A stretch of DNA of 64,000 bases, from NCBI GenBank assembly GCA_031835245.1, contig JAVKOQ010000160.1:48501-112500 (forward strand), given 5' to 3'. How positions within the stretch are numbered: the stretch's first letter is position 1; every line of letters begins with the position of its first letter. Positions 1 through 64,000 of the stretch are shown here, one piece after another. A program made the position numbers and the translations under genes. Under the pieces are notes generated by a model. The model saw nothing but the letters and a program-made list of their open reading frames with translations, was not told where the DNA came from and did not search any database. Origin of the DNA: Balamuthia mandrillaris. Its lineage: Eukaryota; Discosea; Longamoebia; Balamuthiidae.

Positions 1-336
1 CTCTGTTGCATTTCTTTCCACTTGACAGGAGCTTTGTTGTACAGTCTTCTATAATCAGCTTTCTGACTTGTTCTTCATTTCCATTGTCCACACTCCAGAT
101 TTTAAAGCGATCTTCCCAAAGGTTAGGACACCTTAACAGGAAGTGTTCCGCTGTTTCTTCCTCAGCATCACATGCAGGGCACTTGCTATCGTTGCTGCAG
201 GTAGTTTTGGTAGGGTTGTTGGGACAATGGTCATATGTACAACTACAGAACAACTTTGCATTTAAGGGGTTGATCATGGCTCCAAACAGCTCCAAAGAGA
301 TAGCCCCTGTTTGAAAACTGGAAATGGCCAGTATCT
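1..336 (-). mobile_element. 3' fragment of a LINE-like reverse transcriptase (C-terminal zinc-knuckle region)
   Basis: On the minus strand one frame is open from just after a stop codon near 337 to the left edge. It encodes about 110 residues with the Cys/His pattern CPAC-DAEEETAEHFLLRCP, preceded by a CSC and further Cys/His residues. This spacing (CPxC, x6, ExxxHxLxxC) is the hallmark of the zinc-knuckle after the reverse transcriptase/RNase H part of non-LTR retrotransposon ORF2 proteins. No start codon or RT domain lies upstream; the frame is closed after about 25 codons. I therefore read it as a 5'-truncated element, the usual outcome of incomplete target-primed insertion, or as a terminal exon of a domesticated copy. 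The rest lies left of the window. The family cannot be named from this piece. Confidence 0.55.
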
Positions 337-345
337 ATCTTGCAG

Positions 346-1795
346 AGCAGGAAGTCCAGTGTTCTTTGCTAGTAATGAGTACTTTTGGCCCTCCAATGCT
401 GACTTTGATGGTTTGCAGCACTTGCTTGATGATCAAGGAACAGGTAAGCAATTTTTTTAAAACAAAAAACACTTAAGGGTGACAGTAAAAAACTCAGGAG
501 GTCATTTGTTGTGGTATGGAGCACAAGCTGCCTTGCACTTAGGAGCAACGACTGACTTGGCATGGGACGCCAACTTAATGGACAACTACTCCACCACTCT
601 CAGCTTGGATACTATCGCCTTGGGCCAAGGCTCTCTTTCAAGCAGCCTTGCTGGTGCGATTTCTTTTGTCTGCTATACATTACAACCTATAACCTCCCCT
701 CCTTCCCTCTTCTGTCTTCTGTGCAGATAATGGTGGTTCATTGCTTGTGCTTGGTGCTGGATCCTTTGCATTTGGCTTTTGTATGCTCTTTGTCTCTTTG
801 TCTCTATCTCTGTCTCTGTTTACCTGCCTAGAAAAGTCTCTTTTTTTTTTGGGTTTGTTGATCCCAATTTTGCCACAATGAGCACAGCTGATGAAGGAAA
901 CATCACAATGTGGAGAGAAGTTGCTAGTTTCACTTGCTTTGGACCAAGGTGAGCAGTTGACAAGAATTAATAGCTCTGTCAGATTGATACTCACCAATCT
1001 GTGTCTTACATGTTTTTACAGTGGCTAACAAGAGTGAAATCTCTATTGGTGCTTATTCCATAGGATCTGTTGCCATTGGGCAAGGTGAGTTGTCAACAAG
1101 TGTTACTCACCATGTTGCACCTCACTTAACCACCTGTTTCCAAACATTTATGTTGTATTTCTTTCAGCTATTGACAATGGTGAAATTACAACTGGGAGTG
1201 AAAATACTGGGAGCTTGGCAATGGGTGTAGGTGAGTTCCAATAATGATAATTATGTTTCTACTGTCTTTTTTTGCAGCTGAAGGTGATGAAACATTTACT
1301 TCACTCTCTACTGGCGGGTATTCCAGGGGTTCAGTTGCCATTGGCTGGGGTAAGTTGTTATTAATTTGATGTGCATGTTGATAGTTTTGTAGACTATAGT
1401 AATCTATAATTCTTTTTCAGCCAGAAATGGATCGATCAGGAGTGGTGAAAAGGCTTCTGGTTCATTGGTTAGTTAAAATTATTGTTGCTGTATTGAATGA
1501 AACACTCAATTCTTTATAGCCACAATTGAAACAGGGTACTGTGCAGATGGTTCTGTTGCTATTGGCAATGGTGAGTATTGGGCATTCTTGCTTGTTCTGT
1601 CTCTCTTCATCCAAAATAGTAAGCAACTGTATCCTCACAATAGAAACGTTTTCCTTTGTAGTACCAACACAACAAAATTCAGCTTGGTTATGGGGCTCAT
1701 TACTGATACATCATGATTCAGGTCATGTTACACCTAAAGGTTCATCTGTTGTTGCTTTATTTTTTTCTAGTTCTATTTCTTTCTCTTTCTCTTAG
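346..1795 (+). CDS. Repeat protein with trimeric-autotransporter-head-like repeats, one repeat per exon (5' and 3' ends unresolved)
   Basis: Supported exons are 346-443, 486-653, 727-780, 888-948, 1022-1084, 1168-1230, 1278-1349, 1421-about 1459 and 1520-1570, each flanked by a GT donor and a pyrimidine-AG acceptor. Nearly all internal exons start and end in phase 1. Lengths are 168, 54, 63, 63, 72 and 51 nt, all multiples of three. Each short exon encodes one 17-24 residue unit ending in G-S-[VL]-A-[IM]-G, for example GSVAIGQ, GSLAMGV and GSVAIGW. This [GS]-x-A-x-G periodicity is that of YadA/Hep_Hag head repeats, which form a left-handed parallel beta-roll in bacterial trimeric adhesins. 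A bacterial-like surface or structural protein is inferred, not shown. Exon 888-948 is 61 nt and breaks the frame. Further weak repeat-like sequence runs to about 1795. The true start is not visible and may lie beyond the retroelement fragment. Confidence 0.6.
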
Positions 1796-2155
1796 TTGAT
1801 GCTGTATTTAAAGTGATTTCATGTTGTAATATAAGAACGGAATGATAGCAGAGACAAAGTATGAGACCCGAACTTAATTTACTAAAAGAATACAAGAGGT
1901 CTAATGGGTGTCTGAGGAAGAACGCAGGAGAAGAAAGGAAAGCAAGAGCAGAAGCACCAGCCCAAAAGTATACCCATGGAGTGCTTGCTAAATATGCCCG
2001 GATGGTTGGTAGTGCATCAAGTGGTGCCATTACCTCTTAGTAATGGATGGAAGTAAACCACGTCATACAAAAACCTTCCCTTACAGCAACAACAACTAAG
2101 ACTGCGACCAATCTCAAGGGTACATTACATACATTAACTTACAAGTGGTTCTAGA
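1796..2155. other. Gap between the repeat gene and PPT2
   Basis: No supported gene. A plus-strand frame at about 1910-2040 is open and ends in a stop near 2040. It could be a terminal exon of the repeat gene, but no splice signal joins it convincingly. Confidence 0.3.
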
Positions 2156-3735
2156 CTAGTCTAGAAATGGGGCAACACATTTAAGATAAACCGCTTCGTC
2201 GGAGTACCACATGCTGTGCTCCACGTTATTAACAATACACATTTTGAAGGATCCACGCTCCACTATTGTCCGCAAGCCAAACAAGTCTTTTTGATACACC
2301 TCTTGCTCACTGCAACAAGAAGATGTTTGGTTAATCATCATATATGTTTTGTGCATAACCAACAAGCACAAGAGAAAGCATACTCCATAGGGGTTACAAG
2401 CAACGGAGCGGGGTAGATCGTAGGACAATGGTAGAATCCCCAAACAGCACTCTGCCAAGGCTGAATGACCCCATCATCTGGCCCTCCTATTGCCACTATT
2501 TTGTTAACTTTCAAAAAGTTTTTCTTGTAGAGCTCGCTTTCGTTTGTTCGTCTGTGGGAAAGGTGGAGAAAAAATGGAGAAGCGTTAAATCAACGAACAC
2601 GGAGAAATGAATACATACAGCAGGACAGGATAACCTTTCGTTGTTGATGAGAGCGAGGAAAGCGCTTGCATTTTTGTAGTAATCGAACTCGTAGGGGTCT
2701 CGCCAGTAATTGGCAATGGATATCCAATTCTGGGCTGTTTGGGTGTAGAATACTCGATAGAGGGAGTCCCTTGTGTACTCTGGGAAGAGATAGCGTAAGT
2801 AGGACGTGTCCCCAAATCTTCATTCAAGGGTAGAACACTGAGGTAAGAATTTCGAGGAAGGAGCAAGAAGAGGGGCAAAGGGAAAGAAGGAGAAAGGCCA
2901 CAATCGAAAAAAACAAATAAGGAACATCAACCAAGAACATGAAAAAGTAGAAAAAGGACACTCAGAAGCAGGCGAACAAGAGAAGCTACGAATATAGGAG
3001 AAGGAACATAGCGAGAATAGACGTACTGTCCCATAAGTGGACCAGAGAGCGTAATAAAGTGTTTACACTTATGCTCCGGCCATTTGTGTATCACTCCACG
3101 CATCACCAATGTGCCTTTGTTGGGCGGTTACATGAATTGCAACAAAGAAAGAGACGAGGTTAATCGCGCTTTCAAGAGCATCCTTACAGAGGACGAAAGG
3201 AAGGGAGGAAGGGAGGAAGGCGGTGAACCTTGGCTGAAAGCAATGCAATGGTATCCTTTGTCAAAAAGAGGAGGAAGCTGTTTCATCACTTCGATGGCAG
3301 CCGTAACTTGAATCCACATAGGCTCCAGAGTACTTATGTAGTTCATGATGTTGAGACTTACCATGGGAGCACCTGGATATGTTTTGTTTATGTGTTCCAT
3401 CAAGGGTTCCTGTACATGAGAGTGAAGGTGGCCATTGTCAATGAAAAAAACAGGAGGAAAACAGTTCAGAGCCAGATGCTCGCATGGTAGAATCATACCA
3501 TGGCAGCAGAGGACTCGAAAAGGCCGTGCATGATAACCACTGGAGTGTGGCTGGTGTCAGGCGCTTCCAGGTTTCTTGTTTTGACAATGATGGCCGGAGT
3601 TGGGAGATGCCCCTCCACCACGTGAGCAGCGGCAGAGGAAGGAACCCCCCACAGGACTAAGGCGATGGTCAGCGCCAGGGCTACATAAACCCACTGCAGT
3701 ACGGTAGCGAAGGTGGTTGCCGGGAGAGTTTTCAT
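2156..3735 (-). CDS. PPT2: Lysosomal thioesterase, PPT2-like
   Basis: Palmitoyl-protein thioesterase 2 family: alpha/beta hydrolases that cleave long-chain acyl thioesters in lysosomes. The first exon (3735-3499) begins with a hydrophobic signal segment and reaches the family motif VVIMHGLFESS. The second (3409-3229) carries the nucleophile-elbow start AFSQG-G. Later exons give SGPLMGQY near 3030, NYWRDPYE near 2690, IGGPDDGVIQPW near 2475 (catalytic Asp) and EHSMWYSDEA near 2210 (catalytic His). The motifs follow PPT2 more closely than PPT1, including the KDLFGLRT block near the C-terminus. The Ser-Asp-His triad is complete. One junction near 3020/2830 is not resolved in phase. A PPT1-type paralogue lies at 53.7-55.0 kb on the same strand. 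The divergent neighbour at 4022 shares the 290-bp upstream region. Confidence 0.9.
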
Positions 3736-4021
3736 GAGCAGAAGAAAGGTTTGTGAGGGACGGGGATGGGGGAGGGCTGGAGGGCGGTGCTTGCTTGGGT
3801 TTTTGCGGTGCTTTTTCTTCTCTTGCTTCAGGAGGATGAAAATGGTGAAAACCCATAGCCTTACGGGGAATGACCGCTCTTGTGGGTTCGTTGAGGGGTG
3901 GCGAGCGTGCGGTGAAAATTCCAGAAATTGGGTTGGCGGAAAGGGGTACCTGCACCTTGGAGGTTGCTAACAGGTTACCCGCCCACCTGCCTCCCCAGCT
4001 CTGGTTATCCCCTTTGCCACG

Positions 4022-6670
4022 ATGAGGCGGAGTGAGCTTGCGGAAAAGGACAGTCCCACGGAGACCGAGGCAAAGACACAGACAGGTCTTGCCGACCAGT
4101 TGTTTCCTTCTTTTCGCCTCAAAGTATGCCGCCCTGAGCGCTTCCAGAAACTGTGGGATGACTCCAAAACGGGGGCCGCGCCTAGTTCCGTCACCATTCT
4201 TCGCCCCATTCCCCCCACTGGTAAGACTTTCATATCTCTCTAGCTTGTGCGACAGTAACAGTGCGTCCGATGATGATGACGATGATTTTTTAAAAAAAAA
4301 GGTTATTACAGACTTGGTGACATTGCTGAACGAGGAAAGAATCCCGAGGTTCTTGACCCTTCTCGCTTTCCTGTCTCAAAGGTAAAAGAACGTGATGAGG
4401 CTTGTTTCGTCGTTGCTGAGATAGAGACCAATCCAACTCTACCTTTGTTGGTGCCTCCAGTGGACTACCGCCTTCTTTGGACGGAGAAGGGCTCTGGTGC
4501 TAGCTTTGGTCCTTGTTCCTTTTGGGTACTTCCCCATCTGTCTTCTATCCTCTCTTCTCTCGTTTTCGCTCTTATAACGCTTAAACGGAATAAATAGGAA
4601 CCGGTGCCTCCAGCAGGATACAAGGCGTTAGGTTGCGTGGCTAGTCAGGACTCTCGTTATAGCAGGCCTGATTTGGACCTTATTCGCTGCGTTCATGAGA
4701 GCGTGGTGGTCACAGGAGCGCCTGGTTTCGAGCAAGATGGCCTATGCTTGTGGTCAGACATCAATTCTGGAGCGTCGTTTGGTAGATGCTCTATTTGGCG
4801 CATTCACCCTCTGTCCCCGCTGGCCTATTCTATAGCCCCTTCCACACGGTTATTATCATTAACTTCCTCTCAGCTATCGTTATCCAAATCCTCGTCCTCG
4901 TTCACTCCCTCCTCCTCCTCCTTTTCCTCGTCATTAGCTTCCGAGCTCTCTCCTTCTGAGTCATTCACATCGTCTTCATCTTATGCTCTCGCTTCACAAG
5001 AGCAAGGGTTCTGTGTGGGCGCGTTCACCGTCAACAGAAACTACATAAAGCCTAGTCACCAAGTGTTTTGCCTCCAGGATAGCACAACAATTTCTGAACA
5101 GGACTTGGAGGCTTCCATTCGTCAGATAGAACAACGGCGACTGAAGACCCGTAAATCCACTCTTCTTCAAAGCCTCCTCTATGAATATACTGAAGAGAAA
5201 GATCAACACTACACGCAACGTATCCAACAAGTGATCCAATGCCAGCGGCACGCGAAACGCTGGCTTATGCATAGCAAGCTTAAGAAGATGGGTACTGAAT
5301 GTCTTTTTTGGTTCGCAGCTCACACGAAAATAATACTAACCCTCCCGACCCAAGTGCGAGAGTACTTAGCCTCAGAGCATGCAAAAGCATATCGCCATCG
5401 CTCCAAGATCATAGCAGAGCTTATATCAAGTGAAGAAAAATATGTGGAATTTTTGGAAATATTAACAACAGTATGTTCCTTTCTCAAACTTAAATGGTTT
5501 ATCATCACTTATTAACTTCTCTACCAGCGTTTCTATGAACCATTAAAAGCTGCTGCAGAAAACTCTAAACTGGGAGTTGTAACCCCCTACCATATTGATA
5601 TTATATTTTGCAATATTGAAGACATCCTTGTGACCAATCAATCTCTTTTCAATGCCTTGTGTCTGGAAGTAAATAAGGAGAATCCTGCTATAGGAGCAAC
5701 GTTTGCTAAGAAGGTTTCTTGTCCATTGTTTTTCTTTTTTCTTTTTTCTTTTTTTTTTTTTTTGCTACATATTAATGAATACACTCCTCAGTTATCATCG
5801 CTAGTAGTTTATAACCGCTATTATGAAAATTTTGAAAGTGCCAACAAGGTGCTGCACTGGTGTCAGCAAGCTGTCCCAGAGTTCATAAAAGCAGTCAAGG
5901 TTTGACTTTTCCCTTGTTTGCCAACCATTACTAACCCTATCTTTTACAGAAACTAGAAGATTCCCAAGAGTCCACAAAACTACACTTGGACTCTTTGCTT
6001 GTAATGCCTATTCAACGATTGCCTCGTTATGAGCTACTTCTCAAAGATATCATCAAGCACACGCCAGAAAGCCATATTGACCTACAACTAATGCGCAACG
6101 TGCTCAAGGAAATTCAAACTCTTGCTGCCCACTTGGATCAACTTGCTAACGACCAGTTGAACCAACACCAAAATATCTTATCTTCTGCTCTCCATATACA
6201 TCATGTTTGTATCTATCTTGTCCTTTGTGTTTCTTCAACTTTCCCAAGTGCTTATTTCCAAGCTGTTTGTAATTTAGGTGGAGGTTGGTGAAGTTAAATC
6301 TGTGTTGATTGTAAGTGGAGAGGAACTTAGAAGATTGGACCAAAGTGGCTCAGCCTATGATCCTACCAATTTTTATATTATTTTTCCTTCCTCCAACAAG
6401 CTAAGCCCAGGGCCAGGTTGGATTCGCTTAAAAAATACTGGCAGAGAGCCAATTGAACTTTGTAGCCTTAAGAGAAAGACTACGAAGAGATGGGTACAAT
6501 TCCAACTTTCTCCATTTGCTATTGAGATATTTGAATATAAAGGTTGGTGGTGCATTGAAATTGTTGCTGGCAATGTTACCAACTTAAAAGTAACTGGATT
6601 TGCTACAAGTGGTGGCTATAGTTTGCTTCGCAAAGACAATCCTCGCACAAATCGCTTACTTATGTGTTGA
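4022..6670 (+). CDS. Vps62-domain / RhoGEF (DH) fusion protein
   Basis: Seven exons (4022-4220, 4302-4525, 4598-5470, 5528-5713, 5792-5899, 5950-6204, 6278-6670) join in frame to 745 residues. Residues about 65-250 carry two blocks typical of the Vps62 (DUF946) family: YYRLGDIAERG, PPVDYRLLWTEKGSGA, PVPPAGYKALG and WSDINSGA. A low-complexity Ser stretch follows. Residues about 405-615 form a Dbl-homology domain: IAELISSEEKYVEFLEIL (CR1) and LLVMPIQRLPRYELLLKDII (CR3). DH domains catalyse GDP/GTP exchange on Rho-family GTPases. The C-terminal ~130 residues look beta-rich but are not a recognisable PH domain. The Vps62 half is of unknown biochemical role, so localisation is not inferred. Start chosen at the first ATG of the open first exon. 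Confidence 0.85.
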
Positions 6671-6800
6671 TAGCAAAAAAATGGAAACAAAAAATAAAAA
6701 TTAAAAAATAAAACAAAACTGATCAAGGGTGAGCAAATGGGCCAAAATGTATCAATCAAGAAGAAATAAAGGAATAAAGGCTAGTTGTTATTCACTTGTT

Positions 6801-9095
6801 TTACCAGAAATCACCACATGAACAGTGGCCATCTTCTGTGAAATGATGAAAGCGATTTGCATCTCGCACAACAATTGACCGTTGGCGTATCTTAGCTATC
6901 AACTTGGTAACAGTATGGCAATCAGGACACACTCGCAGATTTTTGCTTATTAACAAGGGAGTGCCTGGTGGTGTGTGCACTAGGCCAAAAGCAATTGCTA
7001 GCTTTTCACTATGATAACAAAGCCGTTTGACTTTTTCCTCTTCTTCTTCATCCCAAGTTACCAAACGAGTGTCCGGCACATATCCTTTTGCACTCAGCTC
7101 CGTTTGTAAAGTCTGTAATTCCTTATATACCTCCGGGGAACATTGTTGGCCAGCCACAAAGTGGTGAGTCTTGCCCTGCAATTCTATCCACGTTTGTCCA
7201 GGAATCTTTTTGAGACCCAGATCAACCATGCGTTGTCGAATCCTAGTTGCATCACTTTGTCTTCCAGCTGCAGCGTAGATGTTACTAAGCAGAACGTGTG
7301 TTGCAGCATCCGGTTCAGATAACTGCCAGATCTGTTCTGCTGCTCGTGTGGCGACATCAATGTAGCGATCTTGTTCAGCTCCTCTGTGTTAGTAGGTGAA
7401 AGAATCAAGTATTAGGAACATGGAAATCTAGGTGAATTGCACACCGACACAATGCACAAACCTATATCCCCTGCATGCGCCTAGTAGTGTTCGCCATGCG
7501 ACCTCCTGAGGTTTGTTCATTTGGAGGACCAACTTCTCAGCTTTTTCAATGTGACCAGCACGGCCTAGAGCATCTACTATGCAGGTCCAATGGCGGGTGT
7601 TAGGCTGTATTCCCCATTTACTCTCCATAGAATTGAAAAGGTGCATTGCATCCTCCACAAGCCCATTGTGGCTACATGCATTTAAGGCAGCAATCAAGGT
7701 AACATCGTTGGGATGTACTCCCCTAGCTGTCATCGCTTGCAGCAGCTCAAGGGCTTCTTTGGCGCGACCATGCTGGCCATAGCTGTGTATCATTGCCGTC
7801 CACACACTCACTGAAAGCTGCTGCCCTTCGTATTCCCTTTGTTGAGAGGCTTCTGTGAAGACTGAAAGGGCGTCCTCAAGTCTGCCACATTTGCTGTACA
7901 TATTAACTAATGATGCGTAGAGCTTATCTGAGCACTTGTGTCTTGAGGCAGTAATTTTATCATGGACTTGCCGTCCCAAAACCGGAGCTACATACATCGC
8001 GCAGCCATTAAGCAGTACAAGGTACAAGCCCTCATCTGTAAGTTTAATTCTGTGACTCTGTGCCCAGCCGAAAAGATCCATGGCCTCTTGTAATCGTGGT
8101 GGGGATGCCTTGCACAATGCTTGTGCCAACTGCGTGCAATCTATCTCGTTTGGTAAATCAAATGAAAGTTCCACCTCCCTTTCCTTCTCCTTTCCTTCCT
8201 TCGTTCCTTCGTTTCTTTGCAGGGACTTCCACAGCTTGTTGGCAAGCTCTCCATCTTGCACTACACTACATGCATGGGTGAGGGTTGCAAAGCATTTGTC
8301 ATTGATGGGGACGTGGTGAGAGGCCATCCAGGCCAGTAAAGCTCTGAGGTCCTCCATCCGAGGGGGGGATGCCCTACAGAAGGTCTTTGCCAGCTGGGAG
8401 CAGTCAATAGCGTTGGGAACGAAGGGCATGGTGCTCCCCTGGCTTTGCATTTTTCGAAGCAACCAGCTCGCTATCTCTCCGCTGGAGGCCGTAGCTTCAT
8501 GGCCAGCATAATCACTACATGCCCGCAATATAGTCCGAAAACAGGCTTCGTGGAGGATGACACGGTTAGCCTCCATCCATAGAAGTAACGTCATAGCATC
8601 CTGCAGCCGAGGGGGGGATGCCCTACAGAAAGCCTTTGCCAGCTGAGAGCAGTCAATGGCGTTGGGAACAAAGGACAGTGTTCCAGGCCTGCTCATTCGT
8701 TCCAGGAGAAGCTTGGCCGTATCAGCGTCAGCCGCCTCTCCACAGGCATTAGTGAGGATACCAAAGCATTGTGCGTTGGGCGTGACGCCATAGCGCGACT
8801 GCATGCTATCGAACAGATGGAGGGCGGCCCCCCTATCCTTGGCTCCACAGTAGGTCTTTAGCAGTGCTCCTATGATACGCACGTCCAGCCGAAATCCAAC
8901 TGTTTGGAGGGTGTCCACTACTTCCTTGGCCGAATGTAGGTCCTTCCGTGACCCTAAAACAGATATGAGCACCATGGCCCCGTCAGAGCTGGGTTCACTA
9001 CTCAATGCCAACTTTGCTTCCTTCAGTTTGCCCTCCGCACAGAGCTTCCGTACCACCGAAAATTGCCCCGATGGCGCTCTTGTCGCCCTTTCCAA
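6801..9095 (-). CDS. PPR protein with E and DYW cytidine-deaminase domains (organelle RNA editing factor)
   Basis: Two exons (9095-7462, 7383-6801) join in frame to 738 residues. The N-terminal ~560 residues are pentatricopeptide repeats, including canonical units such as VSVWTAMIHSYGQHGRAKEA. They are followed by E-type motifs (LLSNIYAAAGR, IPGQTWIEL) and a complete DYW deaminase with HSEKLAIAFG (HxE active site) and CPDCH plus the terminal HCSC cluster for zinc. DYW-PPR proteins convert specific C to U in organelle transcripts. The protein ends in CGDFW, so the signature tripeptide is DFW rather than DYW. Repeats around 8340-8640 contain near-duplicate segments (IDCSQLAK-FCRASPPR), showing recent internal duplication. 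No clear presequence is visible at this start, so an upstream ATG or exon is possible. Confidence 0.93.
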
Positions 9096-9726
9096 TGAGC
9101 CACGTTGGCTGGCATTGTGGTGAAACCACCTCCCTGTTAGTAGTCGGAGAAGAGGGTTTCAGCTGCAAAGCCAATGGGTTTTGGCCACAAACAGTGATCT
9201 TACCTCTCTCTACAACATGGCCACCCCAGCGAAAGTGTTGCACGTTTGACGAAAAACATAAGCAGCAGAGCGGGGAGCGTTTTGTTAAGAAACCACTGCG
9301 CAAAAGAAACATGGTTCCTGTTCCCCTCCGGGTCTTATTCTTTGGTTGTTTTTGTTTTGGTCTTTTTGTTTTGTCTGTTGACTCCTCTGGCATTCATCGT
9401 GTCGGCATAAAACAACAACGACAAAGTCTGCCGCAGTGACATGCAGGGAGGGATGGGAGGGGGGGGTGATTGTGAGTTCTAGGTCAGAGATACTCCCCCT
9501 CTTCTCCCCCTCTTCTCCCCCCCACACAATAGGGGGGCCATCCCACAGGCGCTCAGCCTGACAGACTGACAGACTGACAGACTGACGGGAGTAATTGTCG
9601 AAAAGCGCTTGCTGAGGAGGAGGAGGGACTGCAGCTCATCGCTCCTCTTCTCGTTGTTGTTTTTTCTTTTCTTGTCAGAGGGACTACCGCCACCACCCCA
9701 CAACTCCCTGCACCACTCAGCAACCC
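9096..9726. promoter_or_regulatory. Divergent intergenic region between the PPR gene and threonine deaminase
   Basis: The region separates two genes transcribed away from each other, so it should hold both promoters. I see no TATA box or other motif I can name. It holds a G/C-rich homopolymer stretch at about 9450-9540 and an 8-bp tandem repeat listed separately. No ORF here looks like a gene. Confidence 0.35.
9557..9588. repeat. Tandem repeat of an 8-bp unit (cagactga)
   Basis: About four copies of an octamer reading cagactga lie in the region upstream of threonine deaminase. The short array could be a simple microsatellite or repeated regulatory site; nothing distinguishes these. Confidence 0.6.
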
Positions 9727-12405
9727 ATGAACTCCTCCTGCTACCCTGTAGCTACTGCGGCGGAGTCTCCCATCAACGGCGCTACTGGCAGTGCTAGCGG
9801 TGAGCGAGGCATGCAACCAGCCACCTGCTGCCCTTCCTCTCCTTGCAAACCTAGAGAGCAGAGGAGAAAGACAGAACGGCCACACCTCACCGAATATAAA
9901 AGAGCGGCACCTTGCCCTACAGCTGCTGAGGCAGGCGGCCAGCCTGATCTGCACGTACGTTCTTCTGCTTCTGCTTCTGCTTCTGCTTGCTCTTCTTCTT
10001 CTTCTTCTTCTTCTTCTTCTTCTTCTGCTTCTTGTTTTTCTTCTGCTTCTTGTTGTTTTGAATTCTTTTTGTAGTAGTTGTTGCGTTTGACGGAAGGAAG
10101 CTAAAGTTAAAACTTACCATTTTGCAGAATGACTTAGATTACTTGCAATTGGTATTGACCGCGCGCGTCTATGATGTGGCCATCGAATCGCCATTGCAGC
10201 TTGCCAAAAACCTTTCAGCCAGACTTGCCAACCATATCTATTTAAAGAGGGAAGACCTCCAGCCTGTTTTCTCTTTTAAGTTGCGAGGAGCCTACAACAG
10301 AATGTGTCACCTTACTCCTGAGGAACGAAACAGAGGTGTTATCGCATGCTCCGCTGGAAACCACGCCCAGGTCTCACTCAATCTTATCATCTACTGACTT
10401 CTTTGCTTCTCTCTCTCTCTCTCTCTCTCTCCCTCTCCCTCTCCCTCTCCCTCTCTTTCTCTTTCAGGCTATGGCGCCTAATAAGTGAGGGATACAGGGA
10501 GTGGCTTTGGCAGCATCTAAACTTGGTATTCAAGCCACTATTGTGATGCCTCAAGGCACCCCTAGTATTAAAGTTAACAGCGTTTGGAGCCTTGGTGGGA
10601 ATGTGGTGTTGTGAGTATCTGTCCTGTTCTTAATCTCGTGCAAGGCTTTTGCACTCACAATTGACACAACAGGCATGGGAGCGACTTTGATGAGGCTCGA
10701 CAAGAATGCGAGAGGCTTTCCGAAGCAGGACAACTTGCAATAATTCATCCCTACGACGACGTGTACGTGATAGCAGGGCAGGGTACCGTTGGTATGGAGA
10801 TAGTACGACAGCTACAGGATCCCAAATTGCATGCCGTCTTCTGCAGCGTCGGTGGTGGAGGACTTATTTCTGGTGTTTCGGCCTTTATCAAAAGAGTGCG
10901 ACCTGAGGTCAAAGTAATTGGAGTAGGCAAGTGAAAACTCCCCTATAACCTCCATTGGTGCTGGCTAAGCATAAACTTAATTTCTCACGTGATATATATA
11001 GAGGCAGAAGGAGCGGATGCCATGGCTGTATCATTGCAAAGAGGAGAGAGAACCAGACTACGCGAAGTCAACATATTTGCAGATGGCGCTGCAGTCAGTA
11101 TACCTGGAGAAAAAACTTTCCAGATTTGCCAACGTTTCGTGGACGAAGTTGTAGTAGTAACCAACGACGAGATTTGTGCGTGCATCAAAGACGTGTTCGA
11201 GGTATGTCCTTTTCTCACTCATAACTCAGAATTGCAATACTTATAGATTCATTCCAGGACACTCGTTCCATTCTGGAACCGGCAGGAGCTTTGAGCGTAG
11301 CTGGTATCAAGAAGTACATCCATCGAGAAGGAGCGAAAGATAAAGTTTTTGTTGGTATAACCAGCGGAGCTAACATGGATTTTAACCGCCTAAGATTTGT
11401 GGCAGAGCGGGCTGAGTTAGGTGAGCACCGTGAAGCACTGCTCAGCGTTGTTATTCCCGAAACACCAGGAAGGTTAGTGTTTGCCTCTCTCTCTCTCATT
11501 TTGTGAAGAATTTATCTATGACGTTTGCAGTGAAACACCCAATACGGTCATTCACTTTCCTTTTGTTTTTTGCCAGCTTTCGCGAGTTATACTCGCTCAT
11601 CCATCCTCGCCCTATCACAGAGTTTAGTTATCGCTACTCAGACCCTCAAAATGCACGTATATTCTTGGCCTTTCTTGTGACAGACCGTCAGACAGAGGTG
11701 GAAGAGGTCATAGCCTCCCTCCTCGCCAAAGGCATGAAAGCCATGGATCTTTCCAACAACGAAATGGCCAAGTGTCACGCCCGTTATCTCGCTGGTGGAC
11801 GTTCTCCATCCGTAAGTCATTCCTCACCTTTCAGTTCCAGTCCCGGTTCCATTTTATTGACATCGGTAGCTAAACTTTTTGGTGATAAAGGTGTCAAACG
11901 AGCGATTGCTGCGTTTCGTTTTTCCGGAGCGACCTGGCGCCCTCCAAAGGTTCCTTAACTCGCTCGCTATTGGCTGGAACGTCTCTCTGTTCCACTACAG
12001 GAACTTAGGAGCTGATTATGGTCGTGTCCTTGCTGGCATTCAGGTGTGTCTTCTTGCCCTTTTGCTCTTTTTCTTTTCCTCCCGACTCCTCCCTGCCTCC
12101 CTGCCTCCCTGCCTCCCTGCCTCCCTGCCTCCCTGCCTCCCCTGCCTCCCTGCCTCCCTGCCTCCCTGCCTCCCTGCCTCCCTGCCTCCCTGCCTCCCTG
12201 CCTCCCTGCCTCCCTGCCTCCCTCCCTGCCTCCCTGCCTCCTGCCTGCCCTCCCTCCTGCCTCCCTCCCTCTCACCCCGCTGTTGCATTGACAAAAAAAG
12301 GTACCCCCAGAAGAAGGAAAAGCCTTCCAGCAATTTCTGGAGGAACTTGGATACTACTACGTGGACGAAAGCAGCAATCCTGTCTACAAAGAGTTTTTAT
12401 TGTGA
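9727..12405 (+). CDS. ILV1: Threonine deaminase (threonine ammonia-lyase, biosynthetic)
   Basis: Nine exons (9727-9954, 10128-10370, 10498-10610, 10673-10926, 11002-11201, 11258-11472, 11577-11811, 11891-12043, 12301-12405) give 581 residues. The enzyme converts threonine to 2-oxobutyrate, the committed isoleucine step, with PLP. The catalytic domain shows the PLP-lysine motif [10 protein letters not shown], the [10 protein letters not shown] loop and the phosphate-binding [10 protein letters not shown]. Two ACT-like regulatory modules follow: ETPGSFRELYS and [14 protein letters not shown], as in allosteric isoleucine-inhibited enzymes. Intron 4 has a GC donor (10927) required by the conserved VIGVEAEG junction. 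Intron 1 contains TTC repeats and intron 8 a large octamer repeat. Exon 1 is the least certain part: it is open and in phase, but its targeting character is weak. The gene converges on acetolactate synthase with a 275-bp spacer. Confidence 0.93.
12082..12262 (+). repeat. Octamer minisatellite (tgcctccc) in threonine deaminase intron 8
   Basis: About twenty copies of an 8-nt unit, sense strand tgcctccc, fill most of the last intron. The array has no AG dinucleotide on the sense strand, so the true acceptor at 12299-12300 is the first used AG after it. Length is likely variable between individuals. Confidence 0.85.
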
Positions 12406-12502
12406 GACGACGCCAGCGAGGTTCGAGTGGTGGCAGGCCTTCTCTAAGCCCCACGGTGCGATTACACCATGGTTAATTGTTTGTTTCTTGGCCCGTCATT
12501 GT

Positions 12503-12571
12503 TTGGCATCCTCGCCATACGCTGCACAATAAAAACTCAAAAATCCTTGGGCATCCTCGACATACGCTGCA
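12503..12571. repeat. Direct repeat in the ILV1/ILV2 convergent spacer
   Basis: Two ~24-bp copies of ggcatcctcgNcatacgctg, at about 12503-12525 and 12547-12571, differ by about two bases. They sit between the two convergent stop codons, where the 3' ends of both transcripts should form. Function unknown. Confidence 0.6.
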
Positions 12572-12680
12572 GCGGGAAAAAGCAAACAAGAGCTGAAGGA
12601 AGGAGAAAATGTTGGCATCAATTGTATTTCATGGAGTAAAACAGAAGCGGCGAACATGCTTCACCAGTTAACTTCACCGG

Positions 12681-15642
12681 TTAACTAGGGGCCAAGGATC
12701 CTTGCAAGTAGGTACTCAATCCGTTGGGCTGCTGTTCTTGAAAGAGGACCATCTCGTCAAGAGCCTTACCAGCAGCAACCATAGGATACACGTGTTCATT
12801 CTTGTCAACTACAGCATCAAGCAAGACGGGTCCATCACAGGCAAGAAATTCCTTGATAGCAGCTGGTAATTCTTCTTCAGTGCGCGCCCTAAGTCCCTTG
12901 CAATTCAATGCCTACATGTGCACGCGCCACACATAGATTTTGGTTAGTTAGTGGTCCTCTTTGCTTAGGAAAGGGAACTTGCCTCTGCGAACTTGGCAAA
13001 ATCTGGATTGGTCATTTTAGTGGCGCAGTACCGCTTTTCGTAGAAGAGGTCCTGCCATTGCTTTACCATTCCTTGGAAGTTGTTGTTGAGGAGAAGAACT
13101 TTAACTCCAATGTTGAACTCCGCTGCGGTAGCCTGCCGATAAGCATTGAAATCACATGAGTTGGGGGTGTTGGTAAGATGATGGCAAGAAAGAGATGAAT
13201 ACAAACCAACTCCATCGCAGTCATCGAGAGACTTCCATCCCCATCAATGTCAACCACAATCTTGTCAGGCATTGCTAGTTTGGCGCCCATTGCAGACGGT
13301 AAACCAAACCCCATTGTGCCCAACCCCCCCGATGTTATCAAGCTTCGAGGGTAACGCCACCTGCCAAGCAACACAGTGTTAATGAAAACGGATTATATAG
13401 TTGGGTAAGAAGTCATACCGGAACCACTGAGCAGCAAACATTTGGTGTTGTCCAACTCCTGTTGTTACAATGAGTTTGTCCTTGATATCCCTGCACTGCC
13501 GGTCAAGCTCTTCAATGACGGTTTGTGGCTTCATTTTTCCTCCTTGTTGTGCCCTTTCATAACCAAACGGGTACTTCTCCTTCCACCTGTTGCCAACCAA
13601 ACATTAAGTTATGCAACAGACAAAAGAACACAAGACCAGAATATTCAAATTACCTCTTAATCTGTTCGAACCAAGCTCTCCTGTCACTCTCCTCCTTGTG
13701 AGTAACCAGCGGAAGCAGTTTCTGCAAATTGGCTCCACAGTCTCCAGGAACGGCCTCGGTGGTTTTGATCACTTTGTTTATGTTCCTCGGGCAAACATCA
13801 AAGTGGATAATTCCTCCTCGACCTTCCCTTTCTGCCCGCCTTGCCTCCGGCGCAAACTCTAATAGAGGAGGAAGTCAACATTAATAGGCAAAGCAGAAGG
13901 GAACAAGATGGGTTTTGTTTTCACATACTTGCAACATTCCCAGTTACTCTATCATCAAACCTCGCGCCGAGAGCAATCACGAGATCTGCGTTTTGGATGC
14001 TAAGGTTGGCGTAGGCTGCGCCATGCATACCTAGCATGTGCAATGAGAGCGGGTGCAGTTCATCAAAGGCCCCCAATGCTTGGAGCGTTGTGGTCACTGG
14101 TATGTTGGCTTTAGTAGCCAGCTCCCGTAACAGGTCCTCAGCCTGTGCGCTCAACACGCCCTGTCCGGCATATATCACCGGCCGTTTCGCTGAGTTAATG
14201 AGCTTCGCAGTGCGCTCTATGGCTTTATTAACTTCTCTCTCCCATTTATCAGATCGTACAAACTGCCATTGCTATTGTCAGCCACAAATCTTGCAGCACA
14301 AAAGAACAAACCAACAAACCTCTCTCCCAGTTGTGTTGTAGCGGAGTTGTTGGGGTAATTCCCGGCTGGCCAATTGCATTAACGTACCGGACGTCACCTA
14401 AATATGGTTGCATTTAGCACAACTGAGATGACAGAGTAGAGAGAGAGCGAGTTTGACTTACATCTTTCGGCAAATCCACCAGAACTGGACCTGGCCGACC
14501 TGAAGTAGCAACCTTAAACGCCTCCTCTATTGCGGCGGGAAGATCTTCCAACTTTTTCACCATAACATTCCACTTGGTACAAGGTTTCGTGATGCTAACG
14601 ATATCAGCTTCCTGGAATCCATCTGTTCCAAGCACACCTGTGGCCACTTGTCCCGTGAATGCTACCAAGGGAGTACCATCACACAAAGCATCCTGCAGAG
14701 CAGTTACTAAATTGGTGGCTCCGGGACCTGATGTCACCACGATGACTCCCGGTTTTCCCCTATTGTTTTCGATGTGACATTCATAAGAAACAAAGAAACC
14801 AGATAAGTTTAAAAGGGAGCATACGTGGCTCGGGCATATCCTTGAGCCATATGGCCAGCTCCTTGTTCATGCCGTGGAAGTACAAAGTTAAACTGATGGC
14901 TTCTGTTGTGAAGCGCATCAAACACAGGTAAAATAGCGCCGCCAGGGTAGCCGAAGATTTGGCGAACGTCGTGCCTTAACATCATGTCAAGGATGATATG
15001 GCCACCATTCATGCCGAGGAATAGGGCAGGATCCAAGTGAGGACTTTTAAGTTTCGCCAACCTCTCCTCTTCCTGCTTTTTTCGTCTCTTTTCTTCCTCC
15101 AAAAGATTTTCCAACGGATCCTGTGGCATGAGCCCTGGCAGCAGGTCTCCTATCGGGAGTGGCGTTGGGGCAGGGATACAGCCACCATTACGTGTGTCCA
15201 TCGCAGAGCCAAATGGGCGACGCAGGTCAACTCTAACCTCCACCTCCTTCGCCTCCTCCGGCAGAGCAGAGACCTCCAGTGCGGGAGCGCACAGCAGTTG
15301 ATCGCGTCCCGGAAATCCGCCAAGCTCCTCCCTACTTCCGTTTGAGGTCAAAGCAATTTTTTCAGAGGTCGTTAGTTAAGTCACAAAGAGACCACCAGAA
15401 AAATGGCTTACTTACCCAACAAAATGGGTGGAAGGGGCGGAGGTGCAGAGAGTACGGGCTAATGTGCATTCTCTGCCAGAACTTGCTTTGGCAGGCAAAA
15501 GGGGAGCAAGGTGTGAATGCTTCCTTGGAACTGCCGATGGCAATGCCACTCGAGTTTGTCGCGTTTGAAACAAGCTCCTCATTGTTGGCTTCCCGCTGTT
15601 GTTGGAAAAGAGTGAAGAGAGAAGACAAGGGAAGAGACGCAA
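12681..15642 (-). CDS. ILV2: Acetolactate synthase (acetohydroxyacid synthase) catalytic subunit, mitochondrial
   Basis: A multi-exon gene for the ThDP enzyme that makes acetolactate and acetohydroxybutyrate for valine, leucine and isoleucine. Exon 1 (15642-15416) encodes an Arg/Ser/Thr-rich, acid-poor leader ([18 protein letters not shown] and [13 protein letters not shown]) typical of a mitochondrial presequence; it joins exon 2 (from 15331) in phase 2 through a consensus gtaagt donor. Family motifs include [15 protein letters not shown], the ThDP glutamate in [34 protein letters not shown], the FAD-region [13 protein letters not shown], and the ThDP/Mg motif [12 protein letters not shown]...[14 protein letters not shown]. 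The QWQ tryptophan matches the herbicide-site residue. The sequence resembles fungal/mitochondrial enzymes. Start could be 15642 or the internal ATG at 15582. Convergent with ILV1, divergent from ILV5. Confidence 0.93.
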
Positions 15643-16662
15643 ATGAGGACTGCGGCCTACAACACTGGCAACGACACCGGTACCAGCTGTTACAAGAAAA
15701 AGGGATAGAAATCAATACCAATGCTCTTAAATACCGTCCTGGTATAAAGGTCTGAGTCTGGAGGTGATGGAGACGCCTGAACTCCTACACAGGATAGTTC
15801 AGAAAGGGAGGTTTGTGTAGAGTGCTCTGCTTATTTCTTCTGGAAGGGACGAGGGCAAGGACGACCGGGTTAGAGGAACAACAACCACAACAAGGAAAAG
15901 GACGTAAGTGGCACCTCCTGGAAAAAAAAGTCTACGAAGCAAGGCAATGGAGTTTTCTGAAGGGAGGAAAGAAAAAAAAAAGAAAAAAGAAAAAAGAGAA
16001 AGAAGAGCGCAGAGGAGGGAGGGGAGAGGACAGATGCTGCACCCCCTTCAATGGGGAAGGGAGGGTAGAGCTGCTGCCTCCGGACTGGATGCCAAATGTC
16101 TCACGAAAATGCCGAGAAATGAAATAGAAAAGGAACCAGACAACCTGCCTGCTGCTGCTTATTTTCTGATGGTGGCGGGGGGAGCAGCAGCAGAGGTGGG
16201 AAGGCAGGCAGCCCCCAAAACTCCTGCGGCAAGTTGTACGATGGGGCATTACCAATATCTCCTGCGGCACCAGCATCTGCTTTTAGGGGATGAGCTTCCA
16301 CGATCGGCCGTCGGATTTTCAAGGCCTTGACCTCTTAAGGAAAATTAATGATGATGTTTCGTTCCTTGGCGCCTCATGATTGGCTGCCATTAACCCAAAA
16401 GAAAGGCAAGATAAATGCTGAGGAGGTGTACATCGGTTGGTTGCGTGTTGTGCTGGAGGAGGACGAATATGGCAGAAAGTATGCTCCATGCCCACTGACT
16501 ACCCCCGAGATTTCGCCGAGCGCCTTGCCCCTTTTGGATAAGCACGGGCATTTCCATCCTTGATGTCCTGTTTTTCTTCCCATCATCATCATCATCGCCA
16601 CCACCACCATTTCTTTCTTCTTTCTTTCTCCCCAAAGCAACCTCATCCCCCGCACGCTCACC
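15643..16662. promoter_or_regulatory. Divergent region between acetolactate synthase and ketol-acid reductoisomerase
   Basis: About 1 kb separates two divergent genes of the same pathway, a natural place for shared control. It contains a purine-rich tract at about 15960-16030 and a (cat/cac)-rich stretch near 16580-16620. I can name no transcription-factor site. One short ORF is listed separately. Confidence 0.4.
16348..16563 (+). CDS. Doubtful small ORF between ILV2 and ILV5
   Basis: A 71-codon ATG-started frame ends in HGHFHP-stop. It contains a segment, KINAEEVYIGWLRVVLEEDE, with protein-like composition unlike the surrounding low-complexity sequence. I recognise no family and found no convincing upstream exon. 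A neighbouring frame ending at about 16368 is also protein-like, so a small multi-exon gene is possible. It could equally be a chance ORF in the ILV2/ILV5 promoter region. Confidence 0.2.
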   Translation: MMMFRSLAPHDWLPLTQKKGKINAEEVYIGWLRVVLEEDEYGRKYAPCPLTTPEISPSALPLLDKHGHFHP

Positions 16663-16911
16663 ATGAGACTGTCCACTGCCAGACTTTCAACTGCGACCAC
16701 ACTCCGCACTGCACCCAAATGTGCTGCACGAAGGCCCTTCCACACTCTTCAGAGCTTCCGTTCTCTCCCTCGTTCTGCCTGCTTCGCACAGACTCATCTC
16801 ACGACCTCCACTTCTCTGACTGCTACCTTCCAGGTTTGTGTCTGCCTGGCAACTCTCTCCTCTTTCTCTGTCTCCCTTTCTCACTCACACATGCACACTC
16901 TCTCTTTCCTG

Positions 16912-16973
<62 letters not shown>

Positions 16974-18263
16974 TTTGCCTCCTTCTCCCTCTCCTACACA
17001 CACTCTCTGATTGTTGCTGAAGTCTTCCAACCCAATGGCTTCGTATTTTCAGTCAAAGAATGTGTTGCAGAGTAGAGGAGTGAAGACGTTGGACTTTGGA
17101 GGAACCAAAGAAAAGGTGGTGGAGCGGAGCGACTACCCAAAGGAAAAGTTGCAAAAAATATTTGCCAAGGACACTATGGCCGTCATCGGATATGGCGTGC
17201 AGGGAATGGCCCAGTCTCTCAACATGAAAGACCATGGCCTGAACGTCATCGTCGGCGTAAGGCAAGGGGGAAAGAGCTGGAACAAGGCCATCGAGGATGG
17301 CTGGGTTCCCGGCAAAACTTTGTTCCCTATCGAAGAGGCTGCTCAAAAGGGTATTCTTCTCCCGTAGCCCCGCTCCTCGCCATCATTTGTTGCTAACACT
17401 GCCACGGTTCCGATCATAAGGTACCGTGATTATGTACCTTCTCTCGGATGCAGGCCAGAAGGAATCTTGGCCAACCGTCAAACCACACCTGACCAAGGGC
17501 AAGACTCTTTACTTCTCTCATGGATTTAGCGTTGTTTATAAGGAAGACACCAAAGTAGAGCCGCCGAAGGACATTGACGTTATCCTAGTAGCTCCCAAAG
17601 GAAGCGGCACCACAGTACGAAGGCTGTTCTTGGATGGCCAAGGCATTAATTCCAGTGTAGCTGTCTTCCAGGACGCCTCTGGACAAGCCCAAGAAAGAGC
17701 ATATGCTCTTGGCATCGCCGTCGGCAGCGGTTATCTCTATGACACTACCTTTGAGAAGGAAGTCTACAGCGATCTTACCGGAGAGAGAGGAGTCCTCATG
17801 GGCGCTATCTATGGGCTGTTCAGAGCTCAGTACGACGTGTTGCGCTCCAAGGGTACCTTATCTATTTCTCCATTTCACCAAGTCTGCAAAACAAACCCTG
17901 ACTGTACAAAATACAGGACATAGCCCATCGGAGGCGTTTAATGAGACAGTTGAGGAAGCCACACAGAGCCTTTATCCACTGATTGGGGAGAAAGGAATGG
18001 ACTGGATGTATGCTAACTGCAGCACAACGGCCCAGAGGGGCGCCCTTGATTGGAACAAGCCATTTTACAATGCCACCAAACCCCTCTTCCAGCAACTCTA
18101 CGACAAGGTAGCCAACGGCGATGAGGCCAGAAGGACTCTGGAGGCCAACAGCAGGCCTGACTATCGTCAGTCTTTGGAGGAGGAGCTGCGGCAGATACGC
18201 GAGAGCGAAATGTGGCGGGCCGGCGAGACTGTCCGTTCCCTTCGACCTCGTATCAAGAAGTAA
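16663..18263 (+). CDS. ILV5: Ketol-acid reductoisomerase, mitochondrial
   Basis: Four exons (16663-16833, 17023-17350, 17421-17852, 17917-18263) give 425 residues. The enzyme isomerises and reduces acetohydroxy acids with NADPH and Mg2+. Exon 1 is a mitochondrial presequence ([18 protein letters not shown], no acidic residues). The Rossmann motif is [20 protein letters not shown]. The acetohydroxyacid-binding region includes [14 protein letters not shown], and the Mg-binding stretch [17 protein letters not shown] has the conserved Asp and Glu. The C-terminal domain contains [24 protein letters not shown]. Overall length and sequence match fungal Ilv5-type (class I) enzymes. Intron 1 contains about 60 nt of CT repeat just before the acceptor. 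The gene is third in the cluster of consecutive pathway steps. Confidence 0.95.
16909..16970 (+). repeat. (CT)n microsatellite in ILV5 intron 1
   Basis: About 30 uninterrupted CT units lie roughly 55 nt upstream of the exon 2 acceptor at 17022, forming an extended polypyrimidine tract on the sense strand. Confidence 0.95.
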
Positions 18264-18591
18264 CACCACAAACAAGGTGCATTCTCGTCAACAGAGCTCC
18301 ATCCACGCGTCTCCTCCCCTCCTCTTCTTCTTTATCAACCACACCACAGCAACCACGCCGGTGCAGCGCAGTTGCAAAATTTGTCGATTATTCAATCAAC
18401 CTAATAATAATCTATCTATTCGATAATAGTTTTATAAAACAAAATAAATAATTCAAAGAAATCAACCAAGAAGAACACCTACTCCTCCTCCTCCGCCCTC
18501 CTTCCCTCCTCCTCCTTGGGAAAACGCAAGCCAAGCCAGCCAGCAACGAGCAAGGTCTGTGCCGTCAACTAGCCCAGCAGTATTGCACGCA
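18264..18591. other. Gap downstream of ILV5
   Basis: A/T-rich stretch at 18380-18470 that probably holds the ILV5 3' UTR and polyadenylation region, then C-rich sequence leading into the next gene. No ORF of note. Confidence 0.3.
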
Positions 18592-19332
18592 ATGAGGAGG
18601 GCGGAGTTATCCATAGAACCCGAGCAATGGACTGTTATTGAGGCAGACCTCTTTGCAGAGGACCAGCAAAAAGTTTGTCCGTTTATGATTTTTTTTGTTT
18701 TGCCACCACGCGTGGATGCTCACAGCAGCCACCACACCTGCTGTCACACTAGTTCAAAATGAGGAAAAGAGCGGTGCTGTTCCTCACGTTGATGATCCTG
18801 GAAGGCGTCATAGTGGTGGGTTTCTCTATTTATCAGATGGCTACCTCCAAGGAGACCTCCCTCGGAAGCGGCGTCATCTTTCTTCTCATCTCTCTGTTTA
18901 TCGTGTATTTTGGTTTTGATGGGGTACCTACCTCCCTCTCCGCTGCCTTGCTTCCTTCCTGTCTCCTTTAAAGCAACGTTATCGACCCAAAACAAACAAA
19001 AAAAAACTAGGTTTTGAACGAGAACAAGTTTGAGTTGTTCTCATTCACTGCGGCTTCTTTTCTTTTTCTATTGTATGGCCTCAACCAGGTCTTCAGTCCA
19101 GGTCCTTATATCTTCTCTCCTCTCCTCCTTCTTCTACCGGTACCTCCTGTTTCTCAACCATTTTATACAAAAATATCCAGACATACACAGAACGATAGTC
19201 TTTTGGGTAAGGTTTGGGTGTATAGCTGTCATGGTGCCGACCAACCTCGCCCTCTCCTTTGCTGTCTACCGCTCCTTTGGGTGGGTTATCTACCGCAGGA
19301 TTGGCGCTGACCCAACCCTCCAAGGTTTCTCC

Positions 19333-19368
<36 letters not shown>

Positions 19369-20085
19369 GCGAACATAACTCACGCGTGAATACAGCAATG
19401 TTCAAAGTGTTTCAAGTGTGGACCACTCTGCTGAAAGTGGACGTGTTTCTTGGGGTAATCGGTGTGCTTATGATTGGGCTAGTATGTTGTGCTCCTGCTT
19501 TACACATGGTTTTGTGGATGTTAAACTAACCACCGCCCTTTTGTTGCTCGTGTAGTTTCTATTTGGAGGGTATGAATTATACATAGACATTGGCTTTGTC
19601 GTTATGACAGTGCTGTGGGCAGTGGCCTGCTGGTTCGCGGTACTGCATCACACTATTAACCATTTTCATTGGCTGTTATGTTGTGTTTGGTTTGTTTTGT
19701 GGGTGCCCTATGTTACTAATGATCACAAAAGGCAAAACAAGAGGTGAGGTGGATGATGATAGCGTTCTTTGTGTTTGCACTAGTTGAGCCCTGTTACATC
19801 GTTACGAAAGTCATAATTGTCGTGGTACTAAAGCCCAGCGAATATGAGTCGCTTGGTAAGTTTATTTATTTGGCTTTTTCCTCTCCTTGTCGGTAGTAAT
19901 TTTACATAAACTGACTGGATCGTCCTCTGTCTCTTCCATCCACTCTTCACAACAACGGTGGATATGTAGAATTGATAGGACCGGTGGTGGTGGGAGTGCT
20001 GGCCCTGATCGTACGGGTACTGCTTGTGGTGACGGGCATTTTGGTCTTTCGGAACTTTGGCAAGGGACTGCGCCAAATTCAATGA
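18592..20085 (+). CDS. Multi-pass membrane protein, family not firmly recognised
   Basis: About eight exons encode a protein with some seven hydrophobic segments. The N-terminus reads MRRAELSIEPEQWTVIEADL. Membrane segments follow near 18770 (VLFLTLMILEGVIVVGFSIY), 18870, 19050, 19150-19260, 19460 (VFLGVIGVLMIGL), 19600, 19760 (MMIAFFVFALVEPCYIVTKV) and 19980 (VVVGVLALIVRVLLVVTGIL). The loops YRRIGADPTLQ and QEVRWMM are conserved-looking. The arrangement resembles an uncharacterised fungal family of seven-helix membrane proteins, but this is a weak impression. The junction near 19089-19102 cannot be spliced in frame with an intron of normal length, so either a 1-nt sequence error or an unusual intron is present. 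Start could also be 18559. Confidence 0.65.
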
Positions 20086-20266
20086 GAATACCATTTCGTT
20101 TTCTCTTCTTCTAGTTCTTCTCCTTGTTCTTCTTGTCGTACTCTTTTCATTTTCTTTTCTTTTCAATTCTATTCCAGCTTCTTCAACCAGCATAGCGAAT
20201 GAACATTTTCCGCGAATTGACTGCCTTTTCTTTTGCCAGTTAACGTCGCGTTTATCATCATCATCC

Positions 20267-21493
20267 TCATTCTTGCTTATCTGTTCCCGTTGGGTGGTGA
20301 TGGCGTTGTTGACGTTGGAGAGAAGGAGGCCTAGGTGTAGTCTGCAGCACATGTATTTTTGGCTGAAGGAAGCCTTTCGTGGCGCCCTTATCTCGTACAG
20401 GTATTTTACGCGCATAGATATTACAGAGGCGGTGGCAGCTGTCAGTGCCATCAACAGGGTAGCCTTCGTCTTGCAGCTGTTCCATGATATGCTGTCCCAA
20501 TGCATTGCGCTCCTTTCCTCGCAATAGGCGGTCTGCAAGGTGAGCGTGAAGACATTTAACGTGGTGTGCCTTGGTTATGCCGCACAATCCTGTTCCCAAG
20601 CGCAGCCGCTGCTGTGGGTCTGCTTCCAATTCCTGCAATGTCTTCTCTGGGATGAGGTGCCTTCTCTCCTCCGCAACTACCTTGTGCATTTCTTCTACTT
20701 TTTGCCTCAGTTGCGGGTTGCGCTTAACTGTCTTTGAGTACTTTTCGATGCTACCAGCACGCTCCCACTCTGTCATTTTGTCTTGGAGGAGAGGGCACCG
20801 TAGCCAAGGACCACCTGTGTGTACTGTCGCTGCACCATTTTCTCCTTTCATTATATTCTTCTGTTAGCGCTCTCGTCTTCCATTATATTTTTTGAAGAGG
20901 AAGAAGGAGAAAAGAGACCTACCTGCAGGCGAAAAAGCGGGCAAAACAACAGCCTGCGGATAGCCATGCTTGCACTTGTGCTTGGCAACTCCACAAAGAC
21001 GGTGATAGTGGCTTTTTCCCAATTCCTGGGCCACAAGTATTCGTTCCTCTTCTGTGGGGTGCTCCATGTATTCTTCCTGCCAGAGCACATTGCACCACAC
21101 CACACCCACACCACACTCCTTAGTAACTTAAAAGCAAGGAAAGCGAATAATGCTAAGAGTGGAATGGCATACCCAAGGTCCCTTATTGGCAGTCATCACA
21201 TCTGTAGAAAGTGGTACAGCATCCTGGTCGTAGTGCAGAGACATAGCGCTGTGTGTTTTGCAGGAGGTTGGAGAGGCGGTACCACCGGCCTCGCTTTGTG
21301 GTGAGGCCTCATTGCGGCCAGCGGTGGGTTGCTTCCGAGAGGCGCTACACGCTGTGGAGCATGCTCGCTGGGGTTGCGATACCCAAGCCCTAAAGTCATT
21401 TCTGCATTTCCAACGCCAGTGAAGAGGGCATGGATTGGAAAATCTTGGGGGGAGGAGGAGGAGGAGGGTCTTGTTGGCGGCCTTGCTGCTCAT
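20267..21493 (-). CDS. DUF501-domain protein
   Basis: Three exons are proposed: 21493 to about 21172, about 21085 to 20926, and about 20810 to 20267; the junction phases are compatible. The middle exon gives CKHGYPQAVVLPAF. The last exon gives GGPWLRCPLLQDKMTEWERA and, after a helical stretch, the signature HHVKCLHAHLADRLL followed by NALGQHI. Bacterial DUF501 proteins show the same order: a CxxGxPQV block, a T/RCPxLxxxxxRLE-like block, and VKCLHxxxA with N-P-x-G. The function of the family is unknown. The N-terminal ~105 residues are low in conservation and partly Ser-rich. The C-terminal ~70 residues after the domain look non-conserved and may belong to an unrecognised intron. Eukaryotic occurrences are, to my knowledge, sparse. 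Confidence 0.75.
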
Positions 21494-21638
21494 TTCTTTT
21501 TCTGTGGTCTGCCAAGCCTTTTTTTTTTTGTTTATACACGGGTCGACACGAACGATTCAATCCACCTTAAATAAATAGCGAGATTTCTACCCTCCTTAAA
21601 CGTAGCCCCCAAAAAAAAAGGGTAAAGCACACAGCAGC

Positions 21639-23518
21639 ATGTTGCGCAAGACGACGCCTTTGTCCTCCCCCCTGCTGGCCCGTTCTTCTTCCTCCTTGGT
21701 GGCCCCCTACGCGGCCTCGCAGGGCTTAAGAAACACCGCTGTTCTTCGAGGATGGGTTTGCTCTCAAGGTTCGTCCGTCTCACCCCTCGCACTGGCTCCT
21801 TGCTTCCTCCAGGTTGGGTGGAAGAACCCAACTTGGGCACTAAGCTTAATTTTCCACGGGCAAATACAGGGCAAGTGGCTTGCTTTGGCACCGCTCTTGC
21901 AAAAATTGACGTGAAGAACCCAATTGTAGAGTTGGACGGAGATGAAATGACAAGAATCATCTGGGCCAAAATTAAGGAAAAGGCACGTCCCGTCCCTCCC
22001 TTTTGAGCCGCCTCCATTAAAGAGCTACCTCACCGCTCACACTTTGCATCATGTCCTTGTTGTTCATTTTGTTGTTCTTCTTCTTCTTCTTCTTGTTCTT
22101 CTTCTTCTTCTTCTTCTTCCTCGTGTACAGCTGATCTTGCCTTACCTCAACGTGGACCTTAAGTACTTTGACTTGGGAATGGAGCACCGTGACCAAACGG
22201 AAGACCGAGTCACAAGGGACGCTGCTGAGGCGATAAAGAAGTACAACGTGGGCATCAAATGCGCCACTATTACCCCCGACGAGAAACGCGTGCAAGAGTT
22301 CAAACTAAAGAAAATGTGGCTGAGCCCCAACGGCACCATTCGTAATATACTTGGAGGGACGGTCTTCCGTGAGCCTATCGTGTGCAAAAACATTCCTCGG
22401 CTGGTGCCAGGATGGACCCAACCCATCGTCATTGGCAGACATGCTTTTGGGGACCAATACAAGGCCACTGATATAGTAATCGGCAAACCGGGCAAGCTTG
22501 AGTTGGTATTCACCCCGAAGGACGGCTCAACAAAGCAGAGCTTTCAAGTGTTTGACTTTCAACATCCAGGAGTGGCTCTTGGCATGTACAACACAGAGGA
22601 GGTACGAATCCGTATTATGTGCACGCAAACTGCATTTGTTGTTTTTGAACTGACGCTGCACATTGTGCATACAGGCCATCACTGATTTCGCGCACAGCTG
22701 CTTCCAGTACGCCTTGATGAAGGAATGGCCACTTTACTTCAGTAGCAAGAACACCATCCTTAAGAAATATGACGGCAAGTTCAAGGACATCTTTCAGCAC
22801 ATCTACGACACCACCTATAAAACCAAGTTTGAGGAGAAGAAAATGTGGTATGAACATCGTCTTATTGATGACATGGTTGCCTTCGCCCTCAAGTCCAACG
22901 GTGGCTTCGTTTGGGCTTGCAAAAACTACGACGGCGATGTACAGTCTGACATTGTAGCTCAAGGTTATTAATCTGCCCTTTAGACTCAAGCAGTCTAGGC
23001 GTCATCTGGAGATTTCTTGTCTAACTGTCTTACCTTGTATTAGGATTTGGCTCGTTGGGATTGATGACTAGTGTTCTCATGTGCGCTGATGGAAAGACCA
23101 TCGAAACGGAGGCAGCACATGGCACTGTTACCCGTCACTATCGCGAACATCAGAAGGGCAAACCCACAAGCACTAACCCCATAGCAAGCATCTTTGCCTG
23201 GACAAGAGGTCTAGCTCATAGGGCTAAGCTCGACGATAACACCCAACTTGCTGCCTTTAGCCAGACTTTGGAAAAGGTTTGCGTTGAGACCGTTGAGTCG
23301 GGCAAAATGACCAAGGATCTTGCGCTTTGTATTCATGGGGCCGCGTATGTCTCCTCTTCTCTTTCCTCGCTTTCTCTCTTTTTTCTTTTTGTATCCACAA
23401 TATTGACGAAAATATGTGCTAATGCAACAGAACCAAGCCAGAGCATTACCTCACCACGGATGGCTTTTTGGACACGGTGGCCGCCAACCTGAACTCAACC
23501 TTGAAAAACCAACAATAA
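21639..23518 (+). CDS. IDH2: NADP-dependent isocitrate dehydrogenase, mitochondrial
   Basis: Six exons (21639-21768, 21813-21982, 22131-22601, 22675-22963, 23044-23344, 23431-23518) give 482 residues. The homodimeric enzyme oxidises isocitrate to 2-oxoglutarate, producing NADPH. The leader [20 protein letters not shown] is a clear mitochondrial presequence. Motifs include [13 protein letters not shown], the substrate site [38 protein letters not shown], the metal-binding [11 protein letters not shown] and [11 protein letters not shown], and the NADP-site [11 protein letters not shown]. Intron 2 begins with GC (21983), which is required because conserved residues run directly from KIKEK to [10 protein letters not shown]. 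That intron also has a TTC-repeat polypyrimidine tract. Intron 1 is only 44 nt. Confidence 0.96.
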
Positions 23519-23687
23519 CGCTGTGGAAAAGCAGGAACCTTCTTCAATACAGAAGTCATGTACCAACTACTTTGTTTCAAGAGAAGACAATGTGTAAAAG
23601 GAAGCAAAGAGGGGAACAGAGCGCTTCTATTCCTCAGGATTATCTATTCTGTTGAAAGGGGAGGAGTCGTCTCTTCAATTCTATCAA

Positions 23688-24236
23688 TTAATCACTGTTG
23701 CTGCTAGTAGGGTTCTCCGCCTCGTCGTTGGAAAGAAGAGAGGCATAGCTTGGCGAGTGAACCAAGCCAACATCGCTAGGGGTTATAATCTGAGAGCCAT
23801 TCTCCGCCAACTCTTTGACGGCAGGGTGTTGACTGTCTTTGAGGCGGCGGGTTTTTGGTGGGCTGGCAACGAAGGACAGCTCTCCTCCCTCCAAGTCCTC
23901 CGCTTTGTTGCGCTGAGGGGGTGGTGGGCGTATGAACTCCCACCAAACCTTCATCGACAAAATGAAGAGAGCAAGTATAAAGGTGAGGGCGTTAGCGACC
24001 ACCACTGGCCACAAAGAGAAGTAGAAGCCGTATGCCACCCACAGACCAACTCCACTCAAGAACGCTGAGTACATAACCAGCGAAATGTCTTTGGTGGAGC
24101 GTGACCGGAAGGTGTGTATCACTTGCGGCAAGAAGGAGGCGGTGGTGAGCACGGCGGCAACCAGCCCTACTGTCTCCATTCCGATGTCTGCGTCGCTACC
24201 AGAGAAACTCATCTTAAGGAAGGGCCAAGCAAGCAA
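23688..24236 (-). CDS. SemiSWEET / single MtN3-saliva sugar transporter-like protein
   Basis: An intronless 182-residue ORF. Residues about 20-100 form one three-helix MtN3 unit: ETVGLVAAVLTTASFLPQVI, with the PQ motif in helix 1, then TKDISLVMYSAFLSGVGLWV and VVVANALTFILALFILSMKV. This is the length and order of a SemiSWEET, which dimerises to pass sugars across membranes. Eukaryotic SWEETs normally hold two such units plus a linker helix; only one is present here. A hydrophilic ~80-residue C-terminal tail, absent from bacterial SemiSWEETs, ends in DEAENPTSSNSD and could carry sorting signals. Lack of introns sets it apart from most neighbours. Start may be 24236 or the second Met at 24212. 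A different PQ-loop family is the main alternative. Confidence 0.82.
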   Translation of the reverse strand: MLAWPFLKMSFSGSDADIGMETVGLVAAVLTTASFLPQVIHTFRSRSTKDISLVMYSAFLSGVGLWVAYGFYFSLWPVVVANALTFILALFILSMKVWWEFIRPPPPQRNKAEDLEGGELSFVASPPKTRRLKDSQHPAVKELAENGSQIITPSDVGLVHSPSYASLLSNDEAENPTSSNSD

Positions 24237-24652
24237 GGAAGGGGGCTGTTTAGGTGTGGTAATGGATAAGGTAAAGACAGGCAGATCCTCTCCTTTCTGA
24301 CTTTGAAGAAAGAAAACAAGAAGAAGAAAAGAAGAAGGAAGGTTTCATGTGTGAGTTTAAGGTGTTCAGGTGGATCAGGCGTGAAAATTCGCTCAAAAGG
24401 GAAATAATGCTGTCGTCGGTGGTGTCGTTGAAAAGGCATATTCATATTATTATGTCGACGGCCAATGGCGTGCCCCACCTTAAACGAATTCGCTTCAACG
24501 GACCAATCCCCATCATCCCCCACCAGAATAATGTCATGTACGATGATTTAATGGTGCTGCAATTGCGAAGCGTCACGCAGATAACAACAACTAGGAGGGC
24601 TTGTGTTGAATATTACTTGACTTCAGTGTTTGTTTGAAGAGCGAACGTGTTA
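24237..24652. other. Gap between SemiSWEET and the DH-PH gene
   Basis: Upstream of the minus-strand SemiSWEET and downstream of the minus-strand RhoGEF. Open frames exist on both strands (for example 24347-24637) but have no family resemblance. It should contain the SemiSWEET promoter and the RhoGEF terminator. Confidence 0.3.
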
Positions 24653-27644
24653 TCAGGAGGCTTGAATGTGGACCTGCTCCTTATCTCCGAAAGTGCGAGT
24701 GTGAGGACCGTGCTTGTCAGCCCATACAATCGTCAGTTGTCGCTTTGCCGTGAGAGAGCGCAGCATGGGCGTTTTGCCTTTCCTGAGTGGGTCGATGAAG
24801 CCTGGTAAGTTCTTCTTCGACTCCCGTCCAGCGATTACTAGCTTCCTTCCGCCCTGTTTCTCGCACATCTCTTGCAGATGCTGCGTCACATCTATACAAT
24901 ATTTTGGATCGGACAAGTTGCCATAGGTTGCACTCAAGATTTGAAGGTCTGAAGAAGAACGTTAGAAAGAGAAACGACGAAAGATAGAGAGAGAAATAGG
25001 GTGGCGTGCCTTCACGGTCATCTTTGTTGTTTGAAATCTCATGGTTGACCATTTCCTGCAGCTTCCATGATTCCAGAGTTTGCCTAAACTCCTCCAACCA
25101 AAGCTTTTTCTGCAGAAGAGACAATGACGTTTAATATGATCAATGAACTGGCAGGTTGAAATAATCCAAAAATAAAATACCAAACCAAAGACTTACCTCC
25201 TCTGGACTGCTGCACAGAAAGGCCCAAATGCCCTCTGGTCGCTTCAGTACAAAAGCATTGGTTTCTCCCGCTTTATGGCATCATTAGGGACAAAAAAAAA
25301 ACAACTGGAAAACACAATCAGGTAAAGCACTTACCGACAGTATCACTCAACTCTAATCCCACAAAATTGATGCTCTCTTCATATTCGAAGCGATCCTCCG
25401 ACTGCTCTTACTAAAGTAAGTAAAAGTGTTTGGGGAGAAACGTGCAAGCAACTGACCTTTTTGCGGAGTCTGACAGCGAGGTCGTTGAACAAGCACACAT
25501 GTGATTTGCGCCTGTGTGTATCCACGGAAGACCATCCTGTTAGGTCTCCCTCCTTAACTAATACACGGTGAGGCTTCACTAGGACCTTAAAGAACAAAAT
25601 AAAGTGTAAGCAGAAGCATTACTAATGAAAATGAAGTAGAGTTAACGCACCAGAGGCATATTTTCTGTGTTGTTCTGGAGTCTTAAAATACGGTTGCGGT
25701 TATCTTGTGCTCTCTTGCGCTCATTGACAAAGCCATTTAATTCCTTGACCTTCTCCATAGCTTCGCAGAGGTTTTGGTAATCCACATGAGTTGTCTGCGT
25801 GGAAATGTTTCAGAAAAAATTACAAGAAGATGACCAATGTGCATGAACATGATCTACCTCAGTATACTTGATGAGCTCTCGCAGCAACAGTTCATAACGA
25901 GGGAGTCGTTGTACTGGTTGAATAAGAAGGGAAGCAAGATCAAGATGACCAGCTGCTTTAGCTGATCGTGTACATTCCTACAGTGCCATTTGGGATAGAC
26001 GTGAGTTAAAAAGACTTGTTTTATACCAAATAATAATTTTGGGGGACCAATATTATCGAACCTGCAACAGAGCTGAAAACTCGGTATTTTTGGCCTCTAA
26101 TTTCCGTAAAACATCTATACCTTCTTGATAGTTATTTATGTAGGTAGAGTAGACTTTCATCATTGGCACCTGATACGAAATGCAAACGTGAGCTTCTACA
26201 ATATAGAAAAAAAAATTTAAACAACAGAAAAGGAAACCATTTTGAGAAACACATCTCCAAATGTGTTGACTTCAGGCCAGCCGCTTAAGCGTCCCTCCAA
26301 TTCTTTAAGAATTTCCCCGTTGACCTTGATGGGTGTCATCGGTTAGCAGGCTGGATTCTCCTATGTAAGCGAGGCAAAAAATACCTGATAAAGCACTTCC
26401 AAAGAAGAGAATATAATTGATACTTCTGCCTCAGTAATGCAGGGCTTATTTCTGGTTGAAGCGTCTTTCATCGGTGCCATAAAATGCTGACAATGAAACG
26501 TCACGTTAGTGGGCCATTTCAGGTGATGGTCATTTTGAAACTACTCACATGTATACAGGCGTCCAGTGCAGCAACATACGTTCGTTCGGTAGATATAATT
26601 TCTCTCAATACCATAGCACGCTTGCGTTGACCTTCCGAAACCTTTGAATCCTTGAAGTCATTTACTGACGATTACGGTAGATAACTAAGGTAAGGAGACA
26701 TGAAAAAGAAGGATAATAAGGGATTGCGGTGGTACCAAGTTTCCGCATTCGGACAAGCATAAGGCCTTTTCTGAACAGTTTCTGTACTTCTTTGACTTCG
26801 TTTTCTGGGTAATCAGAAAGGCGGAACGACGCACTAACTGTACCTCTTTTTACCGGTTGGCTCATTCTTATTTGATTCATTTCTACAACACTTGTTGGTG
26901 GCGCTTCTTGCGCTTCTGTCTTCTCTTCCAGCTTTTGTTAGAAATGAACATCAATACATCTCTCAAACGAAATAAACAAAAAATGGTCGAGGTTGTACCG
27001 CTGAATCTCCGCGAATAAGTTCTGCTGCCATGAGAATATTCTTTATGGAGAAAGTTACAGCGGTGTGGTGCTGCTGCAACCGTCTCTTAAGAGTAGCTTC
27101 CCCATCTTCATCTGTTTGGGCAAGTACTGCCGTAGCTTTGGATAACATCGCAGTCGTCGAACTCTGCAAGCTATTGGCCCCTATGTTGTTTTCCGTTAGA
27201 ATGATGTGAGAGAGAGAGAGAGAGAGAATTAACCAGAGATGAAAAAGTTCGCTTGAGAATGGACTGGAAGAAGTTTTGAAGCTCCCCAATGAATCATCTG
27301 TACAAGTCTGGCAGATGTCTTTCGAACTTCTTCCAAAGCGATAGCTAATTGTTGTTTTAGTGTTCCAGAAGTGCGATCCCCTGAAGATACTTGATTGTAA
27401 TTCGAGGAAAGAGTGTCCACCAACTTCTTTGATTGGGAAGTGAGATTGCTTGCTTCTTTTACAATCTCCCCACACAGTTCGGTCTTTCAATGATAATAAA
27501 ATACACAAGTTAAAAACATATTCAGGAAATGAATGATGAAGCTGACTCACTTTATCTTTGAAGTTAAATGTAAAAACCAATGCAGCGGGTTCAGGCCTTG
27601 CGGTTTCTTTACCTGTTGCGGCACCTAGCGATTTATTAGTCACG

Positions 27645-27691
<47 letters not shown>

Positions 27692-29088
27692 CAAGTGATA
27701 ACAAACTTGATACAGCGGAACTGTGTTTGTCCGAGTCACTAACAGAAGGCCGAGGAGAAGTAGGGCTTTTATGTGGCATCTTTCCTTGCATTTTATCGCC
27801 CGGTGAAGTTTTCTTGTTTTCATGCTGTGACGACGTTGTTTCTTGTTTTTGTAGGCGCTCCTGTTTGCTTTTTTGTGGTTGGGGTTGTTGTTGATGCTCA
27901 AGATATTTACGAAAAGGCGAAACCTCCTCTTTTTGTTGATATACAGGTGGAGCTGCCTCTTGGCGAGTTGGAGTCAGCTGTTGTGGCGGTTGTGGCCGTG
28001 GTTGCTGCTGTGGTTGCGGTTGTTGCTGAGGCTGCTGCTGTGGTTGTGTTGGATATCGAGAAGGTTGCTGCTGCGGCTGTGTTTGATGTTGAGAAGATTG
28101 CTGCTGCGGCGAAGGAGCAGGCTGTTGCTGTACATATTGCTGTGGAGAAGGATGGGGATTGTATGGTAGGTAGCCTGTGTTCGTTTGCGGGACGTAATGA
28201 GGGGTTCCCTGCAAACTTGGTTCTGGCATAGGATACTTGCCTCCACCTGTTTCAGCGCCATACGGTTGAGGCGGGCCACCAGTTGAGTGTTGGGTTTGAG
28301 TTTGCCATTGTGGAGGACCAGCCATAGCTGCTGGAGGAGGCGTAAGGTGGGTGGAGGTAGCTCCACTTTGCCACTGCTGTTGTTGCTGTTGTTGAGCATA
28401 GTCATGAGGGCGATGATAGGGGGTTGCGGTATGAGCTTCTCCAAAGCCACTGCTACTCCCACCGCCTCCATAATGAGCTCCCCCTCCTCCACCGCTGCCG
28501 CCATAACCACCACTACCGCCGCCGACGCCGGCGTAAGGGGAGGTGCCACCACTGCCATAGCCGCCAGTCGCCGGCGGTGAAGCGGCAGAAAAGCCACCAC
28601 CTCCACTGTAGGCCCCGCCACCATATCCACCACCACCGTAGCCACCGCCACCACTGTAGTCAGCACCACCCCCACCGTAGCCACCGCCACCACTATAGTC
28701 AGCACCTGGAAAGTGTAGCATGTCTCCACCAGCAGCGGCGGCACCACCGCTTCCAGGATAAGAGCTGGTGACAGGATAGCCACCGCCGCCACCACCACCG
28801 CTGCCAGTCCCACCCGGAAAATGAAGGGTCATGTCTGCACCACCGCCCCCGTAACCACCACCACCAGCAGAGAACTCGCTTCCCGCATACCCTCCTCCAC
28901 CGTATTGGCCGTAACTGTCCCCAGCAGGTCCCCCTGGAAAGGACAGTGGAGTAAAGTTGGTCCCTGTCACTGGAGGAGGAGGCGTATTCCACGGCGCTGC
29001 GTTGCTTGTGGGTTAATCTGGGGCGATTCTTCAAGAAGAGATCTTGAATCCAAAATCGCGAGAGGAAAATCATACCGTAGGGGTCCAT
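24653..29088 (-). CDS. RhoGEF with Gly/Gln-rich N-terminus, DH-PH module and DnaJC11-like C-terminal domain
   Basis: A gene of about sixteen short exons. Exon 1 (29088-29076) supplies only MDPY and splices in phase 1 to exon 2 at 28996. Exon 2 encodes ~170 residues rich in GGYGGGG and YSGGGGYGGGG repeats, then a Pro/Gln-rich region. A helical region follows at 27.0-27.5 kb (LTSQSKKLVDTLSSNYNQV). The DH domain starts with LREIISTERTYVAALDACIH near 26580 and contains LLIQPVQRLPRYELLLRELI near 25900. A PH domain follows at about 25.6-25.1 kb (PHRVLVKEGDLTGWSS, HVCLFNDLAV, KLWLEEFRQTLESWK). The last ~95 residues (24.93-24.65 kb: ATYGNLSDP, DVTQHLQEM, NLPGFIDP) resemble the DUF3395 domain of DnaJC11. 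It should activate a Rho-family GTPase. Exon borders in the middle are approximate. Confidence 0.82.
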
Positions 29089-29502
29089 CCGCTAACACTG
29101 TTATTAAGGCCTTCTCACCTTGTCTTGCCCCAGGTAGGGTTCGTTGCTGAAAAGAGGGATAGTTTCTCTCCCTCCTTTCTCGCCTTCCTTCAGGGGGGGA
29201 TTGAGATAGAGAGAAACCTCCAAAGCAAACCTTTTCGTTGAAGGAACAATAAACCCCCCCCCTCACCACCACCACCCAGGATTCCTTTCTTTTCTTTTCT
29301 TGCTTTGCGGCAACCAAAATTATTTTCATGTTTATTATTAATTGGTGGTGCCGACGACGACAAAAAGCAGCCCTTCTCTCCTATGTTTGTTGTTGGCGCA
29401 CAACCCTGCATATGACCTGCACGCAGAGCCAAAGGTGAACCACGTGGCAGAGACTAACAAGCGCACTCTTGTTTTCGTTACTCCGAACGGCGTTCATTTA
29501 TT
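29089..29502. other. Gap upstream of the DH-PH gene
   Basis: Lies between the start of one minus-strand gene and the stop of the next, so it should hold the promoter of the former and terminator of the latter. It includes a short poly-C run near 29255 and no convincing ORF. Confidence 0.3.
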
Positions 29503-30307
29503 TTATTTTATGAACGGGGGAGGTCTTTCTTTGGTCGAAAGCGGTTGGAATGGAGCGGAGGAGGAGGAGGGAGAAAGAGAAGCCAAGAGGGAAGAGGGAA
29601 AGGAGGAGGGGAGGAAAGATGACGAAAGTTTGGAAGGGAACGATGTGGCTCCTTCGATGGGTGGGCAACCGCCCTGGTTGGGATCGTCCTTTGCGATCGC
29701 GTTCTGCAAGATCTTCTGCGCAGAAGGCAGCGGATAGCCGCTGTCGGAAAGGCAGGCGAGCATGAACCCTCTCTCCACGAGACAGTCCTTGCTGACAGTC
29801 TTTATCTTGCCTCCATTTTGCCAGCTGCAGGTGCTACCTGCTCCTCCTCTCCTGCTCAGCTCTAGCTTCTTGCATTCTCCACCAGCAGGCAGCGAGTACC
29901 AATTGCCGTATTCTTCATTTGAGGAGCACTGGCCTTCCTTACGTTTGTCCAAGCCAAAGGAGGATCCTCTCCCCACCGTTGTATTGTCTCCTCCAATGCA
30001 ATGCCCATAGTTGCACATGGCATACTGACCCCACGTCTTGTTGACCTGCACCAAAAAGGCGGAGACTTGGTTGTACTCCATAAAAACTCTGTTTAGCAGA
30101 GCATAGCATATGAATGCGGTATCGCCAAGCAGGTCCCCAGTGTTTTGGTTGGCCAGGGAGTAGTCTCCTGGCTCGTGGAATCGATACATCACCATCTTTT
30201 CTACATTTCCATCTCCACCTGGTGGAATGCTTGCGTTAGCAAAGAGAAGATGCGAAAAGAAAAATTCTATGAAGAGAACAAGGGAAAAGAGAAGTGAGAG
30301 AAGCAGG

Positions 30308-30362
<55 letters not shown>

Positions 30363-31061
30363 GAGGTCGCACATGGTGATGGAGGAGGACATGTAGGCCG
30401 CTTTTCAAATTGGATAGGGCCGGGAACAAAGGTATTGAACACCCACGTTTGCTGAACTTTTTTGGGGGTACCGATGGTCAACATGACGGGCACGTTTTGA
30501 TCGGGAAGGGCATAGAGGCGAAAGGTCATTTTGGTGGGGTCGTCGGGATCTGTCCAACTCCATTGCTCACACATTTGAGCACGCGGGGTGTTGGCGGTCC
30601 ATGTGGGTCGTGGGCACGGTTCTTTGCCTTCGTACGAAGAACGTGGGAGCCAGCCGAACATGTTGGGAAAGGGGGAGGAGGGGTAGTGACGGCATTGCCC
30701 ATTGGAGCTTACCACCTGTGTGGTGTTTTCTTGGAACAGGTTCTCCACCTTGGGGATCTGGAAGAAGCTTGCCGATAAGGTTCTTTTGGAGAAATGTGTG
30801 AGCCTCCATGGCAAGTACTCAGCCATGACAAACAAAAACACTTCAAATCAATCTTGCTACGTACAGGTTCATGAGTTGGCGCGTAACGTCGTACTGGAGG
30901 AACCCTTCCGACAGGAGCTGCATCGTGCTCATCTGCACGTTGGCCGTGAACGAGGGCGAGATAGCGGGTGGGCTAGGGGCTGCCGAGCACCAAGCCGTCA
31001 ACCCAAGGGTCAAAAGCATCACGGCCACCAAAGCCGAGCGAGCAGTCCGCACCACCACCAT
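29503..31061 (-). CDS. Secreted cysteine-rich protein, unknown family
   Basis: Three exons (31061-30865, 30782-30373, 30218-29503) join in frame to 440 residues. The N-terminus is a signal peptide (VVVRTARSALVAVMLLTLGLTAWCSA, here summarised). The mature part has many cysteines in clusters (NGQCRHYPSSPF, EPCPRPTW, TCPPPSPC, MCNYGHCIGG, STCSWQNGG, KDCL, GGCPP) and several N-glycosylation sequons (NTT, NKT). It is probably disulphide-bonded and extracellular or lysosomal. The last ~45 residues are Ser-rich. Intron 2 contains GA repeat on the plus strand, i.e. CT on the sense strand. I do not recognise the fold. The divergent neighbour at 31434 also encodes a secreted protein and shares the 370-bp upstream region. 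Confidence 0.75.
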
Positions 31062-31433
31062 CCTTTCCTTTTCTCCTTTCTTTTCCCCCTCCCAGCACGC
31101 TACGCTTTTCGGCCTTCTGAATGAAGCGGGTGCGTTGGTTCGACTCTTGATGCTGCACGAATTCATTTGTTAATTAATTAAGGGGCTGTGGGTTCGACGC
31201 CAGGCGCATCAAGAAAATAAAAAAAAGGGGTTTTCGCAAAGAAAAGAGACGGAATTTCCAGCAGCTCTTCGCGCGCCAAAGGGGAGAGATTTCGCAAGGC
31301 AATGCACAGAAACAGAACGGTGTTCGCAGCCAGTTCCAAGTTTTGCTTGCGGTCTTTTGTTTTCCCCCAAAGCTCGAGCTTTCTTGGATTTGGGATCCCA
31401 AAACAGATAGAGATAGAGAGAGAGAGAGACATC
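31062..31433. promoter_or_regulatory. Divergent promoter region of two secreted-protein genes
   Basis: Separates the divergent Cys-rich protein and LACTBL1-like genes. It contains a ttaattaattaa element at 31170-31181, possibly part of a promoter; nothing more specific can be supported. Confidence 0.35.
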
Positions 31434-32204
31434 ATGGTCCTGGTGAGCTTGAGCAGCTTGGTGGTGGTTGTTCTCACATTAGGCGCGTCTTTGGGGCTGC
31501 TTGCTCTTCCTGCAACAATATCATGTACGCTTCTATCTGGGCTCTATCTTTAGTTTTAGTGTTTTTGTTTCAGTTTTTGGCTAAAGTGTTGCTGACACTG
31601 TTGACGTACCTGTTCGGCAGCATGGATATTGGGCATGCACGGCTTGCATGGTGCATGCCCCGAATATCCTGTGCCTGTGCCCATTCCAAACTTGGAGAGC
31701 AATCCCACCATAAACGTTGCGCTGGAGGACGTGGATGAACTGTTAGCGAAAGCTGCGAAGAAGAACAATCTTCCAGGGCTGGTTGCCATCGTGGTTTATG
31801 ACCAGGTTCGTTTTTTTCGCTCTCTTTGTTGGATGAAAGTTCCATACAAACCTTCCAATTCGTTGCATTCAGGAGGTTGTTTGGAGTAAAGGCTATGGAG
31901 AAAACGACCCACTTCATCCGTCTGGGACACCTCCCTCTGTAGATTCTATGTACGCTTGCTGCCTTCTCTGTTTCCTTCTCGCCAACTCACCGTGCATCAT
32001 GCAGCTTCAGCATTGCCTCTATCACAAAAGTATTCACGGACCTCATGCTCATGAAACTGAGGGACGAAGGCATCGTCTCGCTTGATGATCCTGTTACTAA
32101 GTATCTTCCTGAATTCTCGGTCATTAATCCGTATCATACAAATCGTCCCATTACTCTTCGTCAGCTTGCATCTCATACTTCTGGTCTTGCAAGGTAACTT
32201 AATG

Positions 32205-32239
<35 letters not shown>

Positions 32240-33538
32240 CATATCGGTCCACAGCTTTTACAAAAATCATACGAACCTGCAAATAGGTCTATTCCTTGCT
32301 ATCATAGAGGCCCATGTGATGAGCATTACATCTTGGAACGACTTGCCCAAGAGATATTGTTATATCCACAATATACCAGACCGCATTACTCTAACCTCGG
32401 TCTCGCTTTGTTAGGAAGGGCCTTAGGTTGTTCCTGTCCACATAACTTACTTCCTCCTTCGGCTTTCTCCCTTGTCTTTGCACTAACGAAGTTGAACCAA
32501 ACAGAGAAGGCCGTTCCAGAGAAATCCTATGAAGAATGGGTTCGTAAAAACATACTGCTGCCATTGGGCATGAACTCTACCTCGTTTGATCCTCAGTCGG
32601 AAGGTCTCGCCTCCCAAATGGTACTGTTTCTTCACGTTTTTCCTACGCTGCTAAATGTTAACGAAACAATATTTGAAAGGCGGTAAGCGTGGTAAAGGAC
32701 AAAGAGACCAACTGGAAGAAAGCTTCCTTTTATAACGAACCATGGGCCAATCCTATGGGCGGTCTCTTCTCCACAGCTGCAGATATGGCTCGATTGGTTG
32801 GTTACTGCTCTCTTTTCCTTTATGCTTTTCTCCACTGATGTCCTAGAAACAAAAAGATGTCATTCTTCTTCCGAAGCAACACTACAGCAGGCCCAACGCA
32901 GCCGTTGGACAGCGCCTCCATCGCGGAGCAGCTCGATCCTGTCATATTGACGAGAGATGGAGAAACTGCCTTTGGTCTTCCTTTTGAGTTCAAGCATACT
33001 TCTGGTTATTGGCTTAAATCTGTTCGTTGCTTCTCTCTGCTCTCACTGCTCTCTCTCTCTCTCTCTCTCCCTCTCTCTCTCCACTCTCTCGGCGCGCTGC
33101 TCCCTCTCCATCCTATTAAAAAACAAAAGAACTGACATACCTGCTTAACAAAAGAAATCAGGAAAGCTATCAGGCTATCGCTCCAACATGGCCATTGCTG
33201 AGGAGCTGAAACTCGGCGTCTTCATTGCCGTCAACACGGATACCGCTCCTGACGAGACCCCCGCCATCATGGACATTCTGTTACCCGCTTTCACCAAGGT
33301 GCGATTGCATAGTTGTCCTCTTTCTTCACTCCTCTTCTTCAACGAGTCTCACTTCTTTTTCTCATTGTTGTTATGAAGGTGCTGCAAGGGTTGCAGCCGG
33401 CGTATCGCCTGCCGCCTCACTGGAAGCGTTACTTGGGGCAGTATGGAGGTAACGCTCCGCTTGCTTCTTTGTCTCCTCTCCCTTTTTTCCTGGTTGCTTG
33501 GGGTTTGGTAATAACGTCTAACCGTCCTTCAACTGATT

Positions 33539-33590
<52 letters not shown>

Positions 33591-33853
33591 AAAACAAATC
33601 AGAATGGAGGGTGTACGAGGAAGAAGGCAAACTTTTGCTGAAGAAAGGGGAGGACGAGAAGAGCAAGGCCCTCTTGACTTACTTCCCCGAAGCCCCGCAG
33701 CACAGCATGCGGATACGGCAGCTGCACCCCCAGGCCTGCCGCTGGTACGACGACGGCATGAACGACGAGGTGGCCACCTTCGGTTCTTCCCTTCCTCCTC
33801 TTCCCACTCCCACTCCCACTCCTCCAACGGCAACAAAGCGGCGCTCTACCTGA
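31434..33853 (+). CDS. Secreted serine beta-lactamase-like hydrolase (LACTBL1-like)
   Basis: About ten short exons encode a protein with an N-terminal signal peptide ([20 protein letters not shown]) and a class C beta-lactamase/penicillin-binding fold. The nucleophile motif is SITK ([20 protein letters not shown], near 32010). The tyrosine motif is YSN ([17 protein letters not shown], near 32385). Other family blocks are [29 protein letters not shown] and [16 protein letters not shown]. The KSG-like third element is less certain, near 33165. The order and wording match animal LACTBL1, an uncharacterised relative of LACTB. Substrate unknown. CT repeats lie in introns at 32205 and 33055, and an (AAC)n repeat precedes the last exon. 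The C-terminal frame after 33780 is Pro/Thr-rich in one frame and more protein-like in another, so the stop at 33853 is uncertain. Confidence 0.82.
33540..33592. repeat. (AAC)n microsatellite
   Basis: About 16 AAC units lie directly before the proposed last exon of the LACTBL1-like gene. It is one of the few intronic repeats here that is not pyrimidine on the sense strand. Confidence 0.95.
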
Positions 33854-34101
33854 TGGGCGGTGTTCACTGGCGCACGGAGCCTTCTGCCTCCTCTCCCTCC
33901 TCCTCCCCGGATGCTAAAGAGCTGCCTCCCGCTGCCATACTGAGCAGTGCGGCTTGGTAGTTCTCCTCTCTCCTCTGCTTCTGCTCTTTTGTTGTGTCGA
34001 ATATTTCGAAAAACAGAAAAACAACAAAAAAAAATGTATATATTAAAAAAAAAAATATAAAGAAAAGAAAGAAAAAGAAAAAGAAAAAGAAAAAAAGAAA
34101 A

Positions 34102-35779
34102 ATGGAAGAAGAGAGAGCGGAACGACCACAACAGGTGGAGGAGGAGGAGGAAGCGCTGCGGAGGGAAGAAGGGAAGCAGGCGGCGGAAGGGACACAAAGC
34201 AAGGAGGCGGAGCAACCCGCCACGACCACTGCTGGGGAAGGAGAAAAAGCCAAACGCAAACGCAAGAAGAAGAACAAGAACAAGAACAAGAAGCAGCAGC
34301 AGCAGCAGAGCGGGAGAGGAGGGGCGGGAGAAGGAGCCGCCAGCGCACCGCAGTTCGAGGAAGCGGCCTATTTGGAGTGGCTGCAAAGGAACCATGTGAA
34401 GGGGCTGGACGGGCTGGCCCTCGAGAACGACTTTCCGGTGACGGGGCGGGGCCTCAAGGCCAAGCAAGCCCTCCCCAAAGAGTCCGAGATCCTTGCCGTC
34501 CCTCTTTCCCTCACCATCAGCCTCCAATCCGCAAAAGACTCCAAGATCGGTCCCCTCCTTTTCCCTTGTTCCTCCTCCGCTGCGTCTTCTTCCTCCTCCT
34601 CCTCTGCCTCCTCCAAGAACAAACAGCAACAACAAGTAGGCAAATCGGTGTTGAGCGAGGAAGACACTCTGGCTCTTCACCTCCTCTACGAAAAATTGGT
34701 GGAGGGAGCCTCCTCTCGTCACCATCAACACCTCCTCAGCATGCCGCCTGCCTACCCGCTCGTCACCGTCTGTTGGCCGATGGAGGAGGAGGCCAAGGTG
34801 CTGCTCAAAGGCTCCAACGCGCTGACCTTGACCCAGCGACTCGCCCAACAGATCCAAGAGGACTGGGAGCAGCTCCGCGCCTCCTCTCTCTTCAAAGACA
34901 ACCCTACGGTCTTCCCGCCGCACCTCTTCACCTTGGAGGAGTATCGCTGGGCCTTGTGCACCATTTGGAGCAGAAGCATGGACTTTGTGAAGCTGTTGCC
35001 GGCCAAGAAGCAGCAACGAAGAGGAGGAGGTGGAAGAGGAGCTCCTCCTGCCAGAGAACCGCCCAGGCAGCAACGTGTCCGATGCATCGTTCCCTTTGCT
35101 GACATGCTCAACACTCGCCTTGATGCCAAACGAGACTGTCGTCATTAGTACAATTCTCTCTCCGTTTTCTCTCTTTCTCTCGCTTCTGTTTGTTCGTTTC
35201 TTTTTTAACTTTATTCACTCGTGTGCTTGCATTTTCCAAGTTATGAGGAAGCGACCGGAACCATTCGAATCTACTCAAGGGAAGGCTATAAGGCTGGAGA
35301 ACAAGTGTTTTTAGACTACGGTGTGGTGCCAAACTCCCGACTGATGCAGCTCTATGGCTTTTGTATGCCCGACAACCCTCACGACACAGTGGACATCGTT
35401 GCCGCCATGGATCCTTCCGCTGAGAACTTCTTCCACAAGTTCGACTTATTGGCTACCTTTAACATTGCCCTTCATTCGGTAGCTCTTGATTATTTTCTCT
35501 TCTCTTTCTCTTTGTCTCTTTTCTCATAAAACCAGTATCTCTCTTTCATACACTGACCATACTGTTGCTTTTACAAAGGCTATACCGATAAGCCTGCAAG
35601 ACCCTGTTCCGGAGAAGCTGTTGATGTCGCTTCGTCTGCAGTACGCCGACAAGGATGACATGGATCGTGCTCAGAAGTTGCGGGGCAAGTACGCTCCGCT
35701 TAGCAAATCCAACGAGTCCACCATCTTGCGGGCTCTTGCAGCTGCTTTGCTCTCCATGCTACAGGCTTATCCCGACAAT

Positions 35780-35817
<38 letters not shown>

Positions 35818-36078
35818 TTACTTCTTTCCACAAAGATATGGTAATGAGGAATATTAACATTTATGCATAACGTTTCAGAGAGCAAAAAGGAGAGTGATGG
35901 CGCAGAACCAACCAGCGTGGCTGCAGAAGAGAACGCATCTTTGTCACCGTTGGTCCAGCAAAGAAAGTACTTTGCAAAGGTACTTAGGGAGGGCGAACAG
36001 CGCATCATCCGTGCCGCATTGGAAAGGATAGTGGCGCTGCGGGGTGGCTCTGAAGCAAGTGGCCTCTTCTTCTCTTAG
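34102..36078 (+). CDS. SET-domain protein methyltransferase, SETD3/Rubisco-LSMT type
   Basis: Four exons (34102-35147, 35241-35478, 35579-35780, 35879-36078) join in frame to 561 residues. A Lys/Glu/Gln-rich N-terminal ~90 residues precede a split SET domain. It begins at EEAAYLEWLQRN and GRGLKAKQALPKESEILAVP. An inserted iSET helical region follows. The SAM-site block CIVPFADMLNT is followed by EQVFLDYGVVPNSRLMQLYG. The C-terminal helical part matches the Rubisco-LSMT substrate-binding domain. Family members methylate lysine or histidine in non-histone proteins such as actin. The usual Asn-His of the DMxNH motif reads Asn-Thr here. The exon 1 donor creates a codon across the intron that removes an apparent stop. 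Upstream in-frame Met codons exist within a poly-Lys run, but 34102 is the more plausible start. Confidence 0.87.
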
Positions 36079-36121
36079 CAGCAAATAACATCAAAGAAGG
36101 TTTGCTCTATCCATCCATTGG

Positions 36122-38236
36122 TTATCCTTTGTCTCTAGGGGAGCGTTTGTGGTGATGCCTGCTGTACTGAGAATAGCCACTTGCGACGACCGCATCTCCA
36201 CTATTTGCCATCTTTTTCGTTTTCATCTTCGATGCTGTCTTTTGGCGATTGTTGGAACGTTGCGGACAAGAGCGTTCAAGCAGAGCGGAGAAGGAGCGTA
36301 GCATAGAATCAGAGATCGGCCAGCGAGCAGCTGCAGCGCTGCTTTGCAGGAAGAAGACAAAAGTGTCCGAGTAGGAAATGGGCCGGCGTCGAGAAGGGCG
36401 ATGCTGGAAGCCAGGTAGGTAAGCGTGCTGACGCTTTGCCAGCACCATCTTTTTGGTAAGGTAGAAACTGTCGGCCATTAGTTGATAAGAGGGAGTGTCC
36501 TTCCATCCTGGCACGAACACAGCAAACGATAGAGGACGTCGCCTCTTTTCCGCACAATCCAACCATCGCTCCATGCACAGCGCTAACGCCAACATTGTCT
36601 CCTCTAGAAACGGTGGATTTGCTTGGAAAGATCCTTCCAAGATATCACTGTCATCATCACTTTCTGCATCTTCTTTTTGTTGCTCTGAAGTTTCATGCCG
36701 AGAAGAGAGCCATCCGTGGAAGAGTGCCTCACGAAAAAAGTTGCCGCGACTGCCAAAGAAGCGATCCACGTCGAGAAAAGCAGAGGAGTAACATCCAGAA
36801 GGCAGACTACAGTTCAATGGGGAGGCGAAGCACTCGTGGCTAACTCCCAGCTTTGCTTGCAAAAACGCGAAGGCTTCCTTCGGTAAGGCCGCTTGGAAAC
36901 CCTCACCACCAAGACCTTCGTAGCGAGCCACCATGCAAAATAGTCTTCGCAAGAATGCCTCTTCTAGGTCGTCCATCAGCGGGTCGATTGTTTGATCGTG
37001 CTTGTCTGATTCATGCTGTGATTCTTCGTTTCTTGTATGCGTTGGTGAATAATACTCTAACTTTTCCTTTGCATCGCGTTCTTGTTCTTTGTCTGATGCT
37101 GCTTCTTCTTGTTCTTGCATTTGTTCTTTTCCTTTCTTCTTTTGGAGAGAACGGTTGGCTTCACCGTTGAGTCGCTCATTTCGAGTCATTGATAGCACAA
37201 AGCGCTGCTTGATAACATCATCCACCTTCAAACTAGCTGCATACAATCTTACCAGCTTTTCGTAGTGACTACGACAGATCGAAAAAGAATGATCTGCAAA
37301 GCCTATCACCACTTCCTCTTCTTGTTTTGGCGGTTCCACCGCTCGTATCTCCTTCCACACGCATTCATCTCCTCTGCTCCCATCACCTTCCTTCCGCTTT
37401 TCTTCTTCTCGAAATGAGGCCAACGCAGTTGCTCGCTCAGCAACAGCCTCGCTTAGCTTCAAACAGATATCTTGTGCCGCCTCTACTGATAGTCCCTGTT
37501 TCAACAGTTCGTGGTAAAGTCCTGGATCCGCCTTCCAACCGCTTGAGGAAGAGGAAGAGGAAGAGGAAGAAGAAGAAGAAGAAGAAGAAGAAGAAGAAGA
37601 AGAAGAAGAAGAAGAAGAAGAAACAGGAGAAGAAGAAGAAGAAGAAGAAGAAGAAGAAGAAGAAGAAGAAGAAGAAGAAGAAGATGAAGAAGAAGAAGAA
37701 GAAGAAGAAGAAGAAGAACAAGAACAAGAAGAACAAGAAGAAGAAGAAGACGAACAAGAAGAAGACAGATAAGGACAGGCAGGAAGTAGAGGGTCACAGG
37801 CATGAGTGTGTGGTTCTACCATCTTTTGGGTAAAGCACCAGCGAGAAAAGGCGCAGGAGGGAGCAGAGGGCAAGCCATGGTTCCTGCACAGCTGCTGCAG
37901 CAACCGCTCCAGCGACTTGACAGCGTGCCACCGCATTACTGCAAGCTTAGGAAAGTCTTCTTCTGCTTCAGCTACTTTTGCTTTGGCCTGTTGGCAGCCA
38001 AGTGGAGGGGTGTTCAAAGCGAGAAAGGCTCGTGCGAGCGCAATGTTGTGTTGCCAACGTTCCACCGCTGCTCTGAGTGCCAAGCAAAGTTAGTGCACGT
38101 TGGTAATGAATCACCAAGAAAGAGGAAGGAAAAAAATGCCAAAACCGCACTACCTCGTAAGAGCCAGCTCTGGTCGTGGCTGCAAGCGCCTGTTCAGCTC
38201 TTCAGCGTTCCACCATGAGTCCTTGTCACCTTCCAT
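36122..38236 (-). CDS. PCIF1: PCIF1-like mRNA cap m6Am methyltransferase
   Basis: Two exons (38236-38154, 38072-36122) join in phase 2 to 677 residues. PCIF1 (CAPAM) adds N6-methyl to a cap-adjacent 2'-O-methyl-adenosine. The catalytic motif ANPPF is present in EGSFQANPPFLEETMLAL, preceded by the family block CFASPLNC, YSSAFLDVDRFFGSRGNFF and followed by PLSFAVFVPGW. An N-terminal helical region (RRLQPRPELALTRAAVERWQ) matches the pre-catalytic helices. No WW domain is visible, unlike animal PCIF1, so binding to phosphorylated Pol II CTD by that route is not expected. A tract of about 75 residues, mostly Ser, lies at 37540-37775 and is encoded by gaa/aga-type repeats. It splits the helical domain from the rest. 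Divergent from the CX9C gene. Confidence 0.9.
37540..37775. repeat. (GAA)n-type repeat coding for poly-Ser in PCIF1
   Basis: Imperfect gaa/gaagaa repeats on the plus strand read as tct/tcc/tca Ser codons on the minus strand, within the PCIF1 reading frame and with no stop. A plus-strand frame across it encodes poly-Lys/Glu and is a by-product. Confidence 0.9.
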
Positions 38237-38653
38237 GGAACTGCTGTAGCGGCAGCCTCCCCGTTTCCCTTGCCTGCAAGGATTGCTGCGCCGTTTATTT
38301 TTTTTGTTTTTTTTTTGTTGGCAACTTGGTGTGGCCCTCTCTCTTATCCTCTCTCCTGTCGGCCTCGCTTGTCCTCCCTGCTATCTCCTCTCCTCTCCTC
38401 CGTCCATCCCACCCCCATTTTTGCTGCGCGCTTGGAGTGGCGGCTTGGAGTTTGCGTAAGTTTTTGGCCATCGTCACCAACCCACCACCATCACACACCC
38501 AAGCAAAACGTCGGCCTTTCCAGAAAGAAGATCTTGTTGCCTGCTACATTCACGAAGAACACAAGTCTTCCTTCTTGTTGGTTGTCACAAAGATTGATCA
38601 AACCGCACTACAGTCTCTCTCTTTAGCGGGAAAAAAAAAGGGGGTAATAGAAG
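38237..38653. promoter_or_regulatory. Divergent promoter region of PCIF1 and the CX9C gene
   Basis: Both genes start at the edges of this stretch. It is C/T-rich on the plus strand (about 38330-38420) with T-runs near 38300. A plus-strand frame is open through it but lacks family signal. Confidence 0.35.
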
Positions 38654-39145
38654 ATGAGCGGGTGGTGGGCCAGCGAGCAACAGAAGGACGAGGTGCTACA
38701 GTCCTTTGACCGGCTGCAACAAAAGTTCGACGAGCTGGTGGGCACCTGCGACGAGCAGCTGCTCAGACTGGACCAGTGCAACAACCAACGCTCACCCTCA
38801 GGCGGAGGCGGGCGACAACGTTTTTCGCTGGTGATGAGGGACGGCCGACCCACTTTCACAGAGACTGCCACAACCAAGGAAGAGGAGGAGGCAAGGAGGA
38901 GTCAGTGCGAGAAGGAGAGGGAGGAAGTGGTGGCATGCATGCAGGCCATGGGCCAACGCTTCAAGCTGGTGAGGGAGAAGTGCCCTCGCTTCAAAGAGGA
39001 ATACGCCACCTGCATGACGGAGCAAGGCGGCAAGGCCCTTCACCGCTGCGTTCCCAAGCTGGAGGAGCTCTACGCCTGCGCTACCCGCGTCTTGCCTCGA
39101 GCTCTTTCTTCTTCCTCCTCTCCTCAACACAACAACTCCTCCTGA
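38654..39145 (+). CDS. Quadruple CX9C (CHCH-type) protein
   Basis: An intronless 163-residue ORF with exactly four CX9C motifs: C-DEQLLRLDQ-C, C-EKEREEVVA-C, C-PRFKEEYAT-C and C-VPKLEELYA-C. CX9C pairs form helical hairpins locked by disulphides. Proteins of this class are imported into the mitochondrial intermembrane space through Mia40. Four motifs in one protein recall the complex I subunit NDUFA8, but other NDUFA8 features are not evident, so I leave it unnamed. The 34 residues between the first and second motif are Gly/Thr-rich. The C-terminus is Ser-rich. Translation from MSGWWASEQQ gives no cleavable presequence, as expected for Mia40 substrates. Confidence 0.78.
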   Translation: MSGWWASEQQKDEVLQSFDRLQQKFDELVGTCDEQLLRLDQCNNQRSPSGGGGRQRFSLVMRDGRPTFTETATTKEEEEARRSQCEKEREEVVACMQAMGQRFKLVREKCPRFKEEYATCMTEQGGKALHRCVPKLEELYACATRVLPRALSSSSSPQHNNSS

Positions 39146-39638
39146 CTTCAACAATGAAGAATGAACAGGACTCTTGTTTGGCGCGGTTCTTCTTGAAGCG
39201 TCCCCCCAGGTGTCCTGTCCTCCTCCACCCGCCGCCACTTTTACTACTGGACGCAATCTGCCCCCTCCTCTTTCTTCATCTCCTCCGGAGGAAGTGAAGA
39301 AATTACGCGGTTGGGAAAAGCGGGCGAAAAACGGAGGGCGCATTGGCGGCAATTCCACCCGCAAACCCCTGTGGAACGAATACTAAAAACAACAACCTGT
39401 TGCTCTGCTTGTCTTGTTTGTCTCTGCCATTCATTGGGTGAGTGGACCCAACCCACTTTCGTGCTTGTCAACCAAACCAACCCTTGGGGGGCTACTACTA
39501 CTGCCCATTCATTCATCACCACTTGTTATTCCAAGAACACATTTTGGAGAACTCTCTTGGCAGAAAAAGAAAGTGTAAGTTACAGGATAGCGGCTGTTGT
39601 GGTTTGCAGCTTTAGTACACAGACCTACATGAACAACA
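39146..39638. other. Gap between CX9C gene and protease
   Basis: Plus-strand genes on both sides. No supported gene; short open frames only. It should include the CX9C gene 3' UTR and protease promoter. Confidence 0.3.
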
Positions 39639-40808
39639 ATGGCGACAAAGAATAAGCAAGTACCAAGGCGCGTGGCATGGGTAGGAGAAGGCCTGTTGCT
39701 CTTGATAGTGATGATGCTCTTGACCAGCACCCCCACCAGCGTTCATGCACATGAAACAGAGGGACAGAAAGCAGAGGAAGAGAAACAAGGCTTGTCGCCC
39801 AAACGGATCATAGAAGGAGAGATAGTGGGGGAAGGGGAGGAGTACCCCTGGATGGGCATCCTCTACGTGGTGCACCCCCAGTTGGACCCAGGGCAGCCCA
39901 TCTGGCGGACCAGGAACTGCGGCTGCAGCCTCATCGCCTCCCAGTACGTGCTGACGGCCGCCCACTGCTTCGAGGAGGTCAGAGCGGATGTGGGAGGAGC
40001 CTCCGCCTCCGACTTTCGAGCGGTCTTTGGGCTGAGGGACCTGCGTCAGCTGACCGTGGGGCAGGCGGAGGAGGAGCTGCGCGTTCACCGTGACGTGGCT
40101 AGCACTCGCCGAAGGGTCTTCCAGGTGGAGCTCGGCGTCATCGACCATCGCTTCCGAGGGGACGAGAGCTTCGTGGTAGGAGACACTGCCTTGTTGAAGC
40201 TCAGGCAGAAGGTGGTGGCCGGAAGCGGGCTGGTCCCCGTGCGGCTGCCCCTCTCCCTCTCCATCGAGCAGCAGCAGGAGCAATGGACGGGAAGGCCCGT
40301 CAGTATGATGGGCTGGGGACGCACCGATGGGAGGGACCCCGCCACCACCTCCCCCGTCCTTCGCATCACGCGTCGACTGTTCGTGCAGTCCCAGGAAGAG
40401 TGCGTAGACAGCGTCCGCGCCTCCGCCGAGGCTTTGGGCGGGAGCACCTCGTTCACCACCTCCGAGGCCCAGCTTTGGGTCTGCGCCGCCTCCAACCCCG
40501 TTGGAGCGTCGGGAGCGTCCGTGGGGGACAGCGGCGGCCCGTTGTTCCTGGAGGATGAGAACGGGGAGGGACCCATGCAGATCGGCGTGATGAGCTTCGG
40601 CAGGGACTACCCTTGGGCCTCCCCCAACGGGCAGACCTATCCCAACGTGTGGACCCGCATCTCCCCCGATTGGCTGCAGCAGCAGGTGCGCGTGACGGGC
40701 GGCAGCCTGGAGGACCCCCCTGAGGCCGCTGAGGATGGGGCCGACGTGGAGGACCACGGAGGCAGCGGATCTTTGCTCGCTTCCTGCTTACTTCGTTTCC
40801 TCTTGTAG
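39639..40808 (+). CDS. Secreted trypsin-like serine protease (family S1)
   Basis: An intronless 389-residue ORF. A hydrophobic segment (LLLLIVMMLLTSTPTSVHA) after a basic start is a signal peptide or anchor. The protease domain starts at RIIEGEIV, close to the usual IVGG activation site. The triad is complete: TAAHC (His), DTALLKL (Asp) and GDSGGPL (Ser). The block QYVLTAAHCF is preceded by CGCSLI, matching the usual Cys-His disulphide. The C-terminus has a Gly/Asp/Glu-rich linker and a short hydrophobic end (SLLASCLLRFLL), compatible with but not proof of a GPI signal. The gene is noticeably more GC-rich than its surroundings. An ~80-bp piece of it recurs at 58.9 kb. Confidence 0.92.
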   Translation: MATKNKQVPRRVAWVGEGLLLLIVMMLLTSTPTSVHAHETEGQKAEEEKQGLSPKRIIEGEIVGEGEEYPWMGILYVVHPQLDPGQPIWRTRNCGCSLIASQYVLTAAHCFEEVRADVGGASASDFRAVFGLRDLRQLTVGQAEEELRVHRDVASTRRRVFQVELGVIDHRFRGDESFVVGDTALLKLRQKVVAGSGLVPVRLPLSLSIEQQQEQWTGRPVSMMGWGRTDGRDPATTSPVLRITRRLFVQSQEECVDSVRASAEALGGSTSFTTSEAQLWVCAASNPVGASGASVGDSGGPLFLEDENGEGPMQIGVMSFGRDYPWASPNGQTYPNVWTRISPDWLQQQVRVTGGSLEDPPEAAEDGADVEDHGGSGSLLASCLLRFLL

Positions 40809-40887
40809 AACAAATGTTGTTGAATTTTTTTTTAAAAAAAACCACTCTCAAGTGCTATCAGAAGAGATCGTGCGGCTCTTCTCTCTT

Positions 40888-40939
<52 letters not shown>

Positions 40940-41102
40940 CCTCTCCCTCTCATTCTCTTATCTTCCTCTCACAGAACCAAGTTGAATTTCTTCGAAAAAA
41001 TTCCAACAACAACAACAAAAAGCAAAACAAAGAGAAGACAACGGAGCATGGGAAGGGCAGGACTGGCAGGCAGTGGCGGTTGGTTTAAGAGAGGCTCTCC
41101 TC
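40809..41102 (+). repeat. Intergenic stretch with (CT)n at 40891-40950
   Basis: Between two plus-strand genes. A long CT run on the plus strand is followed by an A/C-rich stretch. It may sit in the 5' leader intron of the GTPBP6-like gene or be intergenic. Confidence 0.6.
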
Positions 41103-41884
41103 ATGGGGTGGCGCCTCGCACCGGTCCGGCTGGTCAGCTCTCTGGCGCTCGATGGACACCACTCCTCGTTCGCTCCCCCCCTCCTCCTGCTGCGGAGCGG
41201 ACCTGCTCGTCCTGTTTCCGGACCCGAACAGCTTTTGCCTCGACGTCGCGGCGTACGTTTGCCTCGGGCAGCAAAGCCCCTTCCTCTTCACCGGGCTCCA
41301 CGATGGAAGCCAGATTCTCTCGCCAGCAACGCCTCTCCAGAGCGCACAGCCAAAAGGGACAGAGCAACTGGGCCGCCGCCGAGGATACTCTCCCTGAGGA
41401 ACCTACCGAAGCGCACGCTGCCCTTCAGGCTCTTAAGCCTGGCAGCCTTTGGCAAGACCCTAACCGCCCACCACAGGTATCGCTTCATAGCGCCTTCTTG
41501 CTGTTTGCTCGTGCTCTTGTCTTTTGTATGCTCTTCTTCTTGTTCTTCTTTTTCTTCGTCTTCTTGTCCTTTTTCTTCTTCTTCTTCTTCTTCTTCTTGT
41601 GGGCTCATGGTATGCTTTGGTGCCTCTTGATAATAGGTGATGATCATACACCCGTTTGTAGGAAACAGAAAGAAGCACAAGAAAAAGAAGAGCAAAGAGA
41701 CAATGGCCATATCTGCTGCATCACAAGAATCAAAGGAAGAAGATGAAGATGACATTGAGAAAGACGATGCTGCCACCTCAAAGACAGGTCATTTAGCCAT
41801 GAACTCGCCTTTTCTTGCTTTGATACTGACTATCTTTTTTCCCCCTAGAGTTTTTGCAACTTCGTCTTCAAGAAGCAGGTTTGT

Positions 41885-41925
<41 letters not shown>

Positions 41926-43662
41926 CCTCCCCTCTTCCTCCCTCTCCTCAATGTTGACCCACGAAAATTTATTTATTTAGTGGCCTTGACGGAGGCATTG
42001 GAATGGCCAGTAAGCCATGCTCAAGTCATCAAAGTGAATGCCATCAATGCAGCAACATTCTTTGGAAAGGGCAAAATCCAAGAACTGAAAGCGTTGCTGG
42101 CTCAGCGTCCATGCGACATTCTGGTCATCGACAGCCTTTCCCTTCAGCCCACTCAAACCTTCAACTTGGCCTCACAACTTAATTGTAGGGTAAAATGAAT
42201 ACACCACCACTGAAAATGAATAGCTTTCATCTCCTCGCATCTGTTTTTGACAATCAAAACAAACAATGATATAGGTAATGGATAGGTTTAGGCTTATATT
42301 GGAAATATTCTATAACAGAGCTCAGAGCAGAGAAAGCCAATGTCAGGTGGAGTTAGCCTCGTTGCCATATCAACGTATGCACTTGAGTACTGCCCTTCAA
42401 TCCGTCCATTTGGCACAACAACGTGGTGGTGGTGCCTTCTTGGCTGGCGCAGGTGAGACCTTGTTGGAGTTAGAACGCAGAAAGCTGGATGAGCGCGAGA
42501 AGAAGCTAAGACAGGAGCTAAGACAGATCTCCAAGTCCAGAGAGTTGCAACAAGAAGGTAGCAACTCATCCTTTACGTTGTTTTGTTCTATTTCTAATGT
42601 TGTTGGTTTAATGAAGTGCGGAAAAACAGAGAAATGCCATTAGTAGCATTATTAGGATACACGAATGCTGGAAAGTCAGCTATACTCAACCGATTGGCCG
42701 GTACATCATTAATCAGCCATGACATGCTCTTTGCTTCTCTTCACAGCCATGTGCGCGGAATCCGATTGCCTTTAGGTTGGTTGTTTATGCTATGTATCGA
42801 TAAAATAACTAATAGGCTTTAACAACAAACAACAGGAACAAAAGTATTAGCAGCAGATACAGTTGGGTTTATCAGCGATTTACCACATGACTTAGTGGCA
42901 CCTTTCACAGCGACGTTGGAGAACATCAATCATGCTGACATAATGCTGCATGTACGGGATGTTACTCATCCAGAGGCTCGTCGCCAGGACGAGAGTGTAC
43001 ATCAAGTATTGCGGCAGATGAACGTTGATCCTTCTTCTTATCATCAAACCCTAGATGAAGACCAGACGGCTGGCGAAGGAAAAGGAAAAGAGTTTTTGGA
43101 GGTATGGAACAAGGTAGACTTGTTGGATGAAGTGACAAAACAACAAATGAAAAGCATCATACTCGCAAAACGGAACAAAACACAACATCAACAAAGTCAA
43201 CATCCAGAAAACGGAGACAATCTAACTTTGCATTCAACATCTTCTGGTATAGACAGTGAAGCACTGTTGGACGAACTGCGCAGGAAAGACAACGTTTTCC
43301 TGATATCAGCCAAGACAGGGGAAGGCTGCGATGAACTGTTGCAACACGTGGAAGAAAGGATCCATCGCAAGTATCCTGGGAAACAAACCAAGCTCTATGA
43401 ATTCCTGGTGCCGGTGTCATCTTCGACGGGACAGGCCCAAATGAACTTCCTCCACCGTAACGGATTGGTCAAAGAGATCAGAGATGTGACGAAGCCTGCG
43501 CATGACACATTAGAAGGAAATGAAGAAGAAGAAGAAGAAGAACAAGAACAAGAAGGAGGAGGAGGAGGAGGGGAAGATAACGAAAATAAGCTGATGTCCG
43601 TGGTTGTACAGATGGAAGTGCAGGCCTTCAATCAGTTCATGACCCAGTTTGCAGAAAAGTGA
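41103..43662 (+). CDS. GTPBP6: Mitochondrial HflX-family GTPase (GTPBP6-like)
   Basis: Seven exons (41103-41476, 41669-41787, 41849-41878, 41981-42189, 42275-42557, 42617-42775, 42836-43662) join to 666 residues. HflX/GTPBP6 proteins bind the large ribosomal subunit and split or mature ribosomes. The Arg-rich start MGWRLAPVRLVSSLALDG suggests mitochondrial import. The HflX N-domain shows ATFFGKGKIQELKAL and VMDRFRLILEIFYNRA. The G domain has G1 GYTNAGKSAILNRL, G3 DTVGFISDLPHDLVAPF and G4 NKVD, and the characteristic LHVRDVTHPEA block follows. The switch I Thr usual in bacterial HflX is absent (FASLHSHVRG). A Glu/Gly-rich run sits near the C-terminus (43525-43580). Exon 3 is only 30 nt. A TTC repeat in intron 1 and CT repeat in intron 3 precede acceptors. 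Confidence 0.92.
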
Positions 43663-43909
43663 GCCGAATAAATATAAAATGGGATTGTGTTTTAGCGAAG
43701 CGGTGCACCTTGAATTAATTAATTAGGTAAGCGAAATTTCGGAAAAACCATTCCCATAATAGAATTGGTCTTGCACTTTTTTCCGATTGGCCCAGAAATA
43801 TGAATATTTTAGATTACAGTTTCACAAAGAGGTTTTCTGATGTTCCTGTTTTTATTTTTTTTTTTTTGGTTCGTTACGCCAAAGACAGAACCGAAAGTGA
43901 ATCACGGGG

Positions 43910-45129
43910 ATGGCAGCGCAACAACAAGAGGTAGTGGTAGCGAAAACCTATGTGGAGGGAACCAGGCAACCCAAAATCTGGCCCTGTATCGACGATATTT
44001 ACTTCACAGAGGACTTGGTTTGGCTGGAGAGCGCGAACCCTCTTCGTCCCACCTGTTACAAAAGAAAAGGCGGTCTATCGGACTGTACGCAACGCATAGG
44101 TCCCGCTTTGTACACCAAAAACTATGGCCTGTTCCGCTGCGGCTGCTTCCTTGGTGAATGCTGCCTCGATGACCAACTCCGTGGACGGCTGCTCTTGCGA
44201 CAAGCGCTCGGTCTTTCGAGCAAAGCCGACGTCGAAGCCGAGGAGGAGGAAGAAGACGGACCAGAGTCCAGCAACGTAGAGCTGCAACGCTTCTTCGTGT
44301 TTGGTAAGTTTAGGATATTCGTGAGGGCCACTCGAAACCTCCGACGCAACGAAAAGCTCGAGTAAGACGGATCGAGGATAGTGGACTATTTTGGCCTTCT
44401 TCTTTGTTAGAGCGTCTTCGAGGTCTGCTTCAAACGGAAGCATATGAAAGCAAAGAAGATGAAGAAGGAGAAGAAAGACAGTCAGATTACTTGCAAATAC
44501 GAAAGATAGCAGATAAGCAGCATCCATGCAACGGACAACACGGTTGCTTTGCCCTATTGCCTTATAGAGAGGGTGAAGTGGTTTGCATCTACGCTGGTGC
44601 TGTTGTGAATATGGACGTGGACGAATACGAAAGCTACTATAACGTGGACTACAGTACCCAGTCGGCACCAGAGCTGACCTCCCGCATGAGAATGGACGCC
44701 TCTTGGATTGGCAACGAAGCGCGTTACATCAACGACTATCGCGGTGTTCCATCTTCATCGTCAGCCTCGAGTCCGAATGTTAAGTTGGAAAAGGTATGGC
44801 TGGGTGTGGCTCAACCACTTCATTACCGCAGACTCCTCGAAGAAGAAGAGGAGGAGGATCATCTGGTGGTGGTAGTACAATGCATCAGAGACATTGCTGT
44901 GGGCGAGGAACTGTTATTGGACTATGGAACACGGTTTGTGTTTGTGTTGTTTTCGTTGGAGGAAGTGGAGATGGTTTCATGAACAATATAAAAGGATAGT
45001 GTTGCTGACACCTACCAAAACCACTGCACTTGGCTGGTCGGTTGGTTGATTACACTATTTACATTTAGTTCCGAATGGTTGTGGCTGATGAAAATGGAAT
45101 GCTTTATCGTGATTGTGCTGGCCAATTGA
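43910..45129 (+). CDS. SET-domain protein
   Basis: Three exons (43910-44303, 44411-44933, 45069-45129) join in frame to 325 residues. The second exon holds a SET domain: GCFALLPYREGEVVCIYAGA, NEARYINDYRG (N-x-x-x-x-I-N-D in place of NHS) and VAVGEELLLDYGTR-like end (read as IAVGEELLLDYG). SET enzymes transfer methyl from SAM to lysine. The first exon is Cys-rich (TCYKRKGG, RCGCFLGECC) and might bind metal. The proposed intron 1 contains a protein-like stretch (FRIFVRATRNLRRNEKLE) and then VDYFG, which itself resembles the end of a SET domain. An alternative model therefore has the first exon continuing and ending independently. The joined model is preferred because the second exon has no usable ATG of its own. 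Confidence 0.68.
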
Positions 45130-45323
45130 GGAAAGGAGTTAGCTGTTTTAATCACTCAATTACTGACCTTTTTGTTTATGTTAACCTCCGTTCTTTCAAA
45201 TTCTCCAAAACGTTTGAACTTCCTGTATAGTTATTGGGGGCCACCAGAGAGAAAAATAAACGAACAAAAAAACCGTTTTTTTTTTCTATAATAATAGACC
45301 AATCACAAATCAAACAAGATACT

Positions 45324-46707
45324 ATGCAGCAAGAAGAAATAAGAGAAGAGGCTGTGGAAGAGGAGGAAGAGGAAGGCCTGCTGGAGAATGAAAAAGAAGT
45401 ATTTCTGTCGGAGGTGCACATCACGGAGACACCACAACCAGAAGCTGGCATCGGTGAGGACCGCTTTATCACTCGGTTGAAAATCGTGCTACCACTTTCT
45501 TCTAGCCAACCCAGGCGCGATGAAGAGAACACGGCCGCCTCCCACAGAGAAGGAGGTATAGCAGTCGATGAGGAAGGAGACCTCATTGTCGTGAGGCGCA
45601 AGGTGAGCACAGAAGAGGAAACACAACAACAGGTGATAACTCTGGTGCACTCGATGGCGTCGCCGCTTTGCTCGGTGGGGCTGCAGCTGTGGCGAGGCGC
45701 TCTGTTGCTGTCGGATTATCTCCTCTATGAGGGGCATCGCTTGTTTCAGGGCTGCAGCGCGATGGACCTGGGCTGTGGCGTTGGGCTTACTTCCATCGTG
45801 ATGGCCATGTTTGCCAGCACGCTATGGGCCACTGGTATGAACCCGTTCCTGTTATTATGTGTTCATTTTTTTTTAAAGCAGGTCATTTTATGTGTTGTCT
45901 CATGAACGAACGAATGAAGACTATGAGGAGGAGATACTGAAAAACTGCGAGCGAAATATCCAGCTAAACTCCTACTTGTTCAACAGTAGCAATGCCTGCT
46001 CCTCCAATCCTGTTCATGTCAAGATGTACTCTCTCTCGCTCGCTCTATTCCTTCTTTTCTTCTTTCTCTTTCCTTAGCGTTCTATGTTGCAGTCGCTAAC
46101 ATGTTTTGAATGTTCCTGTGAAGGTTGGATTGGAGCAAAGGCATTCAAACGGCGGAAGAGAATGGTGGCTGCAAGGATGAACGGTTCTGTTGGTCAAGCG
46201 AAGAAATGAAAGAGGTAGCCCGTGTGTCTGTATTTCTGGCGGCTGATGGTAACGGCTTTTAACTCCTACACTTGTGCAACTGCTGATCGCCTTCTGCTCT
46301 AGTTATTTATGAGGACAGCATTACAGACAGTTTCTTCCACACACTAAGGTTTCAATCTTTCTCTATAGGTCTTCTGCAGTGTTCTTGGTTTTTAACAACC
46401 TCAGTGCAGACAACTTATGCAATTGACAGAGAGTGAAGAAGGAGGGAGTCAAGCATCCACAGCCTACATCGCTATCGAGAAGCGGATAAACTTCACGTTG
46501 GAAGACCTGGCTCCCACGGCAAAGGCTTATTCTCATTTCCGCACCTACTTTATCGCTTCGGATGATGAGCAGAGAATCGATGAACAAGCAAAGACGGAAG
46601 GACGGCCACATTTCAAGGGCACACTTATCTCCACAGACTGCGTACCGCAATACTTTGATTATGATAGAGTGAAAGAGTTAGAATTGTGGAACCTGACCTT
46701 GTTGTAG
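45324..46707 (+). CDS. METTL22: METTL22-like protein methyltransferase
   Basis: Five exons (45324-45834, 45920-46025, 46124-46248, 46303-46348, 46410-46707) join in frame to 361 residues. METTL22 is a class I SAM-dependent lysine methyltransferase; the human enzyme acts on the DNA/RNA-binding protein Kin17. Sequence blocks in order are SVGLQLWRGALLLSDYLLYE, the SAM motif MDLGCGVGLTSIVMAMFA, NCERNIQLNSYLF, LDWSKG, FLAADVIYEDSITDSFFHTL and YIAIEKRINFTLEDL, ending in VKELELWNLTLL. All occur in the same order in METTL22. The N-terminus is Glu-rich. The exon 2 acceptor at 45919 gives the expected Asp after LWAT. The 3' end converges on the PhyH gene with only 80 bp between stops, filled by a CT repeat. 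Confidence 0.9.
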
Positions 46708-46741
46708 GCCTTCTTGTAAGTTAACTTCATAGCTCATGAAG

Positions 46742-46743
<2 letters not shown>

Positions 46744-46780
<37 letters not shown>
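46744..46780. repeat. (CT)n between convergent METTL22 and PhyH genes
   Basis: About 18 CT units occupy the short spacer between two convergent stop codons. Confidence 0.9.
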
Positions 46781-46782
<2 letters not shown>

Positions 46783-46786
46783 ACAT

Positions 46787-48242
46787 TCAAGGAAAAGTAT
46801 CTCCAAAGAGAGGCACTGCAAAGGCCACTAAGCCATCCGATGTCGATCCATTCTGCTGCCCTACCCGTGATAAAGTTGATGAGGAGGCATTGGAAGAAGA
46901 GGAAGTGAACTGGGGACCCCAACTGAACTGAGGCATGTACGCTCTTCGCTGCTGCGAGGAATGGTTTGGCCCGCTGCGGTGCCACACCATGGACGACAAG
47001 AGGACGAGGCTGCCTTGTGGAAGGATCAAAGCGTGCTCTCCTTCTATCTCCTCTCCACTCTCTATCTCATCAGCTTCTTGTCTTCGAAGTTCTTTTTCAT
47101 CGGGATAACGAGCTGCCATCTTTCGATGATGTCGCATGTACTCTTCCGGTGAAGTGAAGCAAAGATGACGGTTTGTGGGTAAAGAAGGAGGAGGAGGAGG
47201 AGGATAGGGTAATATATAAAGGCATCCGTTTTCTTCGTCCATGTCGTCCATTGCTATCCAAGCGGAGATGTATGGCCTTTCTGTTGTGTGAAGTGTTTCT
47301 GCTCCTTCGCCGCTGTCGTCCAAGTATCTTCTGTCCTATAGAAGGTGTAAAAAAGAGAAAAAGGAGGAGGAGAAAAGAAGAAGAACAAGAAGAAGAAGAA
47401 GAAGAAGAAGAAGAAGAAGAAGAAGAAGAAGAAGAAGAAGAAGAAGAAGAAGAAGAAGAAGAAGAACAAGAAGAAGAAGAAGAACAAGAACAAGAAGAAG
47501 AACAAGAACAAGAAGAAGAAGAACAAGAACAAGAAGAGAAGAAGAACAAGAAGAAGAAGAAGAACAAGAACAAGAAGAACAAGAACAAGGACAAGAAGAA
47601 AGGTGAACCTGATGATAGGCGAAACGGGAGGCATTACCCGAGTTCTCAGTTTTAACTATGTACTGTTCGTTTAGCTGTTTCAAGGGTGGACAAAAAAAAG
47701 TGGATCAAGTGAGAGAAAGCGATAGTGAGACAACAAGACCACGGGTGGATAGGTACAAGGCACACTTCTCGTGTGTTACCAAACAGAGAAGATAAGACGT
47801 CTCCCAGGTAAGCACCAAACAACAACTCTCTCGCGATGACAGCAGAGCAGGAAGCAGAAGCTGGTCCGCACATGCACGAACGCTCCGCCATGTAAGCTTC
47901 TCTATCCCTTCGACACGAGGCGTTACCACGCTGACGGCTCATGGGCTCTGCGGTACAACCGACCACGGAGCATTTGTCTTAGTAGACCCAACAAGCCAAC
48001 CTGTAGGTGCACGCAGTAAAAACATAAACGAACGAACCAAGAATACACCCTGCAGTTTGTTCCAGTTCTGCTCCCCTTTGTTCTTTGCGTCGTTGAAGAA
48101 GGAAGTCAAGCTCTTCCCTCAACGCCGATAGAAACGGCAGAAAGTGCTGTGGGGACAACACCAGGAAACCTTTCTCGTGGAAAACGCTTGTTTGCCACCG
48201 CTCCAACAACCCAACTTCTTTCTTGCTGTTGTCTCCTTCCAT
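46787..48242 (-). CDS. Phytanoyl-CoA dioxygenase (PhyH) family protein
   Basis: Four exons are supported: 48242 to about 48050, about 47980 to 47800, about 47670 to 47605, and about 47335 to 46787. PhyH proteins are Fe(II)/2-oxoglutarate dioxygenases. The Fe-binding HxD is assembled across an intron (AYHQ then DRRYLDDSGE), and the distal His lies in LLSSMVWHRSGPNHSS, with RRAYMPQFS providing the 2-oxoglutarate-binding Arg. Other blocks are LNEQYIVKT and ISAWIAMDDMDEENGCLYIL. The substrate cannot be inferred. The third intron is filled by a ~200-nt (GAA)n repeat, TTC on the sense strand. An (AAAAG)n array lies just upstream of the start. Exact borders of exons 2 and 3 are approximate. Confidence 0.88.
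47388..47592. repeat. (GAA)n repeat in PhyH intron
   Basis: Nearly pure gaa units with occasional caa on the plus strand. On the sense strand it is a long TTC tract upstream of the exon 4 acceptor. Apparent poly-Glu/Lys and poly-Ser ORFs over it are by-products. Confidence 0.92.
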
Positions 48243-48270
48243 TATACTTTTGCTTCCTTGTTTCTGCTTT

Positions 48271-48393
48271 CTAAAAAGAAAGAGAAAAGAAAAGAAAAGA
48301 AAAGAAAAGAAAAGAAAAGAAAAGAAAAGAAAAGAAAAGAAAAGAAAAGAAAAGAAAAGAAAAGAAAAGAAAAGAAAAGAAAAGAAAAGAAAA
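48271..48393. repeat. (AAAAG)n pentanucleotide array
   Basis: About 24 copies of aaaag lie immediately upstream of the PhyH start and ~50 bp downstream of the SAC1 stop. Pure and therefore probably unstable in length. Confidence 0.95.
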
Positions 48394-48446
48394 TGGAGAA
48401 GCTTAATTGTTTGCTTTAAGAGTGCTGTTGTTCCTTGATGATATAC

Positions 48447-48809
48447 TTAGTCATCATGGGGAGCGGCAACAGATTTGCTAGAGTTGTTGGCCTTAGGCGT
48501 GGATGTCCAAGGTCGCCAAGGATGGACGCCGAGCTGAGGCCTATCCACAAGGTCGGGTCCATAAAGCATAAGTATCTTAGCGGAAGCAGCCAATCCGCTC
48601 AACCAAAACAATATCACCAGTATCTGATACACTATCCCTGCTTCTTCTGTTTAAAGCAAGTTATTTCAGTAAGTAAAGGAAGAAAAGAAGAAGAAAGATG
48701 TGTTGTAAAAAGACCTTGTGGTGTAAAGATGGAAGCTAAGAACATTACAGCACCGATCAGAATAGCAATCATGCACTACAAACAAATTACGTAGTTTTGT
48801 GGTAATGCA

Positions 48810-48840
<31 letters not shown>

Positions 48841-48886
48841 CAAAATAAATTAAGAACCAGAAATAAGAGCTACAGAGAGCAAGAAC

Positions 48887-48928
<42 letters not shown>

Positions 48929-49098
48929 CAATGATGGTGAGAACAGGTCTGTAGTTGTTGAAAGGTGAAGTGGTGATAGCGCTTTGCTCATCAACGATGT
49001 AATTGCCCAAGAACAAATCGAAAGAGTCCTTTATTTATTTTTTAGGAGTAAATAGATGCATTGTTAGGTCGGAGGGAGGGAGAGAGGAGGGAGGGAGG

Positions 49099-49136
<38 letters not shown>

Positions 49137-49989
49137 AAAGAAAGATACCTGCCGAAATCCATCTTTGAAGTTGTTGAGAAAGTAACGAGTGACACTGTTG
49201 GCTCCATCATTGACCACGCCTCTCAGCGTTCTCTTTCCGGTGCGAGTAAAATCAGTTTTGAGAGCGCCAGTACCTGCATACTGGAAGCTGATGGTATCCG
49301 CGTTGTTCGCCCACACTAAAGGAGTAAGAACAGTTGAGTTTGGTTGCTTAGTAAGGGCTTTTATCCATGTTAGTGAAAGGAAGTACCATGCTTCAATCGA
49401 GAGTCCAAGTCGGGATGGTTGGTGATGGTGTCTCCTTTAGCTAGAATGCCAACATACCTCAACTGGAGTTCTAGGCTACGTCTGGCTAGCATGCTCTGAT
49501 CAGAATCGAGTTTGTGCGCGCAAGTTAGTTAATGAAAGGACGTTAAGGAGAAGATCATTACCTGAACTACATTTGTTCGGTCCAAGTTATCAATACAGTT
49601 TGTTCGGAAGACTCCGTCTTGGCTGGTGGCAATGTTGTGGTCGTTTGTGTCAAAGGAAAGGAAACCAAATTTCTCGATGTCATCCTGCAAGTTATCCATA
49701 AGATCATGAAGACGATTCCAGTTTTGTTTGCATTCCTTGTGAAAGTCAAATGCTACGTAGCGCAGTTTTGATACCACTTCCAATTGATTTACCTGTTATT
49801 ATTTGAGTATAAGAGAAGAGTGAAAGTAGAGAACAGAGGACTATGTACGTGGTTTTCATATTCTTGAGCAAGCGCTCCTTCAGAACCTTTCTGATTGATG
49901 AGGTTGACCAAGACTTGCCTTCCATATTGTGATATTTGCTTATCAAAATGCAAAGCAATAGATCTAGCCTGTAATGTGAAGTTTTACAC

Positions 49990-50032
<43 letters not shown>

Positions 50033-51063
50033 GGGCACATACGCTATGAGTTTTGGTAGGCCGAATATGAGCTCTAGGCTTGTAGGAGATGTCTGGATGC
50101 TGGTTCCAAAAGATCGGAATGGAGCCACGTGTCTGCACAAAGGAGCAACAGTCGACGGCAGTAGTAGCTCTGGAGGCTGCCACGGAGCCACGCTGCTTCA
50201 CGAGCAAGATTTGCTCTGTTTCGACATTGTTGGCTACTTCACCCTTCTCATCCACGCCTCGAACGTTGTATCGAGTGCCAGCACGGTTGAGGTTTCTTCT
50301 GGAGATGAGAACATAGTCAAAGACAGAGTCACCAAGGCGAATGTCGTTCTCGATATGGATGTAGCCCATCATGAGGGGCAGGATCCATTGGTCCAGTTGG
50401 TTGGCGATAAGGTCCTTCGACAAGTGCTTGTTCCAAAAGAAGCGTGGATCCACCTTTGACGGAGCAGAGAACACCGGAGAAGGGAATAAGGAGAAGAGAG
50501 AATGAAAGAAGAGGAAGGAAGAAGATACCAATAAGTAAAGCGAGAAAGAGAGGAGAAGAAGGTAACGAACATAAAAAGTCTATACCTTCTCCCAAAGAGC
50601 AGCACTCCTCGGTTCCTCCTCGCTTCCACTCTTTTCCTTTGACAAACGCACCTGAAGCCGCGTGGTGATGTCGCAGGTAGTCGAGAAGTAAAAGTACTTA
50701 GTGGCAAGGATGTTGCGCAGCATGGCCAAGTAGCGAGCCTCATCTCTTTGCCTCTCGTTCGAGAGGCGGGTGGTCACAAAAGGAATGATCTTGGTGGCCG
50801 CCACGCGCCACACTTGATGCCCTTGCAACAGACCAACCAACTGGCGCTTCGTGATGACCACAAGGTAGGGGCCTATGTTTGAAAACAAAAAAGAGAGACA
50901 AAAACAACGTAAGGACAGAGAGGTTGAAGCAAAGAAGGAGAAGAAGGAGTAGTCTACCGCCAAGGAGGCGAATGATGCCAACCAACCCAAAGATTTCTTG
51001 AGTTGTGCCAGGGCTGCCTGCTGCCGGTCCTCCTATATTTGCTTCACTTTTAGTTTCATGGAT

Positions 51064-51109
<46 letters not shown>

Positions 51110-51260
51110 ACTGACCAGCCGGCCGCACAGCAAAAGTACCAGTGGTTCTGTCGATTTCCAACCGAGAGGAGTGCAGCTTTGGGTTGGAAGGTTCCAAGAC
51201 AAACTGGTCCGATGTCGTCACCAGGCGAAAGCTCTCCGGCAAAGGCGCCACCTCTCCCAT
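48447..51260 (-). CDS. SAC1: SAC1-type phosphoinositide phosphatase
   Basis: A gene of about eleven exons. SAC1 is an ER/Golgi membrane phosphatase that removes phosphate from PI4P and PI3P. The N-terminus reads [20 protein letters not shown]. Further blocks are [40 protein letters not shown], the region [17 protein letters not shown], and the catalytic CX5R loop [15 protein letters not shown]. Then come [19 protein letters not shown] and two hydrophobic segments near 48740 and 48600 ([20 protein letters not shown]), as expected for the C-terminal membrane anchor. Five introns carry GA repeats on the plus strand, i.e. CT on the sense strand. Start chosen at the Met of MGEVAP; an upstream in-frame Met at 51386 would add 42 basic residues. 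Confidence 0.92.
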
Positions 51261-51412
51261 CTTATCTCTCCTGCTAGCAGCAACTTTTCCGGTAGCCGCT
51301 CTCTCTTTCTTGCTTTTCTTCTGCTTGTGGCCATAAAATCTGACGTTTTTTGGGTACCAGTCAGGACAGCAAGCGGACAACGCCAAAGGGAATGGGTAGG
51401 ATATTACGATCA

Positions 51413-51494
51413 GACAATGTGGCCGAGTGGTTAAGGCGACGCACTGCTAATGCGTTGGGCTCTGCCCGCGCAGGTTCGAATCCTGCCATTGTCG
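51413..51494 (+). tRNA. tRNA-Ser (anticodon GCT)
   Basis: An 82-nt cloverleaf with 7-bp acceptor stem (gacaatg/cattgtc), discriminator G, D arm with A box tggccgagtgg, anticodon stem acgca/tgcgt around loop ctgctaa (anticodon GCT, reading AGC/AGT), a long type II variable arm typical of Ser, and B box ggttcgaatcc. No intron and no encoded CCA, as for a nuclear tRNA. A T-run at 51556-51566 lies too far away to be the terminator with certainty. Confidence 0.96.
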
Positions 51495-51942
51495 ACATAA
51501 CTTTTTGCACCCTTTTTTGAAGCGGCGAACACGCAATAGAATAGACAAACCCCTCTTTTTTTTTTGTTTACAAGGAGATCGGCAGCAGAGAGCTCCAAGG
51601 AGTCGCTGTTGGCGCACAGCCAGCAAGGCGTTCCTGCATCTTTGAAAAGCGAGAAGCGAAAAGAGCGAATGCGAGAGAATTTCCAAAAAGAAAACAAATA
51701 CGATACTTTGCCTCTTCGGTTGCAAGCGCCACCAGCAACTCAAAATACTTAACGTCTCAATGGGGCTCCCTGCAGTAGTGGTATCCTTCGCTCTCTTGGT
51801 TGCATCCGACCACAATAAATCGATCGACTTTTCCGAAGATAAGGCAAAGGTTAAATTAAAGCTAAATTGGAGTAGAATGTAAAAATTCAAGCAGTATTAC
51901 CCTCTGCTGGCCAGCTTTTGTAAATGCAAGAAGTTTGAGAAA
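51495..51942. other. Gap between tRNA-Ser and the membrane protein gene
   Basis: No gene supported. Short frames on both strands lack family signal. It should contain the promoter of the plus-strand gene at 51943. Confidence 0.3.
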
Positions 51943-53528
51943 ATGCAAGTCCTTCCCTCACAGAACGCTGTTTTGTTCCTTTTGCTTTTTGCTTCTTTTC
52001 CCGTGTACCGAGCGCAACAATGCGAACTATCGTTTGGCAGCATAACAGGACCGATAAATCAGCCCGGCCTCGTGTCTGGACAGCCAGCGACCATGACCTT
52101 TGACAACTGTGAATGGCTGCCTGCCGTGAACACAAGCCAACTTTGTTGCAGCTACGTCAGTACCTCCAACCCCAGTAATCCGCGACCTTTGGCACTTATT
52201 GCTATTGAAGCTATTGCTATTCCAACCTTCCGACTAAGCCTCACCTCCATTCCTCCTGCCCCTTTGGTGGACGTCACCATCACTGTGGATTGCGCAGTAC
52301 TAGATACCGCGTCAATCACCGTACAGGAAGGGCCAGCAACACAGTCTAATTCTGTTCCCTATAACTTCACATACGATGGGATTTCTCCGTGCACATTTTA
52401 TTTTGAAAATTTTACTTACTGCCCAGCAGACAGCGGTTCACACGGTTCTTCTTCATCTTCATCTTCTTCTTTTTCTTCTTCGTCTTCTCCTTCTTCTTTT
52501 TCATCGTCAGACCCAGGCGACGAGTCAAGTAACAGCCAGGAAGGACAAAAGCTTCCCGTTAGCGTGGACCTGGTGAGGAATAGCCCTGATCTGATACTTT
52601 CTTCGGTCGAGGCGCCTGGTTTTCAGGTGCTGGCCTCTTATGGAACTTTTGTCGCGAAAGGCACTGGAGAGATCATTGGCTCTGGAGACACTTGGATGAA
52701 GCTGCCGGACAGAATAACGAAAGAGGGCAATGTGGAACATACGGCAATTTTACACCTTAACACCTCTTCTTTGTCCATTTCACACGTGGTGTTAACAACC
52801 GAGCAAATGCTTGAGGTTATTCCAGGCTTCAATGTGACATTGACTAGTGGCCCTTCGGTAAAGACCTCTGTGTTGGTGCAACGCTGGCCGTTTGTTTCTC
52901 CCTCTTCCGGATTCACTTGGAATATTGCTTTGCGCTTGGTTTCAGAGGCAAGTTTCCAGGGTAAGCAAACGCGACGAGTATTTCGTTGCCTCAACCTCAT
53001 TTTTTTTTTAAACACAAATTTCTCTCTCACACTCACACATCGCACTCTCAGCTCCAAGTTGTGTTACAACGGAAAGTGCAGTGGAATGTACCAGCAAAAC
53101 AAATACACCTGTGCAGGTGGTTGCCGCGCTTATCCTCAAAGCATTGGTGGACGATCAATTGCTTCAAGTTCCATTCACACATACTATAGATGCTGAAGGG
53201 TTGATTCATTTCCAGTTTCAGCTGCCTACATTCACCAATTCTTGCTTCATTGATCCTGGTTGGTGCTTTCTTCAGCCAACTTGGTTCCTTCTCTGACAGT
53301 ATTCTTTCCTTGGCAGATCTTTCATTGGTGTTGCAAGATCAGGATGACAGCCAGGCAAACAATGATAACATGGAGGATCCGTTGTTGGTGGTCTATGTGG
53401 TTGTACCACTGCTGGTTGCATTGACTGCAGCTGTGATTGCTGTTGCAATGTCGATCTTTCACATGAAGAGAAGAAAGAAGAGCAAACAGAGGGTTACCGC
53501 AGCACTGAAAAAAACAAGTGCAACATAA
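51943..53528 (+). CDS. Type I membrane protein of unknown family
   Basis: Three exons (51943 to about 52960, about 53053 to 53259, about 53317 to 53528) join in phase 1. The protein starts with a signal peptide (VLFLLLFASFPVYRAQQC), has a Cys-containing, Thr/Ser-rich ectodomain with sequons such as NTS, NFT and NVT, a ~25-residue Ser tract at 52447-52510, one transmembrane helix near the C-terminus (LLVVYVVVPLLVALTAAVIA) and a short basic tail (MKRRKKSKQR). The architecture suits a cell-surface receptor or adhesin with the Ser tract as a hinge. I recognise no named domain. Pairs such as CELSFGS and CTFYFENFTYC hint at beta-sandwich folds. Confidence 0.75.
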
Positions 53529-53590
53529 CATCCCACAGAGGTGTAAGGATAAACTACTTTGATTCCTTTTATTTTAATTTTTTGACTAAA

Positions 53591-53596
<6 letters not shown>

Positions 53597-53632
<36 letters not shown>
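53597..53632. repeat. (GA)n between convergent genes
   Basis: About 18 GA units between the stop of the membrane protein gene (+) and the stop of PPT1 (-). Confidence 0.9.
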
Positions 53633-53634
<2 letters not shown>

Positions 53635-53703
53635 GGGTTCAGTCTATTCAATTAGTGGGGAAATATATCTGAAGAAGAAAAAGGGAGCATCCGAAGACAG
53701 GCT

Positions 53704-54107
53704 TAGTTGGCGGCGAGGTAAGGCGCGATGATGTTTTGCTGGAACCATTGGTCGGTGAATCGAAGGTGGTCGCCGTCCACAGATAAGAATACAAGCTTGC
53801 CGTTTTGGTCCAACGTTTTGAGGCCAATCCAATCCTACATTTTTTTAAAAGAGGCTAGTAAGAAAAAAGAAACCAAAACAAGGAACTCTAAGTGAGGTTA
53901 TATACCTGTTTGTAAAGATCGGTTTCGTTCATGGGTACAATGGTGGAAAGGCTACCTTTGGCGAATTCTCCGAACCATTCGCTCTCACGAGGCACAACCA
54001 TTGAATCTCGCAAGAACTTAACCAACACAAACTTATTCAAGCTTGTAAGATGCTTCTTGTACAGAGGGTTCTTTGTCTATTTGCGAATGAAAAGGTTAGG
54101 TGACGTT

Positions 54108-54147
<40 letters not shown>

Positions 54148-54957
54148 GCATCTTTTATCATACCGCTTTTTCGTTGTTGATGTCAGGAAGGAAGATGTTG
54201 TTGGCGAGGTAGCTGTCGTATTGGAGAGGATCCTTGAAGTACTGCGCCTGCACGATGCTGCGCTGCACAAAGTAGTTATAGACGCCAAAGCCCAGGACTT
54301 CGTTGACGATGGTGCAGATGGTGGTGTTGGGGGTGACACAGTTGGGAATGTTGGCCACGCCTTGGTGCTGCCCGCCGATGCTGATGAGGTTGTAGACGGG
54401 CGGGTCGTTGCAGCGCTCCACGTAGGCGCGAAGGAACTGGCTGCCTTGGCTGAAGCCAATGGCGTTGAAGCCGCCTTGCAGCTTGGGATCGTTCTTCACT
54501 TTGTCGCACACAAAGTCCACCTGGTCGTTAACGTTGGAGAGGAAACCTTCGATCTCATCGGCCACCATGGAGCCGCCGATCTCCACACTGTAAACGTAGG
54601 TGTCAGGGACTTGCGTTTGGATAATCTTCTGGATGCGGCCCATGCTTGTTTAGAAATGCAGTCCACTCCCTGAGTTAGCACTACTTGTGAAATAAAACAT
54701 AAAAAAGAGAAAGCACGATACCTGAAAGGGTAGCAGCAAGTGTCGCCCATGCCGTGCCACAACACCACTGGGCGCCCTTTTATTATTGATGGTCGGTTAG
54801 GCGATGAGAGGGAAAAGAGGTGATGGAGTAAGTAGTAAAGCGAGAAGGGGGGGTAAAAAAAACAAAGAGAGCAACCTGCATGAGTTCCAAGTACAGCGCT
54901 GAGAACGACGACAGCAAACACCACCAAGGTCACGAGGGAAACGCCTTGTTTGTCCAT
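53704..54957 (-). CDS. PPT1: Palmitoyl-protein thioesterase 1-like
   Basis: PPT1 removes palmitate from S-acylated proteins in lysosomes. The first exon is a signal peptide (VTLVVFAVVVLSAVLG). Then come RPVVLWHGMGDTCC, the nucleophile elbow IGFSQGSQFLRAYVERC, LISIGGQHQGVANIP, LPDINNEKA, the catalytic Asp in VKFLRDSMVVPRESEWFG and the catalytic His in GDHLRFTDQWFQQNIIAPYL. The usual GFSQGGQ is GFSQGSQ here, with the Ser nucleophile intact. About six exons. The intron at about 54085-54155 has CT on the plus strand, i.e. GA on the sense strand, one of the few exceptions to the polarity seen elsewhere. Motifs match PPT1 rather than PPT2. Confidence 0.94.
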
Positions 54958-55328
54958 CTCTCTCTCTCTCTCTTCTTTTCTTGTCTTTTCTCGGCATTAA
55001 TTGCAGCACGTCGGTTCGACTCCCACCCTCGTCATGTAATTTTGTTGAGGGTGATGCAAATTAAGTTTGCCCAATAGAATTTCAAACAATTAACACAATC
55101 AAAAAATTAGGACATTTTGCGGAAAGCGTCCCACAGCAGCGTTATTCTTGGAGAGGGAGGGGGATTATATTTTTTCAAAAGCAGTGATGGTTTGGTCCTA
55201 TATTACTGGAGCATCAAGTGTACACACTACTACCTGTTTATTATTGTTTCTTAATCAAAGAAAGTGCATAGTGTAATGGTAATGTTGCCATATATCTGTT
55301 GGTTGAATAGTGGTACTCTGCATACAGT
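54958..55328. other. Gap upstream of PPT1
   Basis: A/T-rich sequence between two minus-strand genes. It should hold the PPT1 promoter and the terminator of the RlaP-ligase-like gene. No ORF of interest. Confidence 0.3.
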
Positions 55329-58794
<3,466 letters not shown>

Positions 58795-59257
58795 CGACGA
58801 CGTGCTGGCTGTCGTCCTCCCCCTTGCCCCTCCATATCACGACGACACGAAGATGGCAACCAATAAAAAGTTGTTGCCCCTTCCTCATGCGATAAAGGGA
58901 TGTGGGAGGAGCACCCGCCTCCTTACTTTCGAGCGGTCTTTGGAGGGGAGGGACCTGCGTCAGCTGACCGTGGGGCAGGCTGCAGTGCTTCCACTTTCCG
59001 AGTGGCCACACGGTTTTACATTTATCCTCCTCTGATTGCTTTGCTAATGCTATATGACAATTAAAACAATCCTCGTGCCTTCGGAATGAGCAAAACCCAG
59101 TTCGTTGGTTATGGAGTTTTCCGTTTTTTTTGACAAGAACAAGGGAAAAAACTAAGAAAACGTAGTTGTTACAGGCAGGCTATATAACAAGTCATCTACT
59201 ATGCGACCAAATCTCTGAAAGCGCACAGCAAAACATTTACGCAGGCACACACAAACC
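58795..59257. promoter_or_regulatory. Divergent region between RlaP-like and PX-LOR genes
   Basis: Should hold promoters for both flanking genes. It also contains the relic of protease sequence listed separately at 58899-58980. No motif can be named. Confidence 0.35.
58899..58980 (+). pseudogene. Partial copy of the 39.6-kb serine protease gene
   Basis: This ~82-bp segment matches 39987-40066 of the trypsin-like gene almost base for base, including an identical ggacctgcgtcagctgaccg block, with a few substitutions and two 1-nt length changes. Flanking sequence does not match. One frame still reads GRDLRQLTVGQA. It is a fragment, not a functional copy. Confidence 0.85.
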
Positions 59258-60147
59258 ATGGCATTACAATCGCAGCTGGATAAGGTGCGTCGCAAGGAAC
59301 AACAACTGCAACAGGAACTGCAAGCCTTGTTGCACCAAGACCACAAACATGAACAGTTTGGGGTGCCAAGGACGGCGTTGAAGATGTTGGGCGTGACCGT
59401 GGTGGACCAGGAGGCTGCTCCTGCCTATGGCGCTAAACGCCCTTACGCTGTAAGTCTGCTTTTTTCTTCTCTTTGAGCCTTGTTCACTGACTGAGCGAAA
59501 AAAAAAAGATATACAAGATGCAGATATCTATCACGTTCAATGGCTTGCAATGCACCGGTATTTTTGGGGACCGTTACAGCAATCTGCGAAGAGCCCACCA
59601 TCAAGTACCTCATTTCTCTTCCGCCTTCGCTTTGTCTTTCGCATTCTTCGCCATTCTGTTTAGTCGTTTCTATCGTCATTCTCCTTTTCATCAACTAACC
59701 ACACAAAACATAAGTTAACTTTACGAGAGGCCGAACTACCCAGTTTTCCTTCAAAGCATTGGCCGAATAACATGACTCTCCCTCACAACACAAAGCTTAG
59801 GGCCAAGGAGCTCCTGGACTACTACTCTACCCTCTTTCAAATTGTTGAAGTCTTGCAGAACTCCTCTTTTCTCCTCAGAGCTTTGGGGCTTCCCGAAGAG
59901 GTTGCTGTAGCTGCCGCCTCTGTTGCTGCCTTTGTAAAGGAAAAGAAAGCAAGGAAGCAAAGTTTGGCCGTGACGAATGCTAAACTGAAAGAAGTGAAGC
60001 AGGAGAGGGCTCATCTGGAAGAATTTTATATCTCGCAGACGTTCCATTACAACAGTGGCGAATTGTTGCGGTACTCTTACCACATAGAGTTCAACATGTC
60101 CGAAGACTTGTGGGACTATGGTATGTATTACTCGTTTGTTCTCTCTG

Positions 60148-60206
<59 letters not shown>

Positions 60207-60926
60207 CTCTCGCTCTCGCTCTCTCTCTTTGCATTCTTTCTACAGCTGTTTGCCAATCCAACTTCTATAAACATAGGAAGTGGAGTGATAAAAGGAAGAG
60301 GAGACAATGTATGGTTCAACATGGAGTTCCTCAATCCATCTCTCTTCAACACCTTTGGCGACCGCCAGTTCGCCATTGTGAACAGACAGAACAAGCCTCT
60401 GGTCCTTATCAACGAGGACTCTAATTTCGAGAGGAGGTTTATTATAGAGCGAGTGCTATACCAGGACGACGGAAAAGGAAAGAAGCAGACAATGAAAAAA
60501 GTGCCAATATGTACCATTTCCAGAACTTCGGTTCTCTACCTTGTTGAGTACTTTGGTCCTGGCCGTAACGTCAGTGAGAGAGGTTTGTTCTTGTTTTGCC
60601 TTTCCTTTTATTTCCGTTTTGTTATTATTTATTGTTAAAAGTTAGGCTTGCTCCTTTTCCTGTGTATCCTTGCCTAACAACAATACAAAGCAATCACAAT
60701 ACACCCAGGCTACCAGGAACAAGGCTTCCAAATGGTGCAAGAGGGCAAATTGGCCTGCCAAATGGAACGGGGATGTTATGGTGGAGGATTGGACATTCAC
60801 ATGCATGCCGGTGCGGACGTTCTGCTCTATCTGGCCCTCTGCTTTTGTGTGTACAAGATGCGACGACGTCATCATGGTCGTCCCCGTCGAAAGCAAGTTA
60901 CGGTGCTTGATCTTTTGATATCATGA
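59258..60926 (+). CDS. PX-LOR protein, copy 1
   Basis: About six exons. The N-terminus is a short coiled coil (QLDKVRRKEQQLQQELQALL) followed by GVPRTALKMLGVTVVDQE. A PX-like domain is spread over exons: IYKMQISITF, GIFGDRYSNLRRAH and LPSFPSKHWPNNM, then LRAKELLDYYSTLF. PX domains bind phosphoinositides. The C-terminal part resembles the LURP-one-related (LOR) beta-barrel, related to scramblases and tubby: NTFGDRQFAIVNRQNKPLVL, FIIERVLY, KLACQMERGCYGG, and the closing helix HMHAGADVLLYLALCFCVYK. A membrane-associated adaptor is inferred. Copy 2 lies 121 bp downstream with the same exon order, so this is a recent tandem duplication. A CT repeat precedes the exon 4 acceptor. Confidence 0.75.
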
Positions 60927-61047
60927 TTAAACCTTATATTATTGTACATATTATTAAAATACCAAGAAAAACAAAATATTGAATTGAATATTAAAATATT
61001 TTAATTTTTTTGAGCTCCTTAGCTCACAACATTCCAACCAACATACT

Positions 61048-61905
61048 ATGGGATTACGGTCGCGGCTGGAGGCGGTACGACTGAAGGAACAACAGCTGCG
61101 ACAGGATCGACAAACCCTGTTAGACCAGGCCAATAAACAAAAAGAGTCCGGGGTGCCAAGAGTTGCCTTTGAGCTGTTACCGGTGACTGTGGTGGACCAG
61201 GAAGCTGCTCTCACCCAAGGAGCAAAACGGCCCTACGCTGTACCTTTTTTCATTCGTTTTTTTCCCCTTCTTTCAGGCTTTCGGCTTTGTTTACTGACTT
61301 TAAAAATAGATATACACCTTTCAAGTGACTGTGACCATCCATGGCTCCAAGTGCATCGGAGTGTTCGGGGACCGTTACAGCAACCTTCTTAATGCCCACA
61401 AACAGGTACCACTCTTTTGTCGTCACCTCTCCTGCTTCTCCTTGGTTTGCCTTTGCTAACCATCAAAATAGTTACAAACATTGTTGAGGGGCAAAGCCCA
61501 ACTGCCAGGCTTTCCTTCAAAGCATTGGCCAAGGAACATGACTCTCCCCCGAAACACAACGCTTCGCTCCACAGAGCTCCTCTCCTACTTCTGCTCTCTC
61601 TTTAGATTTGCCGCTGTCTTGCAAAGCTCCTCTTTTCTTCTCGGTACTCTACAGCTTCCCGAAGAAGTGGCTGAAGCTGCTGTAGCGCTGGGGGCATTTT
61701 TGAAGGAGAAGAGAAAGAGAAAGCAACGCTTGGCAGCGGTGAAAGCCGAACTGAAGGAAGTGAAGAAGGAGAGGGCTCATCTGGAAGAACTTGTTCTCTC
61801 TCAGACGTTTCATCGTACCAGTGGTGCAATTTTGAGTTACTCTTATCAAACAGAGTTTAGCATGTCCGAAAATTTGTGGGACTATGGTATGTATTACCCG
61901 TTTGT

Positions 61906-61945
<40 letters not shown>

Positions 61946-62738
61946 TTATCCTATTTGCTCGGGCTTTCACCCTTTGTTATTGGTGTTTTCTTGTTATTCC
62001 TTTATCCATTCCTTCATTCGGTGCTTCTACTTTGCTTTTTATTCTCTCTTCTCTTCGTCTTTGCATTCTTTCTACGGGTGGTTGCCAACCAACTTTATAA
62101 AATAGGAAGTGGAGTGATAAAAGGAAGAGGAGACAATGTATTTTTCAAGATGGACCGCCTCAATCCATCTCTCTTCAACATCTTTGGCGACCGCAAGTTC
62201 GCCATTGTGAACCGTAAGAACGAGCCTTTGGTCCTTGTTAACGAGGACACTGGTTTCTTCAAGAAGAAGTTCATCATCGAGCAGGTGGTGTATGACGCCA
62301 AAGGAAAGAGGAAGAAGAGGGATCTGACGAAAGTGCCAATATGCGCCATTTCAAGAACTTCCTTTCTGTGGACTGAATATCTGGTTGAGTACTTTGGTCC
62401 TGGCGGCCAAGTTGATGAGAACGGTTTGTTCCTATTCTATTTCTTATTGTGCGTTTGCTTCAGCTGTGTTTCGTTGCATATATCCTCAGTAGCTGTAACA
62501 TAACCACACAACAATAACAGCAATCACAATAAGCCCAGGCTACCATGAAAATAGTTTCGAAATGTTACACGAAGGCAAACTGGCCTGCCAAATGGAGAGG
62601 CAATGGTTTTTTGATGGGTGGAACATACACATGCATGCCGGTGCGGACGTGCTGCTCTATCTGGCCCTCTGCATTTGTGTGGACAAGATGCGACAACGTG
62701 TTCATGGTCGCCCGAACAATCATCATGGTGGGGGTTAA
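61048..62738 (+). CDS. PX-LOR protein, copy 2
   Basis: Paralogue of the preceding gene with matching exon order and strong similarity throughout. The N-terminal coiled coil reads LRSRLEAVRLKEQQLRQDRQ. PX-like blocks are IYTFQVTVTIHGSKCIGVFG, DRYSNLLNAHKQL, LPGFPSKHWPRNM and STELLSYFCSLF. The LOR-like part contains GDRKFAIVNRKNEPLVLVNE, KKKFIIEQVVYDAKGKRK, TEYLVEYFGPGG and the terminal MHAGADVLLYLALCICVDKM. Copy 2 keeps the Asp in the closing helix (CVDKM) where copy 1 has Tyr (CVYKM). The C-terminus is shorter and His/Gly-rich. A CT repeat precedes the LOR exon as in copy 1, but the intron is about 100 nt longer. Two genes transcribed in the same direction, 121 bp apart. Confidence 0.75.
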
Positions 62739-62838
62739 ATAAAAATATTGTTCCTCTTCCTTTGCAAAAAATATTGTTCCTCCCTCACCGGCTGGCTCTT
62801 TGGGCTGTGAACGTTACAGTTGAATTAGCGGAACCGAG

Positions 62839-63111
62839 TTATTGTTGCTTCTTGGCCTTCTCTTGAGGATCACGGAACTTAAACCAAGGAAAAAAGGCAG
62901 AGGTGGTGCGTTGGTACTTGGCATAAGCGGCCTGACGTTCTGGGGTCGTGTTCCACACCATTACCCGTTTCTCGGTGAGAGGGATGGAGGCCGCAAAGGC
63001 CAGGAGACAGAGGATTGGACCAACGATGGCCCACCAGGGTCCTCCTGCCGCCACAGAAAACAGATAAGCGGAGAACCATATTCCCCATTCACCAACGTAT
63101 GCTGGATGCCT

Positions 63112-63165
<54 letters not shown>

Positions 63166-64000
63166 GAGTGATTAATAAACGCGTAGAGAAGAAAAGCACC
63201 TTGAGTAATACCAGAGGCCCGTCTCGAGGTTAACAGGGAAGGGTTTGCCTTGTTTCTTCGCTTCGTCACGTTTCTGTTCAGCAAAACGGATGACCATCAG
63301 AGCAGATAAGAGATCGAGAAAGGAGAATCCACAACCTTGCGGAAGATAAACATTTGATAGTCACCGACGGTCTGCAAGAACAAGCTGATAACAAAGGAGA
63401 GGCAAGCCACGCCATCCACCCAGTTCAACGGGGCGTTGGACACGTGAACGCCGTAGATGCCGGCCCCGTAGGGAAAGATCATCGCAGCCTGCAGCACGTA
63501 CACCATGAACAGGCTCCACAGCCAGTAGCCATAGCCCGTCAAAGCCTCCCTGAAGCGAGTGTAGCGCCAATCCTTGATTATTTTTTTTTTGAACACAAAA
63601 CAACAAAAAAAAGAGTTAAAAAAAAAAGGGATTTAAAGAAACAACGCCACAAACAAATCGAACCTCCTCCTTCCAAAAGCAAAAGTGAGAGACTTGAAAG
63701 TAGTGGTAGGTCAGCTCCACGGCGTAGAGCGCAAAGAAGAGGAGCAGCAGGTTGGAGCGGGTGGGATTGAAGCCGCCCAGCAGGGCCGGGTGGTGCTGGT
63801 AGAAGACGACGCAGAGCATGCCGTGCAGGGACCAGTGAGGATCAAAGGCCCAGTCGGCCCCGGTCAGACGGCCCAGCACCCAGAACACCAGGCAGCCCAG
63901 GAGGAGCATCACGCCGAGCACCTGGAAGTAGGGGTTGTTCTCGTCCAGGTGGCAGAGGGAGAGGAAGCCCTTGTTGAGGGCGATGGCGCTCTGCACGAAG
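62839..64000 (-). CDS. DUF1295 / steroid 5-alpha-reductase-like membrane protein (5' end beyond the window)
   Basis: Four exons are visible: right edge to about 63662, about 63575-63335, about 63275-63200 and about 63112-62839. The predicted multi-pass protein carries DWRYTRFREALTGYGYWLWS, an aliphatic QAAMIFPYGAGI segment, GDYQMFIFRK, GLWYYSRHPAYVGEWGIWFS and PLTEKRVMVWNTTPERQAAYAKYQRTTSAFFPWF. These are the ordered hallmarks of the DUF1295 branch of membrane reductases and methyltransferases, where the RHPxYxGE motif binds cofactor. Most relatives reduce a double bond of a steroid or lipid using NADPH, but the substrate is unknown here. The tail EKAKKQQ resembles a KKxx-type ER retrieval signal. 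An intronic GA repeat at 63113-63155 is CT on the sense strand. The N-terminal part is cut off by the window. Confidence 0.85.

Follow-up and report, generated by a model that had tools for sequence, protein, structure and literature searches.

A probably decayed repeat-exon locus of Balamuthia mandrillaris and its family, related to bacterial YadA-head and tail-fibre proteins

Introduction

In trimeric autotransporter adhesins of the YadA type, head repeats are followed by a coiled coil, and the repeat of the YadA head is given, in the section of PMC9543794 that deals with it, as the 14-residue motif GxNSVAIGAxSxAx. Canonical 14-residue repeats, matched by Pfam YadA_head (PF05658), also make up intronless bacterial “tail fiber domain” proteins such as P0002 (Kapabacteria) and P0022 (Ferruginibacter), and YadA-type proteins have been reported in viruses of eukaryotes, according to extracts of PMC12906663 and PMC12220804. 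In the open-access PMC literature we found no published report of a YadA-head-type protein coded by a eukaryotic nuclear genome; the Hep_Hag rows beside PfEMP1 in the relevant portion of PMC2575384 are domain-table entries and were set aside. As regards gene structure, the LRR genes of Tetrahymena, thousands in number, hold arrays of 90-bp exons in phase 2, and their authors state, in the passages of PMC6564038 on this subject, that no other eukaryote with such uniformity is known to them. Fibrillar collagen genes, as outlined in part of PMC4450265, contain runs of 54-bp exons of 18 residues each, which code for a long extracellular rod.

The locus at positions 324-1570 of the window (i.e., the whole stretch of 64,000 nucleotides analysed here) is, in our judgement, likely to be a decayed member of a secreted, fibre-like family that follows the plan of bacterial YadA-head and tail-fibre proteins and in whose youngest genes exon-intron units were copied. 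This amoeba family shares the G-S-x-A-x-G core with the bacterial YadA_head proteins and, as in the trimeric autotransporter adhesins, its head repeats precede a coiled coil; it differs from the YadA_head proteins in repeats of 18-20 residues, in having one exon per repeat, and in lacking both a Pfam match and Peptidase_S74. Set by eye against the motif as worded in that section of PMC9543794, the amoeba repeat retains G-S-x-A-x-G and is longer by four to six residues. With the Tetrahymena LRR genes, as far as the same passages of PMC6564038 describe them, it has in common equal-sized exon arrays, a single intron phase, introns that are alike within a gene and recent clonal expansions, whereas its exons are of 54-60 nt and phase 1, its genes are a handful, and its repeat is of prokaryotic type instead of an LRR fold. 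The collagen rod, following the portion of PMC4450265 cited, is a Gly-X-Y triple helix with no sequence relation to the amoeba repeats, and its trimer is established, whereas that of the amoeba family is presumed.

Candidate exons of the window locus

Reading of positions 250-1800 of the window gave eight candidate exons with AG/GT borders on the + strand (498-1570). They are listed here together with an exon remnant in front of them and two exons further upstream on the same contig (C159); C2 carries the one close DNA relative of the locus.

324..443, + strand: remnant of an N-terminal exon (its end only), donor GTAAGC at 444, aligning with C2:153576 onward
498..653, + strand: cap-module exon, 156 nt, phase 1-1, open, with the looser ending GSLSSSLA
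727..780, + strand: repeat exon, 54 nt, phase 1-1, G-S-x-A-x-G ending, last letter T instead of G
888..948, + strand: repeat exon, 61 nt, frame-breaking, ending in SFTCFGP; C2 counterpart of 60 nt (one-base difference)
1022..1084, + strand: repeat exon, 63 nt, phase 1-1, GSVAIG, hit by the fixed pattern
1168..1230, + strand: repeat exon, 63 nt, phase 1-1, GSLAMG, hit by the fixed pattern; C2 counterpart two bases shorter
1278..1349, + strand: repeat exon, 72 nt, phase 1-1, GSVAIG, hit by the fixed pattern
1421..1467, + strand: truncated repeat exon, 47 nt, frame-breaking, stopping at GS, donor GTTAGT; C2 counterpart of 60 nt
1520..1570, + strand: repeat exon, 51 nt, phase 1-1, GSVAIG, hit by the fixed pattern
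C159:43526-43588: upstream repeat exon, 63 nt, some 5 kb ahead of the window
C159:43653-43712: upstream repeat exon, 60 nt, containing an in-frame TGA, some 5 kb ahead of the window

The closing NADFDG of the remnant resembles, by eye, the NNDFDG that closes exon 1 of two related loci described below (C20 and C310); the start of this exon was looked for and not found. A sequence-only reading of the locus had described at least seven small exons, most of them phase 1-1, each ending in G-S-x-A-x-G and in perfect correspondence with the repeats. The number and phase of the exons are borne out, since there are eight candidates and six of them are multiples of three with phase 1-1, but those of 61 and 47 nt (888-948 and 1421-1467) break the frame. 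The strict ending is present in five of the eight (those starting at 727, 1022, 1168, 1278 and 1520), with 498-653, 888-948 and 1421-1467 deviating, and the perfect correspondence proves too strong for the window copy, although it holds much better in intact relatives.

A fixed exon pattern (a CAG or TAG acceptor preceded by pyrimidines, an open phase 1-1 exon of 48-81 nt, a G[SAT]x[AVTSG]xGx ending and a GGT[AG] donor), composed after inspection of the locus, matches four times in the 64-kb window, always on the + strand of the 701-1800 locus and never on the − strand. The same pattern gave no match in 1000 dinucleotide shuffles of 701-1800, nor on either strand when the entire window was shuffled 10 times; because of these counts, the tiny repeat-coding exons of the window are not due to chance.

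Intact-looking family members in the genome

The genome of Balamuthia mandrillaris (64.8 Mb, 775 contigs) was searched at the protein level with the window exons, one of them completed from the C2 relative, and the loci C20, C48, C55, C310, C511 and C550 were reached. For C511 the model is complete (25 exons, 729 aa) and runs from a signal peptide, recognised by eye, through an N-terminal region and the cap to 22 repeat exons and a final exon that codes for neck and coiled coil; a heptad pattern occupies a short, best-fitting stretch at its C-terminus. C20 has two first exons read by eye, 47 repeat exons of 54, 57 or 60 nt (C20:119308-126109) and then an open last exon as in C511, the called exons tiling the locus with 46 introns of 62-124 nt. 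In the stretches covered, 21 repeat exons were called in C48, 29 in C310 and 30 in C550, while C55 is composed of nine exons that fuse a neck to the next cap and 45 tiny exons of 54-63 nt, with ten caps in the search list. Searches of the whole genome list 17 sites for the cap and 26 for the C-terminal part, two of the latter (on C2 and C60) being weak; the C-terminal list also includes C113, C529, C98, C85, C27 (two) and C202. The C-terminal modules at C113:165173-165544 and C529:25720-26091 score the same as those of C511 and C48, and the two loci may be second assembled copies of C511 and C48.

Each intact repeat of C511, C48 and C20 lies on its own phase 1-1 exon, and the 89 repeats of these loci are 18-20 residues long rather than 14. 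The exon caller takes only lengths divisible by three between 42 and 84 nt and gives a bonus for 18-20 residues, so that the agreement in phase throughout the called loci is partly built into it; likewise, the uniform exon array found in C20 is one in which divisibility by three was imposed and narrow sizes were favoured. On the reverse strands of five loci the fixed exon pattern gave no match. In C20:119308-126109, 21 of the 46 introns open with an unusual donor, GTGCTT, in one of two repeat types, the second main donor being GTAAGC (17 of 46), and 15 of the 46 would introduce a stop if retained.

Selection and growth of the repeat arrays

Between C48 and C511, exon lengths differ in none of 21 comparisons and intron lengths in 17 of 20. 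Their repeat exons are under purifying selection on a translated product, with a dN of 0.047 against a dS of 0.149 and differences by codon position of 22/15/44. The introns of these two loci are at background (0.56 vs 0.53). In the other three arrays the median identity of an intron to its best partner within the gene reaches 0.89 in C20 (computed over the first 31 called exons), 0.91 in C550 and 0.83 in C310, compared with 0.58 after shuffling, and best-partner identity of the exons is 0.89, 0.93 and 0.89, respectively. Since introns are thus about as alike as exons within a gene, it was whole exon-intron units that were copied in C20, C550 and C310. This agrees with the growth by exon duplication that the sequence-only reading had put forward, while its idea of a spread by exon shuffling finds no counterpart, what is observed being duplication within one gene family and not shuffling into other genes.

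Relation to bacterial head and tail-fibre proteins

With the C511 protein as query, 7998 candidates were scored and 107 proteins found at E <= 1, in a search that relatives sharing few exact words, or models of other length, escape. The best match is P0001 (3.6e-57, 32% over 70%); Pfam YadA_head is found in 90 of the 107, and among those listed the names are bacterial. A shortened C20 protein as query gave 18 proteins at E <= 0.01, four of them with YadA_head. The database includes EukProt, MMETSP and NCBI eukaryotes, and among the matches of either query there is no protein from EukProt or MMETSP, none with a eukaryotic name and no copy of C511 itself, so that the NCBI annotation of the genome seems to lack a protein model of 400-1275 residues for C511.

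One link is the cap, a module of the form G-x-G-x-R-x-x-W-Y...A-F-R-A-G...W...I-G, which is homologous and 50-54% identical in bacterial proteins such as P0002 and P0022. The family cap matches 92 of the 125 proteins retrieved and the repeats alone match 30, as against none for the reversed and shuffled queries (three shuffles in the case of the cap), a comparison that favours the forward direction, the 125 having been collected with forward queries. The window exon 498-653 fits the family profile at E 1.4e-10 and by itself matches 16 of the 125 below E 1e-3 (best 6e-11, the bacterial head protein P0003), and none when reversed. In prokaryotic genomes, 163 of 216 pattern matches were confirmed as caps, and the relatives listed (80 of the 163) are prokaryotic. 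A cap tree of 54 columns and 86 rows (78 of 80 bacterial loci, six amoeba rows, the window and P0001) has the amoeba rows clustered, but 60 of its 83 inner branches are open, and long branches lead to the window and to C20. Could a home-grown Gly/Ser/Ala-rich repeat merely have come to resemble YadA heads? The repeats are short and composition-biased, and Pfam YadA_head does not match them, but we regard such convergence as highly improbable in view of a cap that is non-repetitive and as similar to bacterial caps as stated above, of the 0 of 125 matches of shuffled and reversed queries (with the bias towards forward queries noted), and of the order of cap, repeats and neck, common to the amoeba family and P0002. 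In P0002 and C55 this order is, in addition, iterated several times. The likeness of the necks is one seen by eye, because the neck and coiled-coil part of C511 matches none of the 125 retrieved proteins, and neither do its N-terminal 118 residues.

On the level of sequence, the likeness of the cap exon 498-653 to bacterial trimeric-adhesin head proteins is one of homology. The resemblance to YadA/Hep_Hag heads pointed out by the sequence-only reading is therefore upheld at least for this module, but not by the profile search against the YadA head family that the same reading had proposed: Pfam YadA_head has no match in the six-frame genome, the window peptide, C511, the C55 module or the C20 repeats. 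Nor was a Pfam match found in C511 for the YadA stalk or membrane anchor, by which it differs from the trimeric autotransporter adhesins, together with a signal peptide that by eye is eukaryotic and a trimer that is presumed; the Peptidase_S74 C-terminal chaperone, unmatched in C511, is absent from many relatives too. Searches of Pfam, PHROGs and PDB with the amoeba sequences returned no relevant family, two PDB matches being CREB leucine zippers at E 3, and DNA-search matches on C367 were dropped as they looked like low-complexity DNA. By its predicted proteins, the family is not YadA_head in the Pfam sense, nor a trimeric autotransporter in architecture, and it is related to the bacterial head and tail-fibre proteins and probably works in a similar way.

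The long repeat, too, matches intronless proteins that are prokaryotic or metagenomic. In P0001, P0012, P0030, P0108 and P0120, which are single open frames with Peptidase_G2, Peptidase_S74 or a YadA stalk at the C-terminus, the repeats are mostly of 18-20 residues and contain the same I-x-A half as those of the amoeba; P0001 shares the cap as well. In this half, I and A are present in 79% and 71% of the 89 amoeba repeats (C511, C48, C20), and in 63% and 56% of 186 prokaryotic ones, all collected by their G-x-x-A-x-G part, so that the I-x-A half played no role in finding them. In P0120, Pfam recognises YadA_head and YadA_stalk and the long repeats lie, by eye, between them; because it joins the three, this protein connects the long repeat with the heads of trimeric adhesins.

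The combination of cap, long repeats and a Peptidase_G2 domain in P0001, the best single match, also bears on the route of transfer. The Peptidase_G2 part of P0001 is encoded in viral contigs (2 loci), and YadA-type proteins have been published for algal viruses and polinton-like viruses, in the extracts of PMC12906663 and PMC12220804 concerned, both of which would suit an arrival of the gene via a DNA virus and not directly from a bacterium. We consider this route unlikely, given that a cap scan of viral contigs produced three pattern matches and no confirmed one, that the cap relatives listed (80 of 163) are prokaryotic, and that the contig of P0001 carries no organism label.

Fold of the long repeats

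The AlphaFold2 model of the long-repeat protein P0030 is a solenoid. A Foldseek search with it found 110 matches at E <= 10, of which not one reached E <= 0.001, and no YadA head is among the best 50 of 172 re-aligned chains; nor did a YadA head come up for the control P0043, a Pfam YadA_head protein whose own model has a mean pLDDT of 49.9, with blocks of 72-87 over residues 171-270. The best alignments of P0030 to solved structures are to tailspikes, Ag43b and TibA and not to YadA, for one model and with a failed control. From these alignments, the repeats could form a right-handed beta-helix of one chain, like that of Ag43 or TibA, and thus a monomeric solenoid fibre. We hold this to be possible but doubtful, as the fold test does not discriminate when the control YadA_head protein is modelled poorly and retrieves no YadA head, and as P0120 has its long repeats beside canonical YadA heads and a YadA stalk.

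State of the window copy

Whereas the sequence-only reading took the window locus for a eukaryotic gene, the copy at 324-1570 looks dead, with broken exons and missing ends. It is probably a dead, decayed member of the family, because two exons break the frame, the 5' end is lost and no C-terminal exon is recognised. Its lesions comprise the exons of 61 and 47 nt, the TGA in an upstream exon and the reduction of the 5' exon to its end. Reading of C159 39001-52500 by eye revealed neither a start or signal-peptide exon nor one for neck or coiled coil, and C159 is absent from the genome-wide list of C-terminal modules. The only close DNA relative of the locus is on C2 (79%); five exons differ between the two by indels, including 888-948, 1168-1230 and 1421-1467, and the C2 cap exon carries two stop codons. 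Substitutions between window and C2 by codon position are 20/22/26 (Fisher p 0.07 against C48/C511), or 8/10/15 (p 0.42) in the exons free of indels. Since these counts are not clearly unlike those of C48/C511, the substitution pattern alone does not establish a loss of selection.

That lack of a clear sign of lost selection would also fit a copy that still works, with the frame-breaking exons skipped and the missing ends supplied by exons that escaped recognition: the remaining exons are all phase 1-1, which means that skipping 888-948 and 1421-1467 preserves the frame, and four of the repeat exons have good splice sites. A working copy is nevertheless quite improbable, considering the absence of recognised start, signal-peptide and neck/coiled-coil exons in the 39001-52500 interval read by eye, the missing entry for C159 in the C-terminal search list, and the upstream exons, one with a TGA and both located beyond retroelement-like fragments. 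We thus retain the reading of a decayed copy.

As for the surroundings, the flanking genes match C2 at 89-95% in inverted order, and the repeat locus only at 79-81%. Window 1897-7982 corresponds to C2:137501-143561 in inverted orientation (89-95%); the segment is either duplicated or allelic, and it is rearranged beside the repeat locus. Window 1-190 and L001:4720-9500 contain, in both orientations, frames that by eye resemble the C-terminus of a protein from a non-LTR retroelement (CPACDAEEETAEHFLLRCPNLW). Several such retroelement-like stretches surround the repeat locus or lie on C2, and they separate the upstream repeat exons (C159:43526-43712) from the window locus.

Proposed mechanism and significance

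The ancestral sequence would be of bacterial or viral origin; introns would have been gained in the amoeba, and the repeat exons would have multiplied afterwards. A lone repeat exon of 54, 57 or 60 nt between phase-1 introns could be copied or lost with the frame kept, and in the youngest genes exon-plus-intron units were copied repeatedly, presumably by unequal recombination between near-identical introns, a growth process that we infer. The product may be an extracellular fibre, adhesive or structural, that is secreted, whose C-terminal coiled coil would join three chains and in which each repeat would form one coil of a beta-solenoid rod; a role in adhesion or in the cyst wall is a guess from the relatives. 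Fibre length would then follow exon count, and with the rise of 4.8 A per coil reportedly found in BpaC, 47 coils would span about 22 nm. The full proposal (that a eukaryote adopted a bacterial fibre-head protein with one symmetric exon per coil, that recombination between introns sets its length, and that the resulting secreted trimeric fibres, of many lengths, were missed by annotation because their exons are tiny) is one to which we give even chances.

If true, this would be a clear case of prokaryotic-type repeats turned into single exons in a eukaryote, and protists would have a further system of uniform exon arrays next to that of the Tetrahymena LRR genes, the second of its kind. Old stages (C48/C511), young ones (C20/C310/C550), a modular one (C55) and apparently dead ones (window, C2) would stand side by side in one genome, so that the order in which transfer, intron gain and exon multiplication took place could be put to the test. 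Furthermore, it offers a candidate family of secreted fibres in a free-living amoeba that the search of annotated proteins does not return.

Other features of the window

A tRNA-Ser (GCT) gene lies at 51413-51494, the Rfam search yielding tRNA only. In 56001-58000 the + strand is strongly biased towards purines (GC skew 0.37, AT skew 0.34), and both strands have long open frames that overlap; the stretch is probably a simple repeat. On the − strand, 36122-38089 holds a PCIF1-type frame (Pfam 1.1e-43) whose best match is a Balamuthia mandrillaris protein at 87% identity, with copies on C2 at 90-95%; its 3' part (query 1424-1644) recurs on other contigs as many repeats of ~220 bp, about 80-98% identical.
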